Program-made: the position numbers and the translations under genes
Notes under the pieces: generated by a model
The model's input: only the letters and a program-made list of their open reading frames with translations
Told to the model about the DNA's origin: nothing
Database searches by the model: none
NCBI RefSeq assembly: GCF_964355755.1
Contig: NC_092677.1
Location: 16,154,101-16,218,100 of the forward strand
Source: Antedon mediterranea
Lineage: Eukaryota; Echinodermata; Crinoidea; Comatulida; Antedonidae
Direction of reading: 5' to 3'
DNA length: 64,000 bases
In this document: positions 1 to 64,000 of the stretch, one piece after another
How positions within the stretch are numbered: the stretch's first letter is position 1
Layout: each line of letters starts with the position of its first letter

Positions 1-439
1 AACATTACAGCTTATATAGTAAGAAACTTGGTCATATGTAAACGTGATAAGTACCACTTACAGAATAGTAATTCCAAAATAATTTCTAAGCAGGAGAGTT
101 GACCAAGTGTGGCGCATTCTCTGTGAATCTACTTAGAATTTAGCGCTTCCGATCGTTGAAAGCTCATCAGGACACTAGTGTGCCGTCATGTGTGACAAGA
201 CGATTGAAGAATTGATTAATTTTATATAACCACCGACGGCATTTTCCTTTCATGATGCCAATTGCGGCATAACTTTGAATTTGCGTGTAGACTTGGATTA
301 AGTTTTCATTTAACAATGAATGAATGTGCCACGGACATAACTTTATCACATGAATTGCTGTATTAAATGTCTATATTCACTGTATGTGGATTGATTGCAG
401 GAATACACATACAAGAAAACAATTAATATTTTTTCTAAA

Positions 440-571
440 GCTCTGTCTACACTATCAAACTAGTTTGACAAAAAAGTGCCCAAATATGGTAGTGATATGC
501 TTAAGTATTGTAGTGATGACATTGTCATGTCCATATATATGCACATCACATTTGTTTGTCACATAAAGTTT
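440..571. repeat. MITE family A, copy 1
   Basis: The left end reads TGTCTACACTATCAAACTAG followed by TTTGACA. Related sequence occurs at 17310-17442 and 57831-57959, where the complementary end AAACTAGTTTGATA..TAGACAG is present. The family is about 130 bp, has inverted ends and no coding capacity, and fits a miniature inverted-repeat transposable element. The right end of this copy is degraded. Confidence 0.65.
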
Positions 572-786
572 AAAGCTTTCTAAATCTAAATTCAAAATAA
601 ACTACAAAATGGCAACTTTAAATTTAATTTATAATACAGTAGAAAATTCTATTAAAGGGACATTTCAATCCAACAAATTGTTCCCTGAATGTGGTGTGTG
701 GCAGGTTGAGACTTAAATTTTCCCTCGTTTATTTTGTGCTAAAAGTGTCCCAAATAAGGAGTTTTAACACTTCATACTTGACTACT

Positions 787-1530
787 ACTCAAGATTCAAG
801 AAATTTTATTTGTCCATAAAAATGGAAATTCACTTTGCTTGGTAGATTAAAACAACAATATTGCAACAATTTAAAACGTGCCGTGATTATAACAGATTAA
901 AGATACAAGATAAAAAGTTTAAAATACTGTTAAAAATGTAAAACTATTTAAAAATTGCATTATCGTCTTACATTAGAATTAAAAATATGAATGCTATTTA
1001 CAAGGAAAGATTTTCTAGTTCTACAAAGATTTGCTTTTGGAGGTCGTAGCCTAATACCTGATCTATTTAAGTTATAACAGTAATGTAACGGATGAGTGGG
1101 GTCTTTCATAATATTGTTTACTTTTTTTTAAATACTCTTTTCATAGATAAATGAACAAGGCGTTAGATCAGCTTTAATAATTCGTTGTGCAATTTTACGT
1201 GGTCTCTCAATATTTTTCATATCATTTTCAGTAAAGTTACCATAAAAACATCCAATGCTAAAAGATAAAATACTTTGAATAATACTTTGATAAAATAAAA
1301 TTAAAATAGTGTTATCAACTCTAATTTGCTTGAGTTTTCAGAGAAAGTAGAGCCTTTGAGATGCCTTCTTGGAAATCATGAGAGAGTTTGACTCCCATTT
1401 TAATATGTTGTCAATTATAGTACCTAAGTATTTGTATTGGGTTAAACTCTTTCAACCTCAGTTTGAATAAAAAGAGAACAAAATTGGAGAAATAACACAT
1501 CCTTGAGGACTCAAGTATACTCCAAATAAA
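787..1530 (-). pseudogene. Decayed non-LTR retrotransposon (CR1/L2/Jockey-like) 3' end
   Basis: On the minus strand, about 1525-1460 reads as a reverse-transcriptase block with SPQGCVISPILFS. About 1437-960 reads as the typical C-terminal part of such polymerases, including KYLGTIIDN, RIIKADLTPCSFIYEKS and DPTHPLHYCYNL..SGIRLRPPKANL. At least two stop codons interrupt it (after RLYFL and after EKSI). The catalytic [FY]xDD block that should lie between the two parts is missing, so there is an internal deletion. The segment at 960-787 resembles a LINE 3' UTR, ending in minus-strand CATTTTTATGGACAAATAAA. Family assignment rests on motif recognition only. Confidence 0.7.
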
Positions 1531-1582
1531 AGTTACACTAATTAAGCATTTATTATCATATTTTTTAAAAATTTGTCTGTAG

Positions 1583-1673
1583 GTGAGGGCAGTGGATGAG
1601 GGTGAGTACGTCTGCATAGCAACAAACATGGCAGAAACCAAGAGAAGCAGAGCTGTTGTGTTACTAGTTTCTG
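1583..1673 (+). CDS. robo: Robo exon: end of Ig2
   Basis: The exon follows acceptor TGTCTGTAG and ends before GTAAGT in phase 1. It encodes DEGEYVCIATNMAETK, the F-strand cysteine region of an Ig domain. The TNM after the cysteine matches Ig2 of vertebrate Robo (recalled, not aligned). Confidence 0.85.
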
Positions 1674-4600
1674 GTAAGTTAATTCAATTATAAAGCATGT
1701 TATCCACTAGGAAAATCTAGGACCAGTGTAAAGGCAGTATTAGTTCTCACTGTGTAAACCCAGGACCCTAGAAGCCCCGGAGCAAGAGCAGCCCCTAATG
1801 CAACTAGCATGTTAGAAGCCCCTTATGAGACCAGTAGCTTCCATCCCTTTTTCCCTCCCCCACCTGTGTTATGCCATTGATTAGGACTAATGACTCGGAT
1901 CATTCGGTACATGCTTTTATTTTATTATCTTGCATGTACATAAACCAACGAGCAAATGAATTTATTTAGATCTGTATTTTTACTGCTACACAGCACACTA
2001 CTTGGCAAAACTTTGAATTTGAATACCTCGGTTTGGTTGACATGTATATAATATATCAATTGCTTCCGATTGATATATCTTAAACCTTTAACATAAGGAA
2101 AGCTTTTGATGAAAGACATCAATTTCATGTATGTTAGTTATCTAATTAATTACATTTATACCTTCGATGTCCCACGAGCAACTATTAAAGAAATTTTTTC
2201 CAGCTCAATTATCCTGACTTGAATGTCATTTCATGTTCTTCCCATTAATGGATTAATTTGACAGGCTTTAAACTAGATTAGGATTCGGTGCCCAGTTACA
2301 AATAAGATTAAGATTCAGCCTTCAAGTTGGCTAACTGATATACTTGAGAGCAGTTTATTAGATGAACGTTGTATATATTCATTTAAACTGTCACGACAGT
2401 CTGATGTTTTTCCAACTTCAGAATTATCAGTAAAACAGTTCTTTAATTCTTCAATTTATTTAGTGTACTGTGACATAATCCTGCCAGAGCACAATTAGAA
2501 AAATAGCCAGGTGTGGATGATATTTTAGAGAGCTTTGGCGTAAAATTGTTTAATGTTTACATTAATGTTATACATTTGTCAGAGATATGTGGGCAAACTT
2601 ACTTACTTCACACAAACAGTAAAATAGAATCAACTAAAGCAAAAAAAAAATAACATTTTTATAGCAGACTTGCTACTATAAAAACCTGATTTCCAAATGT
2701 TTAGTTTTCCAATGAATAAGATTTTTGTTTTGAATGGTGTAAATGACCTAAACGACCTAAAGATTATCTTGTGTTTAGTTAATTGATCTTTGAAGATGTA
2801 CGTTCAAGAATTGTTTGTGCGAGATTTTAATAATGATACCTACTAATTGATATAAGTAATCAGGATAGATCTGTCTTATTGATCTGTTTTTGTGATTTCC
2901 TAACAGAAGGTCCAGACTTCCTGATCGTACCTGAAGACACTGTCGCCACGGTCGGTGAAACGGTCAAGCTAGAATGCCAGGCAGACGGTCAACCACTACC
3001 GGCCATTAGTTGGAGTAGACTGGAAAGTCCAATGGCAACTGGCAGGTGGGTTGATATTGAATGGTGGAGTAGTTTATAATCCTTAATGAATGAATATGCA
3101 GTAGTACAGTATTCTTCTACTCAGAGCTGTCTGAAAACAAAATGGAAAACGCTAGAGCCTTGTTCACACTAACAAATTCATGCATCTATCAAAAGAGAAT
3201 AATTTCACTATCGGGTTGTTTTGGATTGGTTTATTCCATGGTCTGGGAGCCTACGAGTCTAAGCCACAATGATTGTTTTCTTTTGACAGCATTGCCACTA
3301 CGATAGTGAATGAAATCACTTTGGTAATATCCTTGGAAATATGCCTACATTGAGATGTAGAATAAGAATAACATCATTACAAAATATTCTACATCAGTAG
3401 CCATCTAGAATTCAGTATTTCTTAAAGACATCATGGATGTTCTACTTCTTAGCAAAATGTAATAATTACTTTCTTAATGTATAACAAAAAAAAACAGTTG
3501 TGAAAATCCTGCAAGGACTTGCTTTTAATCGGCTTATTTTAATAGGACTGTCACCTCCTCTGAAAAAATTGCAATCATTATTACAACGGGTGTTCATGGC
3601 GTGTCGATAGATACAGATTTAACTGTCAAAGATGATGAGAAACCATTGAAAGGCTTGAATCCAAGAAATTGCAAAACGCTTGAAAACGAGTACGCTAGGA
3701 GGATAATACGGATTTACATCCGTCAAACATTCTCGTGTTTGATGACTGATTGCTCAAGGAATGACTAATGGCATAAAATCATATAGGCTGTAACAATTAG
3801 GTAAATAACATATATCCAGTAGGATCTCAGGCGATTTTTACATAACTAATTATGTGTGATCAGAAGATGACAGCGAATGTATAGATGTTTTATTTCACAA
3901 AATCCAATCAATACTTTTAATGACCTTGTAGATTGATGAGGATTTTCAAAAAAATTCTGATAAGAAAATCAAAGAAAACAGAAACTAGTATCCAAATTGA
4001 AACTTAAATGTAAGACTTTAGGTTTAGAACTTCTGTTTTGTAAGAAAACAAAATTATTAACTTTAGATAAAGACACTGTTTTTTCTCAAAATATAATTCT
4101 TTCAATTTTAATTTGTAAAAGTCTTTTTTTTGTTTCAGTCAGACTACGCCTACAATTACACTTTTTTTACACTATCAATATTTTATTTTCAGTTGTGTAA
4201 GACTTTAGGTTTAGAACTTCTGTTTTGTAAGAAAACAAAATTATTAACTTTAGATAAAGACACTGTTTTTTCTCAAAATATAATTCTTTCAATTTTAATT
4301 TGTAAAAGTTTTTTTTTTGTTTCAGTCAGACTACGCCTACAATTACACTTTTTTTACACTATCAATATTTTATTTTCAGTTGTGTAAGACTTTAGGTTTA
4401 GAACTTCTGTTTTGTAAGAAAACAAAATTATTAACTTCAGATAAAGACACTGTTTTTTCTCAAAAAATATATATTTGTTTAATTCTTTTAATTTTAATTT
4501 GTAAAAGACTTTTTTTCAGTCAGACAACTCCTATAATTACACTTTTTTTTTACACTATCAATATTTTATTTTCAGTTGTGTAGGGTAGTTAAGGTAAATT

Positions 4601-7600
4601 CAAAATCAGACAAAAAGCATCCCCAAAACTTAAACCTCTCTCAAAAACCAAAATGTCCAATATTTTATAGTGTATTATGATATTATTTTGGTCTGGATGT
4701 ATAAGCCTCTCTTTACCCAGTTAAGTTTTTACAAGAAATGCTTAACAATCATGTTTTTTCCTAAATTAGGGATTCCCCGAGTACAGTCCCACCCTTCAAA
4801 ATCAGCCCAATTTCGTATTATAGGGGTGTGGGATTATACTAGAGGATGTACGATAATTTATTTGAACCTTTAAATTTTGTATTTTTTAAATTTATTTAAC
4901 CTTAATTTCATTGTACTGTACTGCATGTTTGTTATACCTTAAAATGGTTGTAATATTTGTTGTAAATTATTATGTGAATAAGAGTGTCAGTAGTACGTTC
5001 TGTGAGTTAATGAGAAAATTGGAAAAACAACATTTTGTAATAATTACAAATTAATAAAACGTATCGGGTATATTACCTGTATGTATTAACAACTGATATT
5101 AATTTGTTAGCAAACATTTTCTAAATAATCCAATTACATTACAAGGCCATCTTATCATTGGATCCTCATACCTAAGCTCTAATTCCAGCCCTCAATTTCC
5201 TGAGGCAAATTAATGAAAGATGATATTGATTAGGGCCTCAGAGAGAGTTTCAATTGATATTTTATTCTACCATACAGTATATTATATGGTTCAGTGATCA
5301 GGTTTTGGTTTTCATTGAGGAAAGCATGGGTTCGAATCTATCAATGAAGTCTGAGAGTTTAAATTACATGGTTTCAATGGCCAAGCGTTTTTTTTTTAGA
5401 CATTTTAATTGATTATGGGTTACATTAGTTAAATGTTCATTTATCAGGCTTTACTCAAGTTTTATCAATGTGTTTGAATTTTTCTATCTATATTCAACAG
5501 AAGAGAACACTTCATTTGTAGCGAAATTACAATTTACTTTTAATTTTAATGAAATGTATACTTATATCTATTAGGGTAGCAGTACTGGAAGACAACTCTC
5601 TCCGCATCAGGGATGCAACTATAGCCGATTCTGGCACATACGTCTGTACTGCACAGAGCCAAGTTGGGAAGAAGTCAAAACAAGCTATTATCAAAATAGT
5701 CGGTAAGTAAACTATTATTAGAAGACCAGAACTAGAATGTGAAATTATTGTTTGTTTGTTTGTTTTCACACAAAATTGAGTAAGTATTTTATATAATACA
5801 TGTTTCTTAATATTTGGTCATTGTTACCAATCGGTATCCATGATATACACATATGGAGAGTTCACCAAGATTGTCTATAAAAGCAATGAATAAAAATCTG
5901 ATCATACACAAATTGGAGCATAGTGCAGTTCTACTCATTTAAATAAAACTCTATTCATATGGAATTCAAATTCAGAGAATGTTTATGTATGTCGTCGCTG
6001 TATTCTTTGTCATTAGATCATGTTCGGTTTCAGTTTGATTAAGTGTGAATATAGCTTAAGGGTCCATGAGAGGGATGTTTGCATGCCTCCTATGCTATTA
6101 AAAAGCCCACATGATTCATCTTTCGGGGTAGCTGTCTAGTCTCTGTAGTGTTTGCTTCAAACGAAGTATAATCAAATTAAACCACATAAGCCATGATACT
6201 GATGATATGCAAACAATGTTATGACACATGTATTGAATTTAATAACATTGTAATTACATTAGGTAATAGGTAACTCGGTGAATGCCGCATTTCTCTATCA
6301 TATAAATTAGAAGCACATATTTTTGTCTTTATACTCAGTTCATATTCTTTAAAACATTCATTAGACATTTAGATTATATTCTGTTTTAAAATTGATTGGT
6401 TGTTAATTGATGAGTAGGTGTATTTAGTACATTCACTTGAAGCAATATAGACGATTTTACAGAGAAGAATGTCTTGCGGAGTTTTTAATTGAGTGTAGAG
6501 TGCATGAAATTCTTTATTACACTTTAGGTCATTGCTCCTGAGAAACAAGTCTATATTCGCTCTGGCTCTCCGGAATTATATGTAACTTTCCTATGTGTAG
6601 GCCTATCTCTACTAAATTTCAGAGATCACCTAAATTCTCCAAGGTTGGTAACCATTGAATTTTCCTATATTCTTGGGTCAACTAGGATTACTTCATATAG
6701 GATCCTATAGGATATTTTTACCAAGGGTTGCCTTGGAACTTTGGCTTTGGTCTGCAAAAGTAATCTCGAAAAGAAGCCCATCTTGATATCAAGCCCACTG
6801 GGCTTTTTTTCAAGCCAGTGTAGGCTTTTTCAAGATCAAGGAACAAGATAACTTGTGCTGCAGGTATAATCCCTGTGGGCTTCTTTTCGAGGTTCCATGG
6901 GATGATGTTGTTGAAATGTAAATTATTTGTTCTTATAGCAAGCATAGACTTTCTGACGGAGCCAGTAGATGTGACTGTAAATGAGAATGGTGTTACCAGT
7001 TTCCAATGCGTTGCTAATGGCAACCCTAAGCCAACAGTTTTCTGGCAAAAAGATGGAGTTGGTGTATGTATAAATATTTAATATTTTCTTTATTCTAACC
7101 AATATTGTATTATTTAATATTGTCTTAAAGATGTATTGTCCCCAACAACATCATCATCAGACTTTCATAGACCATTTTGTAGTTTTAATAAACTTAATCA
7201 CTTCCGTAGAAAAAAAACGAACGAACGAACAAATTATGTTAACACATATAAAAAGACAAAATAAATTGATAATTCAATAAAAAATGTTACTATTTTTTTA
7301 CTTTAAAATACTGTTTTTTCAGGTAAATACTTGTTTTTTCTATGCAATTTTTGATCAAAGTAAATAAAGATATTATTTGACATTTATTTGTTTTCAGTGG
7401 AAAATATATCTTTAATATAATATTGTTATCTTCATAATTCATCTTAGTAGTTGATTCAATTTTACATAAATATTTTGTTGAATCGCATCAGACACCCACA
7501 TAGATATCAAACTCATAATTGCATGTCTTATTGAATTCCATGTTGGCCTTCCTTTGTAATATCAGACAAATTGCGATAATACGAGAAATAATCTATTATA

Positions 7601-10600
7601 AAAGGTCACTATGAAATATACTTATGTCTTGACACACATTTAATGAATTTGGAAGGTCAAAGATGATTGACCATTGTCGTTTCAAATAGTATTGGCTGCC
7701 CGGGAAATTATAATAAATTTAATTGACAGAAATGTTCACAGTTTAAAACATAATTACAGTATCGTAAGATAATGTTCGAAATAATTAATGTCATTACTTT
7801 TTACAGGACTTGTTCATGTTTCCTGGTCAGAATTACAACCGATATTCTGTATTAGAAGATGGGACATTGACTATCGTTCGTGTGCAGACATCTGACGAAG
7901 GGCGTTATGTATGTTCTGCCGTTGGCCAGTCTACTGTCTCCACAAGTGCTTATCTTACCGTTGAAGGTATGTGCAAGTGTTCGCAAGGATTCTATTTATT
8001 GAATCTTATTGGTCTTATGTGAGCAGTATCAATTCTGGCATGCAAACCCAGGGTTTACTTTATCATAAGGTGCCATTATGCTATATCATGGGCCGGTTTA
8101 AAGACTTGATCCTAGAGGTTTGATTATGCCATCCTGGTGCTAATCATGGGATTAAGGACTCAATTCTAAGTTTCTATCCTGGGGCTTGATACTTGGATTC
8201 TTAGTATTATTGAGAACAATCCTGAACCTTTTGCCAAGGGCCCAATCAAGCATGGTCAAGCAGCAAACTCCATCCTAAAGCTTCTTTTAGAGCTTGTTTT
8301 AGGGCTCAATGCTAGGGCTCTATCCCACAGTAGTGTTTTCATTGATAATTACTTTCTAATACATTTTAGAGTGCAACTATGGCTTTCTCTCGTCCTACCT
8401 CTATCCCCTTCCTTGATATAGGGATACAGATGTACCGGAAAAAGATTTAGTACAAATTCTGTTAAATAATTTTATATACCTAAATCAATGCCACCTTAAT
8501 TGAAGTCCCCTTCTGAGAGCTAAACTGGAAATATTAACTACCTGTACTTTCTATTCCTGACTGACTGTAAATATCATAGTGCATCCCATTCCCCATTAAA
8601 AAACATAATCTTGTATTCAATCCAATACAACGACATTATTATTTTGTCTTCCGGGGCAAAGACAGAAATATGTCTACAAACACAATAATTCACAATGTGT
8701 TCGATATATCATTATGCGTCCTTGGTATCTCAGTGTTAGAACATCTTTGCATTTAGGTAACGATCCAACATTATTGCAGGTGAATTTGGCATGACAGACA
8801 GTCGGGCTCTTGTGAACATGCACCTTGAATTGTCCATAACAACAGCCGTATAATTGATAAATGAAATTACAAAGTTGTTGCTATGGAAATTATCAATAAT
8901 GTTTGTTTATGCAACATTGTGGGGATTTTGTGAATTGCAATAACAATGTTTTACAAATGTAGAGAAGTTAAATTTTGACGTTCAAATGAATTATCACACA
9001 CTAATTGTTCATAAAGTATAAACACATCTGTGAATTCTATTTTTTGCTTACTAAATTATTTTTAACTCAAACTTTACTGCTTTAAACAAATTAATTGCGT
9101 CATATAAATTAAACCTACTGTCAATTGGTAATATACTTTTATTTATATTGACTAAACTCCAACCAAGAGGTTGTTAATAAACTGAGTGATTTTTTTTTCT
9201 GTTTGCATCGATCAAATGTTTTACGATCAGCCTAACGTACTTTAAAAAAGAAGAAGTAATTGCATCATACCATCCATTATGTAATTCTCCAGCTGACCTT
9301 TGAAGTGTACTTTCACTTATTGTATATAATGGCCTTCATTGATATTGGGGTTTTGTGAAACACAGTGATATTTGAAACATTTACAAAAATGAACATGTGC
9401 GGAAATATTGACACGATGCATATAAAACAGACAATTTATGGACATTTTTCAATAAGAAAACTGAAATTAATTATAATTAGAAGTCACCATAATATTGTAT
9501 CATAATATACCCGTATATAATTGTGTTAAGTGTCTTCTTTCACTGTGACAACGCATTTTTTATTCATGCTGCCTCTCCAAGTTAAAGAATGAGTGCCAGC
9601 AAAGGTTAATAAACTCTTTTTAAAAATTTATTTAGTTTTGATAACCTTCATCCACATATTAATTGTTTTTATTATAATTTATTAAAACAAAAAATAATAT
9701 CACGTCAAACAGTCACGCTGCACATACACACATGTTTTCACATAATGACAGTGCATTGCAGTTACTTGGTGCACCATAGAAAGGCCACATTCTGTGTTTT
9801 AATGCTCGAGTGCGGATGATTGCGGTAAACCTTTTTTTCTTTTTTGTTTGTCCATAATTATTGTGTTTTACCGATATTATTCCATAATTAAAGGCCAAAT
9901 CATAATTTTGCTTTATACACAATACAGTAGTTTGTATGAATTTCTATAGGATTTATCTTATAATTTCCGTACATTCATATTTTTGGAGTACTTTTGTAGC
10001 ATACAGACAGACATATACTTGAAAAGTCTGTTACAGTCATTTTTTATGAACATTATATATCTATATTCTATTTTTATATCAGAATTTTTTTAATGACAAA
10101 TCAAGGCCTAGTTTAATAAAGATAACTCCACTGTATCATATAATATATCTATTGCTTTTTGTATCCTTGGCAAAGTGCATCATCTATATTATCTCTCTCC
10201 AACCAGGAGTATGAGTGGGTACCTGGGGGGTTCAATGTCACTGCCATGGTTACAACAGTAACATTATGAAATATTTCACACAGATGGGGTTGTAATTCAT
10301 CTATAGAATAAATTAAGTAGATTTAAAACCTTGGTTGATAAGGTCCTTGTATTGTAATGGTAAATGTTTTATTAGCCACATTTAATGTTAGGCCTAAGTG
10401 CCATGGTCAATAATATTTACATTAAGAAAGTGGACAGTTAAGTGCTATGGTGCTTTTATGTGCTTTCTAACCCAAGAGTTACCATATTTCGAATAAACGC
10501 TCCACTTTAAATGCCGTCCCTACCCCTTGAATAAACCATATGCCTTCCCCATCCCCTCATTGAACAGCATTTTGAATACACATCCACATCGAATAAAAAC

Positions 10601-13600
10601 CCCAGTATTCATTGACTGCCATGATCTACAAGGTACCAAACATTTTGATCTCTTCTTGATATTAATTTTCATACCTACCTGATATATTTCTTTGATAATT
10701 TTGATTTAAAAAAATAAAGTCCTAACTTTAAAAAATTTAAACAATAAACAAACGGAAAAAGAATAAAAAAATAAAGAGAAAAGGAAGACAAACAATAACA
10801 TAAAAAATTATAATACAAAAGATAAAATAAATAATATGATTAAATAAAATCTTATTTATTATTTTTCTTTTAGCTGTAATAGATAGTTACCCACCAGTGA
10901 TAGATATTGGAGTTGTCAACCAAACATTAACTGTCGGAGAGAATGCAATGCTTCCCTGTCAGGTTATATCTACAGACCAAACCAACATATTGTGGCTGAA
11001 AAATAATGCACCCATCAGTAGGAATGACAGGTAAGGATAACAACACCAAAAGTTTTGAAAAACTAAGATGTTTTAAATTAGCCATATTGTAAAACAAATA
11101 TTCTTTGCATATTTTGAGTTTATGGTTATAACTTTGGGTCTTGGTTCCTCAATTAGGGCTACTACTGTAAAACCAGAAACTTTCGCGACATGAAACTTTC
11201 ACAAAAAGGTTACATCTGCTATTTTTTAATTAGAAGTAAAGTAAACAATGTATGAGATTGCGTCCATCCATCGTGAACACGACCTTCGTACTGTATTACA
11301 ATGCATGTACTCTGTACCAATAGTATAAATACAGTAACGCATTGTAGTAAACAAGATCGTATCAACCATCGTATTCACAACCTTGGTGTTAATACTTCTT
11401 AAAAAGCATTCGCGGCATGATACCATGGAAGACTCCATGATGATACTTTCATTTTTGTTTTATAGTATTCGTTTTGTGATTAATGATAATAATAATAATA
11501 AACAGTATTTATATATAGCGCCTATGGATCACTGACCCCTCTAGGTGCTTTACATTAGACCTTAACTAATGGTAATAAACTATCCCTTCGTGAGGTGGTT
11601 TCCCGAATGATTGTAAAATCAAAACGGTACTGTGTATGACCAACTAGCGTTATTGTTACCGACTAGTCATCCATTCATAGAAGTACTGATGTAGTAGCCT
11701 ACCTGTACGGTGACCATAGAATGTGACCCGAGGCATGACTAACTATGACTTTTTAGTTGATAGAAGATTGAAAAAATGGTTAAGAAGAGTTATACTGTAT
11801 GTGGATGTTTAATGAAATTATGTCAAACATTTTTTTTTTTTTTTTTACACACTATAGGCATATCTATAGGCATATAAATAGTAATGTTTGTTAGTAAAAA
11901 TAATTTTGAGTTAATAAGAATAAGATATAAGGAAGAAAAGCAAAGAGACTATGGAGCGGCTATTCCTGAATATACAATAGGCCTACTAAGTATCGTAGAT
12001 TTAAATTATAAATTTTAGGCGATCTTGTCAAAGGTCAAGCGCTATATAGCCTGCCACGTTTCGATATTCAATATTGAATATTGACACCATTCCGGATTGA
12101 GGGAGTACCTGCTTTGCACCGGGTATCTTTGTTAGTATCCCAACAATATTATAATGATCACATTATAGAATATTAAAACTTTACAAGTTAAACATGACCC
12201 TGGTGTGGTCCATTGAAGGCCCCTGTTGGGCGCCACTTGATGGCAGCACTCGACAGTTTTGTACAATTGTTAAAATCAGACTTTAAAAAATGTTCTATCA
12301 ACTATGACTTTTAGCTATAGAATATGATTTTGTTTTTAATGATGCCTGCAGCAATACAAGGTTTTTTTAATTTTTAAAATGAACATTCAAAAGATAATTA
12401 TGATATTATACATGCCAAGAGTTCATGGATTGCTATTACGTGCGTCAATGTGCACTTATCAATGTGATCCAGCAATCCAAACTCGATTTCCATAGTAAAT
12501 CTCCATAATCTTTAAAATCCTTCCCTTCTATATGTATTCTCTTACTACAGTATATTCATATGTTGGATTGACATCATACATGTCTGACATATGCTTAAAA
12601 TTATTCTGTTCACCTTATCAAACTTGAATTGTGCAAATTAACAAAACGCACATTTTTTCTTCATAAATTTAATGTCCAGTTTATTCTGTTTCTGTATATA
12701 AATATTTATTATTATTTCAAGAGGTACCCACTTGTGTGTTAAAGTTTTTTTACGAATAAAATGTTTTAGTCTATTCTGGTTTATTATAAACAAAGACATT
12801 GCATTACAAATTGCTTTTTGACTTTTTGACTTTTTCAAAAGATAGAAGATACCAAAAACTATATAAAATTTAACAAGAACAAAAAAAACCATTCAATTTA
12901 AATGTACAAATCTAGATTAAAATGTGCACATAAAAATATTAGATGCATCACATACAAAAAAAAGATATTAGCACAAAATTATGAATCAAAATTTTAAGTT
13001 CAAAAACAATATATATATAGATAATACATTAAATAAATTTTGCACACAATATATACAACCTTAAGATTGTACTATACTTTTTTATGATTGATAATTTCAG
13101 TTTGTTTATATAGCAGTTTTATTCTAAATTTTTTTCTTCTAACTTTTCTACAACCTGAATAAACTAAATATTCTGTCGCACAACTATACATACTTCTCTA
13201 AGAAATGAAATAAAAATAAATCGATAAACCATAAGTTTAGATATGTTCTAAATCAATTTCCTTCTTCTTTTTTAAAGAATAACACAACTAGATTCTGGAA
13301 CTCTGCAGATCTCGGCTCTCCACTCCACCGATTCAGCTTTGTACACATGCGTCGCAACTAGAAGCAGCTATCAAACTAAGTGGAATGCCACATTGCTTGT
13401 TATAGGTGATTATACTGCTGTTACTGCAGCATTGCTGCTGTAGTTTATTAGCAATAGAGTAAAACAGCAATATTTTATGTTGGTATAGATTAATATAATA
13501 GTTCATTAATGATTCTAATTGTGAGTAGTGTGTTTTTTCAGTAGGCCTACCTAATCTAGAATGTTGGGAAAGAGGAATTGCAAATTGGGGTATGGAATCC

Positions 13601-16600
13601 CCTCCAACAGCCCTGTGCCATGTCACCACCACACTGAAAAGCCTTTTCAATGTTAAGAGATTGCTTTCCAATTAAACCATGCCATTGGTTAAAGAATTTA
13701 TTACTGGCTAGTGCTAAATGCTAGTTCCTGGAAAATGAACTTTCATATCCCACTTTTATTGTATCTAAAAATTGGGTATAAATATATATCCAATCTGCAG
13801 ACAGTACTGTTTGGATCTTATTAGATCTCGTCAGTGCAACTTATATTTTTCATTTTCATAATCTCCTTAAATAATAATTTTCAATATTCTATATCGTTAA
13901 ATCTCTCCACGTGTTGTAGTGGAATTTTAAATTGAAATCCTTTTTAGAAAATGTTAAATGAGGCTGAACCCGACATAATTTAGACAGTCTAAGAAGACTA
14001 ATAAACAGATGTTACAGAGTCTTTTGAAATGAGCTATTATTCTAAAGTAAAATTTGTATTCAACTTCATTAAGAGTATTGTTAATGATTTTATTATCAGG
14101 TGCAGATGAGATTGAGAAAATTGGAATACGAAAAATGCCACCTGAAAAGGATTTACCTTCATCACCACGGCAACTGATTGTTAATAATATCACAGGAAGC
14201 TCTGCATTATTGTCATGGCAACAGCCAGTAAACAGTGGAGGAAGCGTCATTAGTCATTACCGATTAGACTATTTTATAGATGAAGGATTACAAGGTGAAA
14301 TATTTTTAATTATTTACTACTGTACTAGCAAATACTGCAGGTTCAAGTCATTCCTCGACCAGTTTTAGTGGTGAGTGAGTGGCCAAGAGGTTAAGACAGT
14401 GGAACTATAATCCATAGCCTTGTGGTTTGAGGTTTGAGGCTCTCTCGCTTCATGGTGCTGGTGGTAGAACAGGTTTTCTTGGATACAAACTATCTGTAGG
14501 TCTAGTGTACACACATTGCTTATGAGACGAGTAGGGTTAACCCTTATAAACGGCCACTCTTGTGGACAGAAGCAATAGCGCCATAGTTGGCAGCACCGAC
14601 ATAACATTAGGGGAGACTAAGCCTGTATTTGAAAAGTGTACAACGACGACACTATTTGTGGCATGAGCTACATAAAGATTAACATTAGAACTAAGTCTTT
14701 TTTTAATATAAGTACTTTAAACTTGAGGTCCAGTGAGAGGTCTGATTCGTGTGCACCCAGTGCATCTTTCAGAAGGGTAGAGGTACCCTGGTGTACTGTT
14801 CCACCAGGAACAGAAAAATGAGATATAGGCCTATGGTTGCAGGCCAATGAGATATATAAATGTATGATCCTTGCTTTACAATACATTGCTAACTGTATGT
14901 ATGTTAAATAGTTTTGCTTTTATATTATTAGAAAAGATTGAAATGTCCAAATTATGGCTTCTCTCTCATTTCTTTGATTTGATTTATTTGCATTTCATTA
15001 AAAACATAATCAATTTTTGATACAAGATATATCATGACAATTTCTCAAAATGTATTAATTAGGTAATTTTGTATTTCTAGCTGGATGGATGGTATTACTT
15101 GACCGTATCCCAGCTTCCCCAGTTCATGTTTACAATCTTAGACACCTGACAAGCTACAGGTTCATCGTACGGGCAGCGAACGTTCAAGGGTTCGGTAAGC
15201 CCAGTGAAGTATCTCAACCCATTGCGACATTAGGTACGTAGATCGTTATTAATTCATTTTTATTCTAATCGGTATAGAAGAAGATTGTATTGAATTTTGT
15301 TAAACCATTTAGGACATTAGTGTACTTGACACAAGTCAAGCTACTGAAATTTCAAAAATATTTTATATAATAATATTTTAAGTTTAATTTTAAGAAATAC
15401 TGAAGTATAGTCTCAGAAATAACATGTTTCACAGGAAAATGTCTCCTTAATAAGGGTGTCCATTATATAGGCATGTACAGAAGATGATATAAAGTTTGTG
15501 GTACACCACGTATACAGGTATTAGATCTGAAAGAACTGTTGAGTTTCTCGACATTTCGAGAAGGAGCGAGAAGCATACTCAACAGTTCTTTTCAGAACTA
15601 ATATGTGGTGTAACTGCAAACTTTATATCAACATTTGATTTCGCTGTGCAACCTTCAAATAAAATTTATCTGCATTGGTAATGTGCCTATTTATAAACAT
15701 AACAAATAGTTAAATTGTTTTCGTGTCTTCAGATTCACATGTTACACCTCAACCGAGAGTTACCCTTCCTATTAGCCCTCAAATGAAGTTAAACATGGCC
15801 GGAGTGAGCATAGTAGAAGTGCAAGTCCTTAGTTCAACAGCTGTAAAGCTGATTTGGCAGGTAAAGAAAAGTTCATTTCATTTAATCTTGAATGCTTTTA
15901 AATGTTAAAAGTGAAATTGTATTCACACCACTGTAACTGTAACTATATTTTCCAATATGCACAGTTCTCATCATCAATACTCAGTTTTCATACATCAGAG
16001 CCACACACACATAATTGGTGGTGCATTCATACAGTAATATCATTGGGATATCCTTTGAACAATAAAATAATACTTTGGTATATAGAAAGAGGTTACAAAA
16101 TGAATTTTGGGATGTATTGGTACAGTTTCTCCAACCCAAGTCCAAGTTGAAAATTCTTCCAAATTATAAACAGAAATGATTTGTTAAAGTTAGTGCTTCT
16201 GTCATCTATAGTTGGTAGTTCAATAGTATTCACAATCAATAAGTACACTTATTACTTAAATATTTGATATGAAAACAATTATAAATTTGACACAGATTTG
16301 AATTACTATGGAAGTAAGTCAATAATTACACAATAGGGTCTGTTTATTGTAGAAGAACTGTACACTATTGTTTGTTTTCCTATTCAGAGAAAACCAATTT
16401 ACACATTGGAAAAGACCATAATTAATTAAATCACACTTGACAAATTGATATTAAACTAGTATAGAACAAACTCAATAGTAACACAATAGTGCCATGCTTA
16501 AACATACTAAAATTGGTATGTTTTGTGATTCTATAATAACACTGTTTATCAACACAATCAATATACAAACTACATTGGACAAGAACAACAATTAATATTA

Positions 16601-19600
16601 ATAAAACTTAATACAAATTATAATTAAACTATTAGAGTTAAGTCAATAATAGCACAATAGGACATGTTTAAATAATACTGAAATTGGTATTGTTTGTTTT
16701 TCACCTTGTCATATTCAGTTTATCTGCACAATCAATACACAAAGTGTAAATATTGGCCCAGACCTCGGTTAATTAAATCACACTTATGACAAATTTAAAT
16801 TAAACTATATTAGTATTAGAGATGTACTAAAATTAATCTGTTGTTTATTTAATAACACTCATATTCAGTTGCAATCATTACAAAGTGTAGTTAATGAAGA
16901 AGAAAAACCACTACTTACAACAAATTTAAATTAAAATGTTTTGTCAATATACTAACCTTAATGATCTTAAACAAGATTAATACTGTAATTCATTTGTACT
17001 AATGAGAAATAATGGTTTTACTCAATAAAATAATGGTTCATTAATTTATGTTGATCAAGGACTTTGTTTTTGTTGATGATTTGATTGGCATGTTATAATA
17101 AATATTGACAGAAATGTCAAGAACCATTGGCCTTTTTCGCAATGCTACACTGTTGTTTTTGTCATGTTTTATATATTAAATATTTTAAATGTTAATGAAA
17201 GTATTTCAATAAAAAGACAGCATAAATAAATATATATACAGTAATTAATTAAAAATTATTTCCCAACAAAAAATGTATAAGATAGAGAAATAAAACCAGA
17301 CCAAAAAGGTGATCAACACTACCGAACTTGAAAAAATGTGATGTGGCCAAATAATAATAGACATGATGATCATATCACTACCATATTTAGGCACTTCACA
17401 CTTTTTTTGTCAAACTAGTTTGATAATGTAGACAGAGCTTTAGAGTTCTGTACTGTTTTTATACACATTTTCACAAAAACAGGGGTTCCCCCCTCTCCCT
17501 CAGTCTTTTTCTCCATACCATTGTTAAATTTCACCAAATCGTCAAGTCAAAACATTGACTTTTCATGAAAAATTTATTTTCATTTAATAAATCTTTTGTT
17601 TAAAACTACTGTACTCATACATCACCTTGCTGTCGTCTTTAAAATGAAAATTGTTATTTTATTTCTGCAAGGCAGGTGGTAAAACAGTTTCAATCTTATC
17701 TAAACATATTTATCCGCTAATAAAACAATAATTGCATTGTAAGCTTTTGTCTTGAATGTAATTAGCCGAATTCTGATGGCTTTATCCCTAATCCATGTTT
17801 ATCTTTGATATCTATTTTTACTCCTCTTGGGAACTGTATTCATAACAATTTTTTTTGTAAAAAAATCAGCATTGGTTTGGTAGTGTTTTTTTCTTTAAAT
17901 TCTTTGCCTATATAATAATTGCCAACAAATCTATTTTTGCTTGACAGGTGGAACGTTATCAAGAATATATAGAGGGATTTTATATCAGTTATCGTAAAGT
18001 TGGTGTTCTAGAGCAGCAGGTTGTTGAAACCGTGCGTGACGTCAGCATGTTACTTATAACTGAACTTACACCAGCTACTCATTTCACTTTTACAATCAAG
18101 CCATTTCACCAGCAAGAAATCGGGCTTGAAACTCCCCCTTTTACTGTCAGTACTTTGAAACATGGTACGTTAATATTAATTTAAGTTTATGTGTTAAACA
18201 CAGTTTCTGCCTGGTTGCAGAAAACTCTTAAAGATGCCTATTGAAAAAAGTTATTTTTTAAAAAAGGACCAAAAATGATTCTTAAAATGTTCACTTTTTG
18301 AGATAAAAAGTTAAATATTTTCAAAGATTAATCTATTTTCATCCTCAAAGAGTAAAGTATTTGTAAGGTTTTCTTGAACATGTTGAACTAGTTCTGAATT
18401 TATAAAGGCATCTGATGAAATAATATGCTGCTTTCATGGCATTTATTGTCCAATATGAAATATTAGAAATTTGTAGTTTGAACTTACAGGTAAAATACAT
18501 AATTAGTACACAATCAGGAATTAAAATGTGTGGTGTCATTTTTACCGTTTATACACTTATTTATTTATAGGTGATGAATTGCCAAGAGAGATTGGTGGTG
18601 ACGATGTTCTCCAGGAGAAGTTGAATCAGTGTGAAATCAGGCTTAGGACTGTTGAACCTGTTAGTACAACAAGCTTCAAAGTCTTGTGGAGAGTGAGTTT
18701 TTGGAATTTAATCTATGTTACTATATTCACCCTTTTTTTCTTGAAGTAGATGAAGGTTAAGTTTCGGAAACAAAAGAAGTAGCTCTGCTGAAGGAGTAAA
18801 AACAAAATTAATTTAGTTCTTTAAGGCTCTATGTAGGTTAATATAAATATGCATTATATTCTGATCCTATACATATACTTTATATTTTTTGAAGTATCTT
18901 TTCTCCATAATGTTTTCATTTTCTCCCAAATGTTGACTTTTTCTTTCTAAATGTTATATCTTTCTTCCTAAAATGTTATCTTTTTCTCCCTAATGTTATC
19001 TTTTTCTTCCTAATGTTATCTTTTTCTTCCTAAGTTGTTATCTTTTTCTTCCTAAAATGTTATTTTTTCCTCCTAAAATGTTATCTGTTCTTCCTAAAAT
19101 GTTATCTTTTTCCTCCTAAAATGTTGTCTTTTTCTTCCTAAACTGTTGTCTTTTTCTTCCTAAACTGTTATTTTTTTTCCCTAAAATGTTATCTTTTTCT
19201 TCCTAAAATGTTGTCTTTTTCTTCCTAAACTGTTATTTTTTTTCCCTAAAATGTTATCTTTTTCTTTTCAACTTGGTCTTTTTCTTCACAATGTATTGTT
19301 CTCCCTAATGTTGACTTTTTCTTCCCAACTCTGTCTTTTTCTCCTTAATGTCAACTTATTTTCCCTAATGTTATCTTTTCTCCGTACTGTCATCTTATTT
19401 TTCCTAATGTTAAATTTTTCTCTCATTATTTCTTTGAGCCAGCACGTAACCTGTTGTGTAATCGTACCTCTAATGTAGTACATTACATTTTATGAATGAA
19501 AATAATCTTCTGCTACATGTACAAACCATCTATCAATAGCCCACGGCTTTGTTTTGTTAACGTTTTATTACATTAATTGTTTTATCTTCCTATAAAGCTT

Positions 19601-22600
19601 CAAAATGATGTTTGTAAAGATTACATTGATGGCTATCACATCAAGTATTACAAAGACAATAACAAGAACCCATACTATTTAAAGACGGTGAAGAAGTCAA
19701 GAATGGCGACCATACACAACTTGGATCCAGACTCAACATATCATGTTAGTGTTCTGCCATTTAACGGAAAGCAGCTGGGAAAAGGAAGTGACGTCAAAGA
19801 AGTTACTTTTATCAGCACTGGTATGTTGAATTCTATTTTTTAGTTGTCCATTCCTAAATTGTTTATATCTACCAAGCTATTTTCATTGTTTTCTACTCTT
19901 ACTCTCTCCACCCTCTATTCACCAGCATGTGCCTCCTTTGTTTTTATTTCTACAAGTCCACTCAGGCAGCAATTGTCTTCTTTATATTCTCAATTATGTC
20001 TAAGTACTTTCACTTGCAATGATCAAGTTTTGCACGAAAGCACTGCAAATTTGTCTGGCTGTGTACTTTATCGTTTTGATTTAGCTTTCTGCTTATTTTA
20101 TTTTGTATCTCCATTAAATTCTAGCCACTGATACAGCATTGTCATTTTTTCAGTAATTGCCTTTGATACATTATATATATATACTGTATATGATATAGTA
20201 GAACCCCAACAACCTGTGTCCCCTGCATGGGTTGGCCGTAGTGTTAAAACACATATTTCAATTTGTTTATTTATTTCACAGGAAATGTTCATAAGCTAAG
20301 TTCACACTAGAAAATAAAATGCTATATATCAATAAATGTCGAAGAAGAAGTTGCGATGTATGCAAAGCAGAAAATATGTGTAGAACGTCTCAGGCACCAT
20401 GCTAGTTCAGAAGAATATAGTTACCACTTGTGACACGCAATGTTATGTTCTTACAGCACGTTGTGTTGAGTGTACATTTTTGCGTTGCATCCTAGTGGGA
20501 ACTAAGTCTTAATAAGAATGTCTCCTAATAAGGGCTGTCTCATAAGAGATGTTCTGCTATATGCTAAAATCATGTGTTTTTTCCTTTCTGTATCACCACT
20601 TCAATATTGTTACTATATTTAATTAGGTATTGATCCTTGTCTATGCACTTTTTTATGAATGATGCAAATATTTATCGCATGGCTATTATAATTTTCTAGT
20701 AAATGCATGTGTCTTTATATACTTCTCATTAGGTTCCTTTACTTCTGCAGTGAATGAAAACACACCAGGCAGTCTGGATGGATTACCGATCGGTGTCCGT
20801 GTTCATGTGAAATCATCTGAAACCATCTCTGTTGAATGGAAACCTCCCGTCATCACTCACGACGTCATCGTTGACTACCTCGTCATGTGTTTAGGCAACA
20901 ACAGCATGTATCATCGTAATATTACAACAAAGAATAATTTGACATTTTATGTAACATTTACCGACTTGGAGCCCGGTATGACATACACGATACTCGTTGC
21001 TGCTCGAATGCGTGATCGCAGTGCAGCGACCCGTAACATGGTCAGGATTGGTCCACCAAGCACTGTTACCATACAACTAAGTAAGATCTACAGCACTGCT
21101 AAGTTATGAACATTTACTATTCATGTTCTGTTGATATACAGTTTGCAGTACACCAAGTATATTAGTTCTGAAAAGACTATCAGAAACAATGCTCTTCTAT
21201 AGCAAGTTTCCATTCACTATTGTTCATGAGAAACAATGCTTTGCTATAGCTAGTTTCAATCCCTCCCACTGTGTGAACTTGCCATTGTTTCTGGCTTTCA
21301 CACCCGTCCCACCCTTTCCACTTATATTCCAAGTTTCCTGGACTTTCTGCATTCTCACTCCGGAGGACGATCAAAGCATATTGATTGAAACGTTGAGAAC
21401 TCAACAGTTCTTTTCAGAACTAATATACGTGGTGTACCGCAAACTGTATATCATTTGATTTTGCCATGCAAACCTTCAAACAATATATATTCGTGTTCTG
21501 TCTATCGCATGCATGTTGTAACTAGCGAAGCATTATTTATTTTTGAGATCATACATATTAATACAGATATATCTGTGTACTGTCATGATGTTATGATGAC
21601 ATTAAATAAAGCCATGTATCTATAATCACATATATTTATTTTGCATTACCGGATGCAAAGATGATTTAATGTGGATTAATATAGGGATTATCTAGAATTT
21701 ACAAGGATTACTTTAGATTTGTTTTATTTTACTATCAGATTGTTTTGTATTATAGTACGGTATAGTTTCAATATTTTGTGTTGTGAAATGTTCTTAAAGG
21801 AAATGTTACATGTACAATATTATTATACTTGAATACCAGTATTCATAAAAACCCACTTTAAGACTGCCACCTTCCATCTTATTATATCAAGTTTCTTGTT
21901 AATCATTTTTAAATATCTTTGATTAAAATTATTTTCATTTCAGATCAAGATCCAGTAATTTTAAATAACAAAAGTGATGAGAGTCTTGTTACCTCACCTC
22001 TGTTCATTGGAATACTTGGAGGCGTCATTAGCATTCTGGCTATTGTTATTTTAACTTTCTGGTTTTTAAAACAAAAGAGGAAAAAGAAACAAGGAATGAA
22101 TTCCAAAGGTAAATAAAATTTCAGATCCGTTGAGAATTCATGTCTTGATCCGTACTTGTCCTTTCCATACTGTTTATTTATTTATTAATTCATTATGTAT
22201 TCTTTTTTATTATGTCCTATTCATTATCATTTCTTTTTTAAAGGCTTGCTCAACACAAGATGTTTTCTTTCTCTTTTAGGGAATCTGCCGTAAAACTCTG
22301 ATCATTATTTTATTGCATTTTACTTTATTATCTTCTATTTCAGAGTTTGTATAAATGTTATGAAACTAAACTCAACTGAATTAACTAAATTATGATTTTA
22401 AAATTATAATTACAAAATTACAAATTGTCCAATTATCAGCCTGGGTCAATGCATGAGGTCACAAAAAGACATAAGTTGAATATTTTAGTACAATTGAATG
22501 GTTTTATTAACATTAAACATGTTTGTATATTGCTAATCAAACTGAAGAATACATCTGTAATCTGTTTTTCCAAGCAGTAATTCAAAACATTAATGTTTAC

Positions 22601-25346
22601 TGAGAAATATGATTGATTAAAATATTATTGTCAGTTGTTTTACGTCATGTTTTGGCGATCAAAATTGTAAAATCTGAAATATATTGTACAATTTGAAGAG
22701 AAAGTTAGAAAAATATTCATGTTATGCGATTGGTGTGAAAATGAATTTGAGAATAAAACTATTATATATAGATTTAAAACATTAATGTTTACTCAGAAAT
22801 ATGATTGATTAAAATATTATTTTCAGTGGTTTTTACGTCATGCGATGGTGATGGAAATTGCAGCATTTATAAACCAGCCGTAAGTCAAGTTAGTTCAAAA
22901 GGTCAAGAAGGTCAATGGAACTCACACTCATGGCAGAGAACACAAGTTGATAATCAGGGTAAGAAAACATAGTTTATAACTGTAGTTAAAACATATCTAG
23001 ACAAATTTATCAATTTTCTATTAATTTAAAATTGTAAACACTTCAAATGTACATTTTTAACCATTTATTTTTCTAGAATATACTGTAAATACATATGGTT
23101 TCCACAGCAACTGTGACCACCCAGTTCCTCATGATTGTAGTGCGTCCAATACATGGTCATCGGCAGGTCATTCAACATTAGAAACATTTCACCGTCGTAT
23201 GCAAAAACCGTAAGTGATTTTTTACCTTTTAAAATCAATTTAACAAAAGAAAGTATGCATACAAAAATATTATTCTGTACTAGAATTTATAAGTACCAAT
23301 ATATAACATTCATGAGTTGGTCATGAATTCATGATCCACTTGCACTGTGCCAGGATATGTGCAGCACTAGCAACAATGTTTTTCACTAAAAATTAAAACG
23401 ATGCAAATAAATAAAAAGTTTGGTTTATAAGCTACTGCATCTGATTTCTAAGAGTCTTCTGGTGGATTTAAATAAAAAATTGGCCTAAATGTAACTGAAA
23501 TGAAATTCTTGTTTAGGTAATAGCTGCCACAAAATGCTTGTAGGTGTACTTAAGTGTTTTTAAGAATAGTTCGAGAAGACCTTCTCTTACAAGAGAAACA
23601 TAGTTGTCTTCAATGAATATTTTTAAAAGCTATTTTTCGCTTCCACAGAGCACTTGGTCCCGAGTATGCTGTTGTAGAGAAATCAGAGAGCCCAAACTGT
23701 AGCCTACATGGAATACACGTCCTCATGCCTAGCAACAGCAAAGAAGATCCTTTAAACATTGAGCCATATGCATCTACTTCCCTAATACAAGCAAGATACC
23801 TCCACCAGCAGCAACAAGCTCAAAGATTGTCTGAAAACTCTCTAAACAGATCAGGTCCAAAAGCTCCATGGCATGGGGAAGTTATTAATAATGGATACAG
23901 TAGCAGTGATGGGTCTGGGGCACTTCCTCCAGCCCCTCCTCCACCTCCTGATAGATGTATAGTGGGTAAGTATCTTAGATGGCCTGATGGAAGAACATTG
24001 ACCATCCAGAATTTTGGTTTGGTAATAAAAGTGTAGACAAGATAATTTATTGATTTCTGTTCTTGTTTTGTAGACAGAATGCAACATGTTCCTGGGGGAT
24101 TTCCAAAACCAATCGAGAATAATTCCTGTACTCCCTATCAAATGAGGGCATCATCACCTTGTAATACGTGCCAAAAACCAGCCAGGCCTGCCGTTCACAT
24201 AACAACAAATCCGCTTGCTTCCAGAAACATAACCTTCCATGGTGGCGTACCTCATTTACCATACACACCGGCAGCTACGACGACGGATCATTCTCCTACG
24301 CCACCCAATCGACAGTGGGCACTATCGTCTGCAGATTCCTGTTCTGATAATAACCCAAGTCCACCTTGCGATCAGTTAAAGGACAGGTTCCAAATGTCAG
24401 GATCACCAGATCCCTACAAGAGCCAACTAAATGATCTGTCATCCCTTCAAAGCTACCAGGTGTCTCCTATGCAACAGAGCTTGCCATTACATAAGTACTT
24501 AACACAACAACAACAACAGCAATTACTACTGGAACAAGAGGAACAGCAGATGCTGCAGCAACAGCAACAAAACCATCCTCAACAGCAACAGCAACATCCG
24601 CATCCGCAACAATATCAGCATCAACAACATCATCAACGACCACAAGAACAGCAACCTACTTACCCCCCTCCAGGTAATTCTAGACTATTTACTATTATTC
24701 AATTTGTTGCAATTAACAGCCTAAAATTTGGTACCAACTTAAAATTAGCACTTTAAAAGAAATGATTTTGAAATAATCTTGTTTTTTTTTTAGATCACGA
24801 GTGTGAAGATATAGATTTTGAAAAAGTTAATCCAGAGTTAGATTCCATTAGTATGTGTACAGGTAAACTAATTTTCATTCAATTATTTGTTTTCCATTGC
24901 TTATTTTAACACATTTTAAAAGAAATATAACATATGATTGGATGTTGGATGTTTTATGAATAAAGATCGTATAGGTTCCTCCTATTGTTTGGTCTACACT
25001 TTCCAATGATCTTGTCCTTTCCTTTAAGATTTACTTTTACTATTAGACCTTTACTTTCATTCCTATGCATGTGATATTTGACATTCATTTTCGCATCAGA
25101 GCCCTCTGGCCCATTTAACTACCTTTGGTCCAGGTTAGTAATGGAATGCTACACTAAACTTTTGTTTTTGTTGCAGATTCTATAGTAACTTCTTGCACCT
25201 CCGGCAGCAGTAGCATGCACCACAGTAGAGAAAGCCTAGACTCTGATGGTTCATATTTTTCAGATGTACCCAACATAACTTCCATTCCACAAATACTCAA
25301 CGACCGTTCTCCGTCGATCTCCAAAACATCATCCTCCATCACATAA
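1583..25346 (+). CDS. robo: Roundabout (Robo) receptor, 3' part of gene, 21 exons
   Basis: This is a single-pass axon-guidance receptor; family members bind Slit through the N-terminal Ig domains and signal through a cytoplasmic tail that recruits Ena and Abl type partners. Exons: 1583-1673, 2907-3045, 5575-5702, 6939-7063, 7807-7966, 10874-11030, 13278-13405, 14100-14294, 15081-15233, 15733-15860, 17948-18164, 18571-18692, 19598-19820, 20751-21080, 21944-22108, 22827-22958, 23077-23209, 23649-23965, 24074-24673, 24794-24862, 25177-25346. They sum to 3882 nt in one frame (1293 residues plus TAA). Order: Ig2 end (1-30), Ig3 (to 119), Ig4 (to 214), Ig5 (to 309), FN3-1 (to 425), FN3-2 (to 540), an extra FN3 (to 655), FN3-3 (to 765), membrane helix (about 784-806), then tail. 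Robo-specific marks are CLGNNSMYHRNIT in the last FN3 and EPYASTSLIQ in the tail. The signal peptide, Ig1 and half of Ig2 lie upstream. The extra FN3 is unusual. Confidence 0.9.
2907..5702 (+). CDS. robo: Robo exons: Ig3 (2907-3045 and 5575-5702)
   Basis: The first half encodes GPDFLIVPEDTVATVGETVK, then LECQADGQPLPAISW with the B-strand cysteine and the tryptophan. The second half encodes SLRIRDATIADSGTYVCTAQ with the DxGxYxC motif. The intron between them is phase 2 and 2.5 kb long, and contains the 187-bp triplicate at 4009-4580. Confidence 0.88.
3046..4008. other. Robo intron, AT-rich, no gene
   Basis: This is intronic DNA between the two halves of Ig3. A weak inverted repeat (TTCACTATCG near 3209 and CGATAGTGAA near 3300) suggests an old hairpin element. 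I see nothing else supportable. Confidence 0.4.
4009..4580 (+). repeat. Three tandem copies of a 187-bp unit
   Basis: Units start at 4009, 4196 and 4383, exactly 187 bp apart, each beginning TGTAAGACTTTAGG. The first two are nearly identical; the third has small insertions and ends near 4580. Each unit carries two polypyrimidine tracts ending in CAG (a ..TTTGTTTCAG and a ..TTTTATTTTCAG), so each contains two acceptor-like sites. The open frame through the units looks incidental. Confidence 0.9.
4581..5574. other. Robo intron, no recognised feature
   Basis: AT-rich intronic DNA. A GGGTTCGAATC string near 5331 resembles a tRNA B box, but no matching A box or stems could be placed. Nothing else is supportable. 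Confidence 0.4.
5703..6764. other. Robo intron, no recognised feature
   Basis: This is the first kilobase of the intron between Ig3 and Ig4. It has short AT-rich runs and no open frame or repeat I recognise. Confidence 0.4.
6765..6891. repeat. Inverted repeat just upstream of the Ig4 exon
   Basis: CTCGAAAAGAAGCCCA (6765-6780) is perfectly complementary to TGGGCTTCTTTTCGAG (6876-6891). The 95-bp interior contains further CAAG/CTTG and GGGCTTTT pairs. It is either a small palindromic element or a structured intronic segment. The right arm ends 47 bp before the acceptor of the exon at 6939. Confidence 0.75.
6939..7966 (+). CDS. robo: Robo exons: Ig4 (6939-7063 and 7807-7966)
   Basis: The first half encodes DFLTEPVDVTVNENGVTSF, then QCVANGNPKPTVFWQKDG. 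The second half encodes YSVLEDGTLTIVRVQTSDEG, then RYVCSAVGQS. Only the donor GTATGT at 7064 (phase 0), not the GTGTAT two bases earlier, keeps the reading frame into 7807. Confidence 0.88.
7129..7411. mobile_element. TTAA-flanked MITE family B, diverged copy
   Basis: It starts TTAA then AGATGTATTGTCCCC (7125-) and ends ATATATCT then TTAA (7412-7415). The interior matches the element at 59281-59613 in order, sharing ATAAAAAGACAAAATAAA and CAGGTAAATAC. It is non-coding. TTAA duplication suggests piggyBac-type mobilisation, which is inference. Confidence 0.6.
7967..10873. other. Robo intron (2.9 kb), no gene recognised
   Basis: This long AT-rich intron lies between Ig4 and Ig5. It includes an A-rich run at about 10700-10860 next to the acceptor. 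I found no open frame with family features and no repeat I can name. Confidence 0.5.
10874..13405 (+). CDS. robo: Robo exons: Ig5 (10874-11030 and 13278-13405)
   Basis: The first half encodes PPVIDIGVVNQTLTVGENAM, then LPCQVISTDQTNILWLKNN. The second half encodes LDSGTLQISALHSTDSALYT, then CVATRSSYQTKW. Two asparagines are in NxT context (NQT, NAT), so N-glycosylation is possible. The separating intron is phase 2. Confidence 0.87.
11031..13277. other. Robo intron (2.2 kb) with a microsatellite-tailed dispersed repeat
   Basis: Near 11480-11570 an (AAT)n run is followed by TATTTATATATAGCGCC and AGGTGCTTTACATTA. This TATATAGCGC-type tail is common in dispersed short repeats of marine invertebrates (recalled knowledge). 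A similar reversed fragment, GGCGCTATATAAAT plus ATTGATTGATT, lies near 52585-52620. The rest has no recognisable content. Confidence 0.4.
14100..15233 (+). CDS. robo: Robo exons: FN3-1 (14100-14294 and 15081-15233)
   Basis: It encodes PSSPRQLIVNNITGSSALLS, then WQQPVNSGGSVISHYRLDYF, continuing with LTSYRFIVRAANVQGFGKPS, a clear fibronectin type III fold. Both exons are flanked by phase-1 introns. Confidence 0.87.
14371..14610 (+). repeat. tRNA-derived SINE, copy 1
   Basis: The head carries A-box-like TGGCCAAGAGG and B-box-like GGTTTGAGGC. The body matches the copy at 27528-27808 over CATGGTGCTGGTGGTAGAAC and GGTCTAGTGTACACA. It sits in the intron splitting FN3-1. Confidence 0.75.
14716..14805 (+). 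repeat. SINE fragment of the same family
   Basis: The segment GAGGTCCAGTG..CGTGTGCACC..TGCATCTTTC corresponds to the body of the SINE copies at 14371 and 27528. The tRNA-like head is absent. Confidence 0.6.
15485..15629. repeat. Palindromic MITE family C, copy 1
   Basis: The ends GATATAAAGTTTG and CAAACTTTATATC are perfect inverted repeats. They are followed inward by TACACCACGTATA and AACTGTTGAGT with near-complementary partners, so nearly the whole 145 bp can fold back. A longer relative is at 21133-21452. Confidence 0.8.
15733..18164 (+). CDS. robo: Robo exons: FN3-2 (15733-15860 and 17948-18164)
   Basis: It encodes VEVQVLSSTAVKLIWQ, then YIEGFYISYRK and ELTPATHFTFTIKPF, matching the second Robo FN3. 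The inner intron is phase 0 directly after the conserved W-Q; the outer introns are phase 1. This layout is repeated exactly by the next FN3 unit (18571-19820). Confidence 0.86.
16260..16960. repeat. Degenerate tandem repeat, about 150-175 bp unit
   Basis: Motifs recur in order: AATAATTACACAATAG near 16321, AATAGTAACACAATAG near 16473 and AATAATAGCACAATAG near 16645. They are interleaved with repeated ATTAAATCACACTT and CTGAAATTGGTAT-like blocks. Divergence is high, so this is an old array inside the FN3-2 intron. Confidence 0.5.
17310..17442. repeat. MITE family A, copy 2
   Basis: The right end is well preserved (GTCAAACTAGTTTGATA..GTAGACAGAGC) and the left end is degraded. The interior ATATCACTACCATATTTAGG matches the copy at 57831-57959. 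Confidence 0.7.
18571..19820 (+). CDS. robo: Robo exons: extra FN3 (18571-18692 and 19598-19820)
   Basis: It encodes VEPVSTTSFKVLWR, then YIDGYHIKYYK and NLDPDSTYHVSVLPFNGK. It resembles the preceding FN3-2 in sequence (YIDGYHIKYYK against YIEGFYISYRK) and in architecture: inner phase-0 intron after the conserved tryptophan plus one residue, outer phase-1 introns. Canonical Robo proteins have three FN3 domains, so this looks like a tandem duplication of the FN3-2 exon pair. Each pair can be removed without breaking frame, so inclusion, skipping and mutually exclusive use are all possible. Confidence 0.82.
18895..19420. repeat. Pyrimidine-rich minisatellite, about 20-bp unit
   Basis: About 25 imperfect copies of a TTTTTCTTCCTAAAATGTTA-type unit fill the intron between the two halves of the extra FN3. 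The plus strand is strongly T/C-biased. The open frames across it are by-products of the repeat. Confidence 0.85.
20011..20185 (+). repeat. Dispersed repeat family D, copy 1
   Basis: It matches 56168-56350 over TCTGGCTG..TACTTTATCG, TTTTGATTTAGCTTT, TGTATCTCCATT and CAGCATTGTCATTTTTTTCA. The upstream part TGATCAAGTTTTGCACGAAAGC is a degraded form of the CTGATGA..GAAA stem-loop seen in the other copy. Confidence 0.7.
20295..20512. repeat. Inverted-repeat element with GTTCACACTAG-type ends
   Basis: The left TAAGTTCACACTAG and right CTAGTGGGAACTAAG are near-complementary about 215 bp apart. The terminal motif resembles the small element at 54992-55109 (GGTTCCCACTAG). It is non-coding. Confidence 0.55.
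20751..21080 (+). CDS. robo: Robo exon: FN3-3
   Basis: One 330-nt exon encodes GVRVHVKSSETISVEWKPP, then DYLVMCLGNNSMYHRNITT and LEPGMTYTILVAARMR. The CLGN..YH.N.T string is a hallmark of the last FN3 of Robo receptors, including an NxT glycosylation site. Confidence 0.9.
21133..21452. repeat. Palindromic MITE family C, copy 2
   Basis: The ends GATATACAGTTTGC and GCAAACTGTATATC are perfect inverted repeats, followed inward by TTAGTTCTGAAAAG and CTTTTCAGAACTAA. The interior includes CGGAGGACGATC..GATTGAAACGTTGAG. It is about 320 bp, non-coding and longer than the copy at 15485. Confidence 0.85.
21453..21943. other. Robo intron before the membrane-helix exon
   Basis: AT-rich intronic DNA with no recognisable gene or repeat. 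Confidence 0.4.
21944..22108 (+). CDS. robo: Robo exon: transmembrane helix
   Basis: It encodes about 17 juxtamembrane residues, then a hydrophobic span LFIGILGGVISILAIVILTF followed by WFL and the basic stop-transfer KQKRKKKQ, as expected for a type I membrane receptor. It has phase-1 boundaries. Confidence 0.9.
22589..22670 (+). repeat. Decayed duplicate of the acceptor and start of the next Robo exon
   Basis: This about 80-bp segment is repeated at 22780-22862. Both read ACATTAATGTTTACT, then GAAATATGATTGATTAAAAT, ATTATT(G/T)TCAGT and TTTACGTCATG. In the upstream copy the reading frame after the acceptor is lost, so it looks like a pseudo-exon remnant. Confidence 0.8.
22827..25346 (+). 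CDS. robo: Robo exons: cytoplasmic tail
   Basis: The exons are 22827-22958, 23077-23209, 23649-23965, 24074-24673, 24794-24862 and 25177-25346. Exon 23649 carries EPYASTSLIQ, corresponding to the tyrosine motif CC1 (PYATTxLIQ in vertebrates), and LPPAPPPPPD, a CC2/CC3-like proline block of the type that binds Ena/EVH1 or SH3 domains. Exon 24074 carries a glutamine/histidine-rich tract (about residues 1155-1208). The last exon has SLDSDGSYFSD, reminiscent of the SSSDGSFFTD region of vertebrate tails, and ends in TAA. Boundaries of the linear motifs are recalled, not aligned. Confidence 0.86.
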
Positions 25347-25575
25347 CTCTGGAACAGAAAAAGTTGTCAATTCCACCAAGACAATCTAACAAAAGGACAC
25401 TGAGCTCACCTTTCTAACATAAGAACTCGTAACAGTCCTTTGATCTTATGTCTGGCTGCAACAAGTACCAACAGTACTGTACTATGTACATATTCTCTGC
25501 AGTGTGCGGTGTCTGTTAAGGGTGTGGAACTGATTGTGTCGCAGCCACAAATAAACCATTTGATCTCCGGAGCTC
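25347..25575 (+). other. robo: Robo 3' UTR, proximal part, with candidate poly(A) signal
   Basis: AATAAA at 25550-25555 lies about 200 bp after the stop codon and is the first canonical signal. Later AATAAA strings at 26296 and 28175 could give longer UTRs. Without transcript data the true end is open. Confidence 0.5.
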
Positions 25576-27527
25576 AGCATCCTGTTGTTACCTTGCTTCC
25601 ACCGATATAAAGTAAATTAATTGTGATAAGTTTTGATCAAATCTATTTTATAGATTATTTATGATTGTAAAGAATTATTGTATGAAAAAAATTGTATTAA
25701 TATTATATTATATTGTTTATATATGAAAATTTTGATTTTATAACAACTTTTATGTTTTATTGAAGGTACATAAAAACGAGGTATTTATTAAATTATCTGG
25801 CATTAAGAATGTAAAATTATTTTTAGAAATGTTAATTTCTTTTAGGCGTAGCCTTCGGTCAAAAATCCAATATTAGAACCGTTGATTTTCTCGGAAGATC
25901 TTTTTACTTCACAGAAAATTACACAAACTGACTGTGGTGTACAATGCATATTAGTACTTCTGTTTTATCAGAGAATTGTGAAATTACACTCTTACCTGGT
26001 TATATATACAGCATACAGCATATTTAAGAGCGTATATTGAGATTTAAAAAAAGAATATGGACATTTATAAAAATGTTTGTAAGATATGTTAAACTGAAAA
26101 ATAAGCCCACAAAATACTTATCTAAAGGTATTTATTATCGTCCTAAAGCGTAACTAGAATCTATGGATTAGACCATCTACAGACCATGGCAGCCAGCAGC
26201 TTCACGTCAAATCTGAAGGACGAGTCAATGAGACTATAAAGCATCTTAATTGCCTAAAGTATACAATCAATATGGCACAGATTAAACCATGGAGAAATAA
26301 AACTTATTTCTCCATGCTTGAACTCATGCCTATCACATGCTAGTCCAATTACTTTATCATTACACCATCACTCTCTGGTATATATAGGACATGATATTCA
26401 CAGAAAGTCTCCTAAGAATTCAACCAGGCCTAAACGTTTATAATTGGGTGATCTGACGAGAATCAATGTTTCAACGCAGTATAGCCGTATAATAGAGAAA
26501 GAGCATATGGACATACTGTATGTTGAAAATATTTTATTTTGAAAAAATATATATGCAAGTATTTTTGCATAGTCTAACATAACTATGACATACAGTACAG
26601 ATAAATTACACACACATGAAATCAACGTTTACTCTATGTAACATGGTCAGTAGACATTTGTACAATAGTAATCAAGATAAAATTATTATAAAAATCATAA
26701 TACCACAGTAATAATTATGGTATAGTATTATAATTATAATTAATCTTTAAAGGCACTAATTGTTAATTGCTTTTTTGTATCTTAGCAACCAGGCACTGTG
26801 CTTCTGTACCACATTGCGAATCTATGGTAAAAACCAAGTGTTTGTAAGCAAGTGTCCCAAAGATAATACAGACCCTGTATCACATTTAAAAATGACACAT
26901 CTCAGAATAAAAAATCAAATATATATTTAATAAAGTTATATTATATCTTCACCTAAGTATGGCATGCAGCGAAGCATTGAACGTTTATGCAAAAGAAAAC
27001 CAGGGCGAGATAAAAACTAAGCTACATTTTACTGGGATTATTAAAATGTTTATTTAAACCAAGTGTACTATTGCAAGAAAAAATGCTATAAAATAATTGA
27101 ATATTTTAGGCTAATGGGATCTTATTTGCATAAAAATGTTACAAAGTGTTTATTAAGCAGTTCATACCTGCTGCATGATGATAGATGCATAGATGCTCAT
27201 ACTCCAACTTTAGATTTAGTCGAGGTTCTCATGATATGAAACTCCTGCAAAGGTTTTCTGTCCAAGTTTGTCAACTGGTTTACACTAGCAAACTTAAATT
27301 GTTAGGCCTACCTTGAACTGATAAAATTCCTGTCGATCGATCGAAACGATTCCACTCAAGAAAAATTAACCGATAATTATCTCAATCAAATCATATATTT
27401 TTTAACCTTTGACCTAAAGGACAAATTGTTGCATTGTGATTTGGCATTTGGTTGTTCGGTAATGTCTGATCATGCGCACTTATTTTTTTATTAATTGTTT
27501 GTTTGTTTTATCTTTATACTGGGTGAC
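25576..27527. other. Robo distal 3' UTR or intergenic, no gene seen
   Basis: AT-rich DNA without supported open frames. It may be a long Robo 3' UTR, since vertebrate Robo UTRs are long. I recognise no repeat here. Confidence 0.4.
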
Positions 27528-27808
27528 CTCTTCAGTCAAAGACTGATCTCCCAGAGGGCCCAGTTGGTGATCAGTGGCTGTGATGTACTAATACACCGGG
27601 GTAACCCCCTACTCGTCTCGAAAGATGTACTAGGTTCTTTAAAGTGCACACGGGCAAGTTGTGTACACTGGACCTACGGTTTATAGTCCTTATCCGAGAA
27701 GACTCGTTCTACCACCAGAACCATGGAGTGAGTGAGCCTTGAACCCCTGCCGATGTTATGGCTACGTGATTACGGTTCCACTGTCTTAACCGCTCGGCCA
27801 CTCACTTA
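27528..27808 (-). repeat. tRNA-derived SINE, most complete copy
   Basis: On the minus strand the head is GTGAGTGGCCGAGCGGTTAA, then GACAGTGGAACC.., then GGGGTTCAAGGCTCACTCAC. It shows A box TGGCCGAGCGG, B-box-like GGTTCAAGGC and a perfect 7-bp acceptor stem GTGAGTG/CACTCAC, reminiscent of a Leu/Ser-type tRNA. The body continues with CATGGTTCTGGTGGTAGAAC and GGTCCAGTGTACACAACTTG. Other copies are at 14371-14610, 14716-14805 and 58655-58845. Confidence 0.82.
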
Positions 27809-28226
27809 ATTTTTGATTGGTTAAAAAATTAACTGATAATTTTGTTATGACTGTGGAAGCACGGAATAATACAAGCAGTCGGCTCTTCCTAAACTGGACA
27901 TTAATGTGCTGCTTCAGAAAGTCTGGTTCATTTTGAACAAAAAACAATATGTGAGAAAGGTATTAAGAATTTGCTGTTTTAGGAAAGTTGATGGTACAGC
28001 ATCTAAAGCATATTTTTACAGATGGATGCTTTTGTAATTATTTTGTATGATATTGAAAAGGACAACCAGTAGGGAAACTTGCAATAGATAGTTTAGTGTT
28101 TTAAAACCCTGTTCAGTATATATTCTTTCAAATTTATCTGTTTAAATATGTTATTTATGTTAAGTGCAAGATAAAATAAAAATCCTGCTTATTGAATGAA
28201 ATGTTGACAAATTATTTTCTTTAGTA

Positions 28227-28466
28227 TAGCTGCTTTCACATTGCTCCTGGATTCGGTCTGGTGGCCTGAGAAAAATAGGTTCAGTAGTAAAGATTGTTCA
28301 CAACAAATCCGTACCGATGGAAATAAGAAGCCATTTGTTGGCTGAAATCCTATGATTTTTTTCTTTTGTCCAATCAGCAGTGAGCATGAATGACCTCACT
28401 TGACAACGCATTTTTTTTCAGGGTTGCCATACCGAATCGATCCGGGTGCAATGTAAAAGTAGCTTA
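28227..28466. repeat. Inverted-repeat MITE between Robo and SNRPB
   Basis: Left AGCTGCTTTCACATTGCTCC and right GGTGCAATGTAAAAGTAGCT are imperfect inverted repeats, with GGATTCGG/CCGAATC continuing inward. The element is about 240 bp, non-coding and possibly flanked by TA. Confidence 0.65.
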
Positions 28467-29622
28467 ATACCGAGTTATTAGTTGTTTTGGCCATTATATC
28501 CGCTTTAAATTAATTATTAAATAATAGACCTTATTCTCTGCTGCAGAGAATATCTTTTAAATACTATTCTACATGGTCCGTCTACTACGTTAGGAGGCCA
28601 TCAACACAATAAACCGTACCTGTACAGTAATTAGACATTTTATATTGGTATGGAAAATAGTACAGTATTTCTATTGGCACAGTTAACCATGCATCAAGTT
28701 CATTTTCCTGTATAGTATAGAAGTGGTTCATTTCATGAACTAGATGCACAGGTTTTTTGCCATGCCGATAGAAAGTAATATACACATGCCGACTGTGACT
28801 TCTCTATTCCATACAAGTTCTAGTTCAAAGAGGTTTATGGAAAAGTATTTATCTACAGAATAATCAGTGAAAAAGTCGCACTGCAAATTTATACTATATC
28901 TTACAAATTGTTTATTTCCAACTTTCTCACAAATCTCTCTTTAAAAATAACACTGATACATATATAGAATGGAACAATAATTAAATTAGTGTATAGCTTT
29001 TAGTGGTTATGAAATTAACAAAGAACTGATTTTAGAATTCCAGATTGCCAACTGCGATATTAAAGTATATATACAGTACCACTAGGTTGAACAGACCCCT
29101 ACATAAAACAATTAAAACTAAAATAAATGTACATGCCTTTACATAGTGTTAACACTCTCGAATAATCATTGCAGTGCTTTGTATGGCAATGTACTGCAAT
29201 GACTAAACGAGTACATTACCATTACTTGACTCTCTGTTTATATCCTGATTAGGCATACATAACAAAAAAAATGTATTACATTATATGCAGATATTTTAAT
29301 TGATGGTAACTATTAGACTGGCACATTATACTCCCATTGTATGAGTATTTAAAAATAAAACTCACTGCTACCTGTCCAAGAACAAGTCTTTAATACCACC
29401 TCAAAATTAGACCCATCGTTTGGTAGTTGTCTAGAGAGATGGGTCAGAATCGGAAGAACACATTGGGATGATATCAATCGTATCAAGAATGGTAACATTC
29501 CATTTGCCTCACTTAAAGCGGTCACATAAGTTTAGGGCAAGTGGAATCGCATTTTTCCATAGCCACAATGCATGGTAAGAAGGCTGTTCATTGTTCATAA
29601 AGTTCAATTGCAAAACATGTCA
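28467..29622. other. SNRPB 3' UTR and convergent intergenic space
   Basis: No open frame is supported. On the minus strand AATAAA (plus-strand TTTATT at 28911-28916) is a possible SNRPB poly(A) signal, about 0.7 kb past its stop. Robo and SNRPB are transcribed toward each other here. Confidence 0.4.
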
Positions 29623-30701
29623 CTATCGCCTCTGTGGAGGTGGTGCACGCATTGGTGGTCGCATTCCCATTGGTGGCATTCCTCTGCCCATAGGTGGTGG
29701 CATCCTACCACCAGGCATCATTCCTGGTCCTCCCATTGGTGGTCTCATGGGTGGTCTTCCAACAAATCCTGGGGGACCTATAAAAATGATAAAATAAAGA
29801 TTAGTTGACATGTCATACAGTAATTGAAAAATGAATACTGCTTTAAAAATCATCGCGTTTATCCGAATAGAAACGTAATAAACAGTTTCTTACCTGGCGC
29901 CCTCTGTGGTGCCATCATGCTTTGAGCTGGTCCGCCAACACCTCTTACTGGTCCTGAAAGACCAGCTGGTGCAGCTGAATGATGTGGATGTGTAGGAACC
30001 CCTCTACCTGCCGCTCTTCCCATTCCTGGTCCTCTACCGCCTCCTGCAACTGGCACACGCGGCCCTTTATCTTTCACTGGCGGCCCTTCAACAGTCATAG
30101 AAACTAAGTGTTCGCCTCGTAGTAATACAAGACCTAGAACCCTCTTCTCTTCCCTGTCAGATGATTTTGCCTTTGCCCGTACTTTCCTGAATTCTTCACA
30201 ATCACCAAGGATGACGTTCATGTGTTTGTCGAATGCGAGGAATGTACCAATGAAGATGCGGCCATCTTGGAGGACAACACGCATCCTGTAATTAATGTGT
30301 TGAATCATCTTGTTACTTTTGCCCTGCACCTAAAAAATACAAAAAAAAGTATGGTTAAAAATAAATAACATCATTTTAACATCTAAAAAATATGCTAACT
30401 AGGCCTACCACCATTGACATTGTAATGGTGGAATATTAAGCTATATGATAAATGTAGGTACAGTAGTACAAATTTACAAACAAGTCGGCTTGCCTAACTT
30501 AGCCTAGGCCTAGTAGGAGGCTTAACCCTGTCCAGAGGCTTAGCACAGCCCGGTTAAGCTGATCAAACCGGCTTGGTAAAAGTGGCCTAGGTAGCCCTCA
30601 GAATCGGATAGAATATTACAGAATAGTTGATAGTTCCATAAAAATAAACCCACTGAAATAGGTTGTAATATATAACAAACAAATTAACACATTATTACCA
30701 T
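29623..30701 (-). CDS. SNRPB: Small nuclear ribonucleoprotein SmB/B'
   Basis: A core Sm-ring protein of U1, U2, U4 and U5 snRNPs, acting in pre-mRNA splicing. Three exons on the minus strand: 30701-30699 (ATG only), 30329-29894 and 29777-29623 (stop TAG at 29625-29623), giving 197 residues. The Sm1 motif region is [19 protein letters not shown] and [20 protein letters not shown]. Sm2 is [20 protein letters not shown]. The rest is a Gly/Arg/Pro/Met-rich tail with GRG motifs (arginine methylation sites in the family) and [11 protein letters not shown]-type repeats. Length is somewhat below the roughly 230-240 residues I recall for human SmB/B', the difference being in the tail. The start is set by ATG directly followed by donor GTAATA, giving [12 protein letters not shown], which parallels human MTVGKSSKMLQH. 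NELFCD is divergent across about 320 bp. Confidence 0.93.
30330..30698 (-). other. SNRPB intron 1
   Basis: A 369-bp intron between the ATG-only exon and the Sm domain exon, with donor GTAATA and acceptor TTTTTTAG. It contains a small perfect hairpin, CCACCATT..AATGGTGG near 30408-30432. I looked for a C/D-box snoRNA and could not support one. Confidence 0.6.
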
Positions 30702-31020
30702 GTTTGCAAATTTGATGCCTTCCGATTTTCAAGATATAAAATACAAACTACTGTACTTGCTTCTCACACACGACACCACCAACAACACCGGTTTTTCATA
30801 AACAACGTAGAGGCAACGCGCTGTACAACATCCAATCAAAAGGTATCTTTTATACCTAGATGGTTTGTAAAACGTGTTGTCATTGGTTGGTAAAGAAATT
30901 TCCCACACGCCACTTCTACAAATGTCTGCGGCCGCTAAAAAAATTATTCTTGCAGGTTTATACTGCATTTGACATGGTTATACAATTGAAGAGTATAAAT
31001 TGCGTACAAAAATAATTATA
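30702..31020. promoter_or_regulatory. Divergent SNRPB / NELFCD promoter region
   Basis: The two start codons are 319 bp apart in opposite orientation. CCAAT boxes occur on opposite strands: CCAAT at 30832-30836 and ATTGG at 30882-30886. CG-containing patches (CGCGC, GCGGCCGC) lie between AT-rich flanks, and no strong TATA box was seen. A shared housekeeping promoter is the simplest reading. An in-frame TGA at 30970-30972 precedes the NELFCD ATG by 51 nt and supports that start. Confidence 0.65.
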
Positions 31021-31050
31021 ATGGAAGACCAGTTTGAACCTTACGATGCG
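31021..31050 (+). CDS. NELFCD: NELFCD exon 1 (start codon)
   Basis: It encodes [10 protein letters not shown] and ends at donor GTATGT in phase 0. An in-frame TGA 51 nt upstream makes this the first usable ATG. Because the exon is short and poorly conserved, its support is the frame, the donor and the position opposite SNRPB. Confidence 0.72.
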
Positions 31051-34000
31051 GTATGTATTTATTTGTTATATAAACTAGAAATAATAAGTAACATTTCCTA
31101 GGCCGGTGTCGCCTCGGTGACTTGTTTTTTAGAATATCATTCACTGTATGCATCCATATGGATGGACTGTGTGGTGGTGGACGGGCGCTGCTGCCGCTTG
31201 TATTGACCGTGCCTAGGCCTAGGTTACACCAAAGAATATATAGAACAAGAATGAGTAATCCGTGGTTTTCCCTGTAACAGTGATTTATATAATAAGTCAG
31301 GGTATATACAACTTTTTGTGATGGTGACTTGTTTTTTAGAATATTATATAGGCCTATATCAATTATCATTAGGCCTAGCCTAGTAGCAGGCTAATTTGTT
31401 CAACATGCATGGAGTAAATTAGTAAAGTAAAGAATTATTATTCTTTACTCCATGATTTGTCATAATAACGAACTGGCTGCCTCTACGCGCCTAGTCGTAA
31501 ATCCAATCCTGATTCTTTTCTATATTCATCTACTGTGCCTGTGTTTACGTGTTTTCACAAAGGATAGTTTGATACCGGCGTGAAGTTGGTTACTTATTCC
31601 TTATTCGATATTCAATTTTTTTTGTGAAGTTGGATCCTTATTCGACATTCACATTCACATGTATGGGGCGCAATGTGTAATAATATTTTAATTAAATGAT
31701 TTTATACTTACGGCTTAGATTAACTAGGGCTATGATTTATAGGGCTATAACTTCGTTATAAACGGCATGGACCGGGATGACGATACATGGGTTCGGGCTA
31801 GTAGGGTCCAGTAGTTTCAGAAAAATACCACTTGCCCCGGTCCATGCCGTCTAGCTGTCATTTTACGCCATTTTAAAACCTTACTACAATTTAACGTTTT
31901 TAAAAATAAAAAATGCAATATAACCGGATGATTTATAGGGCTATAATTACGTGATAAACGGCATGGACCGGGATGACGATACATGGGTTGGGGCTAGTAG
32001 GGTCCAGTAGTTTCAGAAAAATACCACTTGACCCGGTCCATGCCGTCTAGCTGCCATTTCACGCCATTTTAAAACCTTACTACAATTTAACGTTTTTATA
32101 AAAAAATGCAATATAACCTAATGAAATATAGGGCTATAATTACGTTATAAACGGCATGGACCGGGATGACGATACATGGGTTGGGGCGAGTAGGGTCCAG
32201 TCATTTAAGAAAAATACCTCTTACCCAGGTCCATGCCGTCTAGCTGTCATTATACGCCATTTTAAAACGTTACTACAATTTAAGGTTTTCATAAAAAATG
32301 CAATGTAAACATATGATTTATAGGGCTATAATTACGTTATAAACGGCATGGACCGGGATGACGATACATGGGTTGGGGCAAGTAGGGTCCAGTCAATTCA
32401 GAAAAATACCTCTTACCCCGGTCCATGCCGTCTAGCTATCATTTTACGCCATTTTAAAACGTTACTACAATTTAACGTTTTTTTTAATAAAAAATGCAAT
32501 ATAACCGAATGGTTTATAGGGCTATAATTACGTTATAAACGGCATGGACCGGAATGACGATACATGGGTTGGGGCTAGTAGGGTCCAGTTGTTTCAGAAA
32601 AATACCACTTGACCCGGTCCATGCCGTCTAGCGGCCATTTCACGCCATTTTAAAACGTTACTACAATTTAACTTTTTTTATAAAAAATGCAACATAACCG
32701 GATGATATATAGGGCTATAATTACGTTATAAACGGCATGGACCGGGATGACGATACATGGGTTGGTGCGAGTAGGGTCCAGTCATTATAGAAAAGTACCA
32801 CTTGCCCCGGTCCATGCCGTCTAGCTGTCATTTTACGCCATTTTAAAAGGTTACTACAATTTAAGGTTTTTAAAAATAAAAAATGCACTATAAACGTATG
32901 ATTTATAGGGCTATAATTACGTTATAAACGGCATGGACCGGGATGACGATACATCGGTTGGGGCAAGTAGGGTCCAGTCAATTCAGGAAATACCACTTGC
33001 CCCGGTCCATGCCGTCTAGCTATCATTTTACGCCATTTCAAAACGTTACTACAATTTAACGTTTTTTAAAATAAAAAATGCAATATAACAGGATGATATA
33101 TAGGGCTATAATTACGTTATAAACGGCATGGACCGGGATAACGATACATGGGTTGGGGCGAATAGGGTCCATTCATTTCAGAAAAATACCACTTGCCCCG
33201 GTCCATGCCGTCTAGCTGTCATTTTAAGCCATTTTAAAACGTTACTGTTACTACAATTTAATTTTTTTTAAATAAAAAATGCAATATAACCGGATGATTT
33301 ATAGGGCTATAATTACGTGATAAACGGCATGGACCGGGATGACGATACATGGGTTGGGGCTAGTAGGGTCCTGTCGTTTCAGAAAAATACCACTTGCCTC
33401 GGTCCATGCCGTCTAGCTGTCATTTTACGCCATTTTAAAACGTTACTACAATTTAACGTTTTTTTAAATAAAAAATTCAATATAACAGGATGATATATAG
33501 GGCTATAATTACGTTATAAACGGCATGGACCGGAATGACGATACATGGGTTGGGGCGAGTAGGGTCCAGTCATTTCAGAAAAATACCACTTGCCCCGGTC
33601 CATGCCGTCTAGCTCTCATTTTACGCCATTTTAAAACGTTACCGGTCCTACAATTTAATTTTTAAAAATAAAAAATGCAATATAACCGAATGATTTATAG
33701 GGCTATAAATACGTTATAAACGGCATGGACCGGGATGACGATACATGGGTTGGGGCTAGAAGGGTCCAGTTATTTCAGAAATATACCTCTTACCCCGGTC
33801 CATGCCGTCTAGCTGTCATTATACGCCATTTTAAAACGTTACTACAATTTAAGGTTTTCATAAAAAATGCAATGTAAACATATGATTTATAGGGCTATAA
33901 TTACGTTATAAATGGCATGGACCGGGATGACGATACATGGGTTGGGGCGAGTAGGGTCCAGTCAATTCAGAAAAATACCACTTGCCCCGGTCCATGCCGT

Positions 34001-37000
34001 CTAGCTATCATTTTACGCCATTTTAAAACGTTACTACAATTTAACGTTTTTTTTAAATAAAAAATGCAATATAACCGAATGGTTTATAGGGCTATAATTA
34101 CGTTATAAACGGCATGGACCGGAATGACGATACATGGGTTGGGGCTAGTAGGGTCCAGTTGTTTCAGAAAAATACCACTTGACCCGGTCCATGCCGTCTA
34201 GCGGCCATTTCACGCCATTTTAAAACGTTACTACAATTTAACTTTTTTTATAAAAAATGCAACATAACCGGATGATATATAGGGCTATAATTACGTTATA
34301 AACGGCATGGACCGGGATGACGATACATGGGTTGGTGCGAGTAAGGTCCAGTCATTATAGAAAAGTACCACTTGCCCCGGTCCATGCCGTCTAGCTGTCA
34401 TTCTACGCCATTTTAAAAGGTTACTACAATTTAAGGTTTTTAAAAATAAAAAATGCACTATAAACGTATGATTTATAGGGCTATAATTACGTTATAAACG
34501 GCATGGACCGGGATGACGATACATCGGTTGGGGCAAGTAGGGTCCAGTCAATTCAGGAAATACCACTTGCCCCGGTCCATGCCGTCTAGCTATCATTTTA
34601 CGCCATTTCAAAACGTTACTACAATTTAACGTTTTTTTAAATAAAAAATGCAATATAACAGGATGATATATAGGCCTATAATTACGTTATAAACGGCATG
34701 GACCGGGATAACGATACATGGGTTGGGGCGAATAGGGTCCATTCATTTCAGAAAAATACCACTTGCCCCGGTCCATGCCGTCTAGCTGTCATTTTAAGCC
34801 ATTTTAAAAGGTTACTACAATTTAAGGTTTTTAAAAATAAAAAATGCACTATAAACGTATGATTTATAGGGCTATAATTACGTTATAAACGGCATGGACC
34901 GGGATGACGATACATCGGTTGGGGCAAGTAGGGTCCAGTCAATTCAGGAAATACCACTTGCCCCGGTCCATGCCGTCTAGCTATCATTTTACGCCATTTC
35001 AAAACGTTACTACAATTTAACGTTTTTAAAATAAAAAATGCAATATAAACGCATGATATAATAGGGCTATAATTACGTTATAAACGGCATGGACCGGGAT
35101 GACGATACATGGGTTGGGGCGAGTAGGGTCCAGTCATTTCAGAAAAATACGACTTGCCCCGGTCCATGCCGTCTAGCTGTCATTATACGACATTTTAAAA
35201 CGTTACTACAATTTAAGTTTTTTTAAATAAAAAATGCAATATAACCAAATGATTTATAGGGATATAATTACGTTATAAACGGCATGGACCGGGATGACGA
35301 TACATGGGTTGGGGCGAGTAGGGTCCAGTCATTTTAGAAAAATACCACTTGCCCCGGTCCATGCCGTCTAGCTGTCAATTTACGCCATTTTAAAACGTTA
35401 CTACAATTTAAGGTTTTCATAAAAAATGCAATGTAAACGTATGATTTATAGGGCTATAATTACGTTATAAACGGCATGGACCGGGATGAAGATACATGGG
35501 TTGGGGCAAGTAGTGTCCAGTCAATTCAGAAAAATACCACTTGCCCCGGTCCATGCCGTCTAGCTGTCATTTTACGCCATTTTAAAACGTTACTACAATT
35601 TAACGTTTTTAAAATAAAAAATGCAATATAAACGCATGATATAATAGGGCTATAATTACGTTATAAACGGCATGGACCGGGATGACGATACATGGGTTGG
35701 GGCCAGTATGGTCCAGTTGTTTCAGAAAAATACCACTTGCTCCGGTCCATGCCGTCTAGCTGTCATTTTACGCCATTTTAAAACGTTACTAAAATTTACG
35801 TTTTTTTAAATAAAAAGTGCAATATAACCGAATGATTTTTAAGGCTATAATTACGTTATAAACGGCATGGACCGGGATGACGATACATGGGTTGGGGCAA
35901 GTATGGTCCATTCGTTTCAGAAAAATACCACTTGCCCTGGTCCATGCCGTCTAGCTGCCATTTTACGCCATTTTAAAACGTTACTACAATTTAAGGTTTT
36001 CATAAAAAATGCAATGTAAACGTATGATTTATAGGGCTATAATTACGTTATAAACGGCATGGACCGGGATTACGATACATGGGTTGGGGCGAGTAGCGTC
36101 CAGTCATTTCAGAGAAATACCACTTGCCCCGGTCCATGCCGTCTAGCTGTCATTTTACGCCATTTTAAAACGTTACTACAATTTAAGGTTTTCATAAAAA
36201 ATGCAATGTAAACGTATGATTTATAGGGCTATATTTACGTTATAAACGGCATGGACCGGGATGAAGATACATGGGTTGGGGCAAGTAGGGTCCAGTCAAT
36301 TCAGAAAAATACCACTTGCCCCGGTCCATCCCGTCTAGCTATCATTTTACGCCATTTTAAAACGTTACTAAAATTTACGTTTTTTAAAATAAAAAATGCA
36401 ATATAACCGAATGATTTATAGGGCTATAATTACGTTATAAACGGCATGGACCGGGATGACGATACATGGGTTGGGGCCAGTATGGTCCAGTTGTTTCAGA
36501 AAAATACCACTTGCTCCGGTCCATGCCGTCTAGCTGTCATTTTACGCCATTATAAAACGTTACTACAATTTAACGTTTATAAAATAAAAAATGCAATATA
36601 AACGCATGATATAATAGGGCTATAATTACGTTATAAACGGCATGGACCGGGATGACGATACATGGGTTGGGGCGAGTAGGGTCCAGTCATTTCAGAAAAA
36701 TACGACTTGCCCCAGACCATGCCGTCTAGCTGTCATTTTACGACATTTTAAAACGTTACTACAATTTAAGTTTTTTAAAATAAAAAATGCAATATAACCG
36801 AATGATTTATAGGGATATAATTACGTTATAAATGGCATGGACCGGGATTACGATACATGGGTTGGGGCGAGTAGCGTCTAGTCATTTCAGAGAAATACCA
36901 CTTGCCCCGGTCCATGGCGTCTAGCTGTTATTTTACGCCATTTTAAAACGTTACGACAATTTAAGGTTTTCATAAAAAATGCAATGTAAACGTATGATTT

Positions 37001-40000
37001 ATAGGGCTATAATTACGTTATAAACGGCATGGACCGGGATGAAGATACATGGGTTGGGGCAAGTAGGGTCCAGTCAATTCAGAAAAATACCACTTGCCCC
37101 GGTCCATGCCGTCTAGCTATCATTTTACGCCATTTTAAAACGTTACTAAAATTTACGTTTTTTAAAATAAAAAATGCAATATAACCGAATGATTTATAAG
37201 GCTATAATTACGTTATAAACGGCATGGACCGGGATGACGATACATGGGTTGGGGCAAGTATGGTCCATTCGTTTCAGAAAAATACCAGTTGCTCCGGTCC
37301 ATGCCGTCTAGCTGTCATTTTACGCCATTATAAAACGTTACTACAATTTAACGTTTTTAAAATAAAAAATGCAATATAAACGCATGATATAATAGGGCTA
37401 TAATTACGTTATAAACGGCATGGACCGGGATGACGATACATGGGTTGGGGCGAGTAGGGTCCAGTCATTTCAGAAAAATACGACTTGCCCCGGTCCATAC
37501 CGTCTAGCTGTCATTTTACGACATTTTAAAACGTTACTACAATTTAAGTTTTTTTAAATATAAAATGCAATATAACCGAATGATTTATAGGGATATAATT
37601 ACGTTATAAACGGCATGGACCGGGATGACGATACATGGGTTGGGGCTAGTAGGGTCCAGTCGTTTTAGAAAAATACCACTTGTCCGGTCCATGCCGTCTA
37701 GCTGCCATTTTACGCCATTTTAAATCGTTACTACAATTTAACGTTTTTATAAAAAATGCAATATAACCGGATGGTATATAGGGCTATAATTACGTTATAA
37801 ACGGCATGGACCGGGATGACAATACATGAGTTAGAGCGAGTAGGGTCCAGTCATTTCAGAAAATTACCTCTAGCCCCGGTCCATGCCGTCTAGCTGTCAT
37901 TTTACGCCATTTTAAAACGTTACTACAATTTAAGATTTTTTTTAAAATAAAAAATGCAATATAACCGAATTATTTATAGGGCTATAATTACGTTATAAAC
38001 GGCATGGACCGGGATGACGATACATGGGTTGGGGCTAGTAAGGTCCAGTCGTTTCAGTAAAATACCACTTGACCCGGTCCATGCCGTCTAGCGGCCATTT
38101 CACGCTATTTTAAAACGTTACTACAATTTAACTTTTTTATAAAAAATACAATATAACCGGATGATATAATTATAGGGCTATAATTACGTTATAAACGGCA
38201 TGGACCGGGATGACGATACATGGGTTGGTGCGAGTAGGGTCCAGTCATTATAGAAAAGTACCACTTGCCGTCTAGTTGTCATTTTACGCCATTTTAAAAC
38301 GTTACTACAATTTAACGTTTTTAAAAATAAAAAATGCACTATAAACGTATGGTTTATAGGGCTATAATTACGTTATAAACGCCATGGACCGGGATTACGA
38401 TACATTGATTGGGGCAAGTAGGGTCCAGTCATTTCACCCACGTATCGTCATCCCGGTCCATGCCGTTTATAACGTAATTATAGCCCTATAAATCATGCGT
38501 TTATATTGCTTTTTTTTTTTTAAAGTTCAATTGTAGTAACGTTTTAAAATGGCGTAAAATGGCAGCTAGACGGTATGGACAGGGGCAAGTGGTCTTTTTC
38601 TATAATGACTGGACCCTACTCGCCCCAACCCATGTCGTCATCCCGGTCCATGCCGTTTATAACGTAATTATAGCCCTATATATCATCCGTTTATATTGCA
38701 TTTTTTATAAAAACGTTAAATTGTAGTAACGTTTTAAAATGTCGTAAAATCGCAGCTAGACGGCATGGACCGGGGCAAGTGGTATTTTTCTGAAACGACT
38801 GGACCCTACTAGCCCCAACCCATTTGTCGTCATCCCGGTCCATGCCGTTTATAACGTAATAATAGCCCTATAAATCATGTGTTTATATTCCATTTTTTAT
38901 TTTAAAAAACGTTAAATTGTAGTAACGTTTTAAAATGGCGTAATATGAAAGCTAGACGGCATGGACCGGGGCAAGTGGTATTTTTCGAAATGACTGGACC
39001 CTACTCGCCCCAACCCATATATCGTCATCCCTGTCCATGCAGTTTATAACGTAATTATAGCCCTGTAAATCATATGTTTATATTGCATTTTTTAATTTAA
39101 AAATCGTTAAATTGTAGTAACGTTTTAAAATGGCGTAAAATGACAGCTAGACGGCATGGACCGGGGCAAGTGGTATTTTTCTGAAACGACTGGACCCTGC
39201 TAGCCCCAACCCATGTATCGTCATCCCGGTCCATACCGTTTATAACGTAATTATAGCCCTATATATCATCCGGTTATATTGCATTTTTTATAAAAAAAAA
39301 ATTAAATTGTAGTAACATTTAAAATGGCGTAAAATGACAGCTAGACGGCATGGACCGGGGTAAGAGGTATTTTTTTTAAATGACTGGACCCTACTCGTCC
39401 CAACCCATGTATCGTCATCCCGGTCCATGCCGTTTATAACGTAATTATAGCCCTATATATCATCCGGTTATATTGCATTTTTTATAAAAACGTTAAATTG
39501 TAGTAAGGTTTTAAAATGGCGTGAAATGGCAAGTAGACAGCATGGACCGGGTAAAGTGGTATTTTTCTGAAACTACTGGACCCTACTAGCCCCAACCCAT
39601 GTATCGTCATCCCGGTCCATGCCGTTTATAACTTAATTATAGCCTTATAAATCATTCGGTTATATTGCATTTTTTATTTAAAAAAATTAAATTGTAGTAC
39701 CGGTAACGTTTTAAAATGGCGTAAAATGACAGCTAGACGGCATGGACCGGGAAAAGTGGTATTGTTATGCAATGACTGGACCCGACTCGACCCAACCCAT
39801 GTATCGTCATCCCGGTCCATGCCGTTTATAACGTAATTATAGCCCTATATATCATTCGGTTATATTGCATTTTTTATAAAAAAAAACGTTAAATTTTAGT
39901 AACGTTTTATAATGGCGTTAAATGATAGCTAGACGGCATGGACCGGGGCAAGTGGTATTTTTCTGAAATGACTAGACCCTACTCGCCCCAACCCATGTAT

Positions 40001-43000
40001 CGTCATCCCGGTCCATGCCGTTTATAACGTAATTATAGGCCTATATGTACGTCATCCGCTTATATTCTATTTTTCATTTTAAAAAAACTTAAATTGTAGT
40101 AACGTTTTAAAATGGCGTAAAATGGCAGCTACACGGCATGGACCGGGGCAAGTGGTATTTTTCTGAAACGACAGGAACCTACTAGCCCCAACCCATGTAT
40201 CGTCATCCCGGTCCATGCCGTTTATAACGTAATTATAGCCCTAAATATCTTCCGGTTAAATTGCATTTTTTATAAAAAAAAAACTTAAATTGTAATAACA
40301 TTTTAAAATGGCGTAAAATGGCAGCTAGACGGTATGGACCGGGGCAAGTGGTACTTTTCTATAATGACTGGATCCTACTCGCACCAACCCATATTCGTCA
40401 TCCCGGTCCATGCCGTTTATAACGTAATTATAGCCCTATATATCATCCGGTTATATTGCATTTTTTATAAAAAAGTTAAATTGTAGTAACGTTTTAAAAT
40501 GGCGTGAAATGGCCGCTAGACGGCATGGACCGGGTCAAGTGGTATTTTTCTGAAACGACTGGACCCTACTAGATCCAACCCATGTATCGTCATCTCGGTC
40601 CATGCCGTTTATAACGTAATTATAGACCTATACATCATTCGGTTATATTGCATTTTTTATAAAAAAAAAAACGTTAAATTGTAGTAACGTTTTAAAATGG
40701 CGTAAAATGATAGCTAGACGGCATGGACCGGGGCAAGTGGTATTATTCTGAATTGACTGGACCCTACTTGCCCCAACCCATGTATCGTCATCCCGGTCCA
40801 TGCCGTTTATAACGTAATTATAGACCCTTAAATCATTCGGTTATATTGCATTTTTTATATAAAAAAAACCGTTAAATTGTAGTAACGTTTTAAAATGGCG
40901 TAAAATGATAGCTAGACGGCATGGACCGGGGCAAGTGGTATTTTTCTGAATTGACTGGACCCTACTTGCCCCAACCCATGTATCGTCATCCCGGTCCATG
41001 CCGTTTATAACGTAATTATAGCCCTATAAATCATATGTTTACATTACATTTTTTATGAAAACCTTAAATTGTAGTAACGTTTTAAAATGGCGTAAAATGA
41101 CAGCTAGACGGCATGGACCGGGGTAAGAGGTATTTTTCTTAAATGACTGGACCCTACTCGCCCCAACCCATGTATCGTCATCCCGGTCCATGCCGTTTAT
41201 AACGTAATTATAGCCCTATATTTCATCAGGTTATATTGCATTTTTTATAAAAACGTTTAAATTGTAGTAAGGTTTTAAAATGGCGTGAAATGGCAGCTAG
41301 ACGGCATGGACCGGGTCAAGTGGTATTTTTCTGAAACTACTGGACCCTACTAGCCTCAACCCATGTATCGTCATCCCGGTCTATGCCGTTTATAACGTAA
41401 TTATAGCCCTATAAATCATTCGGTTATATTGCATTTTGTATTTAAAAAAAAATTAAATTGTAGTACCGGTAATGTTTTGAAATGGCGTAAAATGGCAGCT
41501 AGACGGCATGGACCGGGGCAAGTGGTATTTTTCTGAAACGACAGGACCCTACTAGCCCCAACCCATGTATCGTCATCCCGGTCCATGCCGTTTATAACGT
41601 AATTATAGCCCTATAAATCATACGGTTATATTGCATTTTTTATAAAAAAAAAACTTAAATTGTGGTAACGTTTTAAAATGGCGTAAAATGGAAGCTAGAC
41701 GGCATGGACAGGGACAAGTGGTATATTTCTAAAACGACTGGACCCTACTAGCCCCAATCCATGTATCTTTATCCCGGTCCATGCCGTTTATAACGTAATT
41801 ATAGCCCTATAAATCATTCGGTTATATTGCATTTTTTATAAAAAAAAGACGTTAAATTGTATTAATGTTTTAAAATGGCGTAAAATGATAGCTAGACGGC
41901 ATGGACCGGGGCAAGTGGTATTTTTCTGAATTGACTGGACCCTACTTGCCCCAACCCCGTGTATCGTCTTCCCGGTCCATGCCGTTTATAACGTAATTAT
42001 AGCCCTATAAATCATACGTTTACATTGCATTTTTTATGAAAAGCTTAAATTGTAGTCACGTTTTAAAATGGCGTAAAATGACAGCTAGACGGCATGGACC
42101 GGGGTAAGATGTATTTTTCTTAAATGACTGGACCCTACTCGCCCCAACCCATGTATCGTCATCCCGGTCCATGCCGTTTATAACGTAATTATAGCCCTAT
42201 TATATCATGCGTTTATATTGCATTTTTTATTTTTAAAACGTTAAATTGTAGTAACGTTTTAAAATGGAGTAAAATGACAGCTAAACGGCATGGACCGGGG
42301 CAAGTGGTATTTTTCCGAAATGACTAGACCCTACTCATCCCAACCCATGCATCGTCATCCCGGTCCATGCCGTTTATAACGTAATTATAGCCCTATAAAT
42401 CATACGTTTATAGTGCATTTTTTATTTTTAAAAACCTTAAATTGTAGTAACCTTTTAAAATGGCGTAAAATGACAGCTAGACGGCATGGACCGGGGCAAG
42501 TGGTACTTTTCTATAATGACTGGACCCTACTCGCACCAACCCATGTATCGTCATCCCGGTCCATGCCGTTTATAACGTAATTATAGCCCTATATATCATC
42601 CGGTTATGTTGCATTTTTTATAAAAAAAGTTAAATTGTAGTAACGTTTTAAAATGGCGTGAAATGGCCGCTAGACGGCATGGACCGGGTCAAGTGGTATT
42701 TTTCTGAAAAAACTGGACCCTACTAGCCCCAAACCATGTATCGTCATTCCGGTCCATGCCGTTTATAACGTAATTATAGCCCTATAAATCATATGTTTAC
42801 ATTGCATTTTTTATGAAAACCTTAAATTGTAGTAACGTTTTAAAATGGCGTATAATGACAGCTAGACGGCATGGACCGGGTCAAGTGGTATTTTTCTGAA
42901 ACTACTGGACCCTACTAGCCCCAACCCATGTATCGTCATCCCGGTCCATGCCGTTTATAACGTAATTATAGCCCTATAAATCATTCGGTTATATTGCATT

Positions 43001-46000
43001 TTGTATTTAAAAAAATTAAATTGTAGTAACAGTAACGTTTTAAAATGGCTTAAAATGACAGCTAGACGGCATGGACCGGGGCAAGTGGTATTTTTCTGAA
43101 ATGAATGGACCCTATTCGCCCCAACCCATGTATCGTTATCCCGGTCCATGCCGTTTATAACGTAATTATAGCCCTATATATCATCCTGTTATATTGCATT
43201 TTTTATTTAAAAAAACGTTAAATTGTAGTAACGTTTTGAAATGGCGTAAAATGATAGCTAGATGGCATGGACCGGGGCAAGTGGTATTTCCTGAATTGAC
43301 TGGACCCTACTTGCCCCAACCGATGTATCGTCATCCGGGTCCATGCCGTTTATAACGTAATTATAGCCCTATAAACCATTCGGTTATATTGCATTTTTTA
43401 TTTAAAAAAACGTTAAATTGTAGTAACGTTTTAAAATGGCGTAAAATGATAGCTAGACGGCATGGACCGGGGCAAGTGGTATTTTTCTGAATTGACTGGA
43501 CCCTACTTGCCCCAACCCATGTATCATCATCCTGGTCCATGCCGTTTATAACGTAATTATAGCCCTATAAATCATATGTTTACATTGCATTTTTTATGAA
43601 AACCTTAAATTGTAGTAACGTTTTAAAATGGCGTATAATGACAGCTAGACGGCATGGACCGGGGTAAGAGGTATTTTTCTTAAATGACTGGACCCTACTC
43701 GCCCCAACCCATGTATCGTCATCCCGGTCCATGCCGTTTATAACGTAATTATAGCCCTATATTTCATTAGGTTATATTGCTTTTTTTTATAAAAACGTTA
43801 GATTGTAGTAAGGTTTTAAAATGGCGTGAAATGGCAGCTAGACGGCATGGACCGGGTCAAGTGGTATTTTTCTGAAACTACTAGACCCTACTAGCCCCAA
43901 CCCATGTATCGTCATCCCGGTCCATGCCGTTTATAACGTAATTATAGCCCTATAAATCATTCGGTTATATTGCATTTTGTATTTAAAAAAATTAAATTGT
44001 AGTAACAGTAACGTTTTAAAATGGCTTAAAATGACAGCTAGACGGCATGGACCGGGGCAAGTGGTATTTTTCTGAAATGAATGGACCCTACTCGCCCCAA
44101 CCCATGTATCGTTATCCCGGTCCATGCCGTTTATAACGTAATTATAGCCCTATATATCATCCTGTTATATTGCATTTTTTATTTAAAAAAACGTTAAATT
44201 GTAGTACCGTTTTGAAATGGCGTAAAATGATAGCTAGACGGCATGGACCGGGGCAAGTGATATTTTTCTGAATTGACTGGACCCTACTTGCCTCAACCGA
44301 TGTATCGTCATCCCGGTCCATGCCGTTTATAACGTAATTATAGCCCTATAAATCATTCGGTTATATTGCATTTTTTATATAAACAAAACGTTAAATTGTA
44401 GTAACGTTTTAAAATGGCGTAAAATGATAGCTAGACGGCATGGACCGGGGCAAGTGGTATTTTTCTGAATTGACTGGACCCTACTTGCCCCAACCCATGT
44501 ATCGTCATCCCGGTCCATGCCGTTTATAACGTAATTATAGCCCTATACATCAAACGTTTACATTGCATTTTTTATGAAAACCTTAAATTGTAGTAACGTT
44601 TTAAAATGGCGTAAAATGACAGCTAGACGGCATGGACCGGGGTAAGAGGTATTTTTCTGAAATGACTGGACACTACTCGCCCCAACCCATGTATCGTCAT
44701 CCCGGTCCATGCCGTTTATAACGTAATTATAGCCCTATAAATCATACGTTTACATTGCATTTTTTATGAAAACCTTAAATTGTAGTAACGTTTTAAAATG
44801 GCGTAAAATGACAGCTAGACGGCATGGACCGGGGTAAGAGGTATTTTTCTGAAATAACTGGACCCTACTCGCCCCAACCCATGTATCGTCATCCCGGTCT
44901 ATGCCGTTTATAACGTAATTATAGCCCTATATTTTATCCATTTATATTGCAATTTTTATAAAAACGTGAAATTGTAGTAAGGTTTTAAAATGGCGTGAAA
45001 TGGCAGCTAGACGGCATGGACCGGGGTAAGAGGTATTTTTCTGAAATAACTGGACCCTACTAGCCCCAACCCATGTATCGTCATCCCGGTCCATGCCGTT
45101 TATAACGTATTTATAGCCCTATAAATCATTCGGTTATATTGCATTTTTTATTTTTAAAAATTAAATTGTAGGACCGGTAACGTTTTAAAATGGCGTAAAA
45201 TGACAGCTAGACGGCATGGACCGGGGCAAGTGGTATTTTTCTGAAATGACTGGACCCTACTCGCCCCAACCCATGTATCGCCATTCCGGTCCATGCCGTT
45301 TATAACGTAATTATAGCCCTATATATCATTCGGTTATATTGCATTTTTTATTTAAAAAAACGTTAAATTGTAGTAACGTTTTAAAATGGCGTAAAATGAC
45401 AGCTAGAAGGCATGGACCGAGGCAAGTGGTATTTTTCTGAAACGACAGGACCCTACTAGCCCCAACCCATGTATCGTCATGCCGGTCCATGCCGTTTATC
45501 ACGTAAATATAGCCCTATAAATCATCCGGTTATATTGCATTTTTTATTTAAAAAAAATTAAATTGTAGTAACAGTAACGTTTTAAAATGGCTTAAAATGA
45601 CAGCTAGACGGCATGGACCGGGGCAAGTGGTATTTTTCTGAAATGAATGGACCCTATTCGCCCCAACCCATGTATCGTTATCCCGGTCCATGCCGTTTAT
45701 AACGTAATTATAGGCCTATATATCATCCTGTTATATTGCATTTTTTATTTAAAAAAACGTTAAATTGTAGTAACGTTTGGAAATGGCGTAAAATTATAGC
45801 TAGACGGCATGGACCGGGGCAAGTGGTATTTCCTGAATTGACTGGACCCTACTTGCCCCAACCGATGTATCGTCATCCCGGTCCATGCCGTTTATAACGT
45901 AATTATAGCCCTATAAATCATACGTTTATAGTGCATTTTTTATTTTTAAAAACCTTAAATTGTAGTAACCTTTTAAAATGGCGTAGAATGACAGCTAGAC

Positions 46001-49000
46001 GGCATGGACCGGGGCAAGTGGTACTTTTCTATAATGACTGGACCCTACTCGCACCAACCCATGTATCGTCATCCCGGTCCATGCCGTTTATAACGTAATT
46101 ATAGCCCTATATATCATCCGGTTATGTTGCATTTTTTGTAAAAAAAGTTAAATTGTAGTAACGTTTTAAAATGGCGTGAAATGGCCGCTAGACGGCATGG
46201 ACCGGGTCAAGTGGTATTTTTCTGAAACAACTGGACCCTACTAGCCCCAACCCATGTATCGTCATTCCGGTCCATGCCGTTTATAACGTAATTATAGCCC
46301 TATAAACCATTCGGTTATATTGCATTTTTTATTTAAAAAAAACGTTAAATTGTAGTAACGTTTTAAAATGGCGTAAAATGATAGCTAGACGGCATGGACC
46401 GGGGCAAGTGGTATTTTTCTGAATTGACTGGACCCTACTTGCCCCAACCCATGTATCGTCATCCCGGTCCATGCCATTTATAACGTAATTATAGCCCTAT
46501 AAATCATATGTTTACATTGCATTTTTTATGAAAACCTTAAATTGTAGTAACGTTTTAAAATGGCGTATAATGACAGCTAGACGGCATGGACCGGGGTAAG
46601 AGGTATATTTCTGAAATAACTGGACCCTACTAGCCCCAACCCATGTATCGTCATCCCGGTCCATGCCGTTTATAACGTATTTATAGCCCTATAAATCATT
46701 CGGTTATATTGCATTTTTTATTTTTAAAAATTAAATTGTAGGACCGGTAACGTTTTAAAATGGCGTAAAATGACAGCTAGACGGCATGGACCGGGGCAAG
46801 TGGTATTTTTCTGAAATGACTGGACCCTACTCGCCCCAACCCATGTATCGTCATTCCGGTCCATGCCGTTTATAACGTAATTATAGCCCTATATATCATC
46901 CTGTTATATTGAATTTTTTTTTTTTTAAAACGTTAAATTGTAGTAACGTTTTAAAATGGCGTAAAATGACAGCTACACGGCATGGACCGAGGCAAGTGGT
47001 ATTTTTCTGAAACGACAGGACCCTACTAGCCCCAACCCATGTATCGTCATCCCGGTCCATGCCGTTTATCACGTAATTATAGCCCTATAAATCATCCGGT
47101 TATATTGCATTTTTTATTTAAAAAAAATTAAATTGTAGTAACAGTAACGTTTTAAAATGGCTTAAAATGACAGCTAGACGGCATGGACCGGGGCAAGTGG
47201 TATTTTTCTGAAATGAATGGACCCTATTCGCCCCAACCCATGTATCGTTATCCCGGTCCATGCCGTTTATAACGTAATTATAGCCCTATATATCATCCTG
47301 TTATATTGCATTTTTTATTTAAAAAAACGTTAAATTGTAGTAACGTTTTGAAATGGCGTAAAATGATAGCTAGACGGCATGGACCGGGGCAAGTGGTATT
47401 TCCTGAATTGACTGGACCCTACTTGCCCCAACCGATGTATCGTCATCCCGGTCCATGCCGTTTATAACGTAATTATAGCCCTATAAATCATACGTTTATA
47501 GTGCATTTTTTATTTTTAAAAACCTTAAATTGTAGTAACCTTTTAAAATGGCGTAGAATGACAGCTAGACGGCATGGACCGGGGCAAGTGGTACTTTTCT
47601 ATAATGACTGGACCCTACTCGCACCAACCCATGTATCGTCATCCCGGTCCATGCCGTTTATAACGTAATTATAGCCCTATATATCATCCGGTTATGTTGC
47701 ATTTTTTGTAAAAAAAGTTAAATTGTAGTAACGTTTTAAAATGGCGTGAAATGGCCGCTAGACGGCATGGACCGGGTCAAGTGGTATTTTTCTGAAACAA
47801 CTGGACCCTACTAGCCCCAACCCATGTATCGTCATTCCGGTCCATGCCGTTTATAACGTAATTATAGCCCTATAAACCATTCGGTTATATTGCATTTTTT
47901 ATTTAAAAAAAACGTTAAATTGTAGTAACGTTTTAAAATGGCGTAAAATGATAGCTAGACGGCATGGACCGGGGCAAGTGGTATTTTTCTGAATTGACTG
48001 GACCCTACTTGCCCCAACCCATGTATCGTCATCCCGGTCCATGCCATTTATAACGTAATTATAGCCCTATAAATCATATGTTTACATTGCATTTTTTATG
48101 AAAACCTTAAATTGTAGTAACGTTTTAAAATGGCGTATAATGACAGCTAGACGGCATGGACCGGGGTAAGAGGTATATTTCTGAAATAACTGGACCCTAC
48201 TAGCCCCAACCCATGTATCGTCATCCCGGTCCATGCCGTTTATAACGTATTTATAGCCCTATAAATCATTCGGTTATATTGCATTTTTTATTTTTAAAAA
48301 TTAAATTGTAGGACCGGTAACGTTTTAAAATGGCGTAAAATGACAGCTAGACGGCATGGACCGGGGCAAGTGGTATTTTTCTGAAATGACTGGACCCTAC
48401 TCGCCCCAACCCATGTATCGTCATTCCGGTCCATGCCGTTTATAACGTAATTATAGCCCTATATATCATCCTGTTATATTGAATTTTTTTTTTAAAAAAA
48501 CGTTAAATTGTAGTAACGTTTTAAAATGGCGTAAAATGACAGCTAGACGGCATGGACCAAGGCAAGTGGTATTTTTCTGAAACGACAGGACCCTACTAGC
48601 CCCAACCCATGTATCGTCATCCCGGTCCATGCCGTTTATCACGTAATTATAGCCCTATAAATCATCCGGTTATATTGCATTTTTTATTTAAAAAAAATTA
48701 AATTGTAGTAACAGTAACGTTTTAAAATGGCTTAAAATGACAGCTAGACGGCATGGACCGGGGCAAGTGGTATTTTTCTGAAATGAATGGACCCTATTCG
48801 CCCCAACCCATGTATCGTTATCCTGGTCCATGCCGTTTATAACGTAATTATAGCCCTATATATCATCCTGTTATATTCCATTTTTTATTTAAAAAAACGT
48901 TAAATTGTAGTAACGTTTTGAAATGGCGTAAAATGATAGCTAGACGGCATGGACCGGGGCAAGTGGTATTTCCTGAATTGACTGGACCCTACTTGCCCCA

Positions 49001-52000
49001 ACCGATGTATCGTCATCCCGGTCCATGCCGTTTATAACGTAATTATAGCCCTATAAATCATACGTTTATAGTGCATTTTTTATTTTTAAAAACCTTAAAT
49101 TGTAGTAACCTTTTAAAATGGCGTAAAATGACAGCTAGACGGCATGGACCGGGGCAAGTGGTACTTTTCTATAATGACTGGACCCCACTCGCACCAACCC
49201 ATGTATCGTCATCCCGGTCCATGCCGTTTATAACGTAATTATAGCCCTATATATCATCCGGTTATGTTGCATTTTTTATAAAAAAAGTTAAATTGTAGTA
49301 ACGTTTTAAAATGGCGTGAAATGGCCGCTAGACGGCATGGACCGGGTCAAGTGGTATTTTTCTGAAACAACTGGACCCTACTAGCCCCAACCCATGTATC
49401 GTCATTCCGGTCCATGCCGTTTATAACGTAATTATAGCCCTATAAACCATTCGGTTATATTGCATTTTTTATTAAAAAAAACGTTAAATTGTAGTAACGT
49501 TTTAAAATGGCGTAAAATGATAGCTAGACGGCATGGACCGGGGCAAGTGGTATTTTTCTGAATTGACTGGACCCTACTTGCCCCAACCCATGTATCGTCA
49601 TCCCGGTCCATGCCGTTTATAACGTAATTATAGCCCTATAAATCATATGTTTACATTGCATTTTTTATGAAAACCTTAAATTGTAGTAACGTTTTAAAAT
49701 GGCGTATAATGACAGCTAGACGGCATGGACCGGGGTAAGAGGTATTTTTCTTAAATGACTGGACCCTACTCGCCCCAACCCATGTATCGTCATCCCGGTC
49801 CATGCCGTTTATAACGTAATTATAGCCCTATATTTCATTAGGTTATATTGCATTTTTTTATAAAAACGTTAAATTGTAGTAAGGTTTTAAAATGGCGTGA
49901 AATGGCAGCTAGACGGCATGGACCGGGTCAAGTGGTATTTTTCTGAAACTACTGGACCCTACTAGCCCCAACCCATGTATCGTCATCCCGGTCCATGCCG
50001 TTTATAACGTAATTATAGCCCTATAAATCATTCGGTTATATTGCATTTTGTATTTAAAAAAATTAAATTGTAGTAACAGTAACGTTTTAAAATGGCTTAA
50101 AATGACAGCTAGACGGCATGGACCGGGGCAAGTGGTATTTTTCTGAAATGAATGGACCCTACTCGCCCCAACCCATGTATCGTTATCCCGGTCCATGCCG
50201 TTTATAACGTAATTATAGCCCTATCATCCTGTTATATTGCATTTTTTATTTAAAAAAACGTTAAATTGTAGTAACGTTTTGAAATGGCGTAAAATGATAG
50301 CTAGACGGCATGGACCGGGGCAAGTGGTATTTTTCTGAATTGACTGAACCCTACTTGCCCCAACCGATGTATCGTCATCCCGTTCCATGCCGTTTATAAC
50401 GTAATTATAGCCCTATAAATCATTCGGTTATATTGCATTTTTTATATAAAAAAAACGTTAAATTGTAGTAACGTTTTAAAATGGCGTAAAATGATAGCTA
50501 GACGGCATGGACCGGGGCAAGTGGTATTTTTCTGAATTGACTGGACCCTACTTGCCCCAACCCATGTATCGTCATCCCGGTCCATGCCGTTTATAACGTA
50601 ATTATAGCCCTATACATCATACGTTTACATTGCATTTTTTATGAAAACCTTAAATTGTAGTAACGTTTTAAAATGGCGTAAAATGACAGCTAGACGGCAT
50701 GGACCGGGGTAAGAGGTTTTTTCTGAAATGACTGGACCCTACTCGCCCCAACCCATGTATCGTCATCCCGGTCCATGCCGTTTATAACGTAATTATAGCC
50801 CTATAAATTATACGTTTACATTGCATTTTTTATGAAAACCTTAAATTGTAGTAACGTTTTAAAATGGCGTATAATGACAGCTAGACGGCATGGACCGGGG
50901 TAAGAGGTATTTTTCTGAAATAACTGGACCCTACTCGCCCCAACCCATGTATCGTCATCCCGGTCCATGCCGTTTATAACGTAATTATAGCCCTATATTT
51001 CATCCGGTTATATTGCAATTTTTATAAAAACGTGAAATTGTAGTAAGGTTTTAAAATGGCGTGAAATGGCAGCTAGACGGCATGGACCGGGGTAAGAGGT
51101 ATTTTTCTGAAATAACTGGACCCTACTAGCCCCAACCCATGTATCGTCAACCCGGTCCATGCCGTTTATAACGTATTTATAGCCCTATAAATCATTCGGT
51201 TATATTGCATTTTTTATTTTTAAAAATTAATTTGTAGGACCGGTAACGTTTTAAAATGGCGTCAAATGACAGCTAGACGGCATGGACCGGGGCAAGTGGT
51301 ATTTTTCTGAAATGACTGGACCCTACTCGCCCCAACCCATGTATCGTCATTCCGATCCATGCCGTTTATAACGTAATTATAGCCCTATATATCATTCTGT
51401 TATATTGAATTTTTTATTTAAAAAAACGTTAAATTGTAGTAACGTTTTAAAATGGCATAAAATGACAGCTAGACGGCATGGACCGAGGCAAGTGGTATTT
51501 TTCTGAAACGTCAGGACCCTACTAGCCCCAACCCATGTATCGTCATCCCGGTCCATGCCGTTTATCACGTAATTATAGCCCTATAAATCATCCGGTTATA
51601 TTGCATTTTTTATTTTTAAAAACGTTAAATTGTAGTAAGGTTTTAAAATGGCGTAAAATGACAGCTAGACGGCATGGACCGGGGCAAGTGGTATTTTTCT
51701 GAAACGACTGGACCCTACTAGCCCGAACCCATGTATCGTCATCCCGGTCCATGCCGTTTATAACGAAGTTATAGCCCTATAAATCATAGCCCTAGTTAAT
51801 CTAAGCCGTAAGTATAAAATCATTTAATTAAAATATTACACATATTGCGCCCCATACATGTGAATGTGAATGTCGAATAAGGATCCAACTTCACAAAAAA
51901 AATTGAATATCGAATAAGGAATAAGTAACCAACTTCACGCCGGTTAGTTTGATAATATTTCTATATTTAAAGACACCTTCCCTACAATTTGTGACGTTTT

Positions 52001-55000
52001 GTAAAAATAATACTGTACATATATATTACTTTAAAAACATTAAACCAGGTCATTCCTTGTCTTAAATGTACGTTTTATGGTAAATTATGATAAAAAGTGA
52101 GAAACAATGCACTACCTAAGTAGCTCGCGGCGATTGAACTCTCGTGGACGGTCTTTAGGCCTAGCCTAGCTAGGCTTAGTTTTGTAGGCCTATTTGGTAC
52201 ACATCGTTAACGTACGAACATCGTACGCTAGCTATATACCTAGCCTGACGTCGTAACTATAGTTGCTGCATTAATTGTCTTTCTATTTTTGCCAGATTCC
52301 GTTGATACAAATTGGGAAAAACCCGGCATTTTCGCTGAAAAGTTAGGAGTCTTCCATTTGTTTTGGCCTCACGATCGATCGAAAAGTGGGTGAATTACAG
52401 AAGAAAAATATCAATCCGCACGCAATGCATTTTGGGATTTATAGCGGGCCGCTATAATTATTAAAATCGACTTATTTTTCACATTTTTAATCATTTAAAG
52501 ATGAAAAAAGTTATCGCAATAGAACCATATAGTATTATTTTTACATTAACTATAGTTTGTGACATGAGCAATGAATGTTGGAATGGCGCTATATAAATCG
52601 AACGATTGATTGATTGATTAAAGTAGATCTAAAAAGCGTAGGGAAGGTGTCTTTAACTTCTTTCTGGTAAAACAAGTAAATGTTAATGAAATTTAATATT
52701 GTATCCTATTAATAACATGTATTTTATACTAATTTTTATCATAAAAACAATACTTAATTTACCGGGTGTAGATTAGTTTGCAACAATGGCAAAGAATAGG
52801 CCGTGCTGAGTAACGGTTGGTTGATTTTTAGTGTTGCTGTTCGGCCTTTTTTGTGAACTAATTTAGCATAGTGGTAAATAATTTTCTGTAGAAGTGAATG
52901 TACATTAGTTTGTTATTAACTATGTTTTATAAAATGTTTTACAATTGCAAAATATATTATCATAATTCTATTTAATGTGACATGTATAATATCTATTAAT
53001 ATCAAGTCTTATTTAGTCTGTATACATCCGCCCATTATGAGGGCGGGCATCACTCTCTGTTACAAATTTGTCATGCAAAAATCGTGGAATACTCATTCTT
53101 GTGATATATATTCTTTGCTTACACCCACCATACAGTTAACGATTTGTATTAGGTACATTAATGCTTTATTATATAAATAAATATATGCATGATGACCTTT
53201 AGCCTAGGCCTACTACTAGCATATATGATCTATCTCATTAATTGTATTCATGCATGAATTAATAACCAAATAGCAAACAAATCAATTATTTATTTAATAA
53301 TACACTTTACACAGGAGGATGCATACAAGCCATATGGAGATGGACAGTACGGTGATGATCCATATGGAGACGGTGCGTATGGCGATGGTGCAAACTATGA
53401 CGATGATCCATATGATGGTCACAATCCTTACGACAATGGTGACACAGGAACAGACAAAGGGATGTACGGATTTGAGGATGAAAGGGAGGAGGAAGAGGCA
53501 GAAGAGGAGTTATTCAAACAAAAAGTTGAGAAAGATGACGAGACTATTCGCAGTGACTGTCTATCTGTTTTTGCAGCCACTGATTACATAATGGAACCTG
53601 GTGTATTTGAAAATCTTCGAAGGTATGCAGAGCTGTAGATTGGTGGTTAAATTCCAATTCTAGGGTTCAAAGGATCCTGACCAGTAATATAAATTAATTA
53701 ACTCTTTCTACTCCACTTATTAAGCCTCTTAATACGATTTATTAACGCATGACATACTGCAAACCCCTAAATATTCGCAATTTTACTAAATCCAATTATT
53801 TTGTGAACTTTTATTTTATGATTTAATTTTATTGTCCCTAAACAAGGAAGTAAAGTCGATCTGATACCACAAGAATGGAAGTCCTACACAAAACGAAACC
53901 TAACTAATTAACTTGTAACTAACTATTAATTTGTAAACAAGAATTTACTCTTATATTTTATATAATAATTGTGGTAATGCGCTGTATTTTTGTAGAGCAA
54001 TACATAAATTCATAAATATTTTTTTCTAGATATTTCCAAGCTGGTGGCACACCTGAACAAGTTGTTATCCTCCTATCTGAGCATTACACAGCTGTGGCAC
54101 AGACAGTCAACCTGTTTGCCGAGTGGCTTATATCAACAGGTGTCAATCCCACTGAGGTACAGCAGATGGTTGAAGATCACCTCAAGAGCCTCATAATAAA
54201 ACATTTCGACCCAAAGAAAGCTGATAAGATTTTCAGTGATGAAGGAGGTGTAAGTTAAAATGAAGAATCTTTCAAAAGTATATTATACCCCTTTCACACC
54301 AAAAGCAAAACTCCGGAGACACCCCGGAGTTGACGCCCCGCTGTTTGGTGTGAAAGGTAAAATCAAGCAACTCCGGAGTTTAAAACTGCGAGGTTGAACA
54401 GCTGAACGTTCTCCGGAGAGCGAACTGCGGGGACACCCCGGTGTTTTGGTGTGAAAGGTACCAACATCAAACTCCGGAGTGTTTCGGGTCAAAAGGTCAT
54501 CCTCACACGATCACTCATTGCTTTAGTTTTATTTAAAAATACTTTAAATATTTGTACAAAATATATAGCGGGTTTAAAAAATAATAAGTAGTATCAATAA
54601 AATATTATATTACTTCTGAGACTTTTGAAAGTAATTATTAAATTAAAAATATTGTTAATTAAAATTATTCTAATGATCGTTGCGATGTAAACAAACAAAA
54701 TAGAGGGCGACATTTACAATTTTATTTTATAAACCCCGGTGTTGCTAGGTTGGTGTGGAAGGGGTATCTCCGGAGTTTCTCGACGTTTTGAATGGTCATA
54801 AACCCTGGGGTGTCTCCGGAGACACTCCGGAGTTTTGGTGTGAAAGGGGTATTAGAAAGATCAAGCAATGAACTTTAGTGATTGTGTCAACTACGTTTCT
54901 TTACTACAGTTAATGTATAATTATGGTTTGTTTCATTGAATTATTTTACATGGACCTTTAGATACTGATGCCAGAGATGTTTTTGTAAAGCTTGGTTCCC

Positions 55001-58000
55001 ACTAGCGATTAAATTGCACTCTGTAAAATCAAATCTGCAATGTTTGCAGCACTGTTGCGTCGTCGGTTCCTACTTTGTGCATTACGTTGCTGTATTCTAG
55101 TGGGAACCACACTTTGCACCCTCTATTTTTGGATGTATTTTGTAATATTTTATTCACATTTATTTTGACAGACACCGTCTTGGCTAGAAGGCATGATTCA
55201 GCATCGTACATGGCGACAACTCTTCTACAAACTCGCTGGAGAGCATCCTGATTGCCTTATGTTAAACTTCACAATCAAGGTATTTATTTTTTCTGTCTAC
55301 TGTTGTTATTAACAAGCCAGTGCTACAAGTATTCATTGTTTGTTGTTATAATCCTCAGTTGTATTTTCCTCACAATTTTTTTGTTAACTTATTAATACAA
55401 CTCCACAGCTCAAAAACCTAAATCCTGATCCTAACTCTCACTGTATCTCCTCCACACACTAAATAAATAAATGCATCGAGCAAAGACACATATTGTATCA
55501 AACAAGGTCTTTCGCACCTGTTGCGACGTCAATGTTTTTCGTTTTTCACGTGTCTACGCATTGCCGCATAGCCATGTGTAGCATTGTGAAAATGAAACAT
55601 TGACGTTCGATTTGATTTGCCGGATCAGGTGTGAAAGACCCTTTATAGTGCAGCTTTAGCTTTATTGGAATGTGCTTTCCCTCCAATAACAAGGTCTAGC
55701 ATTGTTGGATGCGTAAAAATACCTTTTATTTAAATGAATAATTTATTTTTAAAAAAATATTCACCAATTTTATCAGCTATTTTTCTTTATATTGTACTCT
55801 TATAGCTTATTACTGATCTTGGATATCAAGGAGAAATTGGCAATGTTTCAACAGCCTGCCATCAGATAGAGGTGTTCTCAAAAGTGCTTCAGACCTCCAT
55901 TGGTAAACTCCTTGAAGGTGGTGAAGAGGCTCTTCATATTCATCTTCCAGAATTTAGTGTAAGTAACATTCGATAGCGAGTGCTTAACTCTCCAGGATGG
56001 TAACCAGTAGTATATTCATGAAATTGTCCTAATAAAAAGTAGCACTAGTAATAAATATTATGAAAAACATTTAGCATTCAGGGAAAACAGTTTTACTGAT
56101 AACATGATAAGATAAAAATAATTCAAGATTTTTAGTGGGTTAGCTGAGTGCGTAATATATATATATATACTTGCACTGATGAAGGGCTAGTGTTGCCCGA
56201 AAGCTCTGCTAACCTTTCTGGCTGTTTACTTTATCGTTTTGATTTAGCTTTTCGCTTTTTATTTTTGTATCTCCATTGAGATCCAGCCACTGATACCCAC
56301 AGCATTGTCATTTTTTTCAGTAATTTACCTTTGGATTTATATATATATATACATATATATAAATCAAAGAGCTGCATAGGCAGGATATAGAAAAAAATCA
56401 AGATCAAATAAGTTAAAACTGCCTCAATATAGGTTTATTTTTACGACATGTTTCGGGCATAGCCCATCATCAGGTGAAGAGAATTGTAACAAAGGATATA
56501 TGTACTTAAGAAGCCCTATAAATCTGTTTGTGAAAATTTCAATTCAATCAAAATTGAACATACATGTGACCGAGCTTCAATGCCATCAAATTTGAAAAGA
56601 ACAATGATTAAAATTAAAAAGTCAAGCGGTGTTTTTTTGTAAGAAAAGTTACTTGTTTATTTCTATTCAGATTTGTTGCCCCAAACAACTAATGTTCAAT
56701 CTAAATATGTAATCATTTATACTCCTGTTTATTTCTTCTAGAAAATGGTGTGCCATGGAGAACACACATACCTGTACGCTCAAGCCATGATGCACTTGCT
56801 GTCATCGGAGAGGGACGGGTCAGTTATTAGGAGAGTTTGTCAAGAAGTGCAAAAGAGTGCCATGAAAAGGTTTGTAACAGATAAAAGAAAAGTTTATTTA
56901 AAATTGAAATTTATTTCTCTTTGTTGCAGGAAGCATAGAAAATTGAAATGAACATTTTTTTTCAATATTGGACAATTATTTTAAGGGCATCAAATTGCAA
57001 TAGAACACTATAAGTAAACACCTTTGGCAACCCCCACAAAGTGTACCCTTAATATGTGGTGTTCCTGAGTAATGGTTGGCCATAAAGTTACATTTATTGT
57101 CCCTTGTTCGTTTCTTCAAAACGTGTTCCTTGCAAGAGCTGTCTGAAAGGAGGAGTTCCAGTGTAACACAATTCGAGAACAATTTCTGTATATAAATAGC
57201 AAAATTATTCTGAATCTGCTCCTAAGTTCACAATTCATCAAATAATAAAATATTTTGTTTTACAGTCGTGGTAATGGAGTAGTTCAAATTGGAGTTGCTT
57301 TAAGTAGTGCTGCCAAATATCCAAGAGCTTGCCAGGCACTTGCTTCAATGTTGGCTAGAAACGCCCTCAACCCTGCAGATGTTCATGTGGTGAGTAAATA
57401 AAAACAAACTGATCCTCTGCTATACTATTGTAGGAAAATTTCTGAAAGTTAAATTTTGTGTAATCCACGGGTTTTCAGTTTTACATTTATAGACTTCAAT
57501 CATAAAAGAGCCTATTGTGATTTTTTGATTTTTTAATTACCTGAACTAATAATTAAGAGAAAGGCTTCTCCATCAAATTAACTTTTACTTTTTTAAGTAT
57601 TAACAATTAATGATAGATTACAATTGGTATTATTATTCTAGCTATATGAAATGTACACTAAGGAAGATCCACCACCAGTTGACCTTCTACGAATGCCACA
57701 ATTGCTGGAGCTATTCATGCACACGCTATTCAGACCAAAAGCTAACATCAAACCTGAACATCGTGGCAATTACATCTACCTACTTGCTCACTCGGCATGT
57801 GTGCATGAGACGTGGAAGATGGTAAGTTCAAAGCTTTGTCTGCACTATCAAACTTTATGTGATGTGCCCATATATGGAAACGATGACATCATATCACTAC
57901 CATATTTGGGCACATCACATTTTTTCTGTCAAACTAGTTTGATAGTATAGACAGGACTTAATTGGGTCTAAAGAAGAAAAAAACAAATCAAATCAAATCT

Positions 58001-60503
58001 TTTTTCTCCCCATTGATCAACATTTTGACTACCCTAAAAAGCTAATTTAGAAATAACCTATTTTGATATTTTTGGAATTTGAATATCAATTTTTTTTTTA
58101 AATCAACACTGTATATGATTCTTATTTTCACGTCAAATACCCCCATTAATTATTTGGATTCAAGCCACAATATTTAGTGAAACATTCATTAAGCCGCACC
58201 CATGTTTCTGATATCTAATATTAATCATTTTTCTTTTCAATGTAAGAATGAAACAAACTTAACCTAACCATTTTTCTCTGATTTACAGGGAGACCGTGTC
58301 AACATAAGCAAGGATGAGTTAAAACAAACATCACAGGCAATAGAAAAAATACACACTATATGCAGTAGTGATAAGCCTGCTTCAGAGCTTATAGCGGAAC
58401 TTACTGCTATATACCAGTGTATTAGGTAAATTGGCAACTAGCTCCAAAAAAATTAACATCCTTTAGAACATGTTCCTACTCCTAACAAATAATCTGCTTT
58501 AAGAGGTTAGAGCAGAACTTTCCATCTACCTGTATATTTGATAGGTTGGCATCTAGTACCAGCCCTTATTAAAACCTTGCCCCCTCATATGCAGTGAAAC
58601 GAGATTTCTTGACATATTCTTATAATATTAGTATGTAATGTATAACACAGTCACCACAAACAATAGCCATTAAACCACATAGGCCAAGGCTCCATATTTC
58701 TGGTGGTAGAACAAGTCTTCTCAAATAAAGACTTAAAACCGGAGGTCCAGTGTAAACATCTGGCTTGCGTGTACTTTAAGGAACTAAGTGCATCTTTCTA
58801 AAGTGTAGGGCTTCAGTATACTAGTCTCAGAAAGACATTTGTTTTTATGTGCTTTGTAATAATATATTACATTTTCTATTTTTAGGTATCCTGTAGTTTC
58901 TATGGGTATTCTTTACTGGGTAGACAAGACAGTTTCAGATCCAAGCTACTTTGAACGCATGACCGACCACACTCCTTTACACTTGATTCTTATGGACGAA
59001 ATTATTAATTTGCATAATTTAATTCATGATACTGCATTGAAGTTACTCATACGTCTGCTAGAAGATCCTTATCCTCAGCTTGATGTCCTTGTGCAGGTAA
59101 TACGGAGCTGTCGATTTGAAATGCCCTATGACCTTCATATATTATATTGTTGGTTGTCGATTTTGACTTCACAGTTAATTCTAGCAAATATTAAATACAT
59201 GCATTATGTTTACTTTGGGAGATCGCTGACATTAAATTTTCCATTTTTGGTAATGCCAACTATGAGTAGTTGTATGTTAAAGATGTATTGTCCCCCAAAA
59301 TCATGAAAAATAAAGATTTTTAAAATCGGACTTTGAATAGGCCATTTTGCAGTTTTAAATAAGAAAAAAAACGGAGGAAAAAAATTATTTCACCTATAAA
59401 AAGACAAAATAAACAGTTAAATTACCCAAAAACTCATTGTCTTCCAGACAATTTGACCATTTTTTGCTTTAAATTACATTTTTCTCAGGTAAATACATTT
59501 TTTTCAGACCCAATTTTTTGTGAGAGTGAATAACTATTATGTGACATTAAAATAACATATTCAACAACAAAATTTAAAAAAATATTTTTTTAGGGGGACA
59601 ATACAGTATATCTTTAAAGCAGGCCTAACTATTGTTTGAGGTTCGCACATTTCTTTATGGAAATCCAAATCCAACAAATCTGTTGTTTTGCCCCAGCTGA
59701 CCAAAATCCATAACATAGTTATCTGATATTTTATTATTATATTAACAGATGGAACTGAAAAAGACAGTATTGGACAGGATGGTGCATTTGCTAAGCAAGG
59801 GCTGTGTAGTGCCTGTTGTTAACCATATCAAGAAATGTGTTGATAAACAGAACTTAGATATGTCTCTTATAAGGCATTTTGTTACTGAGGTATGAATGCT
59901 GAAATTATGGACTGAAAGTCTGAAATTAATTAATGATAAATGAATGAATCGTATATATTAAGTATATTTCATTAACATGCATTAATATTAGACAGACTAT
60001 TGACTGAATATTCTACTGAATGTTACTGACTTATGGAGGACTAATATAGAAGTTCAAAATATCTTTGTTAGGTTCTGGATATGATAGCTCCCCCTTACAC
60101 CTCCGAGTTTGTCCAAATCTTTCTACCAATCATAGAAAACAACGACATTACTGGTACATTACGGAGTGAAGACGGGAAAGATCCTGTCTCTGATTTTATA
60201 GGTAGGTAGCTAAATATTCAAATGTATATATGTGTAAACAATTTTAGGAAATAAATAGGATTCAATATCAAAACTATAGGTGACATATTTCATAGCAACT
60301 AGCTTCATACAGGCATGCTTAGGAGTATATTGCCAGAACTTGCTTCTGAGAGAAGGACCTTACTTTATGTTATTGACATGTTCTTATTTTTATTTAAGCT
60401 TGATATATTCTACCATGTTAATGAAACAGAATTTTAGTACAGTACCATTTTTTCTCTTTTAGTATATTGTAAAACTAATTATTCAAATGCAGCAACAACG
60501 TGA
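31021..60503 (+). CDS. NELFCD: Negative elongation factor subunit C/D (TH1)
   Basis: A subunit of NELF, which with DSIF holds RNA polymerase II in promoter-proximal pausing in the nucleus. Thirteen exons: 31021-31050, 53315-53622, 54030-54249, 55172-55279, 55806-55958, 56742-56869, 57266-57389, 57642-57821, 58289-58425, 58886-59096, 59749-59889, 60072-60201, 60463-60503. They sum to 1911 nt with matching phases, giving 636 residues; human is about 590. Family blocks include [102 protein letters not shown] and [20 protein letters not shown]. The N terminus (residues 11-95) is acidic with Y-G-D-rich repeats and longer than in vertebrates. Intron 1 is 22.3 kb because it hosts a giant foldback element. 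The gene appears complete and intact. Confidence 0.94.
31051..31564. other. NELFCD intron 1, 5' part
   Basis: A 22-bp direct repeat, GGTGACTTGTTTTTTAGAAT plus AT, occurs at about 31116 and 31323. A palindromic hairpin (GGAGTAAA..TTTACTCC) lies near 31410-31452. CCTAGGCCTAG motifs are frequent. No coding sequence is evident. Confidence 0.5.
31565..31573 (+). repeat. Left 9-bp target-site duplication of the foldback element
   Basis: TAGTTTGAT directly precedes the left end (ACCGGCGTGAAG). The identical 9 bp follows the right end at 51945-51953. Confidence 0.85.
31574..31733 (+). repeat. Left terminal inverted repeat, unique part
   Basis: It begins ACCGGCGTGAAGTTGG and contains two versions of a GTGAAGTTGG..CTTATTCGA-ATTC sub-repeat. 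It runs through TACTTACGGCTTAGATTAAC to the first monomer. It mirrors 51785-51944. Confidence 0.88.
31734..38436 (+). repeat. Left arm: about 35 tandem monomers of about 194 bp
   Basis: Successive ACGGCATGGACCGGG landmarks fall at 31762, 31958, 32151, 32343, 32539 and 32732, giving spacings of 192-196 bp. Each monomer contains ACGGCATGGACCGGG and, about 57 bp later, its complement CCCGGTCCATGCCGT. An AT-rich half follows (ACGCCATTTTAAAACG, ATAAAAAATGCAATATAAC, ATAGGGCTATAATTACG). A 1570-bp higher-order period is visible: the variant unit at 32539 recurs at 34109. Confidence 0.95.
38437..51784 (-). repeat. Right arm: about 69 inverted tandem monomers
   Basis: The same monomer runs in reverse complement to the TIR. 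The junction reads ..GGTCCAGTCATTTCA / CCCACGTATCGTCATCCCGG.. at 38436/38437. A 1570-bp higher-order repeat is clear, for example TTTTTATTTAAAAAAAATTA at 45541, 47111 and 48681. The arm is about twice the length of the left arm. Confidence 0.95.
51785..51944 (-). repeat. Right terminal inverted repeat, unique part
   Basis: Reverse complement of 31574-31733, ending CCAACTTCACGCCGGT. Both ends share the internal GGATCC and ATTCACATTCACATG motifs. Confidence 0.88.
51945..51953 (+). repeat. Right 9-bp target-site duplication
   Basis: TAGTTTGAT, identical to 31565-31573. Confidence 0.85.
51971..52652. mobile_element. TTAA-flanked non-autonomous DNA transposon
   Basis: The perfect 15-bp terminal inverted repeats are AGACACCTTCCCTAC (51971-51985) and GTAGGGAAGGTGTCT (52638-52652), each bounded by TTAA (51967-51970, 52653-52656). 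The 682-bp interior has no coding frame. It includes CGATCGATCG, GGCCTAGCCTAGC motifs and a GGCGCTATATAAAT/ATTGATTGATT microsatellite tail. It sits only 17 bp from the foldback element's right duplication. TTAA duplications are typical of piggyBac-type elements. Confidence 0.85.
52657..53314. other. NELFCD intron 1, 3' part
   Basis: AT-rich intronic DNA up to the acceptor TTTACACAG. No repeat or gene is recognised. Confidence 0.5.
53315..53622 (+). CDS. NELFCD: NELFCD exon 2
   Basis: It encodes an acidic tyrosine/glycine-rich segment with [17 protein letters not shown]-type repeats and an E-rich stretch. It then enters the conserved region at [15 protein letters not shown] and ends in phase 2. 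The repeat-rich N terminus appears lineage-specific. Confidence 0.88.
54030..54249 (+). CDS. NELFCD: NELFCD exon 3
   Basis: It encodes [34 protein letters not shown] and the [16 protein letters not shown] end. Donor GTAAGT at 54250 is phase 0; the GTGTAA two bases earlier would break the frame. Confidence 0.92.
54286..54851. mobile_element. MITE with TTA duplication (PIF/Harbinger type)
   Basis: Nineteen-bp perfect terminal inverted repeats TACCCCTTTCACACCAAAA / TTTTGGTGTGAAAGGGGTA are flanked by TTA (54283-54285 and 54852-54854), the duplication typical of Harbinger elements. The interior is rich in CTCCGGAG palindromes and degenerate internal copies of the end motif. It is 566 bp, non-coding, in NELFCD intron 3. 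Confidence 0.87.
54992..55109. repeat. Small inverted-repeat element
   Basis: TTGGTTCCCACTAG and CTAGTGGGAACCA are near-perfect inverted repeats 118 bp apart overall. A GCAATGTTTGCAGCACTGTT core lies between them. It is non-coding. Confidence 0.7.
55172..55279 (+). CDS. NELFCD: NELFCD exon 4
   Basis: It encodes [20 protein letters not shown], then [16 protein letters not shown], a highly conserved TH1 block. Both boundaries are phase 0. Confidence 0.94.
55504..55643. repeat. Palindromic MITE
   Basis: The ends AAGGTCTTTCGCACCTG and CAGGTGTGAAAGACCCTTT are nearly complementary. Inner GACGTCAATGTTTTTCG pairs with AAACATTGACGTTCG-type sequence. It is about 140 bp, in intron 4. Confidence 0.75.
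55806..55958 (+). CDS. NELFCD: NELFCD exon 5
   Basis: It encodes [39 protein letters not shown] and LHIHLPEFS. Both boundaries are phase 0. Confidence 0.93.
56168..56350 (+). repeat. Dispersed repeat family D, copy 2, with hammerhead-like core
   Basis: It starts TTGCACTGATGA, then AGGGCTAGTGTTGCCC, then GAAAGCTCTGCTA. The first 7 nt CTGATGA, the GGGC/GCCC stem and GAAA match the layout of a hammerhead ribozyme core; GC-TCT-GC-TA would form a minimal stem III. Stem I cannot be closed convincingly. The downstream part matches 20011-20185. Confidence 0.6.
56425..56500 (-). repeat. Second hammerhead-like motif (minus strand)
   Basis: The minus strand reads CACCTGATGATGGGCTATGC, then CCGAAACATGTCGTAAAAAT: CTGATGA, a GGGC-TAT-GCCC stem, GAAAC, and a GTC that could be a cleavage triplet. 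A few flanking pairs (C:G, A:T) support stem I. Such motifs accompany Penelope-like retroelements in animals (established knowledge). Activity here is unproven. Confidence 0.45.
56742..56869 (+). CDS. NELFCD: NELFCD exon 6
   Basis: It encodes [20 protein letters not shown], then [17 protein letters not shown], conserved in TH1. It ends in phase 2 before GTTTGT. Confidence 0.93.
57266..57389 (+). CDS. NELFCD: NELFCD exon 7
   Basis: It encodes [20 protein letters not shown], then [17 protein letters not shown], matching the family block [13 protein letters not shown]. Confidence 0.93.
57642..57821 (+). CDS. NELFCD: NELFCD exon 8
   Basis: It encodes [36 protein letters not shown] and [17 protein letters not shown]. 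Donor GTAAGT is immediately followed by a MITE. Confidence 0.94.
57831..57959. repeat. MITE family A, copy 3 (most complete)
   Basis: The ends are AGCTTTGTCTGCACTATCAA and AACTAGTTTGATAGTATAGA plus CAGGACTT, inverted with respect to each other. The interior GTGATGTGCCCATATATGG pairs with CATATTTGGGCACATCAC. It begins 9 bp after the last base of NELFCD exon 8. Confidence 0.82.
57960..58288. other. NELFCD intron 8, remainder
   Basis: AT-rich sequence ending at acceptor GATTTACAG. Nothing else is recognised. Confidence 0.4.
58289..58425 (+). CDS. NELFCD: NELFCD exon 9
   Basis: It encodes [20 protein letters not shown], then [18 protein letters not shown]. The ISKDELK and SELIAEL blocks match human INKDELK and SELVAEL. 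Confidence 0.94.
58655..58845 (+). repeat. SINE fragment (tRNA-derived family)
   Basis: The segment TCTGGTGGTAGAACAAGTCT and GAGGTCCAGTGTAAACA, then GTGTACTTTAAGGAACTAAG, aligns with the SINE body at 27528-27808. The tRNA-like head is mostly lost. It is intronic. Confidence 0.65.
58886..59096 (+). CDS. NELFCD: NELFCD exon 10
   Basis: It encodes [39 protein letters not shown] and a leucine-rich segment ending LDVLVQ. The TDHTPxHL block is strongly conserved. Confidence 0.94.
59281..59613. mobile_element. TTAA-flanked MITE family B
   Basis: TTAA (59277-59280), then AGATGTATTGTCCCCC at the left; GGGGGACAATACAGTATATCT, then TTAA (59614-59617) at the right. The terminal inverted repeats are imperfect because of a 5-nt difference. 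It is A/T-rich and non-coding. A diverged copy is at 7129-7411. Confidence 0.82.
59749..59889 (+). CDS. NELFCD: NELFCD exon 11
   Basis: It encodes [34 protein letters not shown] and [11 protein letters not shown]. Both boundaries are phase 0. Confidence 0.94.
60072..60201 (+). CDS. NELFCD: NELFCD exon 12
   Basis: It encodes [40 protein letters not shown] and DFI. It ends in phase 1 before GTAGGT. Confidence 0.94.
60463..60503 (+). CDS. NELFCD: NELFCD exon 13 (stop)
   Basis: A short terminal exon after TTTCTCTTTTAG. With the split codon it encodes [13 protein letters not shown] and stops at TGA 60501-60503. It parallels the human end AHCKSNFIMVN, which supports the placement despite its length. 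Confidence 0.85.
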
Positions 60504-60546
60504 GAACAACTATATCCAGTTATTGGAAATGATATATTATATCCGG

Positions 60547-61575
60547 CTAAGGTTAGTCCAACTATCATTTATTCAGCTGAGATGGTTGATCAAACTATGT
60601 TAACTTATGTTAACTGCCATTAATCCAGCTGAGGTGGTTGATCTTACTGCCATTAATCCAGCTGAGGTGGTCGATCTAACTGCCAGTATGATCGGTCTAG
60701 CTAAAATTAATCCAACTGAGGTGATCGGTCTAGCTACCATTAATCCACAGTGGTGGCCGAACTATCAATAATCTAGTTAAGGTTGTTGATCCAACTATCA
60801 TTAATCCAGCTGAGGTTGTTGATCCAACTATCATTAATCCAGCTTAGATGGCTGATCCAACTATCATTAATCCATTTGAGGTGGTTGATCCGACTATCAG
60901 TAATCCAGTTGAGGTGATTGATCCAACTATCATTAATCCAGCTCAGGTGGCTGATCCAACTATCATTAATCCAGTTGAGGTGATTGATTCAACTATCATT
61001 AATCCAGCTTAGGTTGTTGATCCACCTACATTAATCCAGCTTAGGTGGCTGATCCAACTATCATTAATCCAGCTGAGGTTGTTGATCCAACTATCATTAA
61101 TCTAGCTTAGATGGCTGATCCAACTATCATTAATCCATTTGAGGTGGTTGATCCGACTATCAGTAATCCAGTTGAGGTGATTGATCCAACTATCATTAAT
61201 CCAGCTCAGGTGGCTGATCCAACTATCATTAATCCAGTTGAGGTGGTTGATTCAACTATCATTAATCCAGCTTAGGTTGTTGATCCAGCTACATTAATCC
61301 AGCTTAGGTGGCTGATCCAACTATCATTAATCCAGTTGAGGTGATTGATTCAACTATCATTAATGTAGCTTAGGTTGTTGATCCAACTACATTAATCCAT
61401 CTTAGGTGGCTGATCCAACTATTATTAATCAAGCTTAGGTTGATCTATCCCAACCAACTGTCATTATACTTGCTGACTTGGTTGATCTCCCATTTTAGGT
61501 TGATCCACATATTGTTAATCTACCTAAGGTTGGTCCAACTATCATTAACTATTGTAACCAAGATGAGGTTAATCC
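60547..61575 (+). repeat. 33-bp minisatellite downstream of the NELFCD stop
   Basis: About 30 copies of GATCCAACTATCATTAATCC plus AGCTGAGGTGGTT (33 bp), with some 30-bp variants. A higher-order period of about 263 bp (eight units) is visible: TTAGATGGCTGATCC at 60844 recurs at 61107, followed by the same order of variants. It probably lies in the 3' UTR, because the first strong AATAAA follows it. Confidence 0.88.
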
Positions 61576-61866
61576 AGTTATTAAGTTAATTTTGATTCAA
61601 CATAGGATGCAGACTTCAAGCCAATATAGACTATAAATTGCATACACAATGGTAGTAACTAAGTGGTTGGGTGTGCCTGTTGGTTTGTTCATTCCCGTCA
61701 GTTTGAAGCAATCAAATACAAGGATTCAGCTCTACTCATTGTTACTACTTTCACAAAGGTCCAGATATAAGTCAACACAGAAGTTTTTTCAACCTGATTA
61801 TACATTCATAGTACTGGGAAAATCTGATAAAATATTGTTTTAAAAGGTTATAGGTGTTGTGTGAAT

Positions 61867-61872
61867 AATAAA
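61867..61872 (+). terminator. NELFCD: Candidate NELFCD poly(A) signal
   Basis: AATAAA, the first canonical signal I found after the stop codon, about 1.36 kb downstream and beyond the minisatellite. If used, the minisatellite is part of the mRNA. Confidence 0.45.
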
Positions 61873-63400
61873 GAAACTGAATCACCTGTTGACAGAATTA
61901 AGTGATACTAGTTTTTAATGTATAATAGTGCCTATTTACAAAAAGAGGATAAGATTTGTATGTATACATACTTAACAATATGTAAGATAATTAAACCGCT
62001 GTAATATGTTTTATTTGTGCACTAAATATTTCTATGTGTTGTTCTTGTGGGTTATATCACACTGATTTATCAAAGGTAAAGAATTTACATGATATTTGGA
62101 AAAATTCATATATTCACTGTACAAGGAACTCAACAGAAAATGAAATGACTGGTGATTGTTAACTTTATGCATGGTGAAGAAATCGTCAACAAAATGACCA
62201 CACTTTGCTATGATTACAGGCAAATGGAAACTAGTGTTATAAAGCATAAAGCTAGTCAACAAAAGAGTACAGTATGCTACAAACATCCACCATCACCCAG
62301 TGATCTTAAAATGAAATGATGCAAAAATGCTGTGAAGGTGTGCTCATACCACATTTTTACTACTGGTATTATTATTTGCAACCGATTCATCTAGGCTATG
62401 GTAGTCACGACTGGGCTTTGATAATAGAGGGTTTCTTGTAAGAAGTTGATATTCCATGACAGACATTTATAATATTACAAATATTGAATTTGTTGACATG
62501 GCCGTACTCTTATTTCTTGTTCAGTTTTACAAATTTGTCGCGCTCAAAGTTGTATTATGTGTAGGTAGCGATGTATTCTTTATCATAACTAAGTTTACAT
62601 TTCTTCCCGGTTTTTTTTTTTTCGCCGATACCTATTTGGCAATTATTTGGCTTGGCTAGTTTTCATCCATTCCTTTTCATCTTCAAAGGAATTGTTCAGT
62701 AATTCTAATCTATGGTGAACTACTTCTACTTGGTCAAACGCTTTTTCCGGTTTGCTGGAAAGCGCGTTTACGCTTGTTGAACATCCGTTTCCTCTTCTTT
62801 TATGAAAGCGTTCAAATTGTGTTTATTACCACTTTTATTCCGATGATGATGAGTCTTTAAACCGCAAAATGTCCAGTAAACAATGCACACATTGTCTTTC
62901 GGGATGATTGATTAGGTATGGAGCTACTTTATCTTCCTTAATAGTGGTCAAATATTCAATTCTTTTCTTTGCAGTTCCTTATCTGGTTTTGACCGTTTTG
63001 TACTCGGAGCATTGAAACTGTGAATGCTCCTGTTGGTAATATGCATCTGTACAACTATCTCTATTGAGATTGTTACAGAAATGCCTCTTCTTTGCGAATC
63101 AACACCGCTCATGCGCTCTGTTTGACTTGTTGGATTTCTTTTTTACATTAGTCCTATCCAAAATCCAGATTGATGGCCTGTGCTTAAAAATGCTTTGTTA
63201 ACAATCTGCACCATATAAAACAAATAAATTCCCTACAAATAATGGATTTTAAATACTGCTTGCTCACCTCGAGGAGGTAGTATTCAATCTAAAATACAAA
63301 ACAGAAAACATGTTATAAATAATATCATCATAGCAATATCAATATTGATTCTTTAAAAATTAAAATATGCCAGGAGCAGCAACCATGTGAATCGTCCTTG
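61873..63400. other. Unassigned DNA
   Basis: No family is recognised on either strand. Short minus-strand frames exist at 62286-62032 and around 63105-62950, without known motifs. They may belong to a decayed transposon linked to the Harbinger remnant that follows. Confidence 0.35.
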
Positions 63401-63524
63401 GCTGGATCCCTCTCGGTGGTAATCTCCTCTGCCGCTCGCTCCGGCTGGTGTTGTCGTTTTCCCGGTTGCCTTGATCTCCGCGGAGCGGTGTCACGTGATG
63501 ACGGATCGGTTGCCTTTGATTCTT

Positions 63525-63950
63525 TCAGCCGTCAGTCAGTCTCTCCAAAACCGAATCTTTTGTCGACAGAGGGGCCGCCGAGGTCAGAGCCGTCCAGTTT
63601 GCTGTGATCCTATCGGGGCCGGTAGTCTGGGTCACTCGTCCTGCCACGACCCTCCTGATCAAATCCTGAACAAAGATACAAATGACATCGATCGTCTCAG
63701 CATTCTCGATTACTCTTCTTGCTCTTAATAAACGATAATTAAATAGCGCATGTTCCGTGCTTATCCTAGTACCTGGGTACAGATGTAGTGTTGTTGTGGT
63801 TACATCATAATCGATAGCGTAGGGTCTCCTAAATTCCACATTCTGAAATGCTGCAGTAAAATGTAAACCTGTGTTGTCACTTGAAATTATATTTGACATG
63901 TAAATTCCTGGAGGATAATTGTTGAAAATAATATCTTCAATATCTTCCAA
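63525..63950 (-). pseudogene. PIF/Harbinger transposase (DDE nuclease) remnant
   Basis: A 141-residue minus-strand frame contains YPGTRISTEHALFNYRLLRA, then RRVIENA (plus-strand about 63778-63693). This is close to the signature YPG..FNYRLSRARRVVENAFGI of Harbinger/HARBI1 nucleases. The sequence before and after (ENAETIDVIC..) does not continue the family pattern, so only a C-terminal fragment survives. The element is broken and not expected to be active. Confidence 0.6.
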
Positions 63951-64000
63951 TTATATAATATGGCATCAGTTTATTTTCAACGATAGGCGATGAGTAATTG

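Follow-up and report, generated by a model that had tools for sequence, protein, structure and literature searches.

A 20-kb satellite-filled element, probably a foldback-type DNA transposon, in the first NELFCD intron of the crinoid Antedon mediterranea

Results

Gene context of the element

The window, by which we mean the whole stretch of 64,000 nucleotides of Antedon mediterranea contig NC_092677.1 that was analysed, contains the NELFCD gene and, within its first intron, a 20-kb element. Coding exon 1 of NELFCD (31021–31050, + strand; splice donor GTATGT) lies to the left of the element, and exon 2 (53315–53622, + strand; acceptor ACAG), which continues the protein with EDAYKPYG, lies to the right. 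Intron 1 thus extends from 31051 to 53314 (22,264 bp), and the element occupies 91.5 % of it, a setting that the first-pass annotation had not noted; an earlier placement of the element between two genes was dropped after exon 1 had been recognized on its left side. The N-terminus of NELF-D from another crinoid, Anneissia japonica, is MDDQFEPYNTDESTYKPYG, beginning MDDQFEPY, and the N-termini of the starfish, urchin and acorn-worm proteins look different from exon 1, so that the backing for this exon is confined to the crinoid. The NELF-D protein (613 aa) was assembled by eye from the exons in the window. Among the best 120 of 621 significant hits, its best match was the A. japonica protein (88 % identity over 85 % of the query), followed by that of a starfish (73 % over 89 %), and in a pairwise alignment the two crinoid proteins were 89 % identical.

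A Pfam search with nine ORFs of the window assigned three to TH1 (NELF-D), one to LSM (SmB) and two to fn3, and gave no match for the remaining three. The ORF with the LSM domain (29859–30329, − strand) contains a coding exon of SmB, the divergent neighbour of NELFCD, whose likely start codon, as read from the sequence, is at 30701 on the − strand. Since the two start codons (30701 and 31021) are 320 bp apart on opposite strands, SmB and NELFCD probably have a common divergent promoter. The window also contains a 33-bp minisatellite of about 22 copies (60611–61440), just downstream of the last recognized piece of NELFCD exon, and tandem arrays at 4009–4582 (three copies of a 187-bp unit) and 18895–19422 (about 25 copies of a 22-bp unit). 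A 141-aa ORF at 63525–63950 (− strand), reminiscent of PIF/Harbinger transposases, gave no Pfam match at 0.001.

Boundaries and termini

The element extends from 31574 to 51944 (20,371 bp) and is bounded by near-identical unique inverted termini, outside which 9 bp are duplicated exactly. The left terminal unique domain (31574–31736, + strand; 163 bp) starts with ACCGGCGTGAAG, and the right one (51783–51944, − strand; 162 bp) is inverted, the reverse complement of the same word closing the element at 51944; both ends read 5'-AC. Positions 31574–31733 and the reverse complement of 51786–51944 are 98.1 % identical over 160 aligned columns, and the differences all fall in one cluster, near position 102–107 of the terminus. 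Comparison of the flanks gave the target site duplication (TSD) TAGTTTGAT at 31565–31573 and at 51945–51953, to which no strand is assigned, with nine of nine bases matching. A first-pass annotation had proposed a single element with unique inverted ends and a perfect 9-bp flanking duplication, and on both points it was right. When pairs of 9-mers were drawn at random from the flanks, 38 of 1,999,131 were identical; the word itself is AT-rich and occurs four times on the + strand and three times on the − strand of the whole window. The ORF list of the window contains no ORF of at least 100 aa inside the element, so the element is non-autonomous at best, and no middle domain was seen between its arms.

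The satellite arrays

Satellite accounts for 20,046 of the 20,371 bp (98.4 %). The interior consists of one satellite of about 195 bp, present as 34 full monomers in forward orientation followed by 68 in reverse, with a single flip at 38436/38437. Tandem Repeats Finder (TRF) returned arrays of 196-bp period at 31732–38436 and 38436–51787, and segmentation into monomers gave the counts for each arm; the first-pass annotation had described the single reversal at the same position. The left arm (31737–38436, + strand) contains monomers L1–L34 and an 83-bp partial monomer; the right arm (38437–51782, − strand) contains R1–R68 and a 55-bp partial monomer, and the two partial monomers abut at the inversion point. 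Monomers are numbered inward from the outer end of each arm. With their terminal domains the arms are unequal in length, 6.9 kb on the left and 13.5 kb on the right. The earlier estimates of about 103 monomers and a 194-bp unit were close; we count 102 full monomers besides the two partial ones, a count that depends on the assembly, and find a majority consensus of 196 bp with monomer lengths of 184–202 bp. Mean pairwise identity among all 102 full monomers is 0.894.

Positions 26–40 and 99–114 of the consensus are occupied by ACGGCATGGACCGGG and its reverse complement; this 15-bp inverted repeat may form a hairpin. DNA folding of one of the 102 full monomers gave a hairpin in agreement with this inverted repeat (z −2.27; five of 200 shuffles were as good). 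Outside the element but within the window, blastn with the satellite gave seven rows, none convincing; the best (33 bp at 85 %, E 0.003) falls in an AT-rich stretch of the consensus. Rfam gave no matches in the window, and one 30-base word of the satellite had no exact match in IMG/VR viral contigs.

Outside the element the G+C content is 33 %. The observed/expected ratio of CpG is 1.31 in the element versus 0.55 in the rest of the window, and the monomers do not clearly bear the mark of decay through methylation: C-to-T changes are no commoner at CpG (1.7 %) than elsewhere (2.1 %), G-to-A changes are slightly commoner there (3.8 % versus 3.1 %), and conservation of the consensus base is slightly lower at CpG (0.91 and 0.88; 0.94–0.95 elsewhere).

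Relatedness of the two arms

The outer parts of the arms are close inverted copies of each other. The outer left block (31574–34810, + strand) comprises the terminus, L1–L15 and about 142 bp of L16, and its partner on the right (47150–51944, − strand) carries inside it eight extra monomers, R2–R9 (50027–51586, − strand), that the left arm lacks. L1 pairs with R1, and L2–L15 pair in order with R10–R23, all 15 pairs at 99 % identity or above; with the insertion R2–R9 set aside, L1–L15 align with the joined R1 and R10–R23 over 2,931 bp with 16 mismatches and no gaps. The mismatches are evenly scattered over the shared block, which ends sharply about 142 bp into L16, near 34810, the inverted copy covering only about 3.2 kb at the outer end of that arm. 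The longest ordered run of pairs at 98 % or above is 14 monomers; 300 shuffles of the right arm gave at most 4 (mean 1.9), and the reversed order gave 1.

Repeats of higher order are present within the arms as well. The right arm has an 8-monomer unit, seen as R11–R24 against R19–R32 (99.2 %), and R2–R12 is a near-copy of R33–R43 (mean 98.3 %); the inner left arm has a 4-monomer unit (L23–L26 against L27–L30, 97.6 %).

Towards the centre the likeness between the arms is lost. None of the 19 monomers L16–L34 has a right-arm partner above 96.9 %, and 18 of the 20 monomers R49–R68 have no left-arm partner above 95.8 %, the exceptions being R55 (98.4 %) and R56 (97.5 %). Best identity to the opposite arm drops from end to centre (Spearman −0.81 for the left arm and −0.58 for the right). 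There are exceptions to this gradient: deep in the right arm R55 and R56 are high, whereas R4 and R35, in its outer two thirds, reach a best left-arm identity of only about 92 %. A single global palindrome was rejected, since the inner arms in mirror register (18 monomer pairs) have an identity of 0.883 versus a background of 0.885, with mirror offsets from −6 to +6 giving 0.880–0.897; inner monomers thus differ by about 11 % between the arms. By the order and identity of their monomers, the outer arms descend from a recent common source and the inner arms do not, the similarity of the latter being at the level of the repeat family. The earlier proposal that the entire palindrome moved or arose as a single unit goes beyond these data: the TSD records only the insertion of something with these ends, and the inner arms form no palindrome by descent. 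Satellite arrays are usually homogeneous inside and decayed at their edges; the gradient in this element runs the opposite way. That repeats are homogenized near the termini while those of the centre are older makes a foldback-read artefact less likely and suggests copying from arm to arm, out to the terminus.

Discussion

Known relatives

Foldback elements such as Drosophila FB and sea-urchin TU carry tandem repeats in their inverted termini and are usually smaller than the element described here; TU provides a precedent in echinoderms. Two features expected of FB-like elements, long inverted termini in which a unique flanking domain is joined to tandem repeats, and a TSD of 8–10 bp, are found at this locus, the second with nine of nine bases. 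By description, the element matches Tetris and Tm1 most closely in plan. In the available text on Tetris of Drosophila virilis and D. americana, the inverted termini likewise combine a unique flanking domain with tandem repeats of about 220 bp, TSDs are 8–10 bp and coding capacity is lacking; Tetris repeats expand into satellite arrays, and fibre-FISH revealed a long repeat array between two terminal domains (PMC4079207). The sequenced Tetris termini differ in reaching only 1,735 bp, with few repeats, and in enclosing a middle domain, and in the available text the 66-copy Tetris arrays do not figure as sequenced, bounded elements (PMC4079207); here, 102 full monomers lie in one bounded element without a middle domain, in another phylum. 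Tm1, a Mutator/foldback family of root-knot nematodes, also has composite inverted termini, in which the number of tandem repeats varies, and mostly 9-bp TSDs (8–10 bp in 45 of 53 elements), its non-autonomous copies being moved by a MULE transposase; as reported in the available text, its repeats are only 13–15 bp, the elements are far shorter and an autonomous copy is known (PMC3169594). A further comparison is offered by the 172TR interspersed tandem repeats of the D. virilis group, satellite arrays that insert as a unit, in one case into an intron, but that measure 1.5 kb in the intronic case and about 0.5–10 kb overall, and for which the available text mentions no terminal inverted repeat (TIR) or inversion (PMC10783647). 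Our literature search, covering parts of the published texts, found no bounded, satellite-made foldback element of this size, which does not prove that none exists. We take the element for a known kind of mobile DNA, of the FB, Tetris and Tm1 type, in unusually large form.

Origin of the element

We consider it likely that the element is a non-autonomous, foldback-type, cut-and-paste DNA transposon in NELFCD intron 1, the arms of which grew by unequal exchange and one outer arm of which was recently copied from the other. The foldback reading, already put forward in the first-pass annotation, is preferred because a unique end and a tandem-repeat domain are present in both inverted termini and the TSD is exact; the idea of a palindrome that moved as a unit is the part of that proposal that goes further than the data. 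Against our reading, no second copy, empty site or transposase was seen in the window, the gradient of identity between the arms has exceptions, and the 20-kb array may hold assembly errors.

Our working model is that the element inserted into the crinoid NELFCD intron with a 9-bp staggered cut. Each terminus would consist of a unique end of about 162 bp, the putative site of a transposase supplied in trans, followed by the tandem ~195-bp satellite, and with the middle domain gone the two arms would have come to meet head to head. Unequal exchange would have lengthened the arms, by units of eight monomers in the outer parts and of four in the inner left arm. The outer ~3.2 kb of one arm, terminus included, would have been copied recently from the other as the inverted arms recombined, either by gene conversion or when a break at one terminus of the element was repaired from the opposite arm. 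One such tract, from inside L16 to the terminus, would account both for the sharp inner edge and for near-identity to the very end. The anatomy, the TSD, the order and relatedness of the repeats and the gene context are read directly from the sequence; the class of transposase, the direction of the copying and what set it off, and the timing of array growth relative to insertion are matters of inference.

The TSD dates only the insertion of something with these ends, so that growth of the array may have preceded or followed it. It is accordingly conceivable, though we think it less likely than not, that a small foldback element consisting of the termini and a few monomers inserted first and that the satellite expanded to 20 kb at this site, without the large structure ever having moved. 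The blocks of local expansion in the right arm (R11–R24 against R19–R32, and R2–R12 against R33–R43) are consistent with such growth, as is the finding that two alleles of one Tetris insertion differ by one repeat (PMC4079207, available text). The divergence of the inner arms, set beside the near-identity of the ends and of the TSD, suggests instead that much of the array may predate the insertion; this argument from age is weakened in that conversion can keep ends identical and nine bases date little.

TSDs of P and hAT elements are 7–8 bp long and do not fit the 9 bp found here. Mutator-like elements have TSDs of 8–11 bp, a range that includes 9 bp and a length common to other classes; taken with the published precedents of Tetris and Tm1, it makes Mutator-like mobilization plausible, and a Mutator-type transposase is what we favour, if with modest confidence and, as the element holds no transposase, with no claim to superfamily membership. 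That the same structure was moved by another transposase, of Rehavkus, Merlin or, as in Galileo, P type, seems to us rather doubtful. Rehavkus elements have 9-bp TSDs and a minisatellite near the 3' end and are thus possible candidates, but in the available text they are reported from arthropods and annelids only, their TIRs are 26–400 bp, the minisatellite occurs only before the 3' TIR and the elements are coding (PMC6446971). Merlin elements have 8–9-bp TSDs, can hold tandem repeats and have been found in two echinoderm species, but they are disfavoured by their conserved terminal 5'-GG (PMC8101967, available text), the ends here being 5'-AC. Galileo of D. mojavensis, a member of the P superfamily, has foldback-like TIRs with a tandem repeat of about 210 bp, the number of which also differs between its two TIRs; the available account gives no more than three repeats, TIRs of up to about 1.26 kb and a different transposase superfamily (PMC3573991).

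The identity of the outer arms might also have arisen in a single event, in which one end and about 15 monomers were copied in reverse onto the far side of an older array, with no conversion. Such an inverted duplication would give a half-element its second terminus, and it would account just as well as a copied tract for the abrupt end of the shared block within a monomer and the near-identity out to the terminus; the even scatter of mismatches also accords with it. Between monomers 1 and 2, eight monomers would later have had to be gained by the right arm or lost from the left, and the duplication leaves the TSD unexplained unless the new unit then transposed; on balance we regard it as less likely than not. 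An artefact of assembly or of foldback long reads is highly improbable, for although inverted long reads are a known artefact (PMC12870357, available text), it would mirror the sequence at the flip, where the inner arms have no mirror signal, and the arms are unlike in length and in the order of their repeats while the two flanks carry consecutive exons of one gene.

Implications

On the preferred reading, a foldback-type transposon with copied outer arms, the step from transposon to satellite DNA would be caught here at one locus, in an element that is bounded, target-duplicated and 98 % satellite and in which the order of amplification is readable. The locus also places a 20-kb inverted repeat inside an intron of a gene that encodes one subunit of NELF, the transcription-pausing factor. 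Because the element sits in this intron, the transcript could contain a multi-kilobase double-stranded hairpin, to judge from the outer arms, which are 99.5 % complementary over 2.9 kb. It is interesting to speculate that breaks at transposon termini, made by the transposase or at a hairpin, are repaired off the opposite arm, giving an end-driven satellite factory with young repeats outside and an old centre, an idea we offer as a long shot. Should further copies show the end-to-centre gradient as well, growth of the satellite would be tied to repair at transposon ends.
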